Assembly: GCA_028554645.1 (NCBI GenBank)
Contig: JAQOOI010000073.1
Location: 1,116,001 to 1,180,000, forward strand
DNA length: 64,000 nt
Origin: Omphalotus guepiniiformis
Lineage: Eukaryota; Basidiomycota; Agaricomycetes; Agaricales; Omphalotaceae
Direction: 5' to 3'
Both the position numbers and the translations under genes were made by a program. The notes under the pieces are model-generated. The model searched no databases, was not told the DNA's origin, and saw only the letters and a program-made list of their open reading frames with translations. The first letter of the stretch is position 1. Each line of letters starts with the position of its first letter. Shown piece by piece: positions 1 through 64,000 of this stretch.

Positions 1-447
1 CCAAGATCCCTGCCAGTACTTTTACGCGACTGCGATAGGTACTTAATTGAAATCAGTTGCAATCGATAACGATGGTCCTGTTCCTCGTCGGTAGCGTTGA
101 ATTCAATGAGAAGTTAAAAGGGACAACTCAGCGTATTTGCCGGATATCAGAAAATTGAGAAGATCTACGCCAGCTGAGAGAACAAAGATACTTTTTTTGA
201 TTCTACGCCACCTTTTCCCCTTATAATTTTTTTGACACTGAAATGGTCGAAAACATGGATATTTTTAGGGGTAAATTCCTGAAAAGGTGAACTAGTGACG
301 TCATGAATACAAATTGGACCCGCCGGTAACGCCGGTATGATGATTTGCTGTGGTATATAAGGTGGTGCTATCGTATCTTGTTCTCCATTTACTGCCCACC
401 CACCATCTTTATTTCATTGAACATCGTATCAATTTATTCTATCAATT
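1..447 (+). promoter_or_regulatory. Upstream region of the dehydrogenase gene with TATA box
   Basis: No gene was recognised here. A TATATAA box lies at 354-360, about 88 bp before the ATG at 448, with a pyrimidine-rich stretch after it. This fits a core promoter with transcription starting near 385-400. The rest holds nothing I can name. Confidence 0.6.
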
Positions 448-1937
448 ATGCCCGAAGGTACTATGAGAGCTCTCTGGTATGATGCGGTATGTGGATTCTG
501 TCTGGAATGCTTGAGTTTACATCTTAAAGTTTACTTCTTTACACCTCGTTAGCCTAGGGAGTTCAGTATAAAGCAAGTTCCTATCCCAACGATCGCCGAT
601 GATGAAGTTTTGCTTAAAGGTGCGCTCTGTGTCGCGATCGCTCACGACATTAACACTCATTTCTATGTCGTAGTCACTTGCTGCGGTGCGCTGCCCAATA
701 CCATTCTGTTTGGACGCACTGAGTTAAATACGTTTTTGATTAGGTGTCTGCGGAACTGATGGCCATATACACGAAGGTTTGTTTGAAATACCGTCGAGTG
801 ATGGACGTTGTTTAAAGTTACTTTCTTTCCAATAGGCGAATTCATCTCCAAGTTTCCCGTACGCATAAACCCCTATTTCAACTTGATACCATGCATGCGA
901 CTAAACTTTCACGCAGCTGATTCCTGGGCATGAAGCGATTGGAAAGGTTGTTGAGTTGGGAAAAGACGTGAAAGGCTTTGCTGTGGGCGACCGTTGCGTC
1001 GCTGATGTCGGCGTCACTGTAAGTGGCTGTTTTCGTGACAACGCGAACAAACGCTCACCGCTTGTCTCAATATCAGTGCGATGATTGTTTCTACTGTAGA
1101 CGGGGTCAGTCGCTGCTCTGCGAGAACTTCCACGCACGAGGTGTGACACAGGATGGTGGTTTCGCCGAGTACATCAAATAGTGAGTCTCGTTTTGTTGAA
1201 TCATAGGTCAGCGTCTAAGATGTTTGAAGCCCGCAGCGGAAGTTGTACAAAATTCATAACCTCAGTGACGAGGATTCTACGCTTCTTGAGCCTGCTGCCT
1301 GTGCGCTCCATGGTCTCGACAAACTCAATCCTCCTGTTGGAATTGAAGTCCTGATGCTTGGTGCTGGGCCCACGGGACTTATCTTGGCGCAATTGCTGAA
1401 GCAGAACGGCGCAGTACGAGTAGTGCTCGCTGCTAACAAGGGAATCAAGATGGATATTGCCAAGCAACTCGACGCTGCTGACGAGTACATCGAACTCGAC
1501 CGGACGAACCCGGAGCCACAGTGGCAGAAGTTGAAGGAAGAGAACCCTTATGGATTCGATGTCGTTGTGGAGGCGACAGGTGTGGAGAAACTTGCCAATG
1601 AAAGCATCAACTATGTGAGGAGAGGAGGAACCCTGATGATTTACGGAGTGTACGAGAACAAAGCTTTGGTACATTGGCCTCCATCCAAGATTTTCGGTGA
1701 CGAGATCAAGGTAAGATGTGGATGCTCCAGAGATGAGAATGATTGCTCATGGTGTTCGCATAGATTATCGGCTCCTTCTCACAGACGTACTGCTTCCCTC
1801 GTGCTGTTGCCTACCTTGACAGCGGCAAAATTAAGACCAAAGGCATGGTCACAGATGTGTACAAGCTCGAAGACTTCCAGGCTGCATTGGATAAGATGAA
1901 CAGTCGAGGTGCATTGAAGATCGCCATCAAGCCCTAG
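448..1937 (+). CDS. Zinc-dependent alcohol/polyol dehydrogenase (MDR superfamily)
   Basis: Predicted NAD(P)-dependent zinc dehydrogenase of the sorbitol/arabitol type. Nine exons read through: 448-486, 553-619, 674-685, 744-776, 836-858, 917-1018, 1077-1180, 1230-1710 and 1764-1937, giving 344 residues, the usual MDR length. Visible motifs are the catalytic-zinc [14 protein letters not shown], the four-cysteine structural-zinc loop ([15 protein letters not shown]) and the Rossmann loop GAGPTG. The third exon is only 12 nt, yet it supplies the residues before CGVCGTD. The ATG at 448 was chosen because it follows a TATA box and opens a normal MDR N-terminus. Similarity to fungal D-arabitol dehydrogenases is from memory; the exact substrate cannot be read from sequence. 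No targeting peptide is visible, so it is probably cytosolic. Confidence 0.88.
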
Positions 1938-2133
1938 ACAGAGAAGAAGAAGAATTAGCATGTAGTATCACACAACGATTCACCAACCATCGGTATTTAT
2001 AGTTGAATATGTTGTATGTATGTACTAAATTATAAGCATCTGTGAGTGAAAGAAACAAAGGAGGAACAGATCAAAACGTGAACACTTCTGCCGCGAGGGC
2101 CCACGCTTGACTCCCACCTTCACTGACGATTGC

Positions 2134-2964
2134 ATGCTGGGTACTTTATTACCTTCTCGAGCGTACTCAAGCAATAAGACTTGACTTGTATTCAGTTATT
2201 GGTTTAACAGGTGGTATTGCCACTGGCAAATCTACCGTATCCAAGCTCCTCAAGGACCGACATGTCCCAATCATCGACGCGGACGTCATCGCGCGCGAGG
2301 TCGTCGAGCCCGGTACACCAGGCCTAGCCAAAATCGTCAAGACGTTCGGTAAAGAGGTTCTCTTGCCTGAGGGGTCTCTGGACCGCAAGAAGCTCGGGTC
2401 GATCATATTCAACGATGAGGGAAAGAGGAAGCAACTGAACGCTATCGTGCACCCTGCAGTTCGCAAGGCGATGTTTTGGGGCGTTGTTGGGTGTTGGTTG
2501 AAAGGAGAGAAATATTGCGTGCTTGATGTACCTTTGCTTATTGAGGGTCCAATGTGGAAATGGGTTTGGAAAGTCGTCCTTGTGTATTGGTATGTCGTCT
2601 TGGGGTCGTACTTGTGGCACGTCTGTCATGATCTCTGACTTTTTCAACTACAAGTCCTGCAGATATACAACTACAGCGTTTGACTCAACGAGATGGCTCA
2701 TCTGTCGAAGAAGCCTCATCCAGGCTCAACTCACAGATACCAATCGACGAAAAGCTCAAGTTTGCAGACGAGACGATTGATAATTCAGGTGGTCTCGAAC
2801 AGCTCGAAGCTAGAGTGGATCAGCTACTTAAACAATTAGGAAAGGAGGTTGGGTGGACTTGGAGACTCAGTTGGCTCATTCCGCCGTACGGTATCCTATC
2901 TGCTGCCTGTATCCTGGCTTGGAAGGCTCTCTGGCGATCAAGCAAGCTGGAGAAGAGGAGTTAG
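2134..2964 (+). CDS. CAB5: Dephospho-CoA kinase
   Basis: Last step of coenzyme A synthesis: phosphorylates the 3'-hydroxyl of the ribose of dephospho-CoA with ATP. Three exons (2134-2140, 2196-2589, 2655-2964) encode 236 residues. The first exon is just ATGCTGG; joining it over a 55-bp intron gives the classic MLVIGLTGGIATGKST start with P-loop GGIATGKS. Also visible are IDADVIAREVVEPG, the CVLDVPLLIE strand and VLVYCPADIQLQRLTQRD, which appears only if the second intron ends at 2654. A hydrophobic segment near the C-terminus (LIPPYGILSAACILAW) suggests membrane association, as in other fungal members. It is tail-to-tail with the isoleucyl-tRNA synthetase, 65 bp apart. Confidence 0.9.
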
Positions 2965-3029
2965 TAGAAATTGTAACTCTGATGATGAAAATCTATCGGG
3001 AATGCATGTGCTATTATTGACTGATAGTG

Positions 3030-6000
3030 CTATGAATGCGATACGGCAGAGTTACATCTTCCACACAACGTATCCGACTCTGGGCGCGTGAATGTCCAAC
3101 AACGAGGACATTTCGAAAGCGAGGCAGGACGGACGCGAATGCCGATTTCTTTGTCAGAGGCTGGCCCTGATTTCACCAATCAGCATTGGTTGGATGAAAT
3201 GTACAAAATCAAACGACATACCTGACATTGACACAGAATCTGTATATACCCACTCTGGCGAAGTGGTTCCGAGAGATCCTTCATCCGTTAGAAACGCATC
3301 GGAAGTAATGAAAAGGGTCTTCAGGAATGACTCTGTATTCGATAAGCGCTCTGTGAGAAGGGAAATGCTGATGCAAAACCAAAACTACGACTACCTTCTC
3401 GTCTTAGCAGTTCCACAATCTGCTCGTCCTGGCAATCATCGGGTATAATGATGTCAACCTCCGCCTCCAACGAACTCTTCAGTTGCCTGTGATACAATTG
3501 TCAGGTCCATTCAGCAGGCGGGCGGTGAAATCACGCACTTTTGGCCTCTCGCCTTTTCTAACAAAGCGAGCACGGTCTTCCTGACCCGCAGCAAATTGCC
3601 CATTTCCCTCTCCGCTTGATCATCTTTCCAATCTGCCTCCTGCGCAGGGTCATTAGATGAAGAACTACATCGTTTGTGAACGTGGTCCGTACCAATAATT
3701 CCCATTTTGTTTCAAAGAATGAACTTGTTGCACCGTTGTGGGACTCGTGAATTTCTTCCGCCAAGTGAGGAAGGATAGGTGCCAGTACGGATGTCATAGT
3801 TGATAATATCTAATCCAAGGGGTTAGATACAAAAGAGGATTGGAACAAATCCAGATAGGCTACCTTCTCTAAGACGGTTATGACAACACGACGCTCTAGA
3901 CTGTGTTGACCATTGGCGTATAAACAATCCTTCGTGATGTCGAAATAGAGTGAGGAGAGTGTAATATTGGCGAAATTAACAAGAGCGGTCGTAACTATTC
4001 ATCACTGAGCATACATTAGCATGAGCAAATGAAACTTTAAAGTACCTTTAGGGAAATTATATGTATGGTAACCTTCTAATGCAGTCTGTTGTAGCTTGTA
4101 TAATTCATGCATAACGTATCTCTCTGCCTGTACGAAAAACCTTCATCAACGATATATCTGTGCACTAAACCAGACAAACACCCACCAGACCCAGCTCAGA
4201 CCTCGGAACACGCGCTATTTGCGAACGAATCTCCGGGCCTCCAATACTCCCTAGCATGAACCTAGTAGAATTGCGAATCTTGCGCATGGCTTCCGCCATC
4301 TGAGCAAGTACTGTTTTACCCAACGGCATATCATTCCAATACTCGACGGATGCAGCCCATAATCGGAGTATATCCGCGCCGTACGCAGGCTCCTTTTTCT
4401 TATTCTGCATCATACATTCTATTCAGCCTTGTTATTGTCTAGCATTGAAATCTATGACTTACTTGACCACCGGAGACAATTGTCAAAGGGCTGACAATAT
4501 TCCCCAACGATTTGCTCATTTTCTTTCCTTTTTCATCTAATACCATTCCGTGCGTAATGAGGGCTCCGTATGGGCTCCTTGGGCGCTCACCCTCCGGTGC
4601 AGAGCCAACAGCGGTCAGCAATTGACTCTGGAACCAACCACGATGCTGATCCGATCCTTCCAAGCATACGTCCGCCAGGAACTTTCGTTCTTCACCTTCA
4701 TTCAACATTGACCAGGAAGTTCCGCTGTCAAACCATACGTCCATAGTATCCATAGACTTGCGCCAGACATCGCTTGCCGGACGACCCGCTTTGCTTTCGG
4801 CCTCTCGTAGTTGAGGTGGAATGAAGTCCTCTACAGGCCCATCCCACCAGTGCTTGATGCCCTTTTTATCGAGTACAGATAGGATATGCTGCAGCGAGTC
4901 TTTGTCCAAGATCGCGTCGCCGGTGGTGACGTTGATAAGTGCAGGAATTGGAACGCCCCAAACACGTTGTCGGGAGATACACCACTCTGAACGTGACTCA
5001 ATGAAAGACTCCAAACGTCTTCGTGCTGCGTGCGAGATGGGTCAGTGCATTTTGAGGTAGAAGATAATCAAGAACACGTACCTCCTGCAGGGTAGAATTC
5101 AACCTCCTCTAATGCAGCAAGAGCACTTTTCTTGATGTTATCGAGATTGGCAAACCACTGCGAAGTCGCACTAAGCCTCTAACCTCAGCCAAGCCCATGA
5201 TCAACCGAGCGTGCATTGACTTACGTGACGATAATCGATTTATCAGTCTTCCAGTCGTACGGATACCGATGCTTGTACCTCTTCACAGCCAGCAAGGCCT
5301 TCGACTGTTTCAGCAACTCTACAATGGCTCTTGAACCCCCTTCGAGGACGGATTGTCCGATTAGCGCTACCGCAGCGGAATCTCCTACAGCCTCGGCTAC
5401 TTTCTTAGAGAAAGCCCCTTCGTTAACGTGGCATACCATTGTTCCCTCCCCAGATTGGGCGCCGGAGACGAGGTCGAGAGACCGGAAGAGTTTGTAATCT
5501 TCTTCTCCGTGAGCAGGGGCGCAGTGTACTAGTCCTGTACCAGAATCGGAGGTAACATGGGATGAGGAAACGATTTTCAGGGACGAAGCTGCTGAAGGGT
5601 CGCTGTGAAGAGGGGAGAAGATTGGTCTGTATTTCAGTCCGACCAGATCGACACCTGTAACGAACAGAGTTGAGTCAACGTCAAAGGGGGAGACGAGAAC
5701 CGCTAAATACCCGGAATCTCTGCGACTACTTCCGTATCACCCAAGACGTCCTGGAGAGGTTCTATTCGGCTTTTGGCAAGTAAAACCAAAGAAGAATCTT
5801 CGATTCGACGGAGCAATGAGTAGACCATTTCAGGATGCACTGCTATACCCTATTGCGGAGCAGATTAGAGAAAAAATTCTGAATCGTGAAAGGGTCTCAC
5901 CATGTTTGCCGTGAGCGTCCAGGGTGTGGTCGTCCAGACGAGTAATTTGACAGGATTGTCGGAAGGTGCAAGGGTTTTAGGACTGGATGTTTGATCAAGA

Positions 6001-6991
6001 GTGAAGGCAACGTATACGGAATGGGAAACATGATTGTCCTTATATACGAGTTCAGCCTCGGCCAGAGCAGATCGAGACGAAGGGGAGTAATGAACTGGGC
6101 GATAGCGACGATGAATGAGGCCTACGCACAAGTCAATTATTTGTCCAAGTTGGGAGAGGTAGCTCGGAACTGATACTCACCACTGTTAACCATTTTCTCA
6201 AAAATCCGTAACTGTCTCATTTCGTAGCTATGGTCCAGGGTACGGTATGTCGAAGCATCGCTATCCCAATCTGACATGATACCCAATTGACGAAACTGAG
6301 CCTTCTGCGACGCGATTTCTCGCGTTGCGACTGCGTGTGCTGCAGAGCGTATCTTCGATGCCGGTACATTGGAGGAATCTTTCTTTATTTACTTTCAGAG
6401 CAGAGTTCACACCAAGAGCAAATTCATTTACCCCAAGTTCCTGAAGTGCTTTGTTCTCGATTGGAAGGCCGTGACAGTCCCATCCCGGGACGTAGCTACA
6501 GACTGAAATTTTGATTGACTGACGGTCACAAATGGTGGTGAATTGACGCACTGTACTTTTCTTCCCATTAATAGAGCAAACCGGTTGATTATATCCTTCA
6601 ATATTTTGTTTAACGCGTGTCCTGTGAGGCAGTTGATTGACAGAACGATGCAAAGAGAAGACAAGCATACCCATATGCAAATCGCCATTGGCGTAAGGAG
6701 GACCATCGTGAAACACAAAAGACGGCCCATGGACATTCTCTCGCTGTTGAGCTTCCGTAAAAACGCGTTCTTCAGCTGAATAGATTATCTACACACCTGC
6801 CAGCGGTAGAGATTTTCACAAGTTCGAGCTCGAAGCGCGACTTCGGTCTTGGATGGGTCTGACCATAACGGAAACGAAGTCTTGGGCAGTAAAAGGGTGT
6901 CCGAGAAGGATTCACTGGCCGGAGCAGTAATTTGTGTATTCAGAAGCCGTGTAAATCTAGCGGGGCATATTCTAGAGGCATGCCTCAGCAT
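3030..6991 (-). CDS. ISM1: Isoleucyl-tRNA synthetase, mitochondrial
   Basis: Class I synthetase that charges tRNA-Ile, predicted mitochondrial. The start at 6991 gives a basic, acid-free N-terminus (MLRHASRICPARFTRLL) typical of a mitochondrial presequence. Exon 1 joins to RENVHGPSFVFHDGPPYANG across a 53-bp intron; this block holds the HIGH-type motif (PYANGDLHMG). The KMSKS signature is present (GKKMSKSLGN, near 4510), as are the tryptophan-rich WFDSGTSW block and the DQHRGWFQS motif. The C-terminus is a CPRCW...CGRC zinc ribbon ending at 3030. At least eight short introns interrupt the gene; I checked the first and the last four in frame. An in-frame ATG at 7084 would add about 30 residues. 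No break was found in the parts checked. Confidence 0.88.
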
Positions 6992-8360
6992 TACTGCCCA
7001 CTTGCTAGGAATTAGACCAATAATGAGAGTGAGTCGCAGAAATCGCCGGCGGCAATATTCAGAAGTGCCGAGACGGCATAACACTAATGATTACATACTC
7101 TAACGAAACGCAATTTCTTCCTGAGCCCAAGTAACTTGCTCAATTTCATGACCTGAAGCTTACTTCCAGGAAATCCCTGACTGGATGGTTGACTTAGGGG
7201 CCCTTCTGGCAGCCAGGAAGTCAAACTTGCTCACATCCCGGTGTACATGATTTGTGGCACAGTCTTTTTAACCAGTTCCCGATTCTTCTCCGTCTTGCGT
7301 TGACCTTGGGATCAACTGAGTCACAAACTCAATCTGTTTTCCATTTCGCTGGTCCTACATATCATACTGTCGGGAAAGCTGCATCGAGATATGCCACATT
7401 TCCCTCTATGAACCCTTCTGACAGGGCTGGGACAGATGACAATTGACTGATTGGTGGAACTTGCGGTGGGCTCTTCATCGCATTCCAAATAAACGCTGTT
7501 TTTGATACCGGGTGTATCTCCTCTCCGAAAGAGATGACCGGCTTGGGTGCATTGCTGTAGGCCTGGTGTAAAAGTCATTTAGCCGTGTAGGTTTTCACTA
7601 TGCAGGCGCCAGACAACACGCTCTGATGCATTCATTACATTCATTACTAATGTCCAACGGACGAATACATTCTAGGCATGCTGCAGACACCTGGATTGGC
7701 AAGTAGTCTGCGTGCTGTAACATGAATTTGCCTTCCATTTCTTTGTCCAGCTTCTTGTAGAATTACCACCGTCCCGTACACGAAACCTGGTATCCCCCTT
7801 GGCAGAGTTATGGAAATATGAATTTGTTTTCCTTGAGTGTGTACACTAGGAAGATTGTGAGGCCTACTCGACAAAAATGTACGGAAAGCGCTAATTCTGC
7901 GCTAATACTTTGTGTTACGCTGGCAGAATGGCCCCAGAGAAGATACCCATGCCGTAAGCGTGGCGTTTTCTCTTCCTCGCATTCATTTCTCAATTCAAGT
8001 GGATATACCAAGAGGCGCTCCTCTCAAAATTTTCTCAGAGGTCGTGATAAACGCTCTCTGATTCCCTTGGTTTGCGGTATTGACTAGAAGTGAGAACGGG
8101 AACGTGGCGTAACAATCCAACTGAATTGAACTACTTCTGATTCACATAACTGCGACCGATTTTATTCTTATGACATGTCAACAGATAAATAGTTCTCGTC
8201 TTTAGCGCTGAGAAGACACTCAGTACTCTGGTGTTCACCTTATCTTCGTCCTGTTGGTGGCGCTGGCAAAGGTTCAAGAAGCTGAAATAGGATTAGCCTC
8301 AACGCCAACCTCTACATCTAAACAACCCCCAAGAGTTCAAACGTTCACCTGGCGCTCAAC
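6992..8360. other. Intergenic stretch, no gene recognised
   Basis: About 1.37 kb between the divergent synthetase and kinase genes. Only short unsupported frames occur, on both strands, and none resembles a known family. It must hold promoters for both genes, but no convincing TATA box or repeat was seen. Confidence 0.5.
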
Positions 8361-9707
8361 ATGTCTAAATCCATTGTCCCACAACCACTGGAAAGTCGCG
8401 ACGACCGTAGCCACTTCAGCACTCTTCTGCTGAAGAATTTTGGAAAGGAAAAGGACCGTTGCTTTCGAAATTTGGCTATGAGCTACATCCGCGGTATCGA
8501 CCAAATTGGGAACCTTCGTGGTTGAAAGCTGACAGTGTCCCCAACAAACCACTGCTCACTGTAGAAGATGCTTGGCGACTACCTGTAAAACCCTGTTAAA
8601 CTCTGTGTGTTTACCTGCTCACATATCTTCAAAGGTTAGAGGTGGCCATTTCATCGACGCGACGCGCGTGGCTGACCAAAGCGTGGTGTACTTGAAACAG
8701 GTTACCACCGACGGTTTTGAGCTGCAGCTCTCAAGGATGCTCTCAAGTCCGGAGTACCGTGACCTTCCCAGGAATCATTGTGTACCCATTCTGGACGTTA
8801 TAGAAGACGATGAAGACCCTGCCTATTCGTACATGGTTATGCCTTTCCTTCGTCCGCTTGACAGCCCCGAATTCCAAACCGTGGAGGAATTCATTGACTT
8901 CGTAGACCAGCTCCTTGAGGTATGTTCTCTGTGATCAATGTTCTCATAAGCACTATCTGACACAGGCTCTTTCGCTTAGGGTCTAGCATTTCTACACGAA
9001 TTCGGGGTCGCCCATAGGTGTGACTATTTCTAACCTATGTATTTCCGCTGACAACTATTTTGTTGTTGCAATAGGGATTGTTCTTACGCAAATATCATGA
9101 TGGATGCCCGCACAATGTATCCTGACGGCTTTCATCCCATTTTCTCTAGTTTCCTCCCAGACCTGAGTAACTCAGCCTGGCCTTTGCCCCGTTCCAATGC
9201 CAACGTGAAGTACTACTTCATTGACTTCAGCCTATCGAGTTACTTCCCTCCTGACACTGCCAACTCGGGTCCGAAACTTGTCCGCGGTGTAGCAGGGCGA
9301 GATCGCGAGCCTCCCAAGCTATCGTCCTACGGTGTCTACGACCCATTCAAACTGGACATCTACATCATTGGCAACTTGTTACGCCGAAAGTTTCTTGATG
9401 CAAGTATATGTTTTCTTTTCACACAGCGTTATATTCGGGCTAATCGTATGATTTTTGCTAGGTTTTCTCAAATCTTGCTTTTCTAGAACCTCTGGTCAAT
9501 AAAATGGTTCAAGATGACCCTAGTGCACGCCCAGAAGCGCTTGAGGTTCTCGGAGAGTGGCGTTCTGTTAAAAGCGGGATTAGCTATCTATCCCGAACTT
9601 GGAGATTGCGGAACAAACATGACTCTCTGACTGCTCAGCTCGGGCTCGACATGTACGGTATACTCAAGGGTAGTATTTCCGGTACGAGGTGGAGACGCTT
9701 CTTGTGA
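8361..9707 (+). CDS. Divergent protein kinase-like protein (Agaricomycete type)
   Basis: Belongs to a kinase-like family common in Agaricomycetes; substrate unknown. Proposed exons 8361-8375, 8420-8584, 8635-8919, 8980-9017, 9075-9399 and 9462-9707 give 357 residues. The N-terminus has GYELHPRYRPNWEPSW, then FIDATRVADQSVVYLKQV with the candidate ATP-binding lysine, a VMPFLRP hinge, GLAFLHEFGVAHRDCSYANI (HRD with a proper Asp and Asn) and IDFSLSSYF. The DFG triad reads DFS, so metal binding may be altered. The last intron uses a GC-AG donor (GCAAGT, 9400-9461). The first exon and its 44-bp intron are the least certain part; the rest is well supported by family pattern and phase. Confidence 0.75.
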
Positions 9708-10338
9708 GGATGGCGCTTATAATTTATCGAATGGTTTCGCTTCTTGGTACAACGAAAGAGACGATTCACTTGCTGTGGCTTCGATCGTGTATATTTGTTT
9801 GATGGACAATTCCCGTGAACGAGCAGCGGTTCCGCGTAAGAACCTCGAGTTCCTTTTATTTAATACAACTAAAATACAACATATACTATGGTGATTCGAG
9901 AACTGCACTTTTTTGAGAATTGAATTTGGTGTCTTCCACTTGAGCCTAATCCCTTAAGTAAGTACATAGACTTATTCTATTATACTCAGAACCCTTAACC
10001 TGAATTTGTGTGATTTTACTCTGAGGATGGGGTGGTGTCGGGCAGTGACCGAGGAGGATTCGAGAATTGCAATCGTGCAAAATCACGCTTGTCACGGCCA
10101 CATCCACCCGCATCAGAGAGCATTGACTTTTCCTAAATTTTGTATGTATACCACCTTCAACTATTTGTGCCACCTTGAGAACCGGAATATAGACTGGTAT
10201 TGTATACTCTTAGTTGTCTATGTAATTTCTGAGGAATCCTAGTAAGATAATTCTCTGAATTAGAGAATGTCACACATCAAAGTCACGCTTCCTGAGCAGT
10301 AATATGTGTCTCATTCCATTTCCTCAACACATTCTCTT
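9708..10338. other. Intergenic stretch up to the copia insertion
   Basis: AT-rich sequence with no supported gene. It includes the 3' end of the kinase transcript. The right-hand continuation of this host sequence lies beyond 47117. Confidence 0.5.
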
Positions 10339-10343
10339 GTTTC
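10339..10343. repeat. Copia target-site duplication, left copy (GTTTC)
   Basis: GTTTC directly precedes the 5' LTR and is repeated directly after the 3' LTR at 47113-47117. A 5-bp duplication is standard for Ty1/copia integration. Confidence 0.93.
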
Positions 10344-10758
10344 TGTCGAGACAATAGAGCCAAAGCTGTTCATTGGGAGCCTCAGATCATCTGCCGTCTA
10401 GGCCTGGCCTGTATTTTCCCCTATACCATATTTCCCCTTAATACTTACAACTTAAATTCTTAGCTCCTCTCCGTTATACATTTTTCGGTTCACGGCACTC
10501 CGTTACTATACCCGTATCCCGCACATACACGACGAGAGCATATTACTTATACTTCATACATTCCCTCCTGACCCTTAGTCTTTCACCTATCGTCGGTGTA
10601 ATTCTAAGGGTAAGTTATATTCATATATCTATATCATACACGAGCTTACATGTCTTTGTATAGTCGATACTTACGTTGGTTTCACAGGTGAATTAATACA
10701 CGAGTCTTTCACCTATCGTCGGTGTAATTCTAAGGTCGATACTTACGTTGGTTTCACA
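10344..10758 (+). repeat. Copia 5' LTR
   Basis: 415 bp, TGTCGAG...TTTCACA, matching 46698-47112 apart from two C/T differences. An internal block containing CTTTCACCTATCGTCGGTGTAA is partly duplicated within each LTR, near 10570 and 10705. Confidence 0.93.
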
Positions 10759-10770
10759 GGTTATGGGCCC
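10759..10770 (+). other. Copia primer-binding site (half-tRNA initiator Met type)
   Basis: GGTTATGGGCCC follows the 5' LTR directly. It is complementary to the anticodon-loop region of eukaryotic initiator tRNA-Met (GGGCCCATAACC), the primer type known for Drosophila copia, in which a cleaved tRNA half primes reverse transcription. Identification rests on recall of that tRNA sequence. Confidence 0.7.
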
Positions 10771-10853
10771 CGCCCTCTGCTGAATACCAAAGACGTAAGC
10801 ACCGATTATTGAAGACTAGAAACAGAAGCTCGTATTCGTGATCTTGGACTGCT

Positions 10854-13509
10854 ATGGCATCGAGCGGCTCAATACCACCCCCGTTAGCTGATGTTCCAGA
10901 AGATCTGAAATTTGACGGAGGTGTCCGCGTAGGCTGGGCACCTGTCAGGCGACGAATCGAGGGAGCACTTCGTGTGCAAGGCCTTGACGGATATATCGAC
11001 AACACGATCAAGCAACCCGCTGCTGCCTCCACACCACCTCTTCCTGCCCCTACTTCCGTCTACTCGTTGGACCCAACTCTGGCTGAGTGGAGGTTTCGAA
11101 ACAATAGGGCAAAGGGAGTTATCGAGTCGCATATTGCTGACTTGACGTCTCTTATCCCAGATGCGGACACGAAGAATGCCTACCAGCTTATGGTTGCCCT
11201 CAATGAAGCTTTTGGGGCTTCGGATGACATGCGGATGGTGGTCACCGAGCGTCGGTTACGGTCGTATGTATACCAAGAGGGAGAGTCCATCGATGATTTC
11301 ATCCAACAGCTACGCATCCTTAGACGTGATGCTATCGAGGCTGGAAACGACATTGATGACGCCTCATTCCGGAAGATTGTCCTAGCAGCATTCCCCACCA
11401 AGACCTTCGACACTATTATCCAGAATATCACTGCCACTGACGCCTATAAGACCTCTGCCTTCGTTATCCAGCAAATTTCGTTCGGGTATGCTCGGGTCGA
11501 GGACAGATCGGGGAAGGTGGCAGCAGGCACTGAGTTTACCCTACAAGCTCACGCGGCAGCGATCGCGAGAATTGCGGAACTGGAGAAAGCCATGGCAGCG
11601 AAGTTCTCCAAGGCTAAGTCGGGAAAGAAGTGCGACAACTGTTCGAGGGATGGGCATCTGAAGGAAGACTGTTATCGCAAGGGAGGAGGCAAGGAAGGTC
11701 AATACCCAGCCTGGTGGAAGGGGAAGCGAGACGGGCAAGCAGCTACCAACTCTGATAACACCCCTACGACGCCTACAGCTAACACCGCGGTCGCGGACCC
11801 CCCACAACACTACGCCATGATGGCTATCACCTCTATCGCCTCGAGGGGAGAGCTCCCAGGTCAAGTCTATGCTGATTCTGCTGCCTCTGACCATTTCTTC
11901 CGTAACCGAGAGGACTTCATCACATACACCCCATGTGATCGTGCTGGCCAGTCGTCTGAAGAGAATACTCCTCTACGAATTGCGGGTGTGGGACGTGCAC
12001 GTAAAACCTTCGTCGATGGCGGTCGTGAGGTTGTTGTAACCTTTGAAAATGCCCTTCATTGCCCGAACGTGTCCTCAGATCTGGTCTCGATTGGTACGCT
12101 TGACGAGCTCGGGTACAAAATCATATTCGGTGATAAGACAGCGAAGTTCTATACCCCGAAGGGCGTCCATATGATGACTGGGATACGCCAGAACCGGATG
12201 TATCTCCTAAAGGAGAAACCGAGAAGCGTCCAGGTCGCCCAGATGGCTCGTTCGCGCTCGCTAAACCACCCAGTTGACCTCGCTACTTGGCATCGCTGAT
12301 TCACCCATGCGGGGATAGATCGTATCAAAGACCTCTTGCGAAAGACACTAGTGGATGGGTTACAAGTGACAAAAGGAACAGTTGAAGGGAAATGCGTGGA
12401 TTGTTTAGTTGGGAAGGCTGTTAGACGTCCTTTTGATTCCACCGTCCCGAGAGAAACCCGACCACTGGAGAGAGTTCACACGGATCTTACAGGACCAATG
12501 CGAGTGATGGCGAAGGATGGGTGGTTGTACTCCATGCCGATTGTAGACGGTTTCACAGCGATGACGAAGGACTTCTACTTGAAGAGCAAAGACTCGGATG
12601 ACACTTTAGAAGCGATGGAGAGGTACAGGGCTAGGTCTGAAAACGAGACTGGGTGCAAGCTTTTGCGAGTACATATAGACGGTGGTGGAGAATTCGGAAG
12701 TGCAGCGTGGAAGGCATGGGCGGACAAGCATGGTATAATCCTCGAACGCATCACACCATATTCATCAGCTGCGAACGGTGTTGCTGAACGACGCCACGCC
12801 GTCATCTTCGCCAAGGTCAGAACTATCCTCCAGGAAACAGGCCTTCCGGCATACTTGTGGAGGTACGCCACTTCATATGTTGTCTACACGGAAAACCTTC
12901 TCCCGTCGAGTCGAGCACTAGGAGCAATACCAGCTGAGTTATGGACGAAGAAAAGGCAGGACGTTTCTCACCTTAGGCCGTTTGGTGCTCGAGGATGGGC
13001 TACTATTGTGGATGGGTCGCCCGGGAAGCTAGATGCAAGAGCGGTTGAGGGTCGGTTGATAGGCTATGGGGAGCGTGGGACATACCTGCTATATGATGCT
13101 ACCGGTAAAGTCTTTACTAGTCGTGATATTGTCTTCGACGAAGGACTTGCTCATCGTTCATTGATGCCTGTTGGAGGGGAGGAGAATGAGGACGAAGGAC
13201 CAACACGCCACAATGCTAACACCGACCCCATTAACCCCACGATCGGCCCTGACAATGTCGACAACGTGCCCGAGGTCTCGACCCATATGGAGGTTCCCGC
13301 TAACTCCGCTACCCCACAGTTTGTGCCTCATCGATCGGCTCGAAACCGTACCATATCTCCTGCCATGCTCGAGTCCCTCGAATCAGCAGCGCGCGAAGAG
13401 AATGCGAAGAGTCTGGGTGAAGAATGGGCAACGAGTGGACAGCCGCAAGCTCACTTTGCCACTCTTGTTGAACATATGAATGAAGTTGGATGCGAAGATA
13501 ATGTGGCGC
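10854..13509 (+). pseudogene. Copia Gag-Pol, 5' part (Gag, protease, integrase)
   Basis: N-terminal part of the copia polyprotein; the frame runs to the GCGC target and resumes at 45101, about 1,415 codons in all. Domains in order: Gag helices, a CCHC knuckle (CDNCSRDGHLKEDC, near residue 260), protease with DSAASDHF (near 340), an integrase HHCC zinc domain (WHR-x-FTH...CVDC) and the integrase core with DLTGPM, HIDGGGEFG and ANGVAERRH giving the D,D,E residues. One in-frame TGA at 12297-12299 falls inside the HHCC motif, where CGA (Arg) is expected. That stop and the insertion make it inactive. Confidence 0.92.
13506..13509. repeat. GCGC target copy 1 (copia / element A junction)
   Basis: GCGC at the left edge of element A, identical to 28570-28573 and 45097-45100. 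Collapsing A, B and two of the three copies restores the copia frame, which supports a 4-bp duplication. Confidence 0.85.
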
Positions 13510-15002
13510 TAATAGCAGCGTAATGAGCACTCTAAGACGTAGGAACTCGTCTAAACTCAAAGGTTGCCTTGTAAAAGCGAGTGTAGTCTGGCGTTGGCAA
13601 AGATTCCGCACGCAGAAAACTGACTAAAGTCGAGCTAGACTGTTGGAAAGACTAACTGAACTGTAAGATCACCGTCTAGACCCTTCGACGAGTACCAGAA
13701 ACAGCAAACAGACAGACACAGACAGACAGACACAGACAGACAGACACAGACAGACAGACAGACAGACAGACAGTTCAAACACAACAGATGTTCAGATATT
13801 TAGCACTCTATTAAAGCACTGCAATTCCTAATAGTCCGCCTCTACCAGCTCGAAGAACCGGGGCCTGACGTTCACAATCAAGAGGCCTTCTGCGATTTAA
13901 CGCTCTAGAAGATACGTAAAGTTCTCCAATTTGGCGGGCAGTCGTAACCTGGGGCGCTCGACCCTATACATGACAGTATATGTACTCTACTGCTTGTAAG
14001 TATTTCATAAATAGATAGAAAACTGAGTGGAGTAATTAAAAGGAACAGAGGGATAACATCGAGTATAAAATGGATATAAACAGAAACAATATGACTGAGT
14101 TGGGTAAGTAGGCACGTCTAGAGGGTAATTATGTGCAGTTCTTGGGTATATATGTGTAAGTATTATGTTTTAGTGATGTTTTTGGTACATCTAGACCCTT
14201 CTTATCATGCGCTCGAGCCATTCTAAACGAACTACTCCTATGCATTTCGTTATTATTCATCTTCGTAACTGTTTTACAGTGTACTTATAGGGGCGCCGAG
14301 GGCAGTTTCTAGTCATTTATCCCGTCGGGCTTCCGTATTTTCTCCTATTTCGACATCTAGACCCCATAGCACCTCGTAGATATACCAATATCCAGCGCTC
14401 GAAGGTCAATTCTGTCATTACTTTACTAATAAGTTATTATACAGTCATCGAGACTGATCATTTTCATAGCTTTGACCATCTAGTATCTCGGAACGGAATC
14501 GTCGATCATATATTTCCGATCATAAAGCGTTATCTCCAGTATATCATCAATCTGCAGGTTCTAGGAGGTCGGCTAAGTTCGAACAAACCATTTTGATGGC
14601 TCGGCGATACCTCTAGCTTGGTCCTTTCGACATTATCGAGGCTCATGAGGCTATTACGCCTGTGTGTGTGTAGTTTCTTCCTTCCTAAGTCCCGTGGATT
14701 ACACAGATACTTAAATAGCGACTTCCAGACGAAGGGCTCTTTGCCAGGCAGGGTGGGTCTGACCATACTGTACAGTCTCGCAGCAGGTAGTTACTTCGCC
14801 GAAGGTCTAGAGGCATATCAGCCATAAGGTCTTGATGCATACTCGTACATCGTAGTCCTTTCACTTCGAGCCTTTAACTATTCGTGTTCTATGTTTTAGC
14901 TAGCACTATGGGACATAGTCTAGCCCTTTATTCCCATCATATTCACAGTAGAAATCGTTTAATTTCAGGTATTTCAGGTGTGTATGCGTTTTCAGCGCAA
15001 CA
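13510..15002 (-). repeat. Element A 3' LTR (on element strand)
   Basis: 1493 bp; in element orientation it begins TGTTGCGC and ends CTATTA, so it ends in TA rather than CA. It contains a CAGA/CAGACA microsatellite near 13707-13771 and several copies of the CTAGACC motif (13674, 14190, 14357, 14806). Short frames inside it recur in the other LTR and are not genes. Confidence 0.92.
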
Positions 15003-15037
15003 TCTCCCCCAAACCAAATCTAGACCGTCCCCGGTCT
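15003..15037 (-). promoter_or_regulatory. Element A terminal polypurine tract plus inverted-repeat module
   Basis: On the element strand TTTGGGGGAGA (15013-15003) directly abuts the LTR and is the expected plus-strand primer. Eight bases away is the perfect inverted repeat AGACCG-TCCC-CGGTCT (15022-15037), which reads as a GGGA loop on element RNA. The same module recurs at 17905-17941 and twice in element B with different arms. Confidence 0.8.
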
Positions 15038-15509
15038 GGTGATCGGTCAGTCATACAGCCAAAGATACATTCTAAAGCTTCGCAGACAGCCTGTTGATTA
15101 TATAATACTTATTCACACACATCTCAGAGTTCGCCGAAGCAGTGGTACACTGTTCATTGCTTTTTGCCGGTCTATGCCGATCATCAAATTTCAAACTCCA
15201 ACCAAAATACTCTCGGCCAGCTGTTTGCCTTCGGCAATTGCCGTAGGTTCTTTTCAGGCAAGTGACTTTCCGTCTCTTTTCCTCTTTCACATTTCTTATT
15301 CAGTTTCTTACTTCTCTATTCTTTCTTTTCACGCATCTCTCAGCCTTTCACTGGTCCGTGCGCCGTGGGAACATGGTCAGGTGAGTCGTTCCATAAGTAA
15401 ACGGACTTCAACTTTTTCACGCCCATTCTTCCTTTCTCTCTATTTTTCTCTCAGAGTGGCTCTAGCTCTCTGTCTCTCTCTATATATACTTGTTCTTCCT
15501 TTACTCCTA

Positions 15510-17393
15510 ATGGCGCGAACCACGGGCAAAGCTTCCAAAGGGAAGGGCAAGGGTCCGGCCTCAGCAGTGGCTAAGAAAACTCGCGCGGGCAAGAAGAGCG
15601 CAAAGCCTCCGTCTCCACACGATCTGGCCAACCAACTGATTTCGATTCTTAACGACGTGTACCGTCGACAGTTCGATAAACCTCGTCGTAACCCCCCTAC
15701 CGTTTCCGAGATGGTGAAGGCGGTTGAAAACGCGGTCCCCATCATGGTAAGTAGTAATCCGTTTTAAATTCTTATTATTTTCTCATTATTCTTTCAGGAT
15801 TCCCTCTTTGAAGATGTCAATTTTGAAGTCGACGAGTTTTGCCCCCACGTCCGTGGTGTGTGGCTTGCTCTCCTTCGACTCTCCCATCCGCTCGAATCTC
15901 GTATCTCCGCCCTCTCTGAATGCGGGTGGTATCTTTCCAAAACCGAACGCCAAGATAAATATGCACTCGAATCAGTAAGTTCAAAATTTCTCTTTAAATC
16001 TTTCCCCAGGTCTTAGTTCTTCATTCTTCAGTTTCATGACTTCAAGACTGAACTAGACGATGTCTGCGACGCTCTTGGCGACGATACTATTCTCGATGTC
16101 TCTGATGACGAGTTCGTCGATGTCTCGGACGATGAATCTGTCACCATTAAGACCGAAGTATGTTTCTCTTATCTTTTATCCACATGTTTTCTTACCCCTT
16201 CTCTTCAGCCTATCCAGACTTCAAAGAAGCGACGCATTACCGAGATCGACGACGACGACGACTTGTTCTCGTTCAAAAAGACTCGGGCCGCGACACCTTC
16301 TGATAAAAAGGTTCGCGCACCCTCGAGTCTGTCTAAACCGAAGCCAAGGCCTAAGCCCAAAGTCGAACGCGTGCCCTCACCGTCTCCTAGTGCTGCATCT
16401 CAGGTCCCTCCCGCCGTGGACGATGCTCCGTCTCACCCCAGCGGACAAACTTCAGAACTCGGCACTTTTACTCTTCCTGGGAGCGACCAGGTATTTAATT
16501 TGGAGGAGCTTCTGCAAGCGACGTATACGCTCGACTCAGTAAGCTTCTCTTTTCTCTTTTCCATCTATGATTTATTAATCCCTTTTCCTTAGGTGGTGGG
16601 CCATCTTCCTTGTACTCGATGTACCGCTAGCCACACCGCTCACCAATGTGTCGCTCCGACGAACCCCAGTACGACACACAAGTGTCTGTCCTGCTACAAG
16701 GGCAGGCAGCCTTGTTCCTGGACACTTTCCCCGGCCAAAGCGAGCGAGATGCGCAATATTCTGCTTGGCTACACTCGTCAGGGCTCGTTGAGTAAGTTCC
16801 TCTATTACTTATTTTATTTTCAAGCTAAATTGCTTTCTCTAGATCTGTCTCTCGAGGTCTCCTCACTGGTGGAAAAGATCGCCTCCTATGAGCAGATGCT
16901 TCGCAGCATTTCGAGCCTCGTCGACTGTGCTAACGGTCTTCGAGAGTCGATTGGCAAGGACCAGGACCATCTCCGAAAGGCATCCCCCGACCCTACCATC
17001 ATTTTCCAAATTCTTCAGCAACACGACCCCTCGTTCAAAGGCAACCTCGACGAGTTGAAGATGATCGGTGCAGGCTTGGGCTGGAACCTCTCCCTTCTGG
17101 ACAAAGGCGTCGTCTTGACTAAATCTAGCGCAGGCTTTCAGATTCAATCCGCGGCGACTCGACAAGGTTCCGATTTTTCGTCTTCAGATTCCCGAGGCCG
17201 GATTGAGCGCATGGTGGCTTCGGTCCTAGGCCCTACTCGAATGCCATCGTCTTCGTCTCGTGGGCCAGCGCCTGCCAGTCCTTCCTTTCCCGCGTCCTCT
17301 CTTCCAACCTTCACCACTCTCGATTCCAATCGTTCCCCGTTGGAGGAGGAAAGGGTGGGACAGCTCTTGGTCGAGGATACTCCGGAGAAGTAG
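15510..17393 (+). CDS. Element A accessory gene X (antisense, Cys-rich putative nuclear protein)
   Basis: Unknown function; lies antisense to gag-pol. Six exons (15510-15746, 15798-15974, 16032-16157, 16209-16538, 16593-16791, 16843-17393) with GT-AG introns of about 50 bp give 539 residues. The N-terminus is basic (KKTRAGKKSAK), followed by acidic runs with a KKRR-type nuclear signal, a proline/lysine-rich linker, then a double cysteine motif (CTRC-x8-C ... CLSC-x5-C-SW) resembling a zinc cluster. A coiled-coil-like helix and a conserved LGWNLSLL block follow. Element B carries a homologue that shares an exon junction at the cysteine motif. It is CpG-rich, unlike the neighbouring gag-pol. 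Start is the first ATG with coding character; an upstream ATG at 15039 in the same open frame seems to lie in leader sequence. Confidence 0.75.
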
Positions 17394-18151
17394 GTCCAGG
17401 TCATTGTCGAGGCGTAGTCAACAGTCCACGGACTTAAAATAATCTTTCATTATAGCGCAGCACGGAGTCTCTTTATAGAGCTCCAAAATTACTACATCTA
17501 GCAAGGGTTCTCTTCACAGAGGCCCCAAATATCTTTGTTTTCATTTCTTGTACCTTGTACATAGAAATATCGTGGCCTTAGTGCCAAAAATAAAAGCTTT
17601 CATGTTCTTCCTTTATGTGTGACTCATTGTTAAGTTCAAATTTAATTTAATATCTTTAAGATTGCCTTCGTCGAGGCTGTAAGTATGGACTTGTCTTAGA
17701 GCAATCCTATCTCGAATGTAGTAAGTAGTAGCTAGACCCGTTATTCGTAAGTCTCGTGCCCTTACTTATCACTTCTGTGCCTCAGGCACTTATTTGTTCG
17801 TTTCAACCAATCTTAGATGTTGATTTATTGAAATCTAAAACACTTAAGTTTCGTTTTTATGAAATCTTTAGAAATTTCAAAATTCTATGTCCTAGATGGA
17901 CTCCTCTCCCCCAAACCAAAAGAAGTTCAGCGTCCCCGCTGCATATCTCGGCTAGTCCTTAGTTAAGTCCAGGGTGCCTTAATCAGTCGGGCATGTTACT
18001 TCGTCGAAGGGACCAGGAGTTCCGCTTTCAGTCAGAAAAGTATAAAGGAGGGTCGCCGAAGGTGGGTCCAAGTTATCAGTACACTTTAAGACCTTCAACC
18101 TGCATTCTCGACCTTACTTTCGTCTTCTTCTCGTTCATATTTCATCGTCAC
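17394..18151 (+). promoter_or_regulatory. Element A spacer between X and Y with second PPT/inverted-repeat module
   Basis: A near copy of the terminal tract, TCTCCCCCAAACCAAA, starts at 17905. It is followed by the perfect inverted repeat CAGCG-TCCC-CGCTG at 17928-17941. A TATA box (TATAAAG, 18041-18047) lies 111 bp before the Y start. The upstream AT-rich GAAATTTCAAAATTC block has a counterpart in element B near 39852. This looks like the promoter region of gene Y, and possibly an internal plus-strand priming site. Confidence 0.65.
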
Positions 18152-19476
18152 ATGGCTCGAGGATCCAACAAGACCTGGCCCGAGAGGGATCAATGGTTAA
18201 AGGAGACTCAAGAGGCCATTACTGCCGCTCAAGCCGTTCAAGCCTTCCCCAAAGCCAGTCCCAAGCTTCTAGGACCAGTCGTGACGGCTCTAGCCGATCA
18301 TATGGTTTGTTTATTATATTCTTCAGGCTTCGTCGAGCTCATATTTCTTCATAGTCAAAGCCTTTGAATGCCAAAGTGGTGGCCAAGGATGATATCGCCT
18401 TTGATACCTTCCAGAAAGGACTCAACACTGTGATAGCTATTACAGAGATTGATGGGGTAAATCGTCCCTACCATCTAAATGGGCTCGAGGAGTTCTTTGC
18501 CAAGCTCGAGGTGCTTCGACAGCCCACTCGCAAGCGCAAGGTAACTCTCCTCTTTCCTCATTAATCTTTACAAGCTTCATTCTATACTCTTCACAGAACG
18601 TTAAATCTCCTCTTATCATCGAAGACGATGATGATGATGATGAGATCGAGTTCGTCGGAGGTCGGATTGCTTCTACTCCAGTAAGTATCCATATTTCTTA
18701 GGTCGAGACTCCGACTTGACCTAAGTTTAGGACTATAAAGCCGGACTCGCAGCCGCATTGGGTCTTTCTGCATCCATGCATGCCCCTTCTCAAGAATTAA
18801 GCCTTCCACCTGGCCTCAAGTTCAACAAGAAGGTCAGGGTAAGTGCGGTGTCTTCTTATCCATCATATTATAACTTCGCCGAACGTTCAGGACGTCGCGA
18901 ATCGTTCTTCTACTCTTTCATTGGCCCTCGGCGATGTACCTGGAATGGATGTACGTTCTCGTTCCTACCTCAAGGCCATGTATTACTTATCAGTTGCTCA
19001 GGATAACATTGCAGCTGCCAATGGCAAGCGCATTCGCCTCGAGCAACCCATTTCCGATCTTCGTGAGGATATTGAGGGTAAGTAAGCATGAGTTCTCCCT
19101 GTCTCGACCCTACTGATCATATTGACCAGAGGATAAGACCCTACGAGAAGCCGCCATCGCTACAACTTTCCGTCATATCGCGCTCACTCCATATCTCGAA
19201 CTGCCCAAGCTTAGCGTCGAAGCTTTACGCTCAGTTCTCAATTTCCTTCGTACCGAACAAGTCACTCTTCAGCATGCTGTACATTTCCATGCCAATCAAT
19301 ACCAGTTCGTTGTTAAACAGATGGACAACATTCAACGAGAGCAATTTAGTCGTCTCTCAGTCGAGGACAAGCAAACCGCTGATTCTTCATCTTCGGGGAC
19401 CCCTCAAGATGCTACCATGGAGGAGGCTGGGTCTAGCTCGGCTGATACCACAGCTACCAACTCTAGCAGTGCCTAA
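18152..19476 (+). CDS. Element A accessory gene Y (antisense)
   Basis: Unknown function. Six exons (18152-18304, 18355-18540, 18597-18680, 18731-18838, 18891-19077, 19130-19476) join in frame to 354 residues. It starts with MARGSNKTWPERDQWL, has an acidic Asp run in exon 3 (IIEDDDDDDEIEFV), an LGLSASMHAP block in exon 4 and a long helical C-terminus (LRSVLNFLRTEQVTLQHAV). A homologue with the same exon order lies antisense in element B. No catalytic motif or membrane segment is evident. It ends tail-to-tail with pol, about 260 bp away. The introns persist because the gene is antisense to the genomic RNA, an inference from orientation. Confidence 0.75.
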
Positions 19477-19734
19477 GTAAGTTTCGTCGATCCCCATAAT
19501 CTAGTTCTTTCTAATTGAATTGTTGTGAGAATAGGCGCTAGACCCTGTATTCAGAGTCTCCAACCTACTTTACACTCCCAACTCATGATATAGTTCATAT
19601 ACCTTCGTACATATAACTCTTTTGAGTTTCTTATTACTGTCATTACTTCGAGCCTTCAGAATATCGATTAAGTACCACTTCGACGCAATAGAACAAACTG
19701 TTTATTGCTTCTAGTTCGCACTCCAGTGATCTCT

Positions 19735-22700
19735 TCAGGTTCTGCGCTTAAATCCCTCAGGAGAAGGATGATCATCTTCTTCATCAGAATCATCTTCATA
19801 TTCCTCATCCCGAGGCATTCTTAAGTTCGGAATGGAGTCAAAAATGTAATCTCGACTTTGTTCGTCGTAAGTATCCTCATCTTCGTTCACCATACGTTCT
19901 AACTGTTCTGCAGTAAGGTCTATGAGGTCTAGCACGTTCGTAGGTAGGTCTATAGGCTCATATCTTGCAAAATGCGGCAGTACGCGAAAGGCAGCAATCT
20001 TTTCTTTAAGTACCGAGCCATCCATTTCAGCAATAATGTAGGCACCACCCTTAGTTCGTCTGATGACAATCATAGGTCCTCTATACCTTGGATACATCTT
20101 CCTGTCCAAGCTCTTCTCAATTTGAGTGTTTCGAACTTGTACTAGAGTTCCAGGTTTGAAATCATAGTCTTTTATTACATGTTCATAATCTTGTTCAAAC
20201 TTCTTCATAGTTCTTCTTTTCTCTTCGTCGACCCTGGAAATCATGCCCATAACATGAGTTCTATGCTTTGCCAAGGCTCTAGCCCTGTAGCCGATCAATT
20301 CTTCGTAAGTAAGGACTCTATCTGGTACTTCTACCAACCAAGTTGATTCTATAAGGTCTAGAGGCAGTATTGGTTCTGCTCCAGTTACTAAGAAGTAAGG
20401 AGAACATCCAAATCCTCTTCTAGTTGTTACTCTGTCTGCCCAAAGCACATGTTTGAGAAACCAGTACCAACGTTTAAGATCACCTCCCGTTGCTTTTACT
20501 AAAGCTTGACGGATATCAAAGTGTGCTCTTTCAATCTTTCCATTGGCTTGAGAATTATAGGCTGAGATACGAATCCCTTTAATCCCATACTTCTCTTCCA
20601 GCCATTTCAACATTGCAATCATGCTTCTAGCATTATCAGTTACCACTTCTTGAGGGCAACCCCATCTACATATTATATCTTCAAAGAACCATTCGCCTAA
20701 GGCTCGAGCTGTCTCATCTCTGATTGCTCGTCCCTCTGACCAAGAAGATAAAGCACATCGGCCATGTACAACGTTCTTACAGCCATTACTAGCCGGAGAT
20801 ACTTTGAATACATCCACATGTACCTTCTGGAACAGAGAAGGGGTGTGAGTAAGGGTAGGTGGTATTTTCAATAGCGCTAGAGCTCGATCTTGACATGCCT
20901 GACACGTTTTCACGAACCAGTTGACATCTCGCTCCAGTTCTGGCCACCAGAACCTCTTTTCTATCACAGCCTTCGTAGCATACATTCCTTTGTGTCCCAA
21001 ATGATCATGAGCACTATGCAGGATATACATACGGCGTCCTTTCTCAACTATTAGCTGATGTTGTCCACCAACTTCATCATTTCTTCGATACATACGTCCT
21101 TTCTTGTCGACGAAGTATCGAGACGCCTTCGAAAGAAATTTCTTTCGAGCTCGAGCATCCATCTCATCCAGCATATCCGATTCCGGATGCATTAAGAACT
21201 CTTTTATTCTTGGTAGCAGTCGATCTAGCTCAATCCCTATGGTAGTTCTATGTTCTTCCATATAAGGATGATCATGTTCCCATTCTTCTGTCGATTCAGG
21301 AGCTACTAGAACCTGTGCAAACTGGTCTAGAGTCTTTCCTTGTTCAAATAGTATGTGTTCTCGCCAGTAGGCGAATCTTCGTTCTTCTTCAATTAATTCT
21401 TGAATATCATCTTCGAAGTCTTCTACTGACAAGGCTAGACCCTGTAAGTATCCACCTCTAGAGTCTATTTCATGCTTAAAGTCTTCAAAGTCATAAGGGC
21501 CCTGCTCATTCTCATCTTCCTGACGAAACCGCAATGGTTCCCCATCATCTTCATCTAGATAATCTTCCTCTTCAGCAGGTAATCTCTCTGTTGGTTCACT
21601 ACCCGGTGGTGGTCTAGATAGTCCATCAGGTCCATGTATAGACCCCTTGATATGTACCAATTCAAAGTGATACTTTCTTATTTCTTCAATCCAACGATTA
21701 ATAGTTGCATTTGGGCCACTACTTGGGTTATCTAACATCCCTTTTATGTAGCTAGCATCCGTTTCTACAGTTAGATCCCTACAACCATAAGTTTGGTAGT
21801 AAGTATGGGCTAGCGCGAGCTTGAGCCCATATAACTCTCTCTTAGGCTGTGAGAACCTTGCTTCTCGTTCATTTAATGTTATAGATCCAAAGTAGTTATA
21901 AAACTTCTTCTTAGGATCTTTAGGATCTCTTTGGTATAAATAATATCCTACAGCCATCCATGATGTATCCACTGCTAGAGTAATGCCGCTAGACAACGAA
22001 TAATCAATTGGTTTCAATGCAGGAGCATTTCTAATGCCTTCTTTTAATAGCTCGACGGCTTCTAACTCTTTTTCTCCTATCTCAAAGGGAACTTGTGAAC
22101 TAGTCAACCTCGTGAGGGGTCTAGCCTTCTTTGCATAGTCTTTAATGAACATCCTGAGTTGTCCTGCAGTCCCCAAGAATGATTTAACGTGTGTACGCTT
22201 CGTCCATTGAGTTGCATCCCATGACAAAATGGTCTTAGCCATCTTTTCTTCAGGTAATTCACCCTCATACGAGACTCTATGTCCCACAACATTTCCTTCT
22301 GCGCAGCAAATGAATGCTTTAGGTCCTGAGAAGGTTCCTCCAGCATGTTTCATTCGTTGAACAATTCTATTCATATTTTGCATGTGTTCCCATACAAATC
22401 TTCTAATTCCACTGTTCTCAGGAATTGTTTCGTATCCTCCACCTTCGAGCTCATATCTAGTAGACGGTCCTTTCACTGGAACATCATCTATATAGGGTCT
22501 CGTTATGTGTGGAATTTCTTCTTTCAATATATAAGTGATATCATCATGATAGATTGGTACTGAGTTAGTCCAACCCATTGGTAGTTTTACAAGTCGGTGA
22601 GGGCCAAAAGGAGTTTGAAACGTCGTCAAATCCCTCGATCCCTCATCTACGAGCCTTTCATCATAGCCTACAAATACATCTAGCAGTCCAATACAAGATC

Positions 22701-23742
22701 TGCCTGCAAAGCTTCTAGCTATATCAGCCGTAGCAGGAGGTATGCCTGAGTGTTGAATTGTGACCTTATTTAACGGTTCTAGACTGTGTACTAGCCGTAA
22801 ACTTTTGCCATCTTTCTTCAAAACACAGAACCATCTGGATCTATAAGAGGAGCTCGAGGGTTCGTAGACCCCAGAATCAATCTTATCTTTAATTATTTTG
22901 CATACATCTCCATAGATCCCGGGCGGAATAGGTATATTCCTCTCGACCCATGGAGTATGTGGTATAACAGGAAATTTAACAGGTGGAAAGAACTCTGTCT
23001 TGAAAGTTCCCCCTTCTGAAGCTTCCCATGCAAAACCTTTCTCTTGTACCTTCATTAAGTGATGTACTAGCTTCATTTCTTCAGGCCATAAGAAGTCTTC
23101 ATCATGATTCTTCTCAATAATAGCTTTTCTTTCTTCATTATAACGTTCTCCAGGTGTGAAGTCTGGTGGATTTGGTGACAAAGTCGGCATCCCTTCTAGC
23201 GGGTCACCAGTTATGTGCCTTTCTATCCTGAACTCTTCTGGAAGCGTAGTTTTTACTGGTTTCACTTTTATTGCCACAGGTTTGTACTTACTGCCGAATA
23301 CTGCAAACGGTTTTCGAAATCTAGCCTTACTTCCACGAGGTAGGATCCTACAGTGTAAGTTTGGCATTTGCCGAACCATTTTCTCAGTTCGAGCAGCCGT
23401 ATTGAATACAGTAGCTGCCTCGAGACCCTCATACGCAGGTCTCGAAGGTACTTTCTCATCCTGTACTCTAGCTTCACGCCAAGTACAATATACCTTGCAA
23501 TTATCTTCGGTTATTTCCTTCTTCATGTAGCTTTTAAGCATAAGGGCAGCCTTGGGATCACTCTCTTCAATGCTAGCTCGAGATGCATATACATATGCCT
23601 CAGCCTTCTCATTATTAGAGAATGTCTCCTCATCAGGCAGTCTATACCCAGTTATTTCATATCTACCATCTTTTCCTAGGCCAATACTTACAGCAACCTC
23701 TCCCTGATGGCCTGTCAGATCTTCGAGGATTGAAAATTTCCA
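19735..23742 (-). CDS. Element A Pol (RT, RNase H, integrase)
   Basis: About 1,335 residues, read by a -1 shift from the protease frame at 23739-23733; the first ATG in frame (23541) lies about 65 codons in, after sequence homologous to element B. RT: LVHSLEPLNK, LLDVFVGYDER with the first Asp, KLPMGWTNS and YIDD. RNase H: AVDTSWMAVGYYLYQ, SQPKRELYG, VETDASY. Integrase: HDHLGHKG...CQAC zinc domain, then HVDVF, VTDN and NGKIER supplying D,D,E. RT-RNase H-integrase order marks the Ty3/Metaviridae lineage. The C-terminus is acidic. The frame is intact with no internal stop. Confidence 0.93.
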   Translation of the reverse strand, partial: WKFSILEDLTGHQGEVAVSIGLGKDGRYEITGYRLPDEETFSNNEKAEAYVYASRASIEESDPKAALMLKSYMKKEITEDNCKVYCTWREARVQDEKVPSRPAYEGLEAATVFNTAARTEKMVRQMPNLHCRILPRGSKARFRKPFAVFGSKYKPVAIKVKPVKTTLPEEFRIERHITGDPLEGMPTLSPNPPDFTPGERYNEERKAIIEKNHDEDFLWPEEMKLVHHLMKVQEKGFAWEASEGGTFKTEFFPPVKFPVIPHTPWVERNIPIPPGIYGDVCKIIKDKIDSGVYEPSSSSYRSRWFCVLKKDGKSLRLVHSLEPLNKVTIQHSGIPPATADIARSFAGRSCIGLLDVFVGYDERLVDEGSRDLTTFQTPFGPHRLVKLPMGWTNSVPIYHDDITYILKEEIPHITRPYIDDVPVKGPSTRYELEGGGYETIPENSGIRRFVWEHMQNMNRIVQRMKHAGGTFSGPKAFICCAEGNVVGHRVSYEGELPEEKMAKTILSWDATQWTKRTHVKSFLGTAGQLRMFIKDYAKKARPLTRLTSSQVPFEIGEKELEAVELLKEGIRNAPALKPIDYSLSSGITLAVDTSWMAVGYYLYQRDPKDPKKKFYNYFGSITLNEREARFSQPKRELYGLKLALAHTYYQTYGCRDLTVETDASYIKGMLDNPSSGPNATINRWIEEIRKYHFELVHIKGSIHGPDGLSRPPPGSEPTERLPAEEEDYLDEDDGEPLRFRQEDENEQGPYDFEDFKHEIDSRGGYLQGLALSVEDFEDDIQELIEEERRFAYWREHILFEQGKTLDQFAQVLVAPESTEEWEHDHPYMEEHRTTIGIELDRLLPRIKEFLMHPESDMLDEMDARARKKFLSKASRYFVDKKGRMYRRNDEVGGQHQLIVEKGRRMYILHSAHDHLGHKGMYATKAVIEKRFWWPELERDVNWFVKTCQACQDRALALLKIPPTLTHTPSLFQKVHVDVFKVSPASNGCKNVVHGRCALSSWSEGRAIRDETARALGEWFFEDIICRWGCPQEVVTDNARSMIAMLKWLEEKYGIKGIRISAYNSQANGKIERAHFDIRQALVKATGGDLKRWYWFLKHVLWADRVTTRRGFGCSPYFLVTGAEPILPLDLIESTWLVEVPDRVLTYEELIGYRARALAKHRTHVMGMISRVDEEKRRTMKKFEQDYEHVIKDYDFKPGTLVQVRNTQIEKSLDRKMYPRYRGPMIVIRRTKGGAYIIAEMDGSVLKEKIAAFRVLPHFARYEPIDLPTNVLDLIDLTAEQLERMVNEDEDTYDEQSRDYIFDSIPNLRMPRDEEYEDDSDEEDDHPSPEGFKRRT

Positions 23743-25088
23743 TCTTGTGGACTTCTTTCCTCTTCTGCAGCTTTTTGGGTAGCTGGTGTAAGTTTTTCTT
23801 CTCCTTCAGGCTTCGGTCCAATACCTCTGCCTCGTTCATATGTTCCCATTGTGCAGGTCATGCCAGAATTAGGGTCTCGAATCGTTAATTCTTGACTTCC
23901 ATCCTTATTTGTCTTAATATTACTTTCTGTTAAAACATCGAAGGGTCTTCCCAACAGAACTTTATATGGAGCTTTATCCATCACATGAATCTGCATATAA
24001 ACGACTATTTCACCAAAGGTAAACGGTACGTTCCTAGCTAGACCCCTGGTTGGGCTTAGCTGTCCACTAGCACTTTGCATATGGATAACAGTCTTTGGAT
24101 CCCAGGCTAGACCTAGTCCCATTGCTATATCCGTGTCCATTGATACTATTTGAGACCCACTGTCAAGTATACACTCGACTGGCCCTTGTTTATTAATATC
24201 AGGAAAGATAACTCGCAGACTATCACTTGGTCTGGCTACAATGATAATCTTTCCTCGTTCAGATGGCGGAACATCTTCGAGATATTGTTCTACAACATCT
24301 ACATGGACTAAAGATCCTGTTTGCAAGCCGCTCGAGCCTTCGAGGACCTGTACAAAGCAGTCTCCCCATGCTAGATCATCAATATCCACTACTTGAGTGT
24401 CATATGGCAAAGAGATAGAATCCTCAGGTAGATCAGTGTCTTCTGGGTTTTCCTCGTCTCTAATCTCTTGTACAAATGCCTTTAGAGGCCTCTTATATAC
24501 TCGACTATTCTTAGTCTTTCTATTCAATATTTTCTGCAAAGTAGGGGAAATAGCAATTACTTCTTCCATACTTATAGGTATTTCACTCTTTAATATCTTC
24601 GTTGCAACTTCTTCAGCAACTCCAGGCCTGTACACGCCACTTTGTAGTTTGTATTCAGGTCCCTTAGGCAAATCAAATGTTACTTTCTTCTTCGCCGAGC
24701 CTCGAGACTCTTCTATATCCACACTAGGTGTTCTAGCGGTCACTGGGGACGTTTCTAGACCCTCCTTTGGTGGTTGGATTCGTCTCTCAATAGGCTTTAT
24801 GTTATCAAATAGTCTTTTATTTAAGTTTTTCGTTTCCGGGACGTTATGCGCGGGCGCCTCTTTGCCTAATTCGGGCTCAGGGGTTTCCAACGACTCATCC
24901 GTCATGTTTATGGGTTTATACAAGTGTCGATTAAAGTTCTTAGGACGCTCTAGCACCACTTCGAGGCGTCTAGACGTCTTTCCAGCATTATCTTCCTCCG
25001 GAGCTTTGCTGGGAACAGGGCTAGGTAACTTCTTTGCACCAACTAGCACCTGTTTAAGCTCCTTCATCGAAAGTATTAGTTTTTCGAA
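23715..25088 (-). CDS. Element A protease frame
   Basis: Aspartic protease domain, retropepsin-like, with the catalytic triplet as DSGSQIVSMD near the middle and a later LLGRPFDVL strand. It is in the -1 frame relative to gag and entered at GAAAAAC (25085-25079). The first in-frame ATG is at 25067, but the frame is open back to the gag end, so a Gag-Pro fusion is more likely than separate initiation. The long N-terminal part is rich in Lys, Pro and Glu and is probably a linker. It ends at 23715, overlapping the pol frame. Confidence 0.88.
   Translation of the reverse strand, partial: FEKLILSMKELKQVLVGAKKLPSPVPSKAPEEDNAGKTSRRLEVVLERPKNFNRHLYKPINMTDESLETPEPELGKEAPAHNVPETKNLNKRLFDNIKPIERRIQPPKEGLETSPVTARTPSVDIEESRGSAKKKVTFDLPKGPEYKLQSGVYRPGVAEEVATKILKSEIPISMEEVIAISPTLQKILNRKTKNSRVYKRPLKAFVQEIRDEENPEDTDLPEDSISLPYDTQVVDIDDLAWGDCFVQVLEGSSGLQTGSLVHVDVVEQYLEDVPPSERGKIIIVARPSDSLRVIFPDINKQGPVECILDSGSQIVSMDTDIAMGLGLAWDPKTVIHMQSASGQLSPTRGLARNVPFTFGEIVVYMQIHVMDKAPYKVLLGRPFDVLTESNIKTNKDGSQELTIRDPNSGMTCTMGTYERGRGIGPKPEGEEKLTPATQKAAEEERSPQDGNFQSSKI
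23733..23739 (-). promoter_or_regulatory. Element A protease-pol -1 frameshift site
   Basis: On the minus strand the zero frame reads GGA AAT TTT CAA, giving the heptamer A-AAT-TTT in the correct X-XXY-YYZ phase. A -1 slip continues directly into an open pol frame that matches element B. Element B has the same heptamer in the same phase at 33880-33886. Confidence 0.8.
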
Positions 25089-26908
25089 CCTCCAGGAGTG
25101 TTTATAGACACTTGTCCATCAGACAAGGCCTTATACTCAACTCCCATCCTTTCTAGCTGTTCAAGTACTTGTACAGCCAATGTATCAACTTCATTATTTT
25201 CCATTCCCAGGGGGCTAGCTTCGTGCAGCTGCACCTGGTATGCATTTGGCATAGATTCTACTTCATATAAGAACTGATCTGGGTGGACTTCTACATCCCA
25301 TCCCTTCTCTTTTGCAATTTTCTCAATCTTTTCTTTTCTAGTCTCTTTATCTCCTTCATTTATCCAAGGAAGTGGCGAACCATCCTTTAGTTCCCATCTA
25401 TTCCTCGCATTTCGCTTCATCCATCCCTTACTTACAAAGTGATGTTGAGCTGGACAGTCTTGTGAACCATGTCCTCTGCCTCCACACATGAAACAAGCTA
25501 GATCACGGGCAGGCATAACTCTACTCGTGTCCAGAAGTCCTCTGTTAGGCATAGAAGACATACCAACATTCGTCGAAGACGCTAGACCCATATTTCCAGT
25601 GTTTCTACTTGACATTTGTACCATCCTTATCAAGGACTTCATCATCTCTTGATTCTGGTTCGTCATAGTGTCTAGCTTCTGGTGAATGGTCTTAATTTTC
25701 GTCTCGTTATCATCTACTGTGTACGAAATCTTTCGTTCCCACTCATTCTGTGCTTCTTCCTGCTTTATAGCAGTTAACCTGTCAGTCATAGATGGTCGGC
25801 TCGAGAGGGGTCTAGCTCCAGTGTTTATGACACCTGGTAGGCTCCAACTCGCTCCTACATCATATAATTCCTCAGGAGGAATAGCACATACAGCTTTTGC
25901 AGCTTTTACAACTTGCTCTAGAGTCCAAGGATCATCTCTTCGACGAACCCCTTCTCCAGTACCATTAGTTGATAATTTTCGAATAACTCTCTTTCTAAAC
26001 TGTTCTTCTAGAGCAGCTAGATATCCTTGTACTGCCTCGAAGTTCGAGATGACAGCATGTCCACTCATTAACTTCTTTGCTTCAATCTGATACGCCCTCG
26101 AGAAGGCCAAAAGCTTCTCTAGTTGACCAGATGGCACTAGCATGTACTTTTCAATTACACTCATGAGCCTCTGCTTCGAGCCATATCCGTCCTTATCACT
26201 AGAATCCGGATAGCAGTCAAGCAAGGCAACTCTAAATGTTTCCCAATCATCTCCTGAAGCTGCATCAAGCGTAGCTAGCTCCTTTCTCGTCTCATAAGTC
26301 ATGTATTTCAAGGCTAGATGGATCTTCGCCATCTCAGATCTGATATTTAAAGTCCTAAAGATTTCCTCTAAGTCCTCGAGCCATCCTGCAAGTTTCTCAG
26401 GACGATCTCTATCAAATATGGGTGCCTTCTTTGAGACTTTCGGTAACTGCTCGTTTTGTACTTCGGCGAGCACCTCAGCAGGTAGCTCTCGTAAGTATGC
26501 ATCTACTACTTCAGTTTGTTGAGGTCGGCGCGGCCGATTTCCTCCAGGATTTCGATTCGCCGCAGCCTCATCATTATTTGGTTGTCTCTGCTGCTGTGGG
26601 TTTCGCCCTTGACCAGCAGGTCCAGCAGTAGCATTATTTCCTTCATCAGGCATGTTTGTAAAATCAGAGAATTCAGGACTTGGTAGTCTTATATCTCCTA
26701 TAACTTCGTTTGTTCCTCTATACCTCTCTCTAGACAGAGGCAAGTTGTTTCGAACAGGGATTCTACTACGACGAGGGGGTCTAGACTCGAATATTAATTC
26801 TTCTTGTCCAGCCTCACGGGAATTTCGTGTAGTTCTAGGTTTTCCACGACGGCTAGAGTCACTAATCTTTGCAAGAGACTCGGATTCGAAGTAGAATACC
26901 TTGAAGTG
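25076..26908 (-). CDS. Element A Gag
   Basis: Capsid-type protein with helical core (LPKVSKKAPIFDRDRPEKL...) and one CCHC knuckle, CFMCGGRGHGSQDC, which binds genomic RNA. The first in-frame ATG is at 26653, but sequence upstream, open back to 26908, is homologous to element B (for example NSREAGQEEL against NSERAGTEEL). The true N-terminus therefore probably starts further up without AUG or by splicing. It ends TCG AAA AAC TAA, with the shift heptamer directly before the stop. The gag frame has no internal stop, unlike its counterpart in B. Confidence 0.88.
   Translation of the reverse strand, partial: HFKVFYFESESLAKISDSSRRGKPRTTRNSREAGQEELIFESRPPRRSRIPVRNNLPLSRERYRGTNEVIGDIRLPSPEFSDFTNMPDEGNNATAGPAGQGRNPQQQRQPNNDEAAANRNPGGNRPRRPQQTEVVDAYLRELPAEVLAEVQNEQLPKVSKKAPIFDRDRPEKLAGWLEDLEEIFRTLNIRSEMAKIHLALKYMTYETRKELATLDAASGDDWETFRVALLDCYPDSSDKDGYGSKQRLMSVIEKYMLVPSGQLEKLLAFSRAYQIEAKKLMSGHAVISNFEAVQGYLAALEEQFRKRVIRKLSTNGTGEGVRRRDDPWTLEQVVKAAKAVCAIPPEELYDVGASWSLPGVINTGARPLSSRPSMTDRLTAIKQEEAQNEWERKISYTVDDNETKIKTIHQKLDTMTNQNQEMMKSLIRMVQMSSRNTGNMGLASSTNVGMSSMPNRGLLDTSRVMPARDLACFMCGGRGHGSQDCPAQHHFVSKGWMKRNARNRWELKDGSPLPWINEGDKETRKEKIEKIAKEKGWDVEVHPDQFLYEVESMPNAYQVQLHEASPLGMENNEVDTLAVQVLEQLERMGVEYKALSDGQVSINTPGGSKN
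25079..25085 (-). promoter_or_regulatory. Element A gag-protease -1 frameshift site
   Basis: G-AAA-AAC followed by the gag stop TAA. The protease frame lies at -1 and is open from this point. The same heptamer and stop arrangement is found in element B at 32492-32498. It is near-canonical: the first base is G rather than A. Confidence 0.72.
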
Positions 26909-27064
26909 TTATGCAAATGTACAATTTCCACTTCGAGAGGCAAATCAAATCGTCAATTCAATTCGCCGAGGTCAAAAGACAGCGATATTTAGACACAGAG
27001 GTCTTTCAAGAGTAAAACTCGATATAATTGTTTTCTGAAACTACCCCTCGCGGTGGGCTCCAGA
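26909..27064 (-). other. Element A primer-binding site and leader
   Basis: Two bases (TC) after the 5' LTR the element strand reads TGGAGCCCACCGCGAGGG (27062-27045), identical to element B. The reverse complement ends in CTCCA, as expected for a tRNA 3' end with a U discriminator. I could not name the tRNA. The rest is untranslated leader. Confidence 0.75.
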
Positions 27065-27300
27065 TAATAGCAGCGTAATGAGCACTCTAAGACGTAGGAA
27101 CTCGTCTAAACTCAAAGGTTGCCTTGTAAAAGCGAGTGTAGTCTGGCGTTGGCAAAGATTCCGCACGCAGAAAACTGACTAAAGTCGAGCTAGACTGTTG
27201 GAAAGACTAACTGAACTGTAAGATCACCGTCTAGACCCTTCGACGAGTACCAGAAACAGCAAACAGACAGACACAGACAGACAGACACAGACAGACAGAC

Positions 27301-27339
<39 letters not shown>

Positions 27340-28569
27340 GTTCAAACACAACAGATGTTCAGATATTTAGCACTCTATTAAAGCACTGCAATTCCTAATA
27401 GTCCGCCTCTACCAGCTCGAAGAACCGGGGCCTGACGTTCACAATCAAGAGGCCTTCTGCGATTTAACGCTCTAGAAGATACGTAAAGTTCTCCAATTTG
27501 GCGGGCAGTCGTAACCTGGGGCGCTCGACCCTATACATGACAGTATATGTACTCTACTGCTTGTAAGTATTTCATAAATAGATAGAAAACTGAGTGGAGT
27601 AATTAAAAGGAACAGAGGGATAACATCGAGTATAAAATGGATATAAACAGAAACAATATGACTGAGTTGGGTAAGTAGGCACGTCTAGAGGGTAATTATG
27701 TGCAGTTCTTGGGTATATATGTGTAAGTATTATGTTTTAGTGATGTTTTTGGTACATCTAGACCCTTCTTATCATGCGCTCGAGCCATTCTAAACGAACT
27801 ACTCCTATGCATTTCGTTATTATTCATCTTCGTAACTGTTTTACAGTGTACTTATAGGGGCGCCGAGGGCAGTTTCTAGTCATTTATCCCGTCGGGCTTC
27901 CGTATTTTCTCCTATTTCGACATCTAGACCCCATAGCACCTCGTAGATATACCAATATCCAGCGCTCGAAGGTCAATTCTGTCATTACTTTACTAATAAG
28001 TTATTATACAGTCATCGAGACTGATCATTTTCATAGCTTTGACCATCTAGTATCTCGGAACGGAATCGTCGATCATATATTTCCGATCATAAAGCGTTAT
28101 CTCCAGTATATCATCAATCTGCAGGTTCTAGGAGGTCGGCTAAGTTCGAACAAACCATTTTGATGGCTCGGCGATACCTCTAGCTTGGTCCTTTCGACAT
28201 TATCGAGGCTCATGAGGCTATTACGCCTGTGTGTGTGTAGTTTCTTCCTTCCTAAGTCCCGTGGATTACACAGATACTTAAATAGCGACTTCCAGACGAA
28301 GGGCTCTTTGCCAGGCAGGGTGGGTCTGACCATACTGTACAGTCTCGCAGCAGGTAGTTACTTCGCCGAAGGTCTAGAGGCATATCAGCCATAAGGTCTT
28401 GATGCATACTCGTACATCGTAGTCCTTTCACTTCGAGCCTTTAACTATTCGTGTTCTATGTTTTAGCTAGCACTATGGGACATAGTCTAGCCCTTTATTC
28501 CCATCATATTCACAGTAGAAATCGTTTAATTTCAGGTATTTCAGGTGTGTATGCGTTTTCAGCGCAACA
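27065..28569 (-). repeat. Element A 5' LTR (on element strand)
   Basis: 1505 bp; identical by eye to 13510-15002 except for 12 extra bases in the CAGA microsatellite near 27300-27340. It begins TGTTGCGC on the element strand at 28569, facing element B. Confidence 0.92.
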
Positions 28570-28573
28570 GCGC
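28570..28573. repeat. GCGC target copy 2 (A / B junction)
   Basis: GCGC between the head-to-head 5' ends of A and B. With the facing LTR ends it forms the 18-bp perfect palindrome CGCAACAGCGCTGTTGCG at 28563-28580 or thereabouts. Confidence 0.85.
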
Positions 28574-30416
28574 TGTTGCGTCAAAAAGCCTTTCAGTGCT
28601 GAAATCCATCAGATTGAAGTAAATATGGAATGTTCAAGCATTGGAAACTGAACATAAAGGACTAGAGTCACCCCAGACTGCTAGTTAAGACATGAAACAT
28701 ACTTGTACTCACAATGCCTAAGTGTAGTGATTGCTACAGTACTGAATCTGGTACTAAGCAACTGTGACCAATGGGTTATGCAAAGAGATACTAGTTATGC
28801 CTCTCCAGATGTGTTGGAATTCCAATGTTCCATACCAGATTGAGTTGGTCAGACCCACCCTCTAATAACTAGAGACTCTACCAAGTGTTGTTGACTGTAA
28901 TCCAAGGGGTTGATGGATTTTCACTTCAATTGAACAACTATCTAAGTCCTTTGGACTGATCAAAAGTTCCAGCTGGTCTTGCTAACTAAGTTGGCACTAT
29001 AAGATTGAATGCTGAGAATATGGGCAATCTTGAAGATTGTATTACCAGAGAAATATTGTACATTGAGTACTATGTGGATATAATGTCACTGAGATGAAAT
29101 GCCAATCTGTGTAATAATGGAAGTAGATTCAAAGTTACATCTGCACAAATGAGTTAGATACTCAATACTCATGATGGAAGGAGTTAGATACTGAAAATGA
29201 GTGTCTCTCTGGATCTGAGTATCTCTCTGAAATTCAGTAACCCTCTGAACTTGATGAAAGACAAAGGCACTCTAATTGGAGGTCTTAGACGAAACTATGG
29301 GATAGAATACTGTCCTAGGAGAAGCTGAGAGCTATCCTAAACAAGAAATATAACCTGAGTACAAATCTGACCAAAAAGAGATGTATAGGGGTAAAACTTG
29401 AAATAAACAGTTACTGTACCTTACTGTGGCTAATAGAAACGATGAAGCATGGTCTAGATAAGCTCTAGAACTTCTACACAACTCCTAATGCTGCCCTAGT
29501 AGAGGAGAATGTGCCAATTTTGGAGAAACTTATAGGGGACCAGATTTGCAATGCACTAAGGAGAATGTCACCTGTCAGGATACTGGTTGCTATTTACATG
29601 TTCTGGACCTTTATTTAGATACCCTGGGTACGCCCTAACACACCTAGAACGCGGACAAAGCAATATATTTCTGTTTTTATACCAATCTATACCCAAAGTT
29701 CCTACATTTTGACTATCTAACTGGAAAATTACCTAGAAAACTACCTAAAAAGAATCCAATCTCTGCTCAATTGATACTTACTTACTTTTGACTCATTTAC
29801 TGTTCAGATTACTCTTTTAATTTCGAGATATATGTTTGATTTTATGATTTAGTATATATAGCTTACAGAGTATCTATTTAGATTTTCTTAAGCAAGTACT
29901 GCCCAAAGCTCCAAGCCAAAGCAGGAAACCCTTCTTAGACGAAATATAGCCTGGCTCTTTAGAGTTCAGTTCGAGAAATATCCAGTTGTGAAAACTTCTG
30001 TAAAGTCCCTTGTGGCAGATAAATTGAAAGAGATACTGAATCTTTGCTGAAACTGCTGTTCTGTCTGTGCTGAATCTGCCTGCTGAAACTGTCTGTGCTG
30101 CATCTGAAACTGTTCCCTGCATTGTCTGACCATTGGATCGAGTTTAAACATCGAGATTGATTGTCCTGAATCCCTCCTGAACCCTGAAAACCACCCTTAC
30201 CTTCTGTCTGAATCTTGTGTTTTGAGATACCCTCTGCCATTTTTCACCCAGATTGAGATAAAGACATCTGTAACCCTGCAGATTCGAAGTTCAATTGTTG
30301 CGTCTAACTGTGCAGAATCTCTGACAACGCCAGTCACACCTCACCCTACATCATTTTGATTTGAGTTGGATTGTGCTCATTTGAGTATCTCTCTTGTTCA
30401 TTTCATAGTCACTACA
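28574..30416 (+). repeat. Element B 5' LTR
   Basis: 1843 bp, TGTTGCGTC...CACTACA. AT-rich, with two GTTAGATACT motifs (29155, 29186). The small frames in it recur at the same places in the other LTR and have no coding support. Confidence 0.93.
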
Positions 30417-30587
30417 TCTGGAGCCCACCGCGAGGGGTGGCTTTAGACTTGATAAATTGAACTATCTGTGTATTTACACGTGTCTGGAAATAAATCTGGA
30501 CTTTTACTGTGTTGAACTTTGCCCTGTTCCTCACTTAGCAACAATTTCCTTGAAGTTGTTGAACCATCTATAAGTTTTATAACTTAG
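30417..30587 (+). other. Element B primer-binding site and leader
   Basis: TGGAGCCCACCGCGAGGG starts at 30419, two bases after the LTR, exactly as in element A. The following leader has no supported frame until the gag frame opens after a TAG at 30585-30587. Confidence 0.75.
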
Positions 30588-32501
30588 AGTTTGCTTGTCA
30601 AAATTAGCAGCTCACAGAGAAACACACGTCCTAGAAAGACTAAGAATTCTGAGAGAGCTGGAACAGAAGAATTGTCACTGAACCAGTCATCCAGAAGGAA
30701 AAGTTCCAAAGGAAAAGAGAAAGAAGTCATACCTGAACCAGATTCAAGTTCACTTTCGTCTCTTTCGTCCCTAAGTACTATTCCTGAACGGAATACACCT
30801 CCAGATTTATCTGAACTCTCAGCTAGATACAGGAAAAATAAGAGGAACTTTGTCAACAGTCCTCAATATTTTGCCTTGACACATAAAAGAATCCCTGTTA
30901 AAATAATAAGGAACCCGAGAAACAATATGTCTACTCATGACAATGCTACTAGGAATGAAGCTCCCCCACAACAAGGACCTACCCAAGGACCTGTTGAAAT
31001 GGAAGAGATCTTCATTTTTGGAAATGCAACAGGAATGCAGATTCCTGTTCCTGCAGCTAAAGAGTTGCAGAATGAGAAACTACCTAAAGTCTCTAAGTAG
31101 GCTCCCATCTTTGATAAGAAACATCCATCTGAACTAGTTGCATGGTTGGCAGAGCTGGAAGGCATCTTTGTGTCAACCGGAACTAAAACAGATGCGGCTA
31201 AAGTGATGTTGGCACTCAGATACATGGAATTCCATACCCGTGAAGAGTTTCAACGGCTTCAAGCTGTTAAAGATTTGGATTGGGATGCTTTCAAAGAGGC
31301 ATTAATGAAAAATTTCCCTGAATCTGCAGATAGAGGACTGGGATCTAGACAAAGATTGTATGCTATCATTGATGCATATAAGCTCATAGTGCTTGGTGCT
31401 ATTCAGAAACTGATGGCATTTAAAAGAGAGTATGAGATTGAGTATGAGAAACTATCTTCTGGTACTACACCTGTAGTATCAAACTCAGAAGCTGTAGCTG
31501 GTTTCTTGAGTGCACTAGATGAACCCTTCAGAAGGAAACTTCTGGACCGCTTAGAAAACAAAGTGATCAATGGCCACTTACAAGTTCAGAGAGAGGATGA
31601 CCCTTTTACTCTGAAAGATGTAATGTCTGAGGCTGAAAAACTCTGTTCTGTAAAAAAAGCAGGGGGATACAACTTTGGTTTATTCTTGAATGGTCCAAAT
31701 CTGGCAGAAGGATACTCTAGGATACTCCCAACAACTGAGCAGAGTGCTACAAGGAAGTTATATGATCCTTACCAAGTAGCATCTACTGTGAAGTCAGAAC
31801 CAGATCAGTGGGCAATGAAATTGTCTGCAACAGTGGATAGTCACCAGAACCAGTTTAACCAGATTAGACAAGCCCAGGAGACGAATCTGGCAGCTCTTGC
31901 AAAGCTATCTGAGACAGTTGCTAACTTGGCAAAAATGACCTAAGCAACTTCTAGCTCAGTTAGGATGAACATGAATGCTTCAAATTCCCAATCTGGACCT
32001 GGAATGAACTCTAATGGACACAATAGTGTACAAAGATCGTCCCAGATGTCATCTGTGAATAATAATACTCATGCTGACTCCAATTGCTATATGTGTGATG
32101 AGCCTGGACATAGATCTATGGACTGTCCACATCAACTTAGATTTATCAGGTTGGGGTGGATGATCAAAAATAGTGCTGGTAAATGGGCATTGAAAGATGG
32201 AGTATATTGGCCAAGAGCTGATCCGTCTGATACTCGGTCTAAGAAAGAGAAGATTGAGGAAATTGCCAAAAGACATGGATGGGAACAACCTTCCTCTCAT
32301 GTTGACCAGAACTTGTATGCTTTTGAGGATGAGGATTCTGCTATAGCAGGTCCCTCTCAAAGTAGTTCATTAGATGCTATCAACAGCCTTGTTGCTCAAT
32401 TCAGTCAGGTTTGCAATACTTTGCAGAATCTGGCACCAGCAGCTAAATCTGAAACTAAGCAGATTTTGAAACGAGAAAACAACTCTGAGTCGAAAAACTA
32501 G
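30588..32501 (+). pseudogene. Element B Gag, with two in-frame stops
   Basis: Homologue of element A Gag. The frame opens just after a TAG at 30585-30587 and shows homology to A well before the first AUG (30927, MSTHDNAT). Stops interrupt at 31098-31100 (TAG, where A has a Lys codon) and 31941-31943 (TAA); all three pieces are in one frame. The CCHC knuckle CYMCDEPGHRSMDC remains in the last piece. It ends TCG AAA AAC TAG with the shift heptamer. Both stops could arise from glutamine codons by single C-to-T changes, though the ancestral codons are not known. As it stands it cannot make full-length Gag. Confidence 0.88.
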
Positions 32502-33907
32502 AGTTTCCAATGAAGGAGATTGGTGAAGAAGCTGTATATACTCAGAATCCTTCTCACAAAACAGGTCAATCTCCTGAGGAAAGTAAACTTGTAAAGAAAA
32601 AGAGAGTTGAAGTGTTACTACCTACACTAAGACCATCTGAAAGGGAGAAATACAGACCCCCTGCTATGAGAAAAGAGCCCGTTCGTTTTGAACTACCCGT
32701 TGATTCTGACACTGAGGAGATTGAATCTCCCTCTGAAAATAACAACAATGTTGCACGGAGAGTATCTAACCGTCCGTTTGATCATGTAAAGGCAATAGAT
32801 AGGCCACCTATACCAAAGGGAATGCCTGTAGGGAGCCAGAACAAGTCAAATGAGACTGAAGGAGCTCAATCTGGAACTAAAGATGGAATGAATATTGACA
32901 CAAGGAATGCTATTGTATACACAAAGCCTCCACGTAAATCTGAGCCTGATTTCAAGCTTAGAAACTCATTATTCAAACCGGGTCTAGCAGAAGAAATTGC
33001 AGACAAAATCTTTAGATCTGAGATAGATATAAGTAGTGGGGACCTCATTGCTATATCTCCAGCACTTCAGAAGATTATGCAGAGAAAATTGAAGAACAAC
33101 AGAGTATATAAGCGTCCTGTAAAGGCTTTTGTTCATGAAGTAAGGGATGAAGATGATCCTGATGGTATTCTACCAGAAGAAGATGTCAATCTGGTACAGG
33201 CAAATTATATGGTCTTTATTGAAGATATGGCCTATGAAAGGGAAGATGTGTTTATTGTCCTAGATGAAGACACAGAAGACCTTAAGAAAGGCTCAGTGGT
33301 ACACAAGGATGTTGTGGACCAGTATCAGAAAGATGTACCTCCAGATGAGAGGAACAAGATCATTATAGTAGCCAGCCAGACTGACAGTCTAAAGGCAATC
33401 TACCCAAAAATTAATCACTCTGATCAACAAGTTGAGACAGTAGTTGATAGTGGTTCTCAAATCGTGTCCATGGATACAAGAGTAGCTATTGGACTTGGTT
33501 TAAGATGGGACCCAGAGACTGTGATCCATATGCAAAGTGCAAATGGTCAATTACAGGCTACTAGGGGACTAGCAAGAAATGTACCATTTACCTTTGGAGA
33601 AATAACTATCTATATGCAGATCCACATAATAGATAAAGTGCCTTATGATGTTCTTTTGGGAAGACCATTTGATGTGTTGACAAGCAGTGTAGTCAGAAAC
33701 TTTGAAACTGGAGAACAAGAGATCACCATTACAGATCCAAACAGTGGAATGAAGTGTACAATGGGAACATATGACAGAGGTAGAGGAATCAAGGTTAAAC
33801 CTATTCCTGGTGAACCAAAGCTTGTCCCTGAAACACAGAAATCTGCGAGTGTCCCTGTGAAAAATGAGGGAGACTCTCAAAATTTTCATCGGACCTCAAT
33901 GAACTGA
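32489..33907 (+). CDS. Element B protease frame
   Basis: Homologue of the element A protease frame, open throughout. Catalytic DSGSQIVSMD is at about 33444-33473, followed by the conserved HMQSANGQL and LLGRPFDVL blocks. The first ATG in frame is 32510, but translation is more likely by -1 shift from gag. The N-terminal linker is Lys/Glu/Pro-rich. It ends at 33907, overlapping the pol frame, which opens after a TGA at 33865-33867. Confidence 0.88.
   Translation, partial: VEKLEFPMKEIGEEAVYTQNPSHKTGQSPEESKLVKKKRVEVLLPTLRPSEREKYRPPAMRKEPVRFELPVDSDTEEIESPSENNNNVARRVSNRPFDHVKAIDRPPIPKGMPVGSQNKSNETEGAQSGTKDGMNIDTRNAIVYTKPPRKSEPDFKLRNSLFKPGLAEEIADKIFRSEIDISSGDLIAISPALQKIMQRKLKNNRVYKRPVKAFVHEVRDEDDPDGILPEEDVNLVQANYMVFIEDMAYEREDVFIVLDEDTEDLKKGSVVHKDVVDQYQKDVPPDERNKIIIVASQTDSLKAIYPKINHSDQQVETVVDSGSQIVSMDTRVAIGLGLRWDPETVIHMQSANGQLQATRGLARNVPFTFGEITIYMQIHIIDKVPYDVLLGRPFDVLTSSVVRNFETGEQEITITDPNSGMKCTMGTYDRGRGIKVKPIPGEPKLVPETQKSASVPVKNEGDSQNFHRTSMN
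32492..32498 (+). promoter_or_regulatory. Element B gag-protease -1 frameshift site
   Basis: G-AAA-AAC then TAG, identical in phase and position to element A. The protease frame is at -1. Confidence 0.72.
33880..33886 (+). promoter_or_regulatory. Element B protease-pol -1 frameshift site
   Basis: Zero frame CAA AAT TTT CAT gives A-AAT-TTT in correct phase. The -1 product continues KFSSDLNELI and on into pol, parallel to KFSILEDLTG in element A. Confidence 0.8.
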
Positions 33908-36900
33908 TAAGAGATCAGGGAGAGGTAGCTGTTTGTATTGAAATGGATGAAGATGGCAATGCCACAATTGCTGGATATAAGCTGCCAGACAATGAATTGT
34001 TTTCAGAACCTGAAAAGGCTGAGGCATTTGTGTTTGCAGCTGAGTCCAGCATAAGAGAAAAAGATATAGCCGCTGCAGACTCGGTTAGATCGTATTTAAA
34101 TCGGTCTGTAGACTCAGAAAAGAAACAAGTGTTCTGTACCTGGCGAGAAAATTTAAATTTGAATTCAAAAGAGCACTTAGATACTCAGAATCCGGACTTA
34201 GATACTTGCACGGTACTTAATCACACTTCGGAACCTGCATCTGGAACTGAAAAGAGGATGAATAAGGGTAAAAAGGTCAAAAGGGAACCTAAACCTGTCC
34301 AATCTTCAAGACCCAGATGGAGTAGAGATAAGAATGGCAACAAAATGGCCAGATTGGTGACTGTTTTGGCTTCTAGAAAGTACAAACCAGTTGCTATTAA
34401 GGTCAAACCTGTTAAAGCTACCTTACCTGCAGAGTTCCGGATTGAAAGAAAAATAATTGGAGATCCGTTAAAAGATATGCCTGAGTTACCTACTCATCCT
34501 CCAGATTTCACTCCTGGTGAGAGGTACTCTCAAGAAAGAAAAGAAATTGTAGACAAGAATCATAATGAAGGATTCTTATGGCCTGAAGAGCTGAAGCTTG
34601 TACACCATCTTATGAAAGTCCAAGAGAAAGCATTTGCATGGGAGGCATCTGAAGGAGGAACCTTTAATACAGAGTTCTTTCCTCCAGTAAAGTTTCCAGT
34701 GTTACCACACACCCCTTGGGTAGAAAGGAATATTCCTATACCTCCAGGGATCTATGATCAAGTGTGTAAAATGATTAAGGACAAAATAGATGCTGGTGTA
34801 TATGAGCCTTCTAGTTCATCCTATAGATCCAGATGGTTCTGTGTCTTAAAGAAAGATGGAAAAAGCTTAAGATTGGTCCATAGTTTAGAACCACTCAATA
34901 AAGTGACTATTCAACATTCAGGAATTCCTCCTGCAACTGCAGATATAGCTAGAAGCTTCTCTGGAAGAGCATGTTTGGGATTACTGGATATCTTTGTTGG
35001 GTATGATGAGAGGCTGGTTGATGAAAGTTCAAGAGATCTTACAACCTTCCAAACACCTTTTGGCCCACATAGATTAGTGAAGTTACCTATGGGTTGGACA
35101 AATTCTGTACCAATCTACCATGATGATGTTACATATATCTTCAGAGATGAAATTCCACATGTAACTAAACCTTACATTGATGATGTACCAGTAAAAGGGC
35201 CTGTCAGCAGATATGAGACTGCAGATGGAGGTTATGAAACTATCCCTGAAAATTCTGGCATCAGAAGATTTGTGTGGGAGCATCTGCAGAATATGAACAG
35301 AATTGTGCAAAGAATGAAACATGCTGGTGGTACCTTTGCAGGTACTAAAGCTTTTATCTGTGTAGCTGAAGGAGATGTTGTTGGACATCATGTCAGTTAT
35401 GAAGGAGAAAAGCCAGTTGAAAGGTTAGCTGAAGTTGTTCTGACTTGTGATGCATCAAAATGGTCTGAGAAGAAAGATATCCGGTCATTTTTGGGCACTG
35501 CTGGTCAGATGAGGATGTTCATAAAGGATTATGCCAAGAAAGCAAAACCTTTGACAATCTTAACTGGAGATGTACCTTTTCAAATGGGTCCTGCAGAACT
35601 GGAAGCTGTAGAAATAATTAAAGATGGGATCAGAAATGCTCCGGCACTTCGTCCTATTGACTATGATTTAAGTACTGGAATTACCCTTTCAGTAGATACT
35701 TCCTGGATGGCAGTAGGTTTCCAACTATATCAGAGAGACCCTGCAGATTCAAAGAAAAAGTTCTACAACTGGATGGGTTCCATTACTTTAAATGAAAGAG
35801 AAGCAAGGTTTTCTCAACCCAAGAGAGAACTATATGGCTTGATGTTGGCCTTACAACAGACATACTACCAGACATATGGATGTAGGGATCTTACTGTGGA
35901 AACAGATGCAAGCTATATTAAAGGAATGCTTGACAAACCCAGTAGTGGTCCCAACACAACTATAAACAGATGGATTGAAGAAATAAGGAAGTTCCACTTC
36001 ACCTTGGTACACATCAAGGGCACTGAACATAAGGGACCAGATGGACTATCTAGACCACCTAGAGGAACCATACCAACTGAAAGAGCGGCATCTAGAGATC
36101 CGGATTCATTTGTTGATGAAGATGATGGTCTGCCAGTGAAATTCAGAATGGGAGATGGTGAATCTGAGGTACCCTTTGATTTTGAAGCCTTTAAAGATGA
36201 AATAGATACTCGAGGTGGTTACTTGCAGGAAGTTGCAAAGTCAATAGACGACTTTGAAGACGATTTGCAAGAAGCTCTTGAAGACAAACGTCACTTGAAT
36301 TCCATTAGAGAGCTGTTAGTAACTCAACATCCAGTATCTAACTCGGTGTTGCAATTTGCACAGACTCTGGTTATACCTGAAGGAGGTACTGAATGGAAAC
36401 ATGAACACCCATATAGAGAGGATCACAGATCTGCATCTACAAAGGAACTGGATGAACAACTAGACCTAATCAAAGATTGGTACCTGCAGGGCAATCAGCC
36501 TCTAGCTCACCTAGGTGAGACTGCTATGAAAAAGTTCATTTCCAGGGCTGTAAAGTTCTTTGTAGACAGAGATGGGAGACTCTATAGAAGGAATGATGAT
36601 ACAGGAGGCCAGCATAGACTGGTTGTGCCTAAAGAGAAAAGGATGTACATGATGCATGCTGCTCATGACCATCTGGGACATAAAGGAATGTTTGCAACAA
36701 AAGCTCTCATAGAGAAGCGTTTTTGGTGGCCAGATTTGAATGGAGATGTCAATTGGTTTGTCAAATCCTGCCAAATCTGCCAGAACCGAAAATTAGAATT
36801 GTTGAAGATTCCTCCTACTCTTACACACACTCCCTCCCTGTTTCAGAAGATTCATGTAGATGTGTTCAAAGTATCACCTCCAAGTAATGGTTGCAAGGAT

Positions 36901-37986
36901 GTTGTACATGGCAGATGTGCACTCTCATCCTGGTCTGAAGGAAGAGCCTTAAGATCTGACAATGCTAGATCATTGGGAGAATGGTTCTTTGATGATATTA
37001 TATGCAGATGGGGATGTCCTGATGAAGTGGTAACTGATAATGCACCCCAGATGCGAGCTATGCTTAAATGGCTAGAAGATAAATATGGAATTAAAGGAAT
37101 TACTATATCTCCTTACAATTCCCAAGCAAATGGCAAGATTGAGAGAGCCCACTTTGACATTAGAACTGCCTTGGCAAAAGCTACAGGTGGTGATCTAAAG
37201 AGATGGTGGTGGTTTCTCAAACATGTCTTCTGGGCAGATAGAATTACAGCTAGAAAAGGACTTGGATGTTCACCATACTTCCTTGTTACTGGAGCTGAAC
37301 CTATCCTACCCTTGGATATTGTTGAATCTACATGGTTAGTAAAACTTCCAGATAGAACCTTGACATATGAGGAACTTATTGGCTACAGAGCTCAAGCTCT
37401 AGCTAAGCATAGAACCCATGTGCAGGAGATGATATCTAGAATTGATACAACCAAGAAAGAGACTCTTAGACAATATGAAGAAGAATACAGAAATGTTATC
37501 AGAGACTTTGATTTCAAACCTGGTACACTTATACAAGTCAGAAATACACAAGTTGAGAAGAACTTGGACAGAAAGATGTATCCTAGATACCTGGGACCCA
37601 TGATTGTAATAAGGAGAACCAAAGGGGGATCCTACATTGTGGCCCAGATGGATGGTACAGTACTCAGGGAAAAGGTTGCTGCCTTCAGAGTACTACCCCA
37701 TGTCGCTAGATATGAACCAATTCCACTGCCTGAGAACATTCATGAACTTATAGACTTGACTAGTGAACAACTAGAAGAGATGGTCAATGATAACAATGAG
37801 TTAGAACCTGAACTTGAGAAAGATTACATCTTTGACAGTATTCCTCAACTGAGAATTCCTGCTGAAGATGAAGATCTTGATGAGTCCAGTGATGAAGAAC
37901 TACAATCTGCACACGATGCAGATGAAGAAGAACCAGATTGGGATGCTCCAGTCCTGACTAGGTCTCAATCTTCACAAAATAAATGA
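33883..37986 (+). CDS. Element B Pol (RT, RNase H, integrase)
   Basis: About 1,367 residues when read from the shift site; the first ATG at 33943 is not conserved in A. RT: LLDIFVGYDER, KLPMGWTNS, YIDD. RNase H: VDTSWMAVGFQLYQ, SQPKRELYG, VETDASY. Integrase: HDHLGHKG...CQIC zinc domain, HVDVF, VTDN, NGKIER. All catalytic acids are present and the frame is intact, in contrast with its broken gag. CpG is almost absent (none in the 360 bases from 35041). The C-terminus is acidic, as in A. Confidence 0.93.
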   Translation, partial: FSSDLNELIRDQGEVAVCIEMDEDGNATIAGYKLPDNELFSEPEKAEAFVFAAESSIREKDIAAADSVRSYLNRSVDSEKKQVFCTWRENLNLNSKEHLDTQNPDLDTCTVLNHTSEPASGTEKRMNKGKKVKREPKPVQSSRPRWSRDKNGNKMARLVTVLASRKYKPVAIKVKPVKATLPAEFRIERKIIGDPLKDMPELPTHPPDFTPGERYSQERKEIVDKNHNEGFLWPEELKLVHHLMKVQEKAFAWEASEGGTFNTEFFPPVKFPVLPHTPWVERNIPIPPGIYDQVCKMIKDKIDAGVYEPSSSSYRSRWFCVLKKDGKSLRLVHSLEPLNKVTIQHSGIPPATADIARSFSGRACLGLLDIFVGYDERLVDESSRDLTTFQTPFGPHRLVKLPMGWTNSVPIYHDDVTYIFRDEIPHVTKPYIDDVPVKGPVSRYETADGGYETIPENSGIRRFVWEHLQNMNRIVQRMKHAGGTFAGTKAFICVAEGDVVGHHVSYEGEKPVERLAEVVLTCDASKWSEKKDIRSFLGTAGQMRMFIKDYAKKAKPLTILTGDVPFQMGPAELEAVEIIKDGIRNAPALRPIDYDLSTGITLSVDTSWMAVGFQLYQRDPADSKKKFYNWMGSITLNEREARFSQPKRELYGLMLALQQTYYQTYGCRDLTVETDASYIKGMLDKPSSGPNTTINRWIEEIRKFHFTLVHIKGTEHKGPDGLSRPPRGTIPTERAASRDPDSFVDEDDGLPVKFRMGDGESEVPFDFEAFKDEIDTRGGYLQEVAKSIDDFEDDLQEALEDKRHLNSIRELLVTQHPVSNSVLQFAQTLVIPEGGTEWKHEHPYREDHRSASTKELDEQLDLIKDWYLQGNQPLAHLGETAMKKFISRAVKFFVDRDGRLYRRNDDTGGQHRLVVPKEKRMYMMHAAHDHLGHKGMFATKALIEKRFWWPDLNGDVNWFVKSCQICQNRKLELLKIPPTLTHTPSLFQKIHVDVFKVSPPSNGCKDVVHGRCALSSWSEGRALRSDNARSLGEWFFDDIICRWGCPDEVVTDNAPQMRAMLKWLEDKYGIKGITISPYNSQANGKIERAHFDIRTALAKATGGDLKRWWWFLKHVFWADRITARKGLGCSPYFLVTGAEPILPLDIVESTWLVKLPDRTLTYEELIGYRAQALAKHRTHVQEMISRIDTTKKETLRQYEEEYRNVIRDFDFKPGTLIQVRNTQVEKNLDRKMYPRYLGPMIVIRRTKGGSYIVAQMDGTVLREKVAAFRVLPHVARYEPIPLPENIHELIDLTSEQLEEMVNDNNELEPELEKDYIFDSIPQLRIPAEDEDLDESSDEELQSAHDADEEEPDWDAPVLTRSQSSQNK

Positions 37987-38188
37987 TAAACACACTATAT
38001 TTGAACAAAGTACGAGATAGACACTGAAAAAGTGACTATCTAGTTGCAGATGAAAGTAAAAAGTGGGTAACAGTAGTTTGCACTACTAAGATAAACATAA
38101 AGGGTGTTTGAGGATGTCCTATACGGTGTACCAATACCATGTAAACTGCCCATAAATGATACTGAGATGTCCAGATGTAACATTAAAG

Positions 38189-39585
38189 TCAGAGAATGTC
38201 TGCAGATGGGAAGGCATGGAAAGGAGCTGGATCATCAGCAGTACCTGGACCAGACTCCAAGGGACTCTGGTTGGCCCTGTAAACCTTCTCCTTCTGTCTT
38301 CGGAGCAATTCCAGACGGGAAAACTCCTTGTAGGCGAATCTGTACTGAGAATGATGATACTGAATGGCATGTTGATGAACACTGAGTTCTGTCTTCAAGA
38401 AGTTGGAAATTGATTGAAGAACCTCAGGAGAGAAGTGGTCCAAGTCCATGAAAGGGAACAGAGCAGTGATACGAGTCACAATCTCTTCTCCACTCTCCCG
38501 GAGTTTGCGCTCATCTGCAGGATAATTGAGTTAGATACTCGAAAAAGCCGCAGATTGGGTGACTACTCACGGTCTGTCTCCTCTCTAAGGTTGACGATTG
38601 GGTTCTCAATCCGAGGCTTCTTCATGACAATCACCTTGTGGGGCTCAGGAATAGGTTCATTCTGCACGAACATTTATAGTCAGTACATGAAACTGCATGA
38701 ATATCTCCAGATGGAACTAAAAACTTACATCTTTGGGTCCAACTGAGGTAGCCTGCAAAGTTACCATGGTGCATCAGTCTAGAGAAACGAACAAACAGTT
38801 CTGGACATAAATTGGCTCACCCTTGGAGAAGTGATTACTACTCTTTCCTTGGAAGACTTATGAACTGTGGTAGTAGTGGAAGAACCTTTGGTCTTGTCCT
38901 TGCTAGAGTCCTTGTTATCCTTATTGGGAGCGTGAATCGACGCAGAGAGCCCAAGAGAAGGTCCATCTGCCATCTAAGAAAAGAAAGACCATGTTGAGAT
39001 TTGAGTTAGATACTCAGGAGTTTGATACTTACAGTAACGTCTCCGTCACCAGTAATGACCTCAATCTCTTCATCGTCATCATCGTCATCCTCAATGAGTT
39101 CAGGAGTTTTAGCTGGCTACACACCGATAGGCAGTTAGATACTCGAAATGAGAGGGATGGTCAATAAAAACGTACTTTGCGCTTCTTAGATCCGCTGAGA
39201 GTCTCTCTGCGCTTTGCCAAGTCGTCCCGGAAAGCTTTAATGGCGGAGAAGAAAGTGTCAGGTTCACCTATAGATGGGAACTTCTTGACTGCATCTGCGA
39301 CCAGATTGACACCTTTGTCGAACAAAGTGAACGCTTCCTCGGACTTAGCAACTGCATATGCAGGCAGAGACTTCTTCTGTAATAAGAAATCAAGTTAGAT
39401 ACTGGATCTGGAAGTAAAGATTGAGGACTTACGAGATGACTTGCAAGGGCTGTAATAAGCATCCCAAGCAGTTCAGTATCCGCATCTTTGGCCTCCATGG
39501 CTCCAGTAGCACGAGAAAGATATCACTGCGTTGTGGCAACCCACTCAGGACGCTCAGGCCAAGTCTTGGGACCTTTAGGGGCCAT
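38189..39585 (-). pseudogene. Element B accessory gene Y (antisense, one stop)
   Basis: Homologue of A gene Y with the same exon order: MAPKGPKTWPERPEWV start, ELLGMLITALASHL, an acidic Asp/Glu run (LIEDDDDDDEEIEV), the GLSASIHAP block and the C-terminal helix (LQSISNFLKTELSVHQHAI). An in-frame TGA at 39525-39523, codon 21, breaks exon 1, where A has Glu or a nearby residue. Downstream exons look open, so loss may be recent. A TATA box (TATAAAA on the minus strand, 39688-39682) lies about 100 bp upstream, matching the spacing in A. Function unknown. Confidence 0.72.
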
Positions 39586-40421
39586 AACTGTAAAATATAG
39601 AGATAAAGAAATGATAAAAGTGGAAGGGATGTAGAACCAAGTAATAGATGGTGCTGAGTCGTTCTGAATCTGCGCTGCACCTTTTATATCTGGTCTACCC
39701 CGTCTAAATCTGCACGTTGGTCATTACTCCTATGCTGTTCAAACAGGCACCATGAGGCCTAGCCAGCGTAGCAGATTGATCAACGGGGACGTTGAAGTTA
39801 CTTTTACTTGGGGGGAGAGAGCACACAAAGTTGACAAGGCCAAAATTTTGAATTTTTGAAATTTCAAATATCTCAAATCTGGAGATCTAGACAGCTTTGA
39901 CCGCAGAGGACTTAGCCAAATAGCATTGCCGAGTAACCGAGAGCTCTCAACCTTGACAGAAAGGACTTATTAAATTCAATGTATCCTCAAAAAGAAATGA
40001 TACTTATTGAAAATTGTGGGCTTAAGTCATTTAAAGAATTGTTTCCCTCTCGAATCGGGTTAGATACTCAATTTGAAGGAGACTCTCAAACCGATTTCTT
40101 AGGTTTCACACCAGATTCATACCAAGAAAAATGATATATATATTTTTGAGCATAAAAGCTCAGGACTATGATAAAGATACTTCGACCTATACTACTATAA
40201 AGTAAGTACAGGGAGTATCTGCGAGTAAACGATATGTTAAGATATGTATATTGGGCTACCCGGTGTGTTGAACACCAGAGTTACCCGCGACGAAATGCAA
40301 GCGGCTACGAAAGGTCCTGACCAAGCGAAGAGAACGGCAGATCTGTGAGATTGGGACTGAGAGATGGAGAAAGTAAAGGGAAAAAGGGGTACGAACTATG
40401 TGCGCACCCGGGCCTTGAAAG
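39586..40421 (-). promoter_or_regulatory. Element B spacer between X and Y with second PPT/inverted-repeat module
   Basis: TTGGGGGGAGAGA (39808-39820) with, 12 bases away, the perfect inverted repeat TCAACG-GGGA-CGTTGA (39780-39795). This is the counterpart of A 17905-17941, with the same 12-base gap but different arms. An AT-rich TTGAAATTTCAA palindrome near 39856 also matches A. No gene here. Confidence 0.65.
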
Positions 40422-42948
40422 TCACTCTGAGAGGGGATCGTCCCTCCCAGCTAGTGGACTGCTTTCTGGCACTAAGACCCTGCCCGTCGTCTCCTCCTCC
40501 AGCTCGTCCTCCTTGTCCTCATCCTCTTCGACCGTGACTTGCGAGGCACCGACCGCCTGAGGTGATTCGTCGATGACGGTAGCAACGGGAGTGGAACGGA
40601 TATTGGATGGACCAGCTTGCGGCTCGACCTCTGGATCCACCACGATGAAATGACCTGCTCCGTTCCTGGCGATGTAGCTGGCCCGAGACACCAGATTGAT
40701 GTCCCAGCCGAGCGCGGTAGCCAGTAGCTTGAGCTGTTCGTCCGAATAGTCGAACGTCGGGTCGCCAGTCTGAACCTGATGTAAAACGAGACGAGGATCG
40801 CGACACGAAGCCTTGATATGATCTTGACGCTGCAAGATCGTCCGGTGTACCCGTTCCATCGCTCGCATCTGCGCGGAGACGCTGTTCTGCATGTCCTCGT
40901 AGGTGTCGATGAGAATCTGCAACTGCTCAGCTTCCTGAGAGACAACTAAGAAACGAAGAACCTTTAATAAAAGATGTCTAAAGAAATGAAAGGAATACTT
41001 ACCTGCACTGCCGCTGCGAGCCAACGTGTATGAAAGGCATCGCAACTGATCGCTGCCTTCCAAACCGTACGACCAGCTACAGGTGTGGTTGTCCTTTGCG
41101 CAGGTAGCGCAGCGCCACTCGAATGTCTTGCTGTTAAGTTGGGGACGGCATTCCCGCCCTTCTGTGTGTGTACCACCTACGCACGAAGCACAGATGGAGT
41201 CGCCAAAGAACTGAATAATGATAAAAGGGAATATTAGTGAACATCTATCTCGAGTCAGAAAGATACTCACCCTGTCGAATGTGCGGTTGACTGAAACGAG
41301 CTGTTGCAAAGTAACAGGACGGCCATAAGGCCATCCAAAGACAACACGGCCTGTAAAAGAACTGTTAAACAAACACTAGAAAAATGAAAGTGAAGGATAC
41401 TTACCAGGTACCTGCTCAAAGTCCTCCTTGGCACGATTCTGCGGCATACGGCCATCTGAGCGCTAAGGAAGACATTGTCAGTAATAAGAGCTGAAATAAA
41501 AGAAATGATGAGACTTACGTGGAGATTTGGGGCCTCATGACGGGTGCCCGGGGCTAGAGAAACAGAAGATGTTGCGAAATCGGCGCGAGAAGCCCACAAA
41601 GGAGCCTCAAAGTCGACGTTGAGATTGACGGGGGCCTTGGAACCCTCAGTCTTGACCAATTTCTCCTCTTCCTTCTTATCCTCTTCCTCGTCGCTGGAGG
41701 CTGGTACAGTGACTGGAGTCGCTTTCGAGCGAGTCTTTCGAGACGCTGGTTCATCGGCAGGCTCTTCTACCCGCATCTTCCGAATCTTTGGTCGTGGCTT
41801 GACCACCTGTTTACCCTTGCCCTGTGTAAGAAAACATGAGAAAAGAATAAATAAATCTATAAAGAAAAACATACCTTTGAAGCTGCAGCTGCAGGCTTCT
41901 TACCTTCAGAAACGCGAGACTTCTTGACCGGAGGCTCAGAGTTCTCGGACTCGAAGCCAGCGTCATCATCGTCGTCGTCGGTCAGCTCAGTAGATTCGGC
42001 CGTGGCTTCAACGTCGGAAATCTTGTGTTTCATCTGAGAATGATAAGACTAAGAAATGACAATTTTGAACAAAAGAAAAGACTTACTGAACGACCCCGGT
42101 AAGGGCGTTACACCAGTCTTGGCCTTTGCCTTTGGCTGAGGTTTTGGTTTTAAAACCGGAGCCGGCGTCTTCGAGGATCCAGCGCGAGCGGCCTTAGCAG
42201 AAGAAGCAAGAGTGGCAAGAGGCGGGAGTAAGATCTCATCGTCGTCGTTGTCCTCCTCGAGCTGCGGAGTTTGCTTAAGCTTAGGAAATGGAGGTAGTGG
42301 TTCCCATAAATTGCGAAGCTGTAAAAAGTTAGCAAAAAGAAATGACACGGATCTGAAAGATACTTACTGTATATTTGAGACAGAAAGAATCGAGCTTAGC
42401 GCGATTTAGGCCCCAAGGCGGCACAATAAATGAAGTTGGTTTTGCTTGGTGAAGCCATAGCGCGAGGTTGCATACGGAAAGAAAAGAACCTGTGAAATAG
42501 TCAGGGAGATGTGTATGTGCTCGCTGGCAGCGATTGAAAGTCAAAGCAACGCGAGTCTGTAAAGATGAGGTTAGCTATAACAAAGATGAAAAGAAATTGG
42601 TGCCTACCAAGGCAAGATTCAAGTCGTCAAAGGCGGAGGTAATGGTTTTCAACCTGAGACCCTTGCCGAACTCCTTAAACGATTGGTCGCGTAGACGTCG
42701 GTCCAAGTCACCTAGTCTTGAAACGATGGCGGAAAGAGATTTATAGTCTTCTTCATTCATGTCTGCGAGCTGTGAGGGAGAAAAGGAAAGAAAGAGGCCG
42801 TCAATTGAGAACGGTTCTCGAATATATATGTGACACACTGTGAAAAACAGCGCGTGAGAGAAGGGAATTAAAAAGGACTTACCGGTACCTCGGAAGGCTC
42901 CCTACTGAGAGTGATAGAGGAAGCCAATTGCCTTGAAAAGTCATCCAT
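40422..42948 (-). CDS. Element B accessory gene X (antisense, Cys-rich)
   Basis: Homologue of A gene X, at least eight exons. Start at 42948 (MDDFSRQLASSITL); exon ends at 42883, then 42769-42608 and 42556-42490, continuing to a stop at 40422. The middle is basic and acidic, with SKGKGKQVVKPRPKIRK. The cysteine region reads CASC-x8-C ... CATC-x5-C-SW, followed by the coiled-coil region, LGWDINLV and an acidic tail. The half from the cysteine motif onward aligns with A; the N-terminal exons do not, so this part has diverged or been exchanged. CpG-rich, unlike B gag-pol. No stop was found in the exons I joined, but not every junction was checked. Function unknown. Confidence 0.7.
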
Positions 42949-43219
42949 CGGGGGACGGAGTGAGATGTGAAAAGAAAAACGAGAATCACTGTCTGTTTAA
43001 GTTGAAACTTCGACAGAAGCAGATTGCGGGTTTCGCCGAAGTCTGACATTGCCGTCACATGCCGATGTAAATGTATTGACTGGCGATCAATCGAGAAAAG
43101 TTTTGCCTAATGGCAGTCCGTGAAACGTGATATTGTGATATTGAACAGTACGAAATGCGCTTCTATGACAAATCTGCTAGTAATAATTGTATCTAACTCG
43201 ATTTTGGCCAATCTGGTAC

Positions 43220-43253
43220 GATCGGGGACGATCTTATTTTACTTTGGGGGAGA
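43220..43253 (+). promoter_or_regulatory. Element B terminal polypurine tract plus inverted-repeat module
   Basis: TTTGGGGGAGA (43243-43253) abuts the 3' LTR and is identical to A. Nine bases before it lies GATCG-GGGA-CGATC (43220-43233), a perfect inverted repeat with the constant GGGA loop. Confidence 0.8.
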
Positions 43254-45096
43254 TGTTGCGTCAAAAAGCCTTTCAGTGCTGAAATCCATCAGATTGAAGT
43301 AAATATGGAATGTTCAAGCATTGGAAACTGAACATAAAGGACTAGAGTCACCCCAGACTGCTAGTTAAGACATGAAACATACTTGTACTCACAATGCCTA
43401 AGTGTAGTGATTGCTACAGTACTGAATCTGGTACTAAGCAACTGTGACCAATGGGTTATGCAAAGAGATACTAGTTATGCCTCTCCAGATGTGTTGGAAT
43501 TCCAATGTTCCATACCAGATTGAGTTGGTCAGACCCACCCTCTAATAACTAGAGACTCTACCAAGTGTTGTTGACTGTAATCCAAGGGGTTGATGGATTT
43601 TCACTTCAATTGAACAACTATCTAAGTCCTTTGGACTGATCAAAAGTTCCAGCTGGTCTTGCTAACTAAGTTGGCACTATAAGATTGAATGCTGAGAATA
43701 TGGGCAATCTTGAAGATTGTATTACCAGAGAAATATTGTACATTGAGTACTATGTGGATATAATGTCACTGAGATGAAATGCCAATCTGTGTAATAATGG
43801 AAGTAGATTCAAAGTTACATCTGCACAAATGAGTTAGATACTCAATACTCATGATGGAAGGAGTTAGATACTGAAAATGAGTGTCTCTCTGGATCTGAGT
43901 ATCTCTCTGAAATTCAGTAACCCTCTGAACTTGATGAAAGACAAAGGCACTCTAATTGGAGGTCTTAGACGAAACTATGGGATAGAATACTGTCCTAGGA
44001 GAAGCTGAGAGCTATCCTAAACAAGAAATATAACCTGAGTACAAATCTGACCAAAAAGAGATGTATAGGGGTAAAACTTGAAATAAACAGTTACTGTACC
44101 TTACTGTGGCTAATAGAAACGATGAAGCATGGTCTAGATAAGCTCTAGAACTTCTACACAACTCCTAATGCTGCCCTAGTAGAGGAGAATGTGCCAATTT
44201 TGGAGAAACTTATAGGGGACCAGATTTGCAATGCACTAAGGAGAATGTCACCTGTCAGGATACTGGTTGCTATTTACATGTTCTGGACCTTTATTTAGAT
44301 ACCCTGGGTACGCCCTAACACACCTAGAACGCGGACAAAGCAATATATTTCTGTTTTTATACCAATCTATACCCAAAGTTCCTACATTTTGACTATCTAA
44401 CTGGAAAATTACCTAGAAAACTACCTAAAAAGAATCCAATCTCTGCTCAATTGATACTTACTTACTTTTGACTCATTTACTGTTCAGATTACTCTTTTAA
44501 TTTCGAGATATATGTTTGATTTTATGATTTAGTATATATAGCTTACAGAGTATCTATTTAGATTTTCTTAAGCAAGTACTGCCCCAAGCTCCAAGCCAAA
44601 GCAGGAAACCCTTCTTAGACGAAATATAGCCTGGCTCTTTAGAGTTCAGTTCGAGAAATATCCAGTTGTGAAAACTTCTGTAAAGTCCCTTGTGGCAGAT
44701 AAATTGAAAGAGATACTGAATCTTTGCTGAAACTGCTGTTCTGTCTGTGCTGAATCTGCCTGCTGAAACTGTCTGTGCTGCATCTGAAACTGTTCCCTGC
44801 ATTGTCTGACCATTGGATCGAGTTTAAACATCGAGATTGATTGTCCTGAATCCCTCCTGAACCCTGAAAACCACCCTTACCTTCTGTCTGAATCTTGTGT
44901 TTTGAGATACCCTCTGCCATTTTTCACCCAGATTGAGATAAAGACATCTGTAACCCTGCAGATTCGAAGTTCAATTGTTGCGTCTAACTGTGCAGAATCT
45001 CTGACAACGCCAGTCACACCTCACCCTACATCATTTTGATTTGAGTTGGATTGTGCTCATTTGAGTATCTCTCTCGTTCATTTCATAGTCACTACA
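43254..45096 (+). repeat. Element B 3' LTR
   Basis: 1843 bp, matching 28574-30416 with two differences seen by eye. Confidence 0.93.
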
Positions 45097-45100
45097 GCGC
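45097..45100. repeat. GCGC target copy 3 (element B / copia junction)
   Basis: Third GCGC. Copia reading continues from here with TATCGGCTTTGG in the correct frame. Confidence 0.85.
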
Positions 45101-46692
45101 TATCGGCTTTGGGCTTACCGCCTGTTCCCAAGAGTTTCTCGAAGGCCATGGAGGATCCACAGCGGTGGGAATCGGCTATTCAGAAGGAGATAGGGAGGAT
45201 GAAGGAATACGAGGTATTTGGCCCACTTCAGGACCCTCCGCCTGGCGCAACCATCCTTGCCCCTCTATGGGTTTTTGCTCACAAGATGAACGGTCAAGGG
45301 GAGATTATAGATGAGAAAGCACGGCTGGTGGTGAATGGAGGAAGGCAGAAAGAAGGAATGGACTACACCGAAACTTTCGCGGCGGTAATGCGTTTTGAGT
45401 CTCTTCGTATGCTAATTGCTGTATGGGTCCAGCTAGGCTTCCACATTTGGCAGATAGACTTCGCCTCAGCCTACCTCAATGCAGAACTCGAAGAGGAAAT
45501 GTATGCGTGGCCTCCAGAAGGTTATGAAGGGAGAGGATCGGGTAAAGTGATGCGGATTAGAAAGTCGATTTACGGAACCATGCAGGCTGGGAGGAATTGG
45601 TGGAAGAAGTTGGATGGAACGTATCAGGAATTGGGCTACAAGAGGTCGCAGGCGGATCAGTGTGTGAGGAGTAGGGTATCAGATGCAGGGGAGACGATGA
45701 CAGGAACCTACACGGATGACACCTTGGGAGGATCGTCGTCTGTGGATGAGATGCAACGGGCGAAGGCGGAGATAGGGGAGGCATACAGGATAAAGGACAC
45801 GGAGAGCGTGCAGTTCGCTTTAGGCATGAGGCTCACTCACGATCGGTCTTTAGGCACAGCGTCTCTCTCTATGGAAGCGTACTGGGAGCGGTTGCTTCTT
45901 AAGCATGGATTACAAGACCTTAAGCCGGAATCTACGCCTCTTCCCCTGGGTCTTACTCTTTCCATCGACCAGTCGCCTCAGTCGGAGGACGACAAGATCT
46001 TCATGCGCGACAAATCGTATGCGGAAATCTTGGGCGCCATTCAGTTTGGACAGGCAGCCTGTCGTCCAGACCTCACTTATGCATCTAACCTTCTTAGCCG
46101 GTTCGTCCATAACCCAGGTCGTGCTCACTGGAACGCGTTACTCCACCTCGTACGGTACATAAACAGCACAAAAGGGTATGCTATCACTTACCGTCGTGAT
46201 GCTGATCGAGGACTCGCTCCCACTACCTACGTTGATGCTGATTACGCTGCATGCGTGGACACTAGGAGGTCTACAACTGGGATAGTCACCTTCATGGCTG
46301 GCGGTCCGACGTTTTGGATGTCAAAGAGGCAGGGTGTGGTAGCTCTGTCCACGACCGAAGCCGAATACATAGCGCTAGCGAAGGGGGCCCAGCAAACGAG
46401 ATGGGTCCATAATTTCTTAGGCGAGATTGACCATGGTGTACCTCTTCCCTCCGTACTACGTGCAGATAACCAAGGGGCTATTGCACTTAGCAAGAATCCA
46501 AAGTTCCATGCTCGCGTTAAACACATCGACATCCGCTTCCATTATCTCCGTGACGCCGTGGAACGGTCTGATCTTCGGGTGGACTACATCCCATCTGAAG
46601 AGAATCCTGCAGACATATTGACCAAGCCGTTGGGTCCTGTGGTTCATCGCAGACAAGTAGGTCTCTTGGGACTGGCAGATATCCGCGCCTAG
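45097..46692 (+). pseudogene. Copia Gag-Pol, 3' part (reverse transcriptase, RNase H)
   Basis: C-terminal half of the interrupted copia polyprotein. RVT_2-type RT with WVFAHKMN, LVVNGGRQKEGMDYTETFAAV, QIDFASAYLNAEL (first Asp) and YTDD. RNase H follows with YVDADYAA, STTEAEY and the late H-IDIRFHYLRD block. No internal stop. The open frame extends slightly into the element B LTR, but real copia coding starts at the GCGC. The 5' half is 31.6 kb upstream. Confidence 0.92.
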
Positions 46693-46697
46693 GGGAG
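46693..46697 (+). other. End of copia polypurine tract
   Basis: AGGGGAG runs into the LTR start TGTCGAG at 46698; a short purine run in the place expected for plus-strand priming. It overlaps the polyprotein stop TAG. Confidence 0.6.
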
Positions 46698-47112
46698 TGT
46701 CGAGACAATAGAGCCAAAGCTGTTCATTGGGAGCCTCAGATCATCTGCCGTCTAGGCCTGGCCTGTATTTTCCCCTATACCATATTTCCCCTTAATACTT
46801 ACAACTTAAATTCTTAGCTCCTCTCCGTTATACATTTTTCGGTTCACGGCACTCCGTTACTATACCCGTATCCCGCACATACACGACGAGAGCATATTAC
46901 TTATACTTCATACATTCCCTCCTGACTCTTAGTCTTTCACCTATCGTCGGTGTAATTCTAAGGGTAAGTTATATTCATATATCTATATTATACACGAGCT
47001 TACATGTCTTTGTATAGTCGATACTTACGTTGGTTTCACAGGTGAATTAATACACGAGTCTTTCACCTATCGTCGGTGTAATTCTAAGGTCGATACTTAC
47101 GTTGGTTTCACA
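46698..47112 (+). repeat. Copia 3' LTR
   Basis: 415 bp, matching 10344-10758 with two C/T differences. Confidence 0.93.
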
Positions 47113-47117
47113 GTTTC
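47113..47117. repeat. Copia target-site duplication, right copy (GTTTC)
   Basis: Exact copy of 10339-10343. Host sequence resumes after it. Confidence 0.93.
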
Positions 47118-47320
47118 TATTTGATATCTAGTTTTGAAGGAATTGTGCATTCAATATACCTTACAAAAATTTGACGAAGCACCAATTTGAATGGATGAGG
47201 AGATATTCACGAAGTTGCAATTCTGTGTGCAGTGCACATTGAAAACCACCATAGTAATTACCCAGCTACCAGCTACGCTTACTATATTACCGCTACCTCC
47301 TCTTTTGCCTGTCATGTTTG

Positions 47321-49947
47321 TCATGTCTCTTGTCTGTATACAGGAACTTTCAGTAGCAGCCTCTTCCAACCTCGCGGAATCGTACCTCCAGAGTGTCGCT
47401 CGTAGCGATGACTGTCATCATCACGGTCGTAGTCACGGATACGAGAGGTGGGCGAACGATCACCGCGACTTTCACCTGCTGCCAAGGTTATCGTCAACAG
47501 ACTATCATCAAATTTCAAAATATTCAGTCACCTCCTCGGGGTGTATCGTGGTGATGTAAACGTGAAGCTTCAGCGGCACGCCTACTAGTACGTTCCTCCC
47601 AAATTTGAGACGTCGACCGTTCAGGGATTGCAAATGCTCGCGAGCTCGTACTGGAGCCCGAAGCATCGAAGGAAGAATGTCTTCGACTAGGTTCGGCACT
47701 TGATCGAGAACGACTACTACTACTAGCTGGCAAAACCATGGAACTTCTGTCTTCACGAGAGGCGGTGTAACCATACGAGTCTATAAAAAAAACTTCAGAG
47801 GAGTAACAAATGAGAAATGACTGACATATACCTGAACTACTGCTTCGTGTTGTTTGATGCATGGAGTTACCAGTACTACCTTCGTATACAGATGCCGGAC
47901 GACGGGACACGCGGTCATCTTGTAAAGCGGGAGAGCTTTATTCGAAAATCAACAAAATCAATTAATTGCTTCTATACTGGTCGGGGGGCGGAGCGGTACC
48001 TTTGCATAAGGTATGGATGTACCCCTATCTCTTCTTGCGGGGCAGGTTGTTCTTGATGGGGGCTGGGTCGACGACTATAGGCTGTAGTCAACGAAGACGA
48101 TACGCCGGTGGCGACTGCATTATGGCTTGCCCGCCGAGTGTTAGTAATTGGGATTGGCGTGCTAGAGGATGGCCGCCTTTCCTGCGAGCTATGCAAGTGA
48201 GATGGTAATTGACGAGGTGTAGATGACGAGATGCCCCCGCTGCTGTTTGGCGGGTAAATTGGCAAGCTATAAGGAGCGTTTCGAGGGGGATAGCTTTCGT
48301 TCTGTTGAGGTGGTTGAGGTGTATTGAAAGAAGGGCTTCGAAGATACGTTTCGTTCTGTGGAGGTGAATCAAGGAGAAAAGAAGTTCGAGATCCGTTCTG
48401 TTGTTGATATGGTCTTCCCATGTTGTTAGCATCTGAAGACGGAGCCCCACTGATTTCCGGGCGCTCGTGTCTGCTTGCAGCTGACCGAGGATGGCGGATA
48501 GATAACGCAGGATCGTTGTTCCAAGATTCTGGGACGGGATTTACGAATTGCGACGATGGAGAAGCAGGCGAGGAGCTGGCAAAAATAGGATGAAGGCCCA
48601 GATTTTCCTGAGTTTCGTTACGAGATGATGCCTTGGGTCTGTTTCTATCCACAGACATAGATGAAAATCCTTGCTGAAGGTCGTCGATTTTGCTCGAGTG
48701 AGAGTTTGTACGAGAGGGTTTGCCGCTACGATTCTGAAGCAATAAGTGTTCATCTTCTGGAACTGGTGACGCTGTTAGACCCGGAGTGCTGCCAGTGTTA
48801 TCGACATAAGGTGTGTAGTCGGACCTAGTACTATTGGTACGAGGCGTGTTGATAGAGGTGTCTGCTGTTGGCACCAGAGTCCTGCCAGTGCTGTCGACAA
48901 ACGTTGTGTATCCGGATCCAGAACTATAGGTACGACGCGGGTTTCTAGAGGCCTCTGCTGGTGGACGCTCATGGGGGGGCGGTACATGACCTGCTGTTAT
49001 ACCGGCCGGAGAACGATTATAGCCTGTTGGAGCTCGAGTCCCTTGATACTCCCCAGAATCTCGAACCGGATCTGAGGACGAGCCTGTCCGTGCGAATCCT
49101 GCTGGACGGGGCACTATGAAGGAAAGAACGAAGCATGAATACAGCTCTAGCCGAATAAAATAGAATCTCTTACGATTCGGTGGAGGAGGATAAGCGGGTG
49201 TATTCGACGAAGGACTTGCCGCACTTGGACCTACCAAAAAGGACCTGGGTTAGCAAAAGAGCATTCCAACCGAGTCTGTACCACTACCATTTGGTTGCCA
49301 AGATCTGTCCACAGCCATCCCTACTGGAAGAGCTCGCTCGGGAAGCATGCGCGCTGTAAACCGGCTCAGTCATCAATCAATGGCGCCAAACCATCCTTTG
49401 GGCTTACGGTTGCGTTGTGGCAGAGAGAAAGGTGCTGGAGGATGAAGTTGCAATGATGTTTGCTATATACAAGACGGTTAAAAGCACATTCCAAGGTAGA
49501 TCGTTAGAAAGCATACTGCAAGGTCATTTTGAAGCTGCTTTAGCCAGTCTAATAGTCCTGATATGTCGCGAGAAAGGTCACTCCAATAATTGAACTCGGC
49601 ACTTAGACTTTGGTCTGCTGCAACCAGGCGACGAAGGTCGTCAATGTATGTGTTTGCCCTATAGCATATTATAAGCAGTTTGTGTCATTTGTATAAGAAT
49701 CATAACCTCACGCTCTGAGATTATCCTCCATCTGGTCAAAAAATCTTGGTTGAGACTGCTCGATAAGAAGCCTATCGCCCGTGTTCAAGCTTCGGATGAA
49801 GTTTTCACACTCATCTATAATCAACCTGGCTCTCTCAAGACGACTGTTCCGATTAGTATGAAGCTTCATGATCCCATGTGCTATAGCAGCGACTCCAGTG
49901 ACGATTCCAAATATATTTGCGACATTGTCCATGTCCGTCCAGGTCAT
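47321..49947 (-). CDS. Hypothetical Ser/Pro-rich protein with helical N-terminus
   Basis: Not recognised. The start at 49947 (MTWTDMDNVANIFGIVTGVAAIAHGIMKLH) gives a hydrophobic N-terminal helix followed by a charged helical region (ERARLIIDECENFIRSL). After several short introns comes a long disordered segment (about 49237-47972), rich in Ser, Pro, Asn and Thr. It contains a diverged internal repeat (YTTFVDSTGRTLVPTADTS / YTPYVDNTGSTPGLTASP). The tail is Ser/Arg-rich. The last exon is uncertain: a stop at 47524 or, by splicing at GGAG|GTGACT, at 47321. The copia element sits about 200 bp downstream, possibly in the 3' flank. It could be a scaffold or signalling protein; no function is assigned. 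Confidence 0.55.
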
Positions 49948-51986
49948 TTTGTGATGCAAGTGCCTATGTTCCGGAGGACAGCTTGTCAATTCTTGGAAAG
50001 AAGATGAAGAAGGTCGAAGTCACTAGCATCTGTTTCGCAAGTTCCTCTACACTATATAAATCGGCATCCTCATTAGTTTTCCTATTCAAGGCGATCGGCG
50101 GTCACTGCATTCCTTCTTCTCAGTGAGCGCCAAACGAAGGTGTTACACGAGTCACTGATGTATACAACTAACACGTTTGGGTTCGGATTCTGTTACTTAG
50201 TGGCGTCAACAAATGATAGATTAACTGAGAAAAGTCCACGTTCGGCGTCTCGGAACCAAGTGTTTATCGTTGATTTTCGAACGACGTGTGAAGTCAACAC
50301 AAGTTTCTTTGCGACAGAGAACTATGAAGACCCGTGCTCAGGACATGCGTTCTTAGCTTGCATATGGTTGTATTGCCGCAGCCTTATTACAGTAGGACCT
50401 TGTGTGCAAAGATGAGTCCATGAGAAACGGAGGTGAACGAAGCGCTCACAACGAGATCGCATTTACTGCTGGACATTTGAACATGGCGACAACCCTGAAG
50501 TCGAGATTGAAGGTCACGAGTGATTAATCCGCACGATACCGTTACCCTTTGGATGAATTGCATGTATACATTTTCGCAATGCTAGAAAGCAATCTACTGC
50601 AGATCTACACATGGTGCTTCAAACCTGGAAGTGCCTTCATGAAGATGAGTATCATTTTAGCTTTGTGACTGGGAACACTTACAGCACATTGTCATGGCCA
50701 ACATCATGAATCGTGTACATCCGCACGGTGGCGGTGAGATTTCTGACCAAACTGCACTGCTCCAAGCCCGCAACGCTTGCAAGGAGTGAATGGAATAATC
50801 GGGGAATCTTGCAGAAGCGTTGTCGGTGTCTCTAGATTTGCCTCAAGACGGGATTCGGAAGAAGCGCGGGGGCGGCATCGTTTAAGGCATCTGGTATTAC
50901 ATCTGTAGATTGTCGTGAACGGAACAGTCCGACAAAAAAGCTCAAGACTTACGTCCACAAACATGGTGTATCAATGCGGCAGTGATACTTCTACCCTATG
51001 TCTAGAATTTTGATGACTTTTGGCAGAAGATGGTCATGTTAAGGTGCTGTGGCTGTAGTCAGCGCGCAAGTTCAAAGACATGTAATGATAAACCTGGAAA
51101 ATCAGAAAAGAAAGAAATAATAGTCTCATGCGCTTCTAAGCGTCGAAGTGAGCTGAGTTATGTTAATCATCATAGTGAACTTGTCGAGAAAAAAGAAGTG
51201 CAAAAAAACATATGGTCAACATACTGCATCTTTTCATTTTACTCGCGAAGGTTTGATATAAGCTGATAACGGGCCCTGTATACGACGGAAATCTCCTAGA
51301 AAGCAAAGTTAAAGTTTGGGGCCGAAGGCAACGAAGAATCAGCAGCAGGGGCGCAGTTGTGAAGGGAGAAAGAGGGAGAAAGCGTGACGCGTAACGTCTT
51401 TCGGAGCTCGTGACCATGGCGTTCTGGTGCCCCTGGTCCAAGCGTTCTTTCGGATCTTTCGGCTCATTGCAGCTTCGTTCTGGGACAATAAAATACTGAG
51501 TCCTATGGTCATCTACCCAGTACCACAAAGGATACCAAGGGTCACTGCATGGGATCTCAAGATTTGATACTCATTGCTGAGGCCAGGCATTGGGCAGCGA
51601 TAGAAGCTTCCTGTTGAAATCAAGATATTCAGTCGAGGTATACACCACCTCAACTAGGTCGGCGCAGTTGTATCACATTGTATACCCACATGTCCTGTTG
51701 CATTTCACCATCACCGCTCGAAAGCCACTTCGGTGGATCTCTAGGCTTGAAGGACATCCGACGGAGGCCGCGGTGATGAGTAGTCCGGTAAGGAACTCAC
51801 ACAATTGTGGACTTATCGCAAGGCTCTTACGGATCATTGCACTTCGTGTGAAGGATAAATGGGTTTGATTATCAAACAAAGTAGTATCACTTGAGGTTTT
51901 CGATTATATAGTATCGTATGAGCTTGTGTTCTGAATTATAAAGTACATTTTGCTAGTGAGTGTGAGTGTGAATAAGGAAGGTTGAT
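49948..51986. other. Two-kilobase stretch without a recognised gene
   Basis: Short frames on both strands, none with family resemblance. It contains one copy (51434-51452) of a 19-base sequence repeated at 55546-55564. It may hold degenerate mobile-element remnants. Confidence 0.45.
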
Positions 51987-54289
51987 TTAGATGGTATCTT
52001 CAATCATCTTGTATCGCGAGTCTCGTGGAACAAACCTGCATTTGAACGGCACGGGTCGACTATCAAAGCAGAATCGATGATGAGTCAAGAGCTCAACTGA
52101 ACAGGAAGAAGAAACACATTTACCTGATAGTCTCATTTTGGAGGGCGCCGTCCAGTACAATCTCTTTACCATTTTCGTCAAGGTCCTGTAGAACATCGAC
52201 TGTGGCGAGAATTGTTGCCATAGCTATCCAGATACTAGTTTCAGCAAGGAATCGACCAGGGCAGATTCGTCAGGAGAAACGATGAGTACTCGGACCACTG
52301 TAGGCGTGAAGACTAGACTAGCGCACCGTCGACCGAAGCCCCAAACACCGGTAAAGTAAGGCTCGCCCAGTCCTTCTGGTTTTGGCAGGAATCGTAGTGG
52401 GTTGAACTTTTCCGGTTCGGTATAGGTCTTCTCATCCCGGCCCATCCCTCTGTTTATGGATTCAGTTACTCGGACAGACATTGTACAAGGAAATACTGAC
52501 CTAATGTTCCCGATAACAAAGGATCCTTTGGGAATGTACATGCCCTTGTAGATATCATCTTCTGTTGAGATATGAGGTAAACCTACATTAAACAAAGTGA
52601 AGAAAGTTAGGAAGAAAGCGATCGGCATCAACCTAGCGGAATGACAGGGAACCAACTACACGTAAAGGGTCTTGGTCAGTACAATTTCTGAGCAAGGGAA
52701 TAACACGTACCGCAAAGTCTCCTGCAGGAGACTTTCCAAGTAAGGAAGTGACTCGCGATCTGTATATTCCGGAAGACGGTCTTTCCCTACCACAGAGTCA
52801 ATCTCTTCCTGGGCCCGACGCTGCATCTCGGGGTGAAGTAACATCATCATCAGGAAGATGGTAATTGTTCCACTTGTCTGAGCATCACGAAGGGCAAGTC
52901 CGGAAGAATTAATATTGATAGTGAACGTCGACGGATAACAAGCACTTGTGGTGTCTATTCCAGCGCCAAACATGGATGCCGAGGCGCACTGGATGTCATT
53001 GAAAGTTATCGCGGAATTGAAATGTTCAACAGAGGATCCAGTGTTTTCGGGTGCAGAAAGGTTTTGAAGTTGGTCAAGGATGAAACTGTCTTGAGCACTC
53101 CCATCGGCCTAGCAGTGGAGTAGAAAAATGCTCAGGACGGAAGTGCGACGGGAGGCTGAAAAACTCACTATTTGTTTCTGGACAACCTCGACCGGGTATT
53201 CGTGAATTTTCCGAACTGCACCACTGAGCTCCCGCGCTTTCGCGCCGTAATACGCTCCTGGGAACCACGAGGGGAAGTACTTCACTAGTTTAAAGAGATT
53301 GTGATGTTCAGCCCGGAAAATACATGATGAGCTTGAAACAGAGAACATACACCACGGGAAGATGTCGACAGGCGTGCTGCCTGGTGTTCCAACACTGGTT
53401 GTAGCGTGTGCTTGGTCCTCGATCACCTTGAGCAAGGCATCATCGTTTGACGATATCTTGTATCCCATATCAATCCGCGCGATTATCGCTGAAATAAACC
53501 TAGATGGAACTTAGGCACAACCCAGACCAAATGTAAAGCACGGGTACATACTTTGAAAGATAAAACTCATGCTCATTCTTCGTAGTGGCTATGCTCCTAG
53601 TTAAAGCACGAGCTTCCTCAATCTGAATTGGATTGTACGCCAGCATTTCTTGATGCCCGAGGAGAGTCTGTACGAGCCTTCGAATCTTGAAAAAGTGCTT
53701 CCCGTATGGAAGGAAAGGGAGACAGTCCATCCATCCGAGTCTAATGTTTCGGCAGTGGGTGAGAAAAACAAAGAAACAAGTTATGTTTGAAACGCGCTCT
53801 CAAGGGGCGCGACGTACATCTCGAATGTAGCAATTTTCTGCGGTCTGCAACTGTATTTTGATCCTTTCTTATTCAAAAGATCATGTGCCGCTTCCAGGCT
53901 ACCCAGAACGATGACATTCCGTCCAAGAGCTCGCAAATGTATCACGTCGCCTGTAAGCGCCCCACAGACGCTCATATCAGTAAGATGTTTATCAAAAGTA
54001 AGAAATACAGGAACCCAGACTCACCGTAGGTTTTGCTCCACTCCTGGAAAGTATCTGCAGGATTTGTAGATGGAATGAGGCGCAAGTGGCCTATGATGGG
54101 GTCCGCAGGTGGACCGGGGGGGAAAGGGACATTATTTCGTTTTCCCTTGAGGGATTGGTTGAGCAGGTAGAATCCAATGGATGCCAGTGCGATCGTGACA
54201 TAAGGTACGTTCCCCAGTTCGAGATCCCGCAACGTAGTCGGTAAACTACTCCTGATTGTTTCGCTGGATAGGTTCAAGATAGACTCCAT
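51987..54289 (-). pseudogene. Cytochrome P450, probably damaged at the heme loop
   Basis: Microsomal monooxygenase. The N-terminal membrane anchor (VPYVTIALASIGFYLL) is followed by the proline hinge PFPPGPPADPIIGH. Also present are the C-helix region, I-helix AGIDTT, the K-helix ExxR as ETLR, and PEKFNPLRFL. The heme loop WGFGRR is separated from ICPGRFLAET by a 59-base segment with a GT donor but CG where AG should be. The only canonical acceptor nearby would delete the heme cysteine. A second oddity is a 72-base in-frame segment inside the I-helix. The 3' end reads through to a stop at 51987. It is either a pseudogene or uses non-canonical splicing. Family is basidiomycete; subfamily and substrate cannot be given. 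Confidence 0.72.
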
Positions 54290-55725
54290 CGCGGTGCTAA
54301 TGAGTAGCCTGGTTTCACAAATGCTTCAGCAATTTAAAGAAAAACAACATACCCGTGTTTATCCGAAGAGAACGTACTCTAGTGATGAAAATGAATAGGA
54401 AGAAACGAAATCTCCCTGCGCTACCCGACGAAATGTACCGTGAAACTATCTTTCAGTGTCATGTTCACGAAAAGACGAGCAAACAGCCGCGCTACGGTAA
54501 TAAAAACATCGTGCAATTTCCATTGGTAAGCATCATCATTCGGATGTGCGGAGACACCATCATGGCGGAGATGGTGCTGTTGTTATGGAACCTCGACCCA
54601 GTCCGAGTCAGCTTTGATCACTGAGCTCAGTGTTATTACCGTCACTACAATTGAGAACCGCGTTTTCACTCATATAACCTAAATGAGACGGGCTCGATGG
54701 TAATAGCAAATGGATACTATTACAGATACAAAATGTTACTTGATATTCCGGGAAAGCGAGCTCTCTGGGGAAAGACAAATTCCTGTGCCGTCGTCCATCG
54801 AGTGAGCTCCGTCTTTAGTACCACCGTAGGGACAAATATTCACCCCATCTCCGAACTAGGGCGGTGACGGTGATGTTCTCAGTCAATGCACTGTCTTGAT
54901 TCACAGCCAGGTCGTGCGATGTAGAAGGTGCAGCTGGAGGATGGAATGTCAAGATGGAAGAAGAGTTTTCAAACTCGATGGTGGAACATTGAACTTTTTC
55001 TGGAGGGCAGCGAGACTGAGTAATGAGATGTCAAGATTCAGCTAAAATACAAAGAAAAAGGAATAGACGTACCCCCAGCATAGGTGCATAAGAGCTTGTC
55101 AATGCAGAATGAAATCTTCGTATGCTTGCAGATGTTTGAGGGCGTCTTCCTCAGGATCGTGCCAATTGTTTTTCAAAGCTTTGTAAGTTGAGTGTTCTCC
55201 TCCAGCATCTGATTTTGTTCTCCTATGATACGTCAGGTTCGGAACTCGCAGACTTGCTGAGTGGGTGGTGAACGTTTGAACACTCAAGTGCATTCTTTTG
55301 TCGGTTCATTGTAACGTAAGCCGTAGTGTGGTTGAAAGCAAGCTAGGAGGCCCATGCGTCACGCGTCAATGCCTAACTTATTGCATTGCGATTTGTCTTT
55401 CTTGGAAGAGCGTGGAAGTGAGACGTCGAGGAGCTTCGAGGTCGAGCATGTATTAACTGTGAAGGGAGGAGTAATAAAGGGAGTGCCGCGTCGTGCACGC
55501 GAAGGGGTCTCGGGCGGGTCTCGGGTACCGGGCCGCGCTGGACAGTGGTCCAAGCGTTCTTTCGCTCTTTTCCATTTGGGAGATAAGTAGAATTAGTACC
55601 GCAGAAAACAAATGTTCACATGCAGAGAACTTCAACAATCATTCATACGACAATGCTGAAACCGGTCACTGGCCAAGAAAACCCGCGATGTGTATGAGCT
55701 TCCAATCAAGGGTATATACACCATT
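54290..55725. other. Intergenic stretch, no gene recognised
   Basis: About 1.4 kb between the P450 start and the ASK1 end. No supported frame. It holds the second copy of the 19-base repeat (55546-55564). Confidence 0.45.
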
Positions 55726-57936
55726 TCAACTATTCCTGTTCCACCCTGCGGGCGTTGGACTATCCTGTGTTTTCCCTATCTGCTCTGTCAGCCCAGCAGT
55801 GTCCATCAGATTCCCACCATGTAACATCAACTCCTGACCACCGCCCGCGATCCACTCCCTTCTCCCAGGCGGAACCCCAAATAACGTCTCTGACTGGCCA
55901 TCATTACCAGACCCTTGCTGCATATTCACATATGAATCATCATCGAACGAGTCGTCGTCGTATATATCCTCCACAGACACGCCCCTTGCGAAAGGGTGCA
56001 CGGGTACAACATCGGGATTAAGGCCTTCTAGAGAATTACCATCTTCAACAGAGTCGAACGAGTCGTCTTCATCCGATGGGTGTCTGTTCTGTGATGCCAT
56101 TAGAAACGCGGCGGATGGGTGTGCGGTATTGTTGACTTCGTCATCGTAGTAAGAATCATCCTCGTCGAGATCTTCTTCAACGATCTCTGCGCCTGGATCT
56201 AGCTCCTGATACGGTATCTGGTATTGCGGAACAGGCGTGGCGTATTCATGGTCGTTCATATCAAGCTGACCCGCTATAGCTGAATCGAACGAGTCCATAT
56301 TCGCACCGAGCGCCTGGACCGGCGGCGCAAGGTATTGGGGACGAGATTGGGAAGGACGGTGAAATTGGAATTGCGGAGGGGACGACGACGGGCCGGCCAT
56401 CTGTTCAGACTCACCAGCGCTTGACCACTCATACGGCCTCGCATCAGGAGAGAAATTTTTCACAGCCCCAGGCAACGGCTCCCTCAAACCAACCTGCCTC
56501 ATCATACTCGCCAAACTCGAATCCGTAGCCATCCCGCTGCTGGTACTCGCATCCCTCCCGTACCTCGATAACGAAGGCGGCGTCAGGACTGTGCTCAAGC
56601 TCGAATCGGTACCGCTCTCCAGTTGCTTGAACAATCCCCGGATGGGCTTTCCAGCTCCTGAGGATTTCTTCTGGATGTCGCTCACGAGATCGCGGGTGAT
56701 TCGCGCCGCGGCCACTTTCGAAGGTGTCTGGCCTAGTTTGAGCAGTCCAAGCTCTGCGGAAGAACGAGGAGGTCGCGCGGGCGACATTAGCACAGGGGGT
56801 GACATTCCCGGTGGAAGTCCGTCAAATGAGTCGTCGTCTGAATCTTCTTCGTCTTCTTTTTTAGCGGGAGTTACCGTGCGATTGCGATAAGAAGAGGGCT
56901 GTTTGACGTTGCGGAAGCGTTGTGGTGTCATGACAGAAGGATCGCGAAGGTTGACGATACCACTCCAGTTGGATGGGTTAGTGTTTGGAGGGAGGTATGG
57001 GTTGAGTTCTTTCGGAATCGGGGTTTTAATCTTGCCTCTCGGACGAAGGGGAGAGACAGCAGGACCGGGTGTAGTAGAAGAAATGTCTTTGGATGTATAA
57101 AGATTGTGACGGAGAAGATTGCGAAGAAGAGGTTCGGGTTGCTCTCTTCCTTTACCTTTGTCAAGTGAAGGTTCATCGTGCTGGGAAGAGGACGGGTTAA
57201 TTGAGCGGGGTCCAGCCGTCGTATCTGCATCATCTTCAGAAAGACTTTTGATTTCTCGGTCTAGCCTCAGTAATGGAGATTCCACAGAAGCCGACCAGGA
57301 AGGGTCGTCAGGATTGGGTTGAGATCCGAGCGAGCGCGTCACGCGTTCCGTCGCAGGAGTGGAGGAGAACGCTCCTTGACCAGGCATAAATGAGGGTTCA
57401 GTAGATGCCATGCTTTGTTCGTGTTCCTGCGTGGCAGATGCTTCTGGGGTGCTGGGCTGCGCATCTACCTCTGATTCTCTTTGTTCGGAGGGTTGTTCAT
57501 TCACGGTGGAATATTCTTCATAAGTAGGGATACGGATTTGAGCAGCTTGTTCGTAGAAAGACACCCAGAACTAGCAGAACCTAAGCATAGATGACACTCA
57601 ATTCGGAAAGTAACCACTCACCTTTGCTGCATTTCTCACTGGCTCTGTCCCAACCGCGTAGCGCTTTACAGCAGGCAAAATCTTAGAAGACAGCAGATGA
57701 TGAATCTTTGAGAAGTTTTCGTCGATATTCTGTAATTTGAAAACTTGAGTGGGTTTTCATGATGAACCTCGGATGATCCGCACCTGTAATTTGAGAGTAA
57801 TCAGCTGCTCTATCTGCTCTATTTGATCGTGAGGAGATGCAGATGTATCCAGTCCAGGAATTTCGATAGATGCAGGATCTGGGTTTGGCTGCCATCTGGG
57901 AGGATTCGGAGGAATAGGTTTGCGATTATCTGGCAT
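55726..57936 (-). CDS. ASK1: DASH/Dam1 complex subunit Ask1
   Basis: Kinetochore protein of the DASH ring, which couples chromosomes to spindle microtubules. Three exons on the minus strand (57936-57784, 57729-57622, 57570-55726) join in frame to 701 residues. The N-terminal conserved domain is clear: a Pro-rich start, then IEIPGLDTSASPHDQIEQIEQLITLKLQ, NIDENFSKIHHLLSSKILPAVKRYAVGTEPVRNAAKFW. The remainder is long, acidic and Ser/Pro-rich, with repeated DDSFDS/DDDSFD clusters, typical of phosphoregulated tails; SP and TP sites are frequent. It shares a 416-bp divergent promoter region with DUS2. Much longer than the budding-yeast protein, as is usual for basidiomycetes. Confidence 0.88.
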
Positions 57937-58352
57937 CGTCAAAGCTGGAAGAAGGTCAATGAGCACCATACGAGCGTGTGAACTTGGCACAACCGGTCGT
58001 TTCTCACGGACTTTGCACGGACTTGTGTACTCATTTGTCCTTAGTTTATGGATTATCAAAGGCCAAAGAAAGTTGTAGATACTCTATCTGTGAAAATATC
58101 TTCCTCAGAAAGTTCTCATTGTTCTCATTGACTGCTTTCCAAAATGACACGCAGACTCAGGTTGATTTGCGCGACGTTGGCGCGACGCGTCTGTTTGGCC
58201 GAGATTGATCATGTTTGTTATGTCAGGCAACAACAAACAAATCGGGATCGGTAGCAAATCAATCGTCTTGTTCGTCCCCTTACATGCACATTCTGTGCTC
58301 CAGTCGTCATCGCCTAAAAATCTTTTTGACACAGTTTCCGCTGTCGAAGGCG
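57937..58352. promoter_or_regulatory. Divergent ASK1-DUS2 intergenic promoter region
   Basis: 416 bp between the two start codons, which must serve both genes. No TATA box stands out. Confidence 0.5.
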
Positions 58353-59813
58353 ATGTCAAGACGCACTCACTCCGAGTCACCCATTCCTCGTAGCCCAAAG
58401 AGGGCAAAAATCGAACACTTGACAAAGGATAGTTTCAAAGATGCACTCGTTCTGGCTCCTATGGTTCGTTCTGGTGCTCGTATGTAGGAAATGAATTCAT
58501 CTGTCTTTGTACGTGTTTTTGATAGTTATGAAACGCCAGTTCCGACTCGTTTATTCGCTCTAAAACACGGGGCCACCCTCGTATGGGCGCCGGAGACGGT
58601 CGATAAAGCGATTTTGCATGCTGAGCGAGTGGTGGATCGTGAGTACCTATGTGTGTATGCGTCTGATCTATGAGCTGATGAAGTTTTAGCTGTCACGGGC
58701 GTCGTATCCTACAACGGAAAATCTCGAGCGATATGGACGACACATCCCATCGAGAAACCTTACCTCATCTACCAAATCGGCTCAGCAGACCCAGAACTCG
58801 CAGTAAAAGCAGCCAAGACTGTGCAACAAGACGTTTCTGGCTTTGATCTTAACTGTGGTTGCCCGAAGCCGTTTTCTACACATGCTGGTATGGGTGCAGC
58901 GCTCCTAACGAATCCCGACCTCCTGTGTTCTATTTTGACTGCGTTGCGCCAAGCTATGCCCCCTGAAATCACCGTCACTGCTAAGATCCGTCTCCTACCT
59001 TCCCAAGAGGACACTCTCAAGCTCGTCGAGCGCATCGTGAACACTGGTATCAGCGCATTAACTGTACATTGCCGCACCAGGAATATGAGGGAGAGGGACA
59101 AGGCCGTGATAGAACGGTTGAGGGAGATTGTGGATTTTGTCAAGGGCATGGGAAAGGATATTGCAGTGATTGAGAATGGAGACTGTCTGGGCGCGGAGGA
59201 TGCCAACCGAGTACGGGATGTGACAGGAGCTCATTCAGTGATGATTGCTCGCGCGGCGGAGTGTAATCCTTCGTGTTTTTCTTCGACTCCACTCAGTGAT
59301 ATTCACGAAACTCTTATACCATCGTATCTTCGCTTGTCTCGATACCTCGATAATCACTGGAGTCTCACCAAGTTCTGCGTCTCGCAGTTCAAGGGTACAC
59401 ACACTAAGCCTGATGGGAAGACAGAGGACAGACGTATTCGGGAAACAGTTGTTAAATCACGCTCTTATGACGATGTGACGGAGATTGCTGGGACATGGAC
59501 AGGCGAAGAAGACTTTCGGGAGATCATCAGAGCCATTGAGGCTAGACCACCTAGAGACCATGACCATGCTGGTCATGAACTAGTCTTGGAACCGCTGTCA
59601 GAGTCGACCCACTCGCAGTCCGACGTTGAAGAGGTTCCGAATCCGACACTCTTTATCACTCCGACAGGTACCCAGAATCCCGAGCCTCCGGGTTCTGGTG
59701 CACCTCGCGTGGCTGATCCTTCCAGAACTATTCCTGCGTTGATTACGGGGCAGGATCCACTGACGCCAACTCCCACTTCTACTGCAAGGATGACTGCGGC
59801 AATATCAGTCTAG
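58353..59813 (+). CDS. DUS2: tRNA-dihydrouridine(20) synthase
   Basis: FMN-dependent reductase that converts uridine to dihydrouridine in the tRNA D-loop. Three exons (58353-58483, 58526-58638, 58690-59813) give 455 residues. Motifs: LAPMVRSGAR near the start, PTRLFALKHGATLVW, the catalytic cysteine in FDLNCGCPKPFS, TVTAKIRLL and ALTVHCRTRNMRERDKA. Then ENGDCLGAEDA and MIARAAECNPSCF complete the TIM barrel. A helical domain and a Thr/Pro-rich tail follow. The start at 58353 was chosen as the first ATG leading straight into the family N-terminus. The first intron, 42 bp with GTAGGA donor, is short but gives the correct frame. Confidence 0.9.
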
Positions 59814-60589
59814 CTGTCAGGTGTATGATATGTACGTTCTTTCCACCAGGTTACTGTAGATGCTCTAGTATTGCTCATATATTGCTTATCGTTATCGATG
59901 TCGTTATAATCATTATTCCTGGCTCGTCGGATCGTAAATGAGCAGAAGATGGCCACTGGATGGCACGGAACCCGGCAGCTACGAATTCGGAATCAGCCCA
60001 ACATGGTTCGAGATTTACGAATATTTTTTTCTCGTTCTTTTCACATTTTCGCAAAATGATAATCCGTTTTCCTGGAGGCTGGAAGACTGGAATCCTGTCA
60101 TCGGAATCAAAATGGTCCCGAATTGGAAGGAAAGGTGCCTTATATGGACGATCGATCAAAAAGTGTCAGTGGTAACCGAGGCTGTAGAACTGTGCAACGA
60201 GCTAGAAAGGAATTGTAGCTAAACTTTATCTTATTATTCATGCTTGGGAGAGGAAGCCATCTTCATCTCTTCCTTTTAAACCACCACCACTTTCGACCTT
60301 GCTGGTCTCAAGGTCGATATTCTTCGACTTTCTGACAATCTCCTGCAGGGACAATCAAACAAGAGCGCAATTTCGCCCCTGTTTGAGGCTTAGGAGGTAT
60401 GTTTTCTTCTCGATCAGGAACGCTCTCTCCGCATTCATATATGTATGTTGACTGATTGGCCAGCGCCCAACACACCGCCCATCACATTGGCAGACGTCTG
60501 TTGCCCAGTCCTTTTTCTTCCCTGGACACCCAGGTTGAAGCTCTTTCCTTTACTCCCTTGTTCCCCTCTCACCATTGTCTTTCGTTAAT
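59814..60589. other. Intergenic region upstream of the glucanase
   Basis: 776 bp with no supported gene; a 94-codon open frame at 59938-60222 shows no family resemblance. The last 100 bases are pyrimidine-rich, as in many fungal leaders. Confidence 0.5.
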
Positions 60590-63500
60590 ATGCGTTTCTC
60601 GAGTGTTTCGTTCATCCACTCTGTCGTTCTTTATCTTTCGTTTTCTTTTGCCCCTGTGCGAGGAACATCTTCGCACTCCTCTGTCATCAGCAAGAGGCTA
60701 GTACACCATAGGACCCCCGCTTCTTTTTCAAACGATCTGTCGCTGAACGTGACGAATCGCGATTCCTTGGATGATCAACCTGATCTGAGGAAACGCGATG
60801 GGACAAAGTATGTGTTCATGCATCATGTGAGTTTACCGCGTTTGCTCTTTGGAAGTTTTCTTGACTCGTTGCTTTCTTTAGATTGTCGGAAGTACGTATC
60901 TTGCTTGGATCGTTCGGGTTTCAACTAATTTTTGAGCCGTACTCTTTCACCAGATACGTGCGTATGGTTCTTTGTGTTGCCTTATCCGCCCGAACTCAGA
61001 TCTCGTTAGCTATGGCTATGACTACAATGCATGGTCAACCGATTTCACCCTAATGCTTGCAAAGCAAATGTCCGTCAACCATTCCATCTTAATTCACATT
61101 CGTCCTTGACTCGTCTGCTCCACCCCTTCCTAGCGATGCCGTAGCTCTCAATATTGGCAGTGACAGTTGGCAACTAGCCCAGATATCCACGGCCTATAAC
61201 GCTGCTGCCGCCGTAGGCATGAAACTGTTCATCTCATTTGACTATACAGCATTTCCGTGTGATGTCTCCCAGACGGTAAATTACGTCAACCAGTTCCAGT
61301 CCAGCCCCGCTCAGTTCAAAGTTAATGGGCGCCCGATGATTTCGAGCTACTCTGGTTATTGTCTCGGTACTGGTGGATGGCAGAGCATCAAATTGCAAAC
61401 CGGAGGGTTTTTGATGCCGTTCTTCTACGGTCAGGATGATAATACGCTGAGAAGCACTGGCAGTTTCAGTTTCTTGGATTCGTGGTATTGGTACGTTTTT
61501 CCTTATCAGTACATCAATGAGAAAGACTGATGTCTGTCACTCTGTCTAGCTGGGGATGTGCTTGGCCTCAAGGTAACTATCCCAAAAATGTGAGCTGTTG
61601 TTTGACTTCGGAGATCATTCTTGTTCTTACTTTGACATGTTGATTGGTGCCCGCAGACCAACGATGACAACTATTGTACGGATTTGACATTCACTTGGTG
61701 ATACTCAGTTCTAACCTGCATCATTCAGATCTTGGTGTCCTCGGTTCTCGATATGCCACCACCCTCAGTGGATGGATTTACACTCATTTCAACTATGCGG
61801 GCAAGAACTTCTACTTGCGTGGTGACGATTGGCTCATTCTCAGCCGCTGGGAAGAGCTGGTCGCCATGCGGAACCAGCTGACTTTTGTCGAGATGGTGAC
61901 TTGGAACGCGATTTCTCGTCTTCATACGCCACAGAAGACCGGTGTTCTGAAATCGTTTCTGTTTCCGTTTTCAGGAACGATTTTGGCGAATCTGACTAGT
62001 ATGGACAATTCATCATCATGACAAACTATGCAATACGAATTGAACCCATATTTTGTTTTCTCTTATGATAGTTTCGGTCCCTTGACTTCCGGTCTTCAAC
62101 CTGATGGTATGTTGAGATAAGTCTGAATCTGTGAAGTTTGTGTTCAGTCGTTTTTGTCGTGGGCAGGTACTACATGGGCAACGGGCTTCCCCCACACTGG
62201 ATTTTTCGAACTTTCCGCTTACTACATTCAAGCTTTCAAGACAGGCTCGTACCCGCAGATCACGGTCGGTTCAAGTTCATATACCACTTTACCATGATAT
62301 CTGAATCTCAGCAAACATCCCATTTAGCAAGATGTTATATACTTCTGGTCGCGCCCTCATCCTGCAGGTATCACTGCCACCAACGACCCGCTACCGAAGC
62401 CGTCTGGCTGGGATTGGACCTCTGTAAGAAGACCTGTATCCTCTTGGTTGTATGAGAATAACATCAGAACTCATTACAGGATAACCTCTGGGCCGCAGCT
62501 TTCTGTTCTTCTACTTGCAGCGTGACCCTCCAGGTTGGCACTTACTCCCAGGACTTTAATAATCTCCCGTACGGTGTCAACAAGCTCAAGCTCCCGTTAA
62601 ACGCGTTTGGGTCCGTCACGGTGAAGATGGTTAAGAACGGGGTTGAGGTTATCAATTACACCCCGAGTGATTTCCAGTATCAGAGCTGGACTGCAAAATG
62701 TAGGTTTTTTATTTTATCTTCCTGCATTTGAAGGACGGTAAGGCTTATGGAGACTATTGCAGACAATTACAACGCATATGTTGGATATGCCAGTGAGATT
62801 CCTTGTGCTGAGTTTGATGACTTTATTTGAATTAGTACTTTTTAGCTGCGACCGCGGTGTCTACCCCCACTTCGACTAGTGCTTCTACCTCCACCTCCAC
62901 CTCCACCTCCACCACTTCCACCGCCACTTCCACTCCCACACCGGTGAGCGGATGGACAAGTCTTGGATGTGTTGCTGAGGGCACCACTGGAACGCGGCGA
63001 GCCTTGACCGGAGCTAGCTACAGTCAGAATGGTATGACGCCGGCCGTCTGCTCTTCTCTCTGTGCGGGTTATCAATATTTCGGGTTAGAGAACGGGTACG
63101 TCCTCTTTCTTTAGAACAATCAATCTCCCGCTGATAGCGGCCTTTCGTTTCCAGAATCGAGTGTAAGAGCATCCTACCACCTTCTCTTACGCATCTGCCA
63201 TGACATGCTTACTGATATTCTAGGCTACTGCGGTAACACTCTGTTGAACAATGGTGCTTCGGGCGCTGTCGTCAGTTCTGGAAGCTGCTCAGCTACCTGC
63301 AACGGCGATGCATCGCAGCTGTGTGGCGGTGGCTGGTATCTGAGTGTTTACAAGGCAGCAAGTTTCAGCACTCCCTCGGCATCCGGCTACATCGGATGTA
63401 TGTCTGAGGGTACGACTGGCACGAGAAGAGCTTTGACCGGAGCCAGTTTTACCAACTCAGCGATGACACCTGCTAAATGCCAAAACTTGTGTGCCGGCTA

Positions 63501-64000
63501 CACATATTCTGGGACTGAGTATGGGTGAGTGTCGTCGTGTATCTCGCTTGCCGACATAGTATGTCTGATCTCAGGGTTGCAGGTCTGAATGCTATTGCGG
63601 TAATACTCTTACGAATAATGGCGCAACTGGAGTCATAGTGAGCGATAGCCAATGCACATCTGTTTGTGCCGGGGATAGCAGTAAAATATGTGGTGGAGGC
63701 TACATGCTATCTCTCTACGGAGGAGCTGTAAGTTTTTTCCATTATCTGTGAAGCCGAATTAGATTCATGTGGCGCGCACTAGGGTGCTGGTTCTTCTAGT
63801 TCTGCTACATCGTCAAGCTCCGCCAGTTCTTCGTCCTCGACTTCCACATCCTCTACCTCTACTTCCTCCGCCGGCTCACCGTCTTCAACAGCCTTCTCTC
63901 TCCTCGGATGTGTTGCAGAAGGTACAACGGGCACTCGGCGTGCGCTTACAGGTGCCAGCTATACCAGCTCTGCAATGACACCTGCAATGTGCCAGGCTAA
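60590..64000 (+). CDS. GH71 alpha-1,3-glucanase (mutanase) with WSC domains, 3' truncated by the window
   Basis: Predicted secreted enzyme that hydrolyses alpha-1,3-glucan of fungal cell walls. The start MRFSSVSFIHSVVLYLSFSFAPVRG is a signal peptide. Early exons are tiny: 60590-60826, 60882-60891 (10 nt), 60954-60957 (4 nt), 61010-61069; together they give FMHHIVGNTYGYDYNAW. GH71 blocks follow: DAVALNIGSDSW, GMKLFISFDYTAF, MISSYSG, NFYLRGDDWLILSRW, VTWNDFGES and YFWSRPHP. After a C-terminal beta domain and a Ser/Thr linker come WSC domains (LGCVAEGTTGTRRALTGASY...ECYCGNTL...CGGGW); two are complete and a third is cut by the end. One intron near 61895 needs a non-GT donor for WND, so this allele may be mis-spliced. 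Confidence 0.87.
62870..62945 (+). repeat. Ser/Thr-coding simple repeat in the glucanase linker
   Basis: Repeated CCACCT/CTCCAC units encode a TSTSTSTS linker between the GH71 part and the first WSC domain, likely O-mannosylated. A similar Ser-rich linker occurs at 63785-63890. Confidence 0.7.

Follow-up and report, generated by a model that had tools for sequence, protein, structure and literature searches.

Two antisense, intron-bearing genes in Ty3-type retrotransposons of the fungus Omphalotus guepiniiformis, one of them present as two deeply diverged types

The function of antisense genes in LTR elements is unsettled. For plant elements, passages in two papers (PMC11963269, PMC7264820) propose that the products of antisense ORFs are nuclear or DNA-binding regulators; a word search of the former, a paper on Retand elements, found neither 'intron' nor 'fungi'. 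TRP28 is among the domains described for antisense genes of this plant kind. HTLV-1 carries an antisense gene near its 3' LTR, according to a section of PMC10186651, and HBZ is characterized in part of PMC11963269 as nuclear and important in the virus cycle. In fungi, PMC10648671 concerns noncoding antisense transcripts from transposons of a mildew. In yeast, as described in portions of PMC7055915 and PMC12530519, the breakpoints of mosaic Ty1 elements coincide almost exactly with the gag ORF, and the type of gag sets restriction, or copy-number control. Our search of the open-access literature, which did not extend to subscription papers, found no fungal LTR element with antisense protein genes. 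This agrees with the first-pass annotation of the locus described here, which knew of no such fungal pair, without being proof of absence. A further point of reference is provided by the heteroimmune lambdoid phages, in which an immunity cassette is swapped between otherwise related genomes, the repressor and its DNA sites moving together.

The locus lies in a window of 64,000 nucleotides from O. guepiniiformis (the whole stretch of DNA that was analysed), which contains two adjoining elements, A and B, in opposite orientations. Element A is bounded by a 5' LTR at 27065..28569 and a 3' LTR at 13510..15002 (minus strand; LTR comparison), which differ by no substitution and a single 12-base gap. 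Its gag-pol region occupies the minus strand from 26908 to 19735 and consists, from stop to stop, of a gag-like open frame (25076..26908; ORF list, with weak Pfam support), a protease frame (23715..25118) and an RT-RNaseH-integrase frame (19735..23805), the latter two recognized from the ORF list and Pfam. Pfam matches were obtained for the aspartyl protease, RNase H and integrase zinc-binding domains; the RT gave no Pfam hit and was recognized by eye from its motifs. A primer-binding site is present and a polypurine tract adjoins the 3' LTR. From these components and their order, with protease followed by RT-RNaseH and integrase, element A is a Ty3-type LTR retrotransposon. In the protein database its fungal pol relatives, which mark the host as a fungus, include proteins from Lentinula edodes (71%), Moniliophthora perniciosa (65%) and Armillaria ostoyae (63%); scans for pol in viral contigs and in genome contigs yielded no relatives. 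One protein with 70% identity to this pol is assigned to the metagenome assembly of a Thermoplasmataceae archaeon, which is probably a case of contamination.

Element B is delimited by LTRs at 28574..30416 (5') and 43254..45096 (3') on the plus strand, the starts being approximate by a few bases, and has its gag-pol frames at 30588..37986 (plus strand; ORF list). A and B lie back to back within a Ty1/copia element (LTRs 10344-10762 and 46698-47116), and GCGC flanks each of them in the arrangement GCGC-A-GCGC-B-GCGC (13506-13509, 28570-28573 and 45097-45100). Either both elements inserted at a single four-base target, or insertion favours that sequence.

Between pol and the polypurine tract beside the 3' LTR, and hence inside the LTRs, element A carries two genes antisense to gag-pol. 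Gene X, of the type here termed X-A, spans 15510..17393 on the plus strand (exons 15510-15746, 15798-15974, 16032-16157, 16209-16538, 16593-16791 and 16843-17393) and has 539 codons in six exons, with introns of 51-57 nt. Gene Y spans 18152..19476 on the same strand (exons 18152-18304, 18355-18540, 18597-18680, 18731-18838, 18891-19077 and 19130-19476), with 354 codons in six exons and introns of 50-56 nt. All introns in both models are GT-AG, and the exon models of the first-pass annotation were reproduced to the base. Intron 5 of X-A (16792-16842) is 51 nt long, in frame and free of stops, so that its retention would yield a longer X. Intron ends of Y are GT-AG in 69 of the 70 cases checked in 14 other copies, the exception being one mutated end in one copy, and the Y introns are less conserved than the Y exons in all 14. 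Each of these copies retains all five Y introns, which fits the earlier expectation that antisense introns outlast reverse transcription.

Neither gene could be assigned to a protein family. Pfam gave nothing above the family cut-off for X, Y or X' (the X homologue of element B), and a search of PDB by sequence recognized no domain (best E 0.14). No convincing similarity was found between X or Y and gag, protease, pol or each other (best E 0.54, Y against pol), nor between X or Y and gag at E values up to 1. The spliced proteins had no match in the protein database among candidates of 0.55-1.75 times the query length; this negative is weak evidence, because unspliced gene calls containing single X or Y exons would lie outside that length range.

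In order to follow the association of X and Y with this pol, we counted matches throughout one assembly (42.5 Mb, 80 contigs), to which all genome-wide counts refer. Antisense Y lies within 9 kb downstream in 92 of 99 scored RT matches (from 395 candidates); seven lack Y, and in none is Y present solely in the other orientation. Antisense X was found within 15 kb, with one query, in 81 of the 99; three had X solely in the other orientation and 15 had none. On the same strand and within 7 kb, X accompanies 96 of 127 Y matches and Y accompanies 95 of 112 X matches, the latter being those taken from 147 X rows after exon-5-only rows were left out. The possibility, raised beforehand, that X and Y are host genes captured once is thus contradicted: they accompany this pol genome-wide. 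Five RT matches of a subfamily near B (C78:606004, C78:629946, C18:708315, C38:181294 and C57:89532 in assembly G000) have antisense Y, and two queries did not find X in the expected place. Before Y in the copies on C18, C38 and C57, the hairpin-containing module described below was absent among the matches listed. These copies are either X-deleted derivatives or carriers of an unrecognized X type, and their existence suggests that X may not be needed in each copy. Conversely, two loci (C77:90300-92300 and C35:193700-195700) hold pieces of X with no Y nearby; one is ∼40-50% identical to both X types of family A (see below), the other 81% to X-C and 48% to X-A, which indicates that more X lineages exist or existed.

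Homologues of both genes occur in element B, likewise antisense and in the same order as in A. X' (40422..42948, minus strand, ten exons) is frameshifted in the window, and Y' (38189..39585, minus strand) has an early in-frame stop there; X' is intact in four copies elsewhere, whose ten exons encode 658-660 aa. Identity between X-A and X' is 24% and takes in a motif of six cysteines that ends in CSW as well as a C-terminal block containing DP, DPxF and LGW (DPxF in X' as read from three of the copies elsewhere, L055-L057), whereas the RTs of the two elements are 82% identical (RT pS 0.79). The last exon of Y is 37% identical to Y' over 82 residues. When the gene models of A and B are compared, four of the five Y introns (1, 2, 3 and 5) and the final two of X coincide in protein position. 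X and Y are therefore real genes and an ancestral pair rather than a one-off acquisition. Their presence in element B goes beyond the first-pass annotation, as does the polymorphism of X by type.

Both genes are under purifying selection. Relative to the window copy, Y has a dN/dS of 0.07-0.20 in all but one of 11 younger copies; the exception, L041, gives 0.30, and two old copies give 0.27 and 0.30. The corresponding pol values are 0.07-0.16 for 10 younger copies and 0.22-0.24 for the old pair, L041 having been dropped since its pol alignment runs into foreign sequence (pS 0.14, ratio 0.56). For X, dN/dS is 0.09-0.25 within types (eight usable pairs), 0.12-0.13 between X-A and X-C, and 0.07-0.14 for X' among the four intact B copies; X of L047 and L049, with ratios of 0.80 and 1.25, was dropped because the splice model is out of frame. 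A dN/dS near 1, which would have spoken against functional genes, was accordingly not encountered (Y, 0.07-0.30 in 13 copies; X-A against X-C, 0.12). X splice models were clean in just 9 of 17 copies tried, the rest needing extra or odd introns, so that many copies may be damaged.

A short module precedes the genes in both elements, consisting of CTCCCCC followed by a hairpin with the invariant core CG-TCCC-CG; on the sense strand this reads as CG-GGGA-CG ahead of the polypurine tract. The copy before X (15004..15038, plus strand) comprises the complement of the 3' polypurine tract itself and the hairpin AGACCG-TCCC-CGGTCT, and that before Y (17906..17943, plus strand) a polypurine-tract-like sequence and the hairpin CAGCG-TCCC-CGCTG. 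The equivalents before X' and Y' lie at 43218..43252 and 39779..39817 (both minus strand). The hairpin stems vary: the four are all different, with 20 of 20 cells paired. With these four sequences only, the covariation score was equalled or beaten by 2 of 500 shuffles, and the number of pairs changed on both sides (two) was reached by 243 of 500. On folding of the sense RNA the hairpin is the best structure in three of the four, the exception being the module before X of A. Genome-wide, the module pattern occurs 151 times, against 4 for a reversed control. The copy by Y, far from the LTR, is possibly an internal polypurine tract and a candidate plus-strand primer; the module may serve in plus-strand priming, as part of antisense promoters, or in both. 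TATA-like boxes are located 111 bases ahead of the start codon of Y (18041..18046, plus strand), 103 bases ahead of that of Y', and 29 and 411 bases ahead of that of X in A; none was seen before X'.

The copies of family A differ mainly in X. A search with X exon 6 gave 39 matches, equivalent to 35 copies after split rows are merged: six carry X-A (92-100% identity to the window), 28 a second type, X-C (64-73%), and one is a chimera. The chimera (C20:74k; L005, L015) is A-like in exons 1-4 and C-like after ∼16625, the product of a single crossover, and its halves seem to be out of frame with each other. Across these 35 copies, identity in gag, pol, LTR and Y is mostly 97-100%. Specifically, 35 of 37 matches to the last exon of Y have 93-100% identity and two are fragments (84-86%), and gag is 98-100% identical in 36 of 41 matches and 90-96% in five. 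When ten C-type copies were compared to the window in 250-base steps, identity was 55-77% between 15500 and 17500 and 88-100% outside, barring inserted or missing stretches in L040, L041 and L052; an A-type copy, L046, was 96-98% identical within X. The edges of the divergent stretch fall near the start codon of X and just beyond its stop. Among 33 X regions compared, five A-type sequences are 97-100% alike and 27 C-type sequences 92-100%, with 63-66% between A and C; the remaining one is the chimera.

X-A of the window and X-C of copy L045 each form an open gene with five introns; their proteins have 59% of residues in common, more than the X types have with X' (24-27%). For this pair of copies, pS reaches 0.73 in X but 0.036 in Y and 0.025 in pol; on the scale set by the RT divergence between families A and B, the X types are old. 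The divergence extends across the whole protein (53-63% identity by region), so that, together with the low dN/dS, no specificity patch is apparent. Positive selection as the origin of the types was rejected in view of near-saturated synonymous sites combined with a dN/dS of 0.12. Zn2Cys6 transcription factors carry the motif C-x2-C-x6-C-x5-12-C-x2-C-x6-8-C; X was considered as such a factor and rejected, its first loop being 8 residues in X-A and X-C and 10 in X', with no Pfam match. We also sought gag variants co-varying with X type and found none, and nothing was seen to vary with X type in the flanks; a type-specific target inside the element is therefore not evident.

The flanks of X have recombined. 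On the left (20 sequences), both types are found with the window haplotype (X-A in the window, in L001, which is the window copy itself, and in L004; X-C in L052), and both are found with the common C haplotype, X-A there in L002 and L003. On the right (42 sequences; the final 60 columns, absent in L001-L006 because those loci end there, were left out), L002, L003 and L006 depart from the window haplotype at differing points between ∼17400 and 17740; L049, a C-type copy, resembles the window at 17702-17747. Thus, on both sides each main flanking haplotype is found with each X type. Two old copies, with identities to the window of 95% in pol and ∼90% in Y plus its flanks, also differ in type: L051 is X-A (87-91% to the window) and L050 X-C (89-91% to L045). 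Compared with one another, they show 95% identity across 4.9 kb of Y and pol and 83% across ∼0.5 kb adjoining X. Since both types are present in old copies, both are older than the present backbone. Two deeply diverged X types thus reside on one recombining backbone, and the local peak of divergence with recombination around it has the shape expected of long-term balancing selection, which introgression can produce as well.

Family B displays a local excess of divergence in the same gene, but a weaker one. The last exon of Y' is 96-99% identical in 39 other scored copies (62 candidates), and for the last exon of X' the range is 78-98% over 39 further scored places (51 candidates). Five B copies were fetched, of which L054 was left out owing to a truncated X'; the other four are 88-92% identical to the window in X' and 94-97% on its 5' side, and Y', read in L057 only, is 97% identical. 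Three lineages of X' differ from each other by a pS of 0.31-0.39, and one has 0.06 internally; the last exon of Y' gives 0.04 (window and L057).

That X and Y form an old, selected antisense pair is established for families A and B of this genome. As to what the pair does, we tentatively favour, at somewhat short of even chance, a reading in which it belongs to a Ty3-type lineage of mushroom fungi and X is a trans-acting, type-specific control factor, its types maintained by an advantage of rarity. X and Y would be expressed from integrated copies through antisense promoters of their own, then spliced, and would act in trans on the expression or replication of the element, X presumably being the specificity part. 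A copy with the rarer X type would escape control by resident copies of the commoner type, and as a consequence neither type would be lost. The working mode might be likened to Ty1 copy-number control in yeast or to heteroimmune phages, with a protein unrelated to gag. Speaking for this reading are the common antisense layout of A and B, purifying selection on both genes, the confinement of divergence to X, the exchange of flanks between types, the presence of both types in old copies, the weaker excess in family B, the apparently out-of-frame chimera and the Ty1 precedent; weighing against it are the lack of a co-varying target or specificity patch, the many possibly damaged X copies and the five RT matches with Y but no X. 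More specifically, X could be a self/non-self recognition locus of the retrotransposon, with two ancient specificities under frequency-dependent selection in one recombining population, and antisense so as to be made only from integrated copies and to keep its introns every cycle, but this we regard as rather doubtful. The counts of 28 against 6, from one genome only, could be due to drift.

The main rival is introgression, by which X of one type, whole or in stretches, was acquired from an element in a related species or subfamily through recombination during reverse transcription, both types persisting as interchangeable versions of a gene that is needed. This is quite possible: recombination of diverged elements is expected to leave sharp edges at the gene, the flanking haplotypes show that the elements do recombine, dimorphism with low dN/dS requires no recognition role, and parts of PMC7055915 describe a similar gain of gag by Ty1. 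However, both types are already on old copies, family B too has local divergence in this gene but not in the adjacent ones, and a donor backbone was not seen among the copies read in this one genome. Population data would separate recognition from introgression. An arms race, in which X counters a host restriction system and its types match alleles of a polymorphic host factor, would account equally well for a single gene with old diverged types and for the faster evolution of X than RT between A and B; yet dN/dS is low at every depth measured and both types persist in one genome, where a single host genotype meets both, making this explanation unlikely. That the antisense RNA itself is functional, in silencing or interference, with the reading frames incidental, is very improbable and already disfavoured. 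Antisense transcripts can regulate LTR elements, as noted in a passage of PMC7264820, but X and Y have dN/dS well under 1 and, in A and B, homologous proteins with common intron positions. Scarcely tenable, finally, is the view that the genes are annotation artefacts or decayed host genes carried along: the spliced proteins are unmatched in the protein database, a search that could hardly have detected them, and linkage, selection and splice-site conservation all argue to the contrary.

Coding on the antisense strand is a simple means by which an RNA-copied element can keep an intron-bearing gene, and the ∼35 near-identical copies that differ mainly in X constitute a natural swap experiment, through which the role of an antisense transposon gene can be tested directly. 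Should the types prove to be maintained by selection, they would to our knowledge be the first allelic dimorphism maintained within a transposon population. Among the described systems, HBZ of HTLV-1 resembles the genes reported here by layout, as an antisense gene near the 3' LTR, but here there are two genes and a polymorphism of type. The lambdoid phages differ in their co-varying target, which is not seen here. As in plant elements of the Retand type, the antisense coding region lies between pol and the 3' LTR; unlike in these, there are two genes, with six to ten exons apiece, in a fungal host, X is dimorphic on a common backbone and Pfam gave no domain above cut-off. The gene swapped in Ty1 is gag, which lies on the sense strand, whereas here it is X, which shows no similarity to gag or pol, and neither X nor Y shows the derivation from gag that marks the Ty1 restriction factor. 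What the elements described here have in common with Ty1/Ty1' is the exchange of one gene, at the edges of its ORF, in an otherwise near-identical element.
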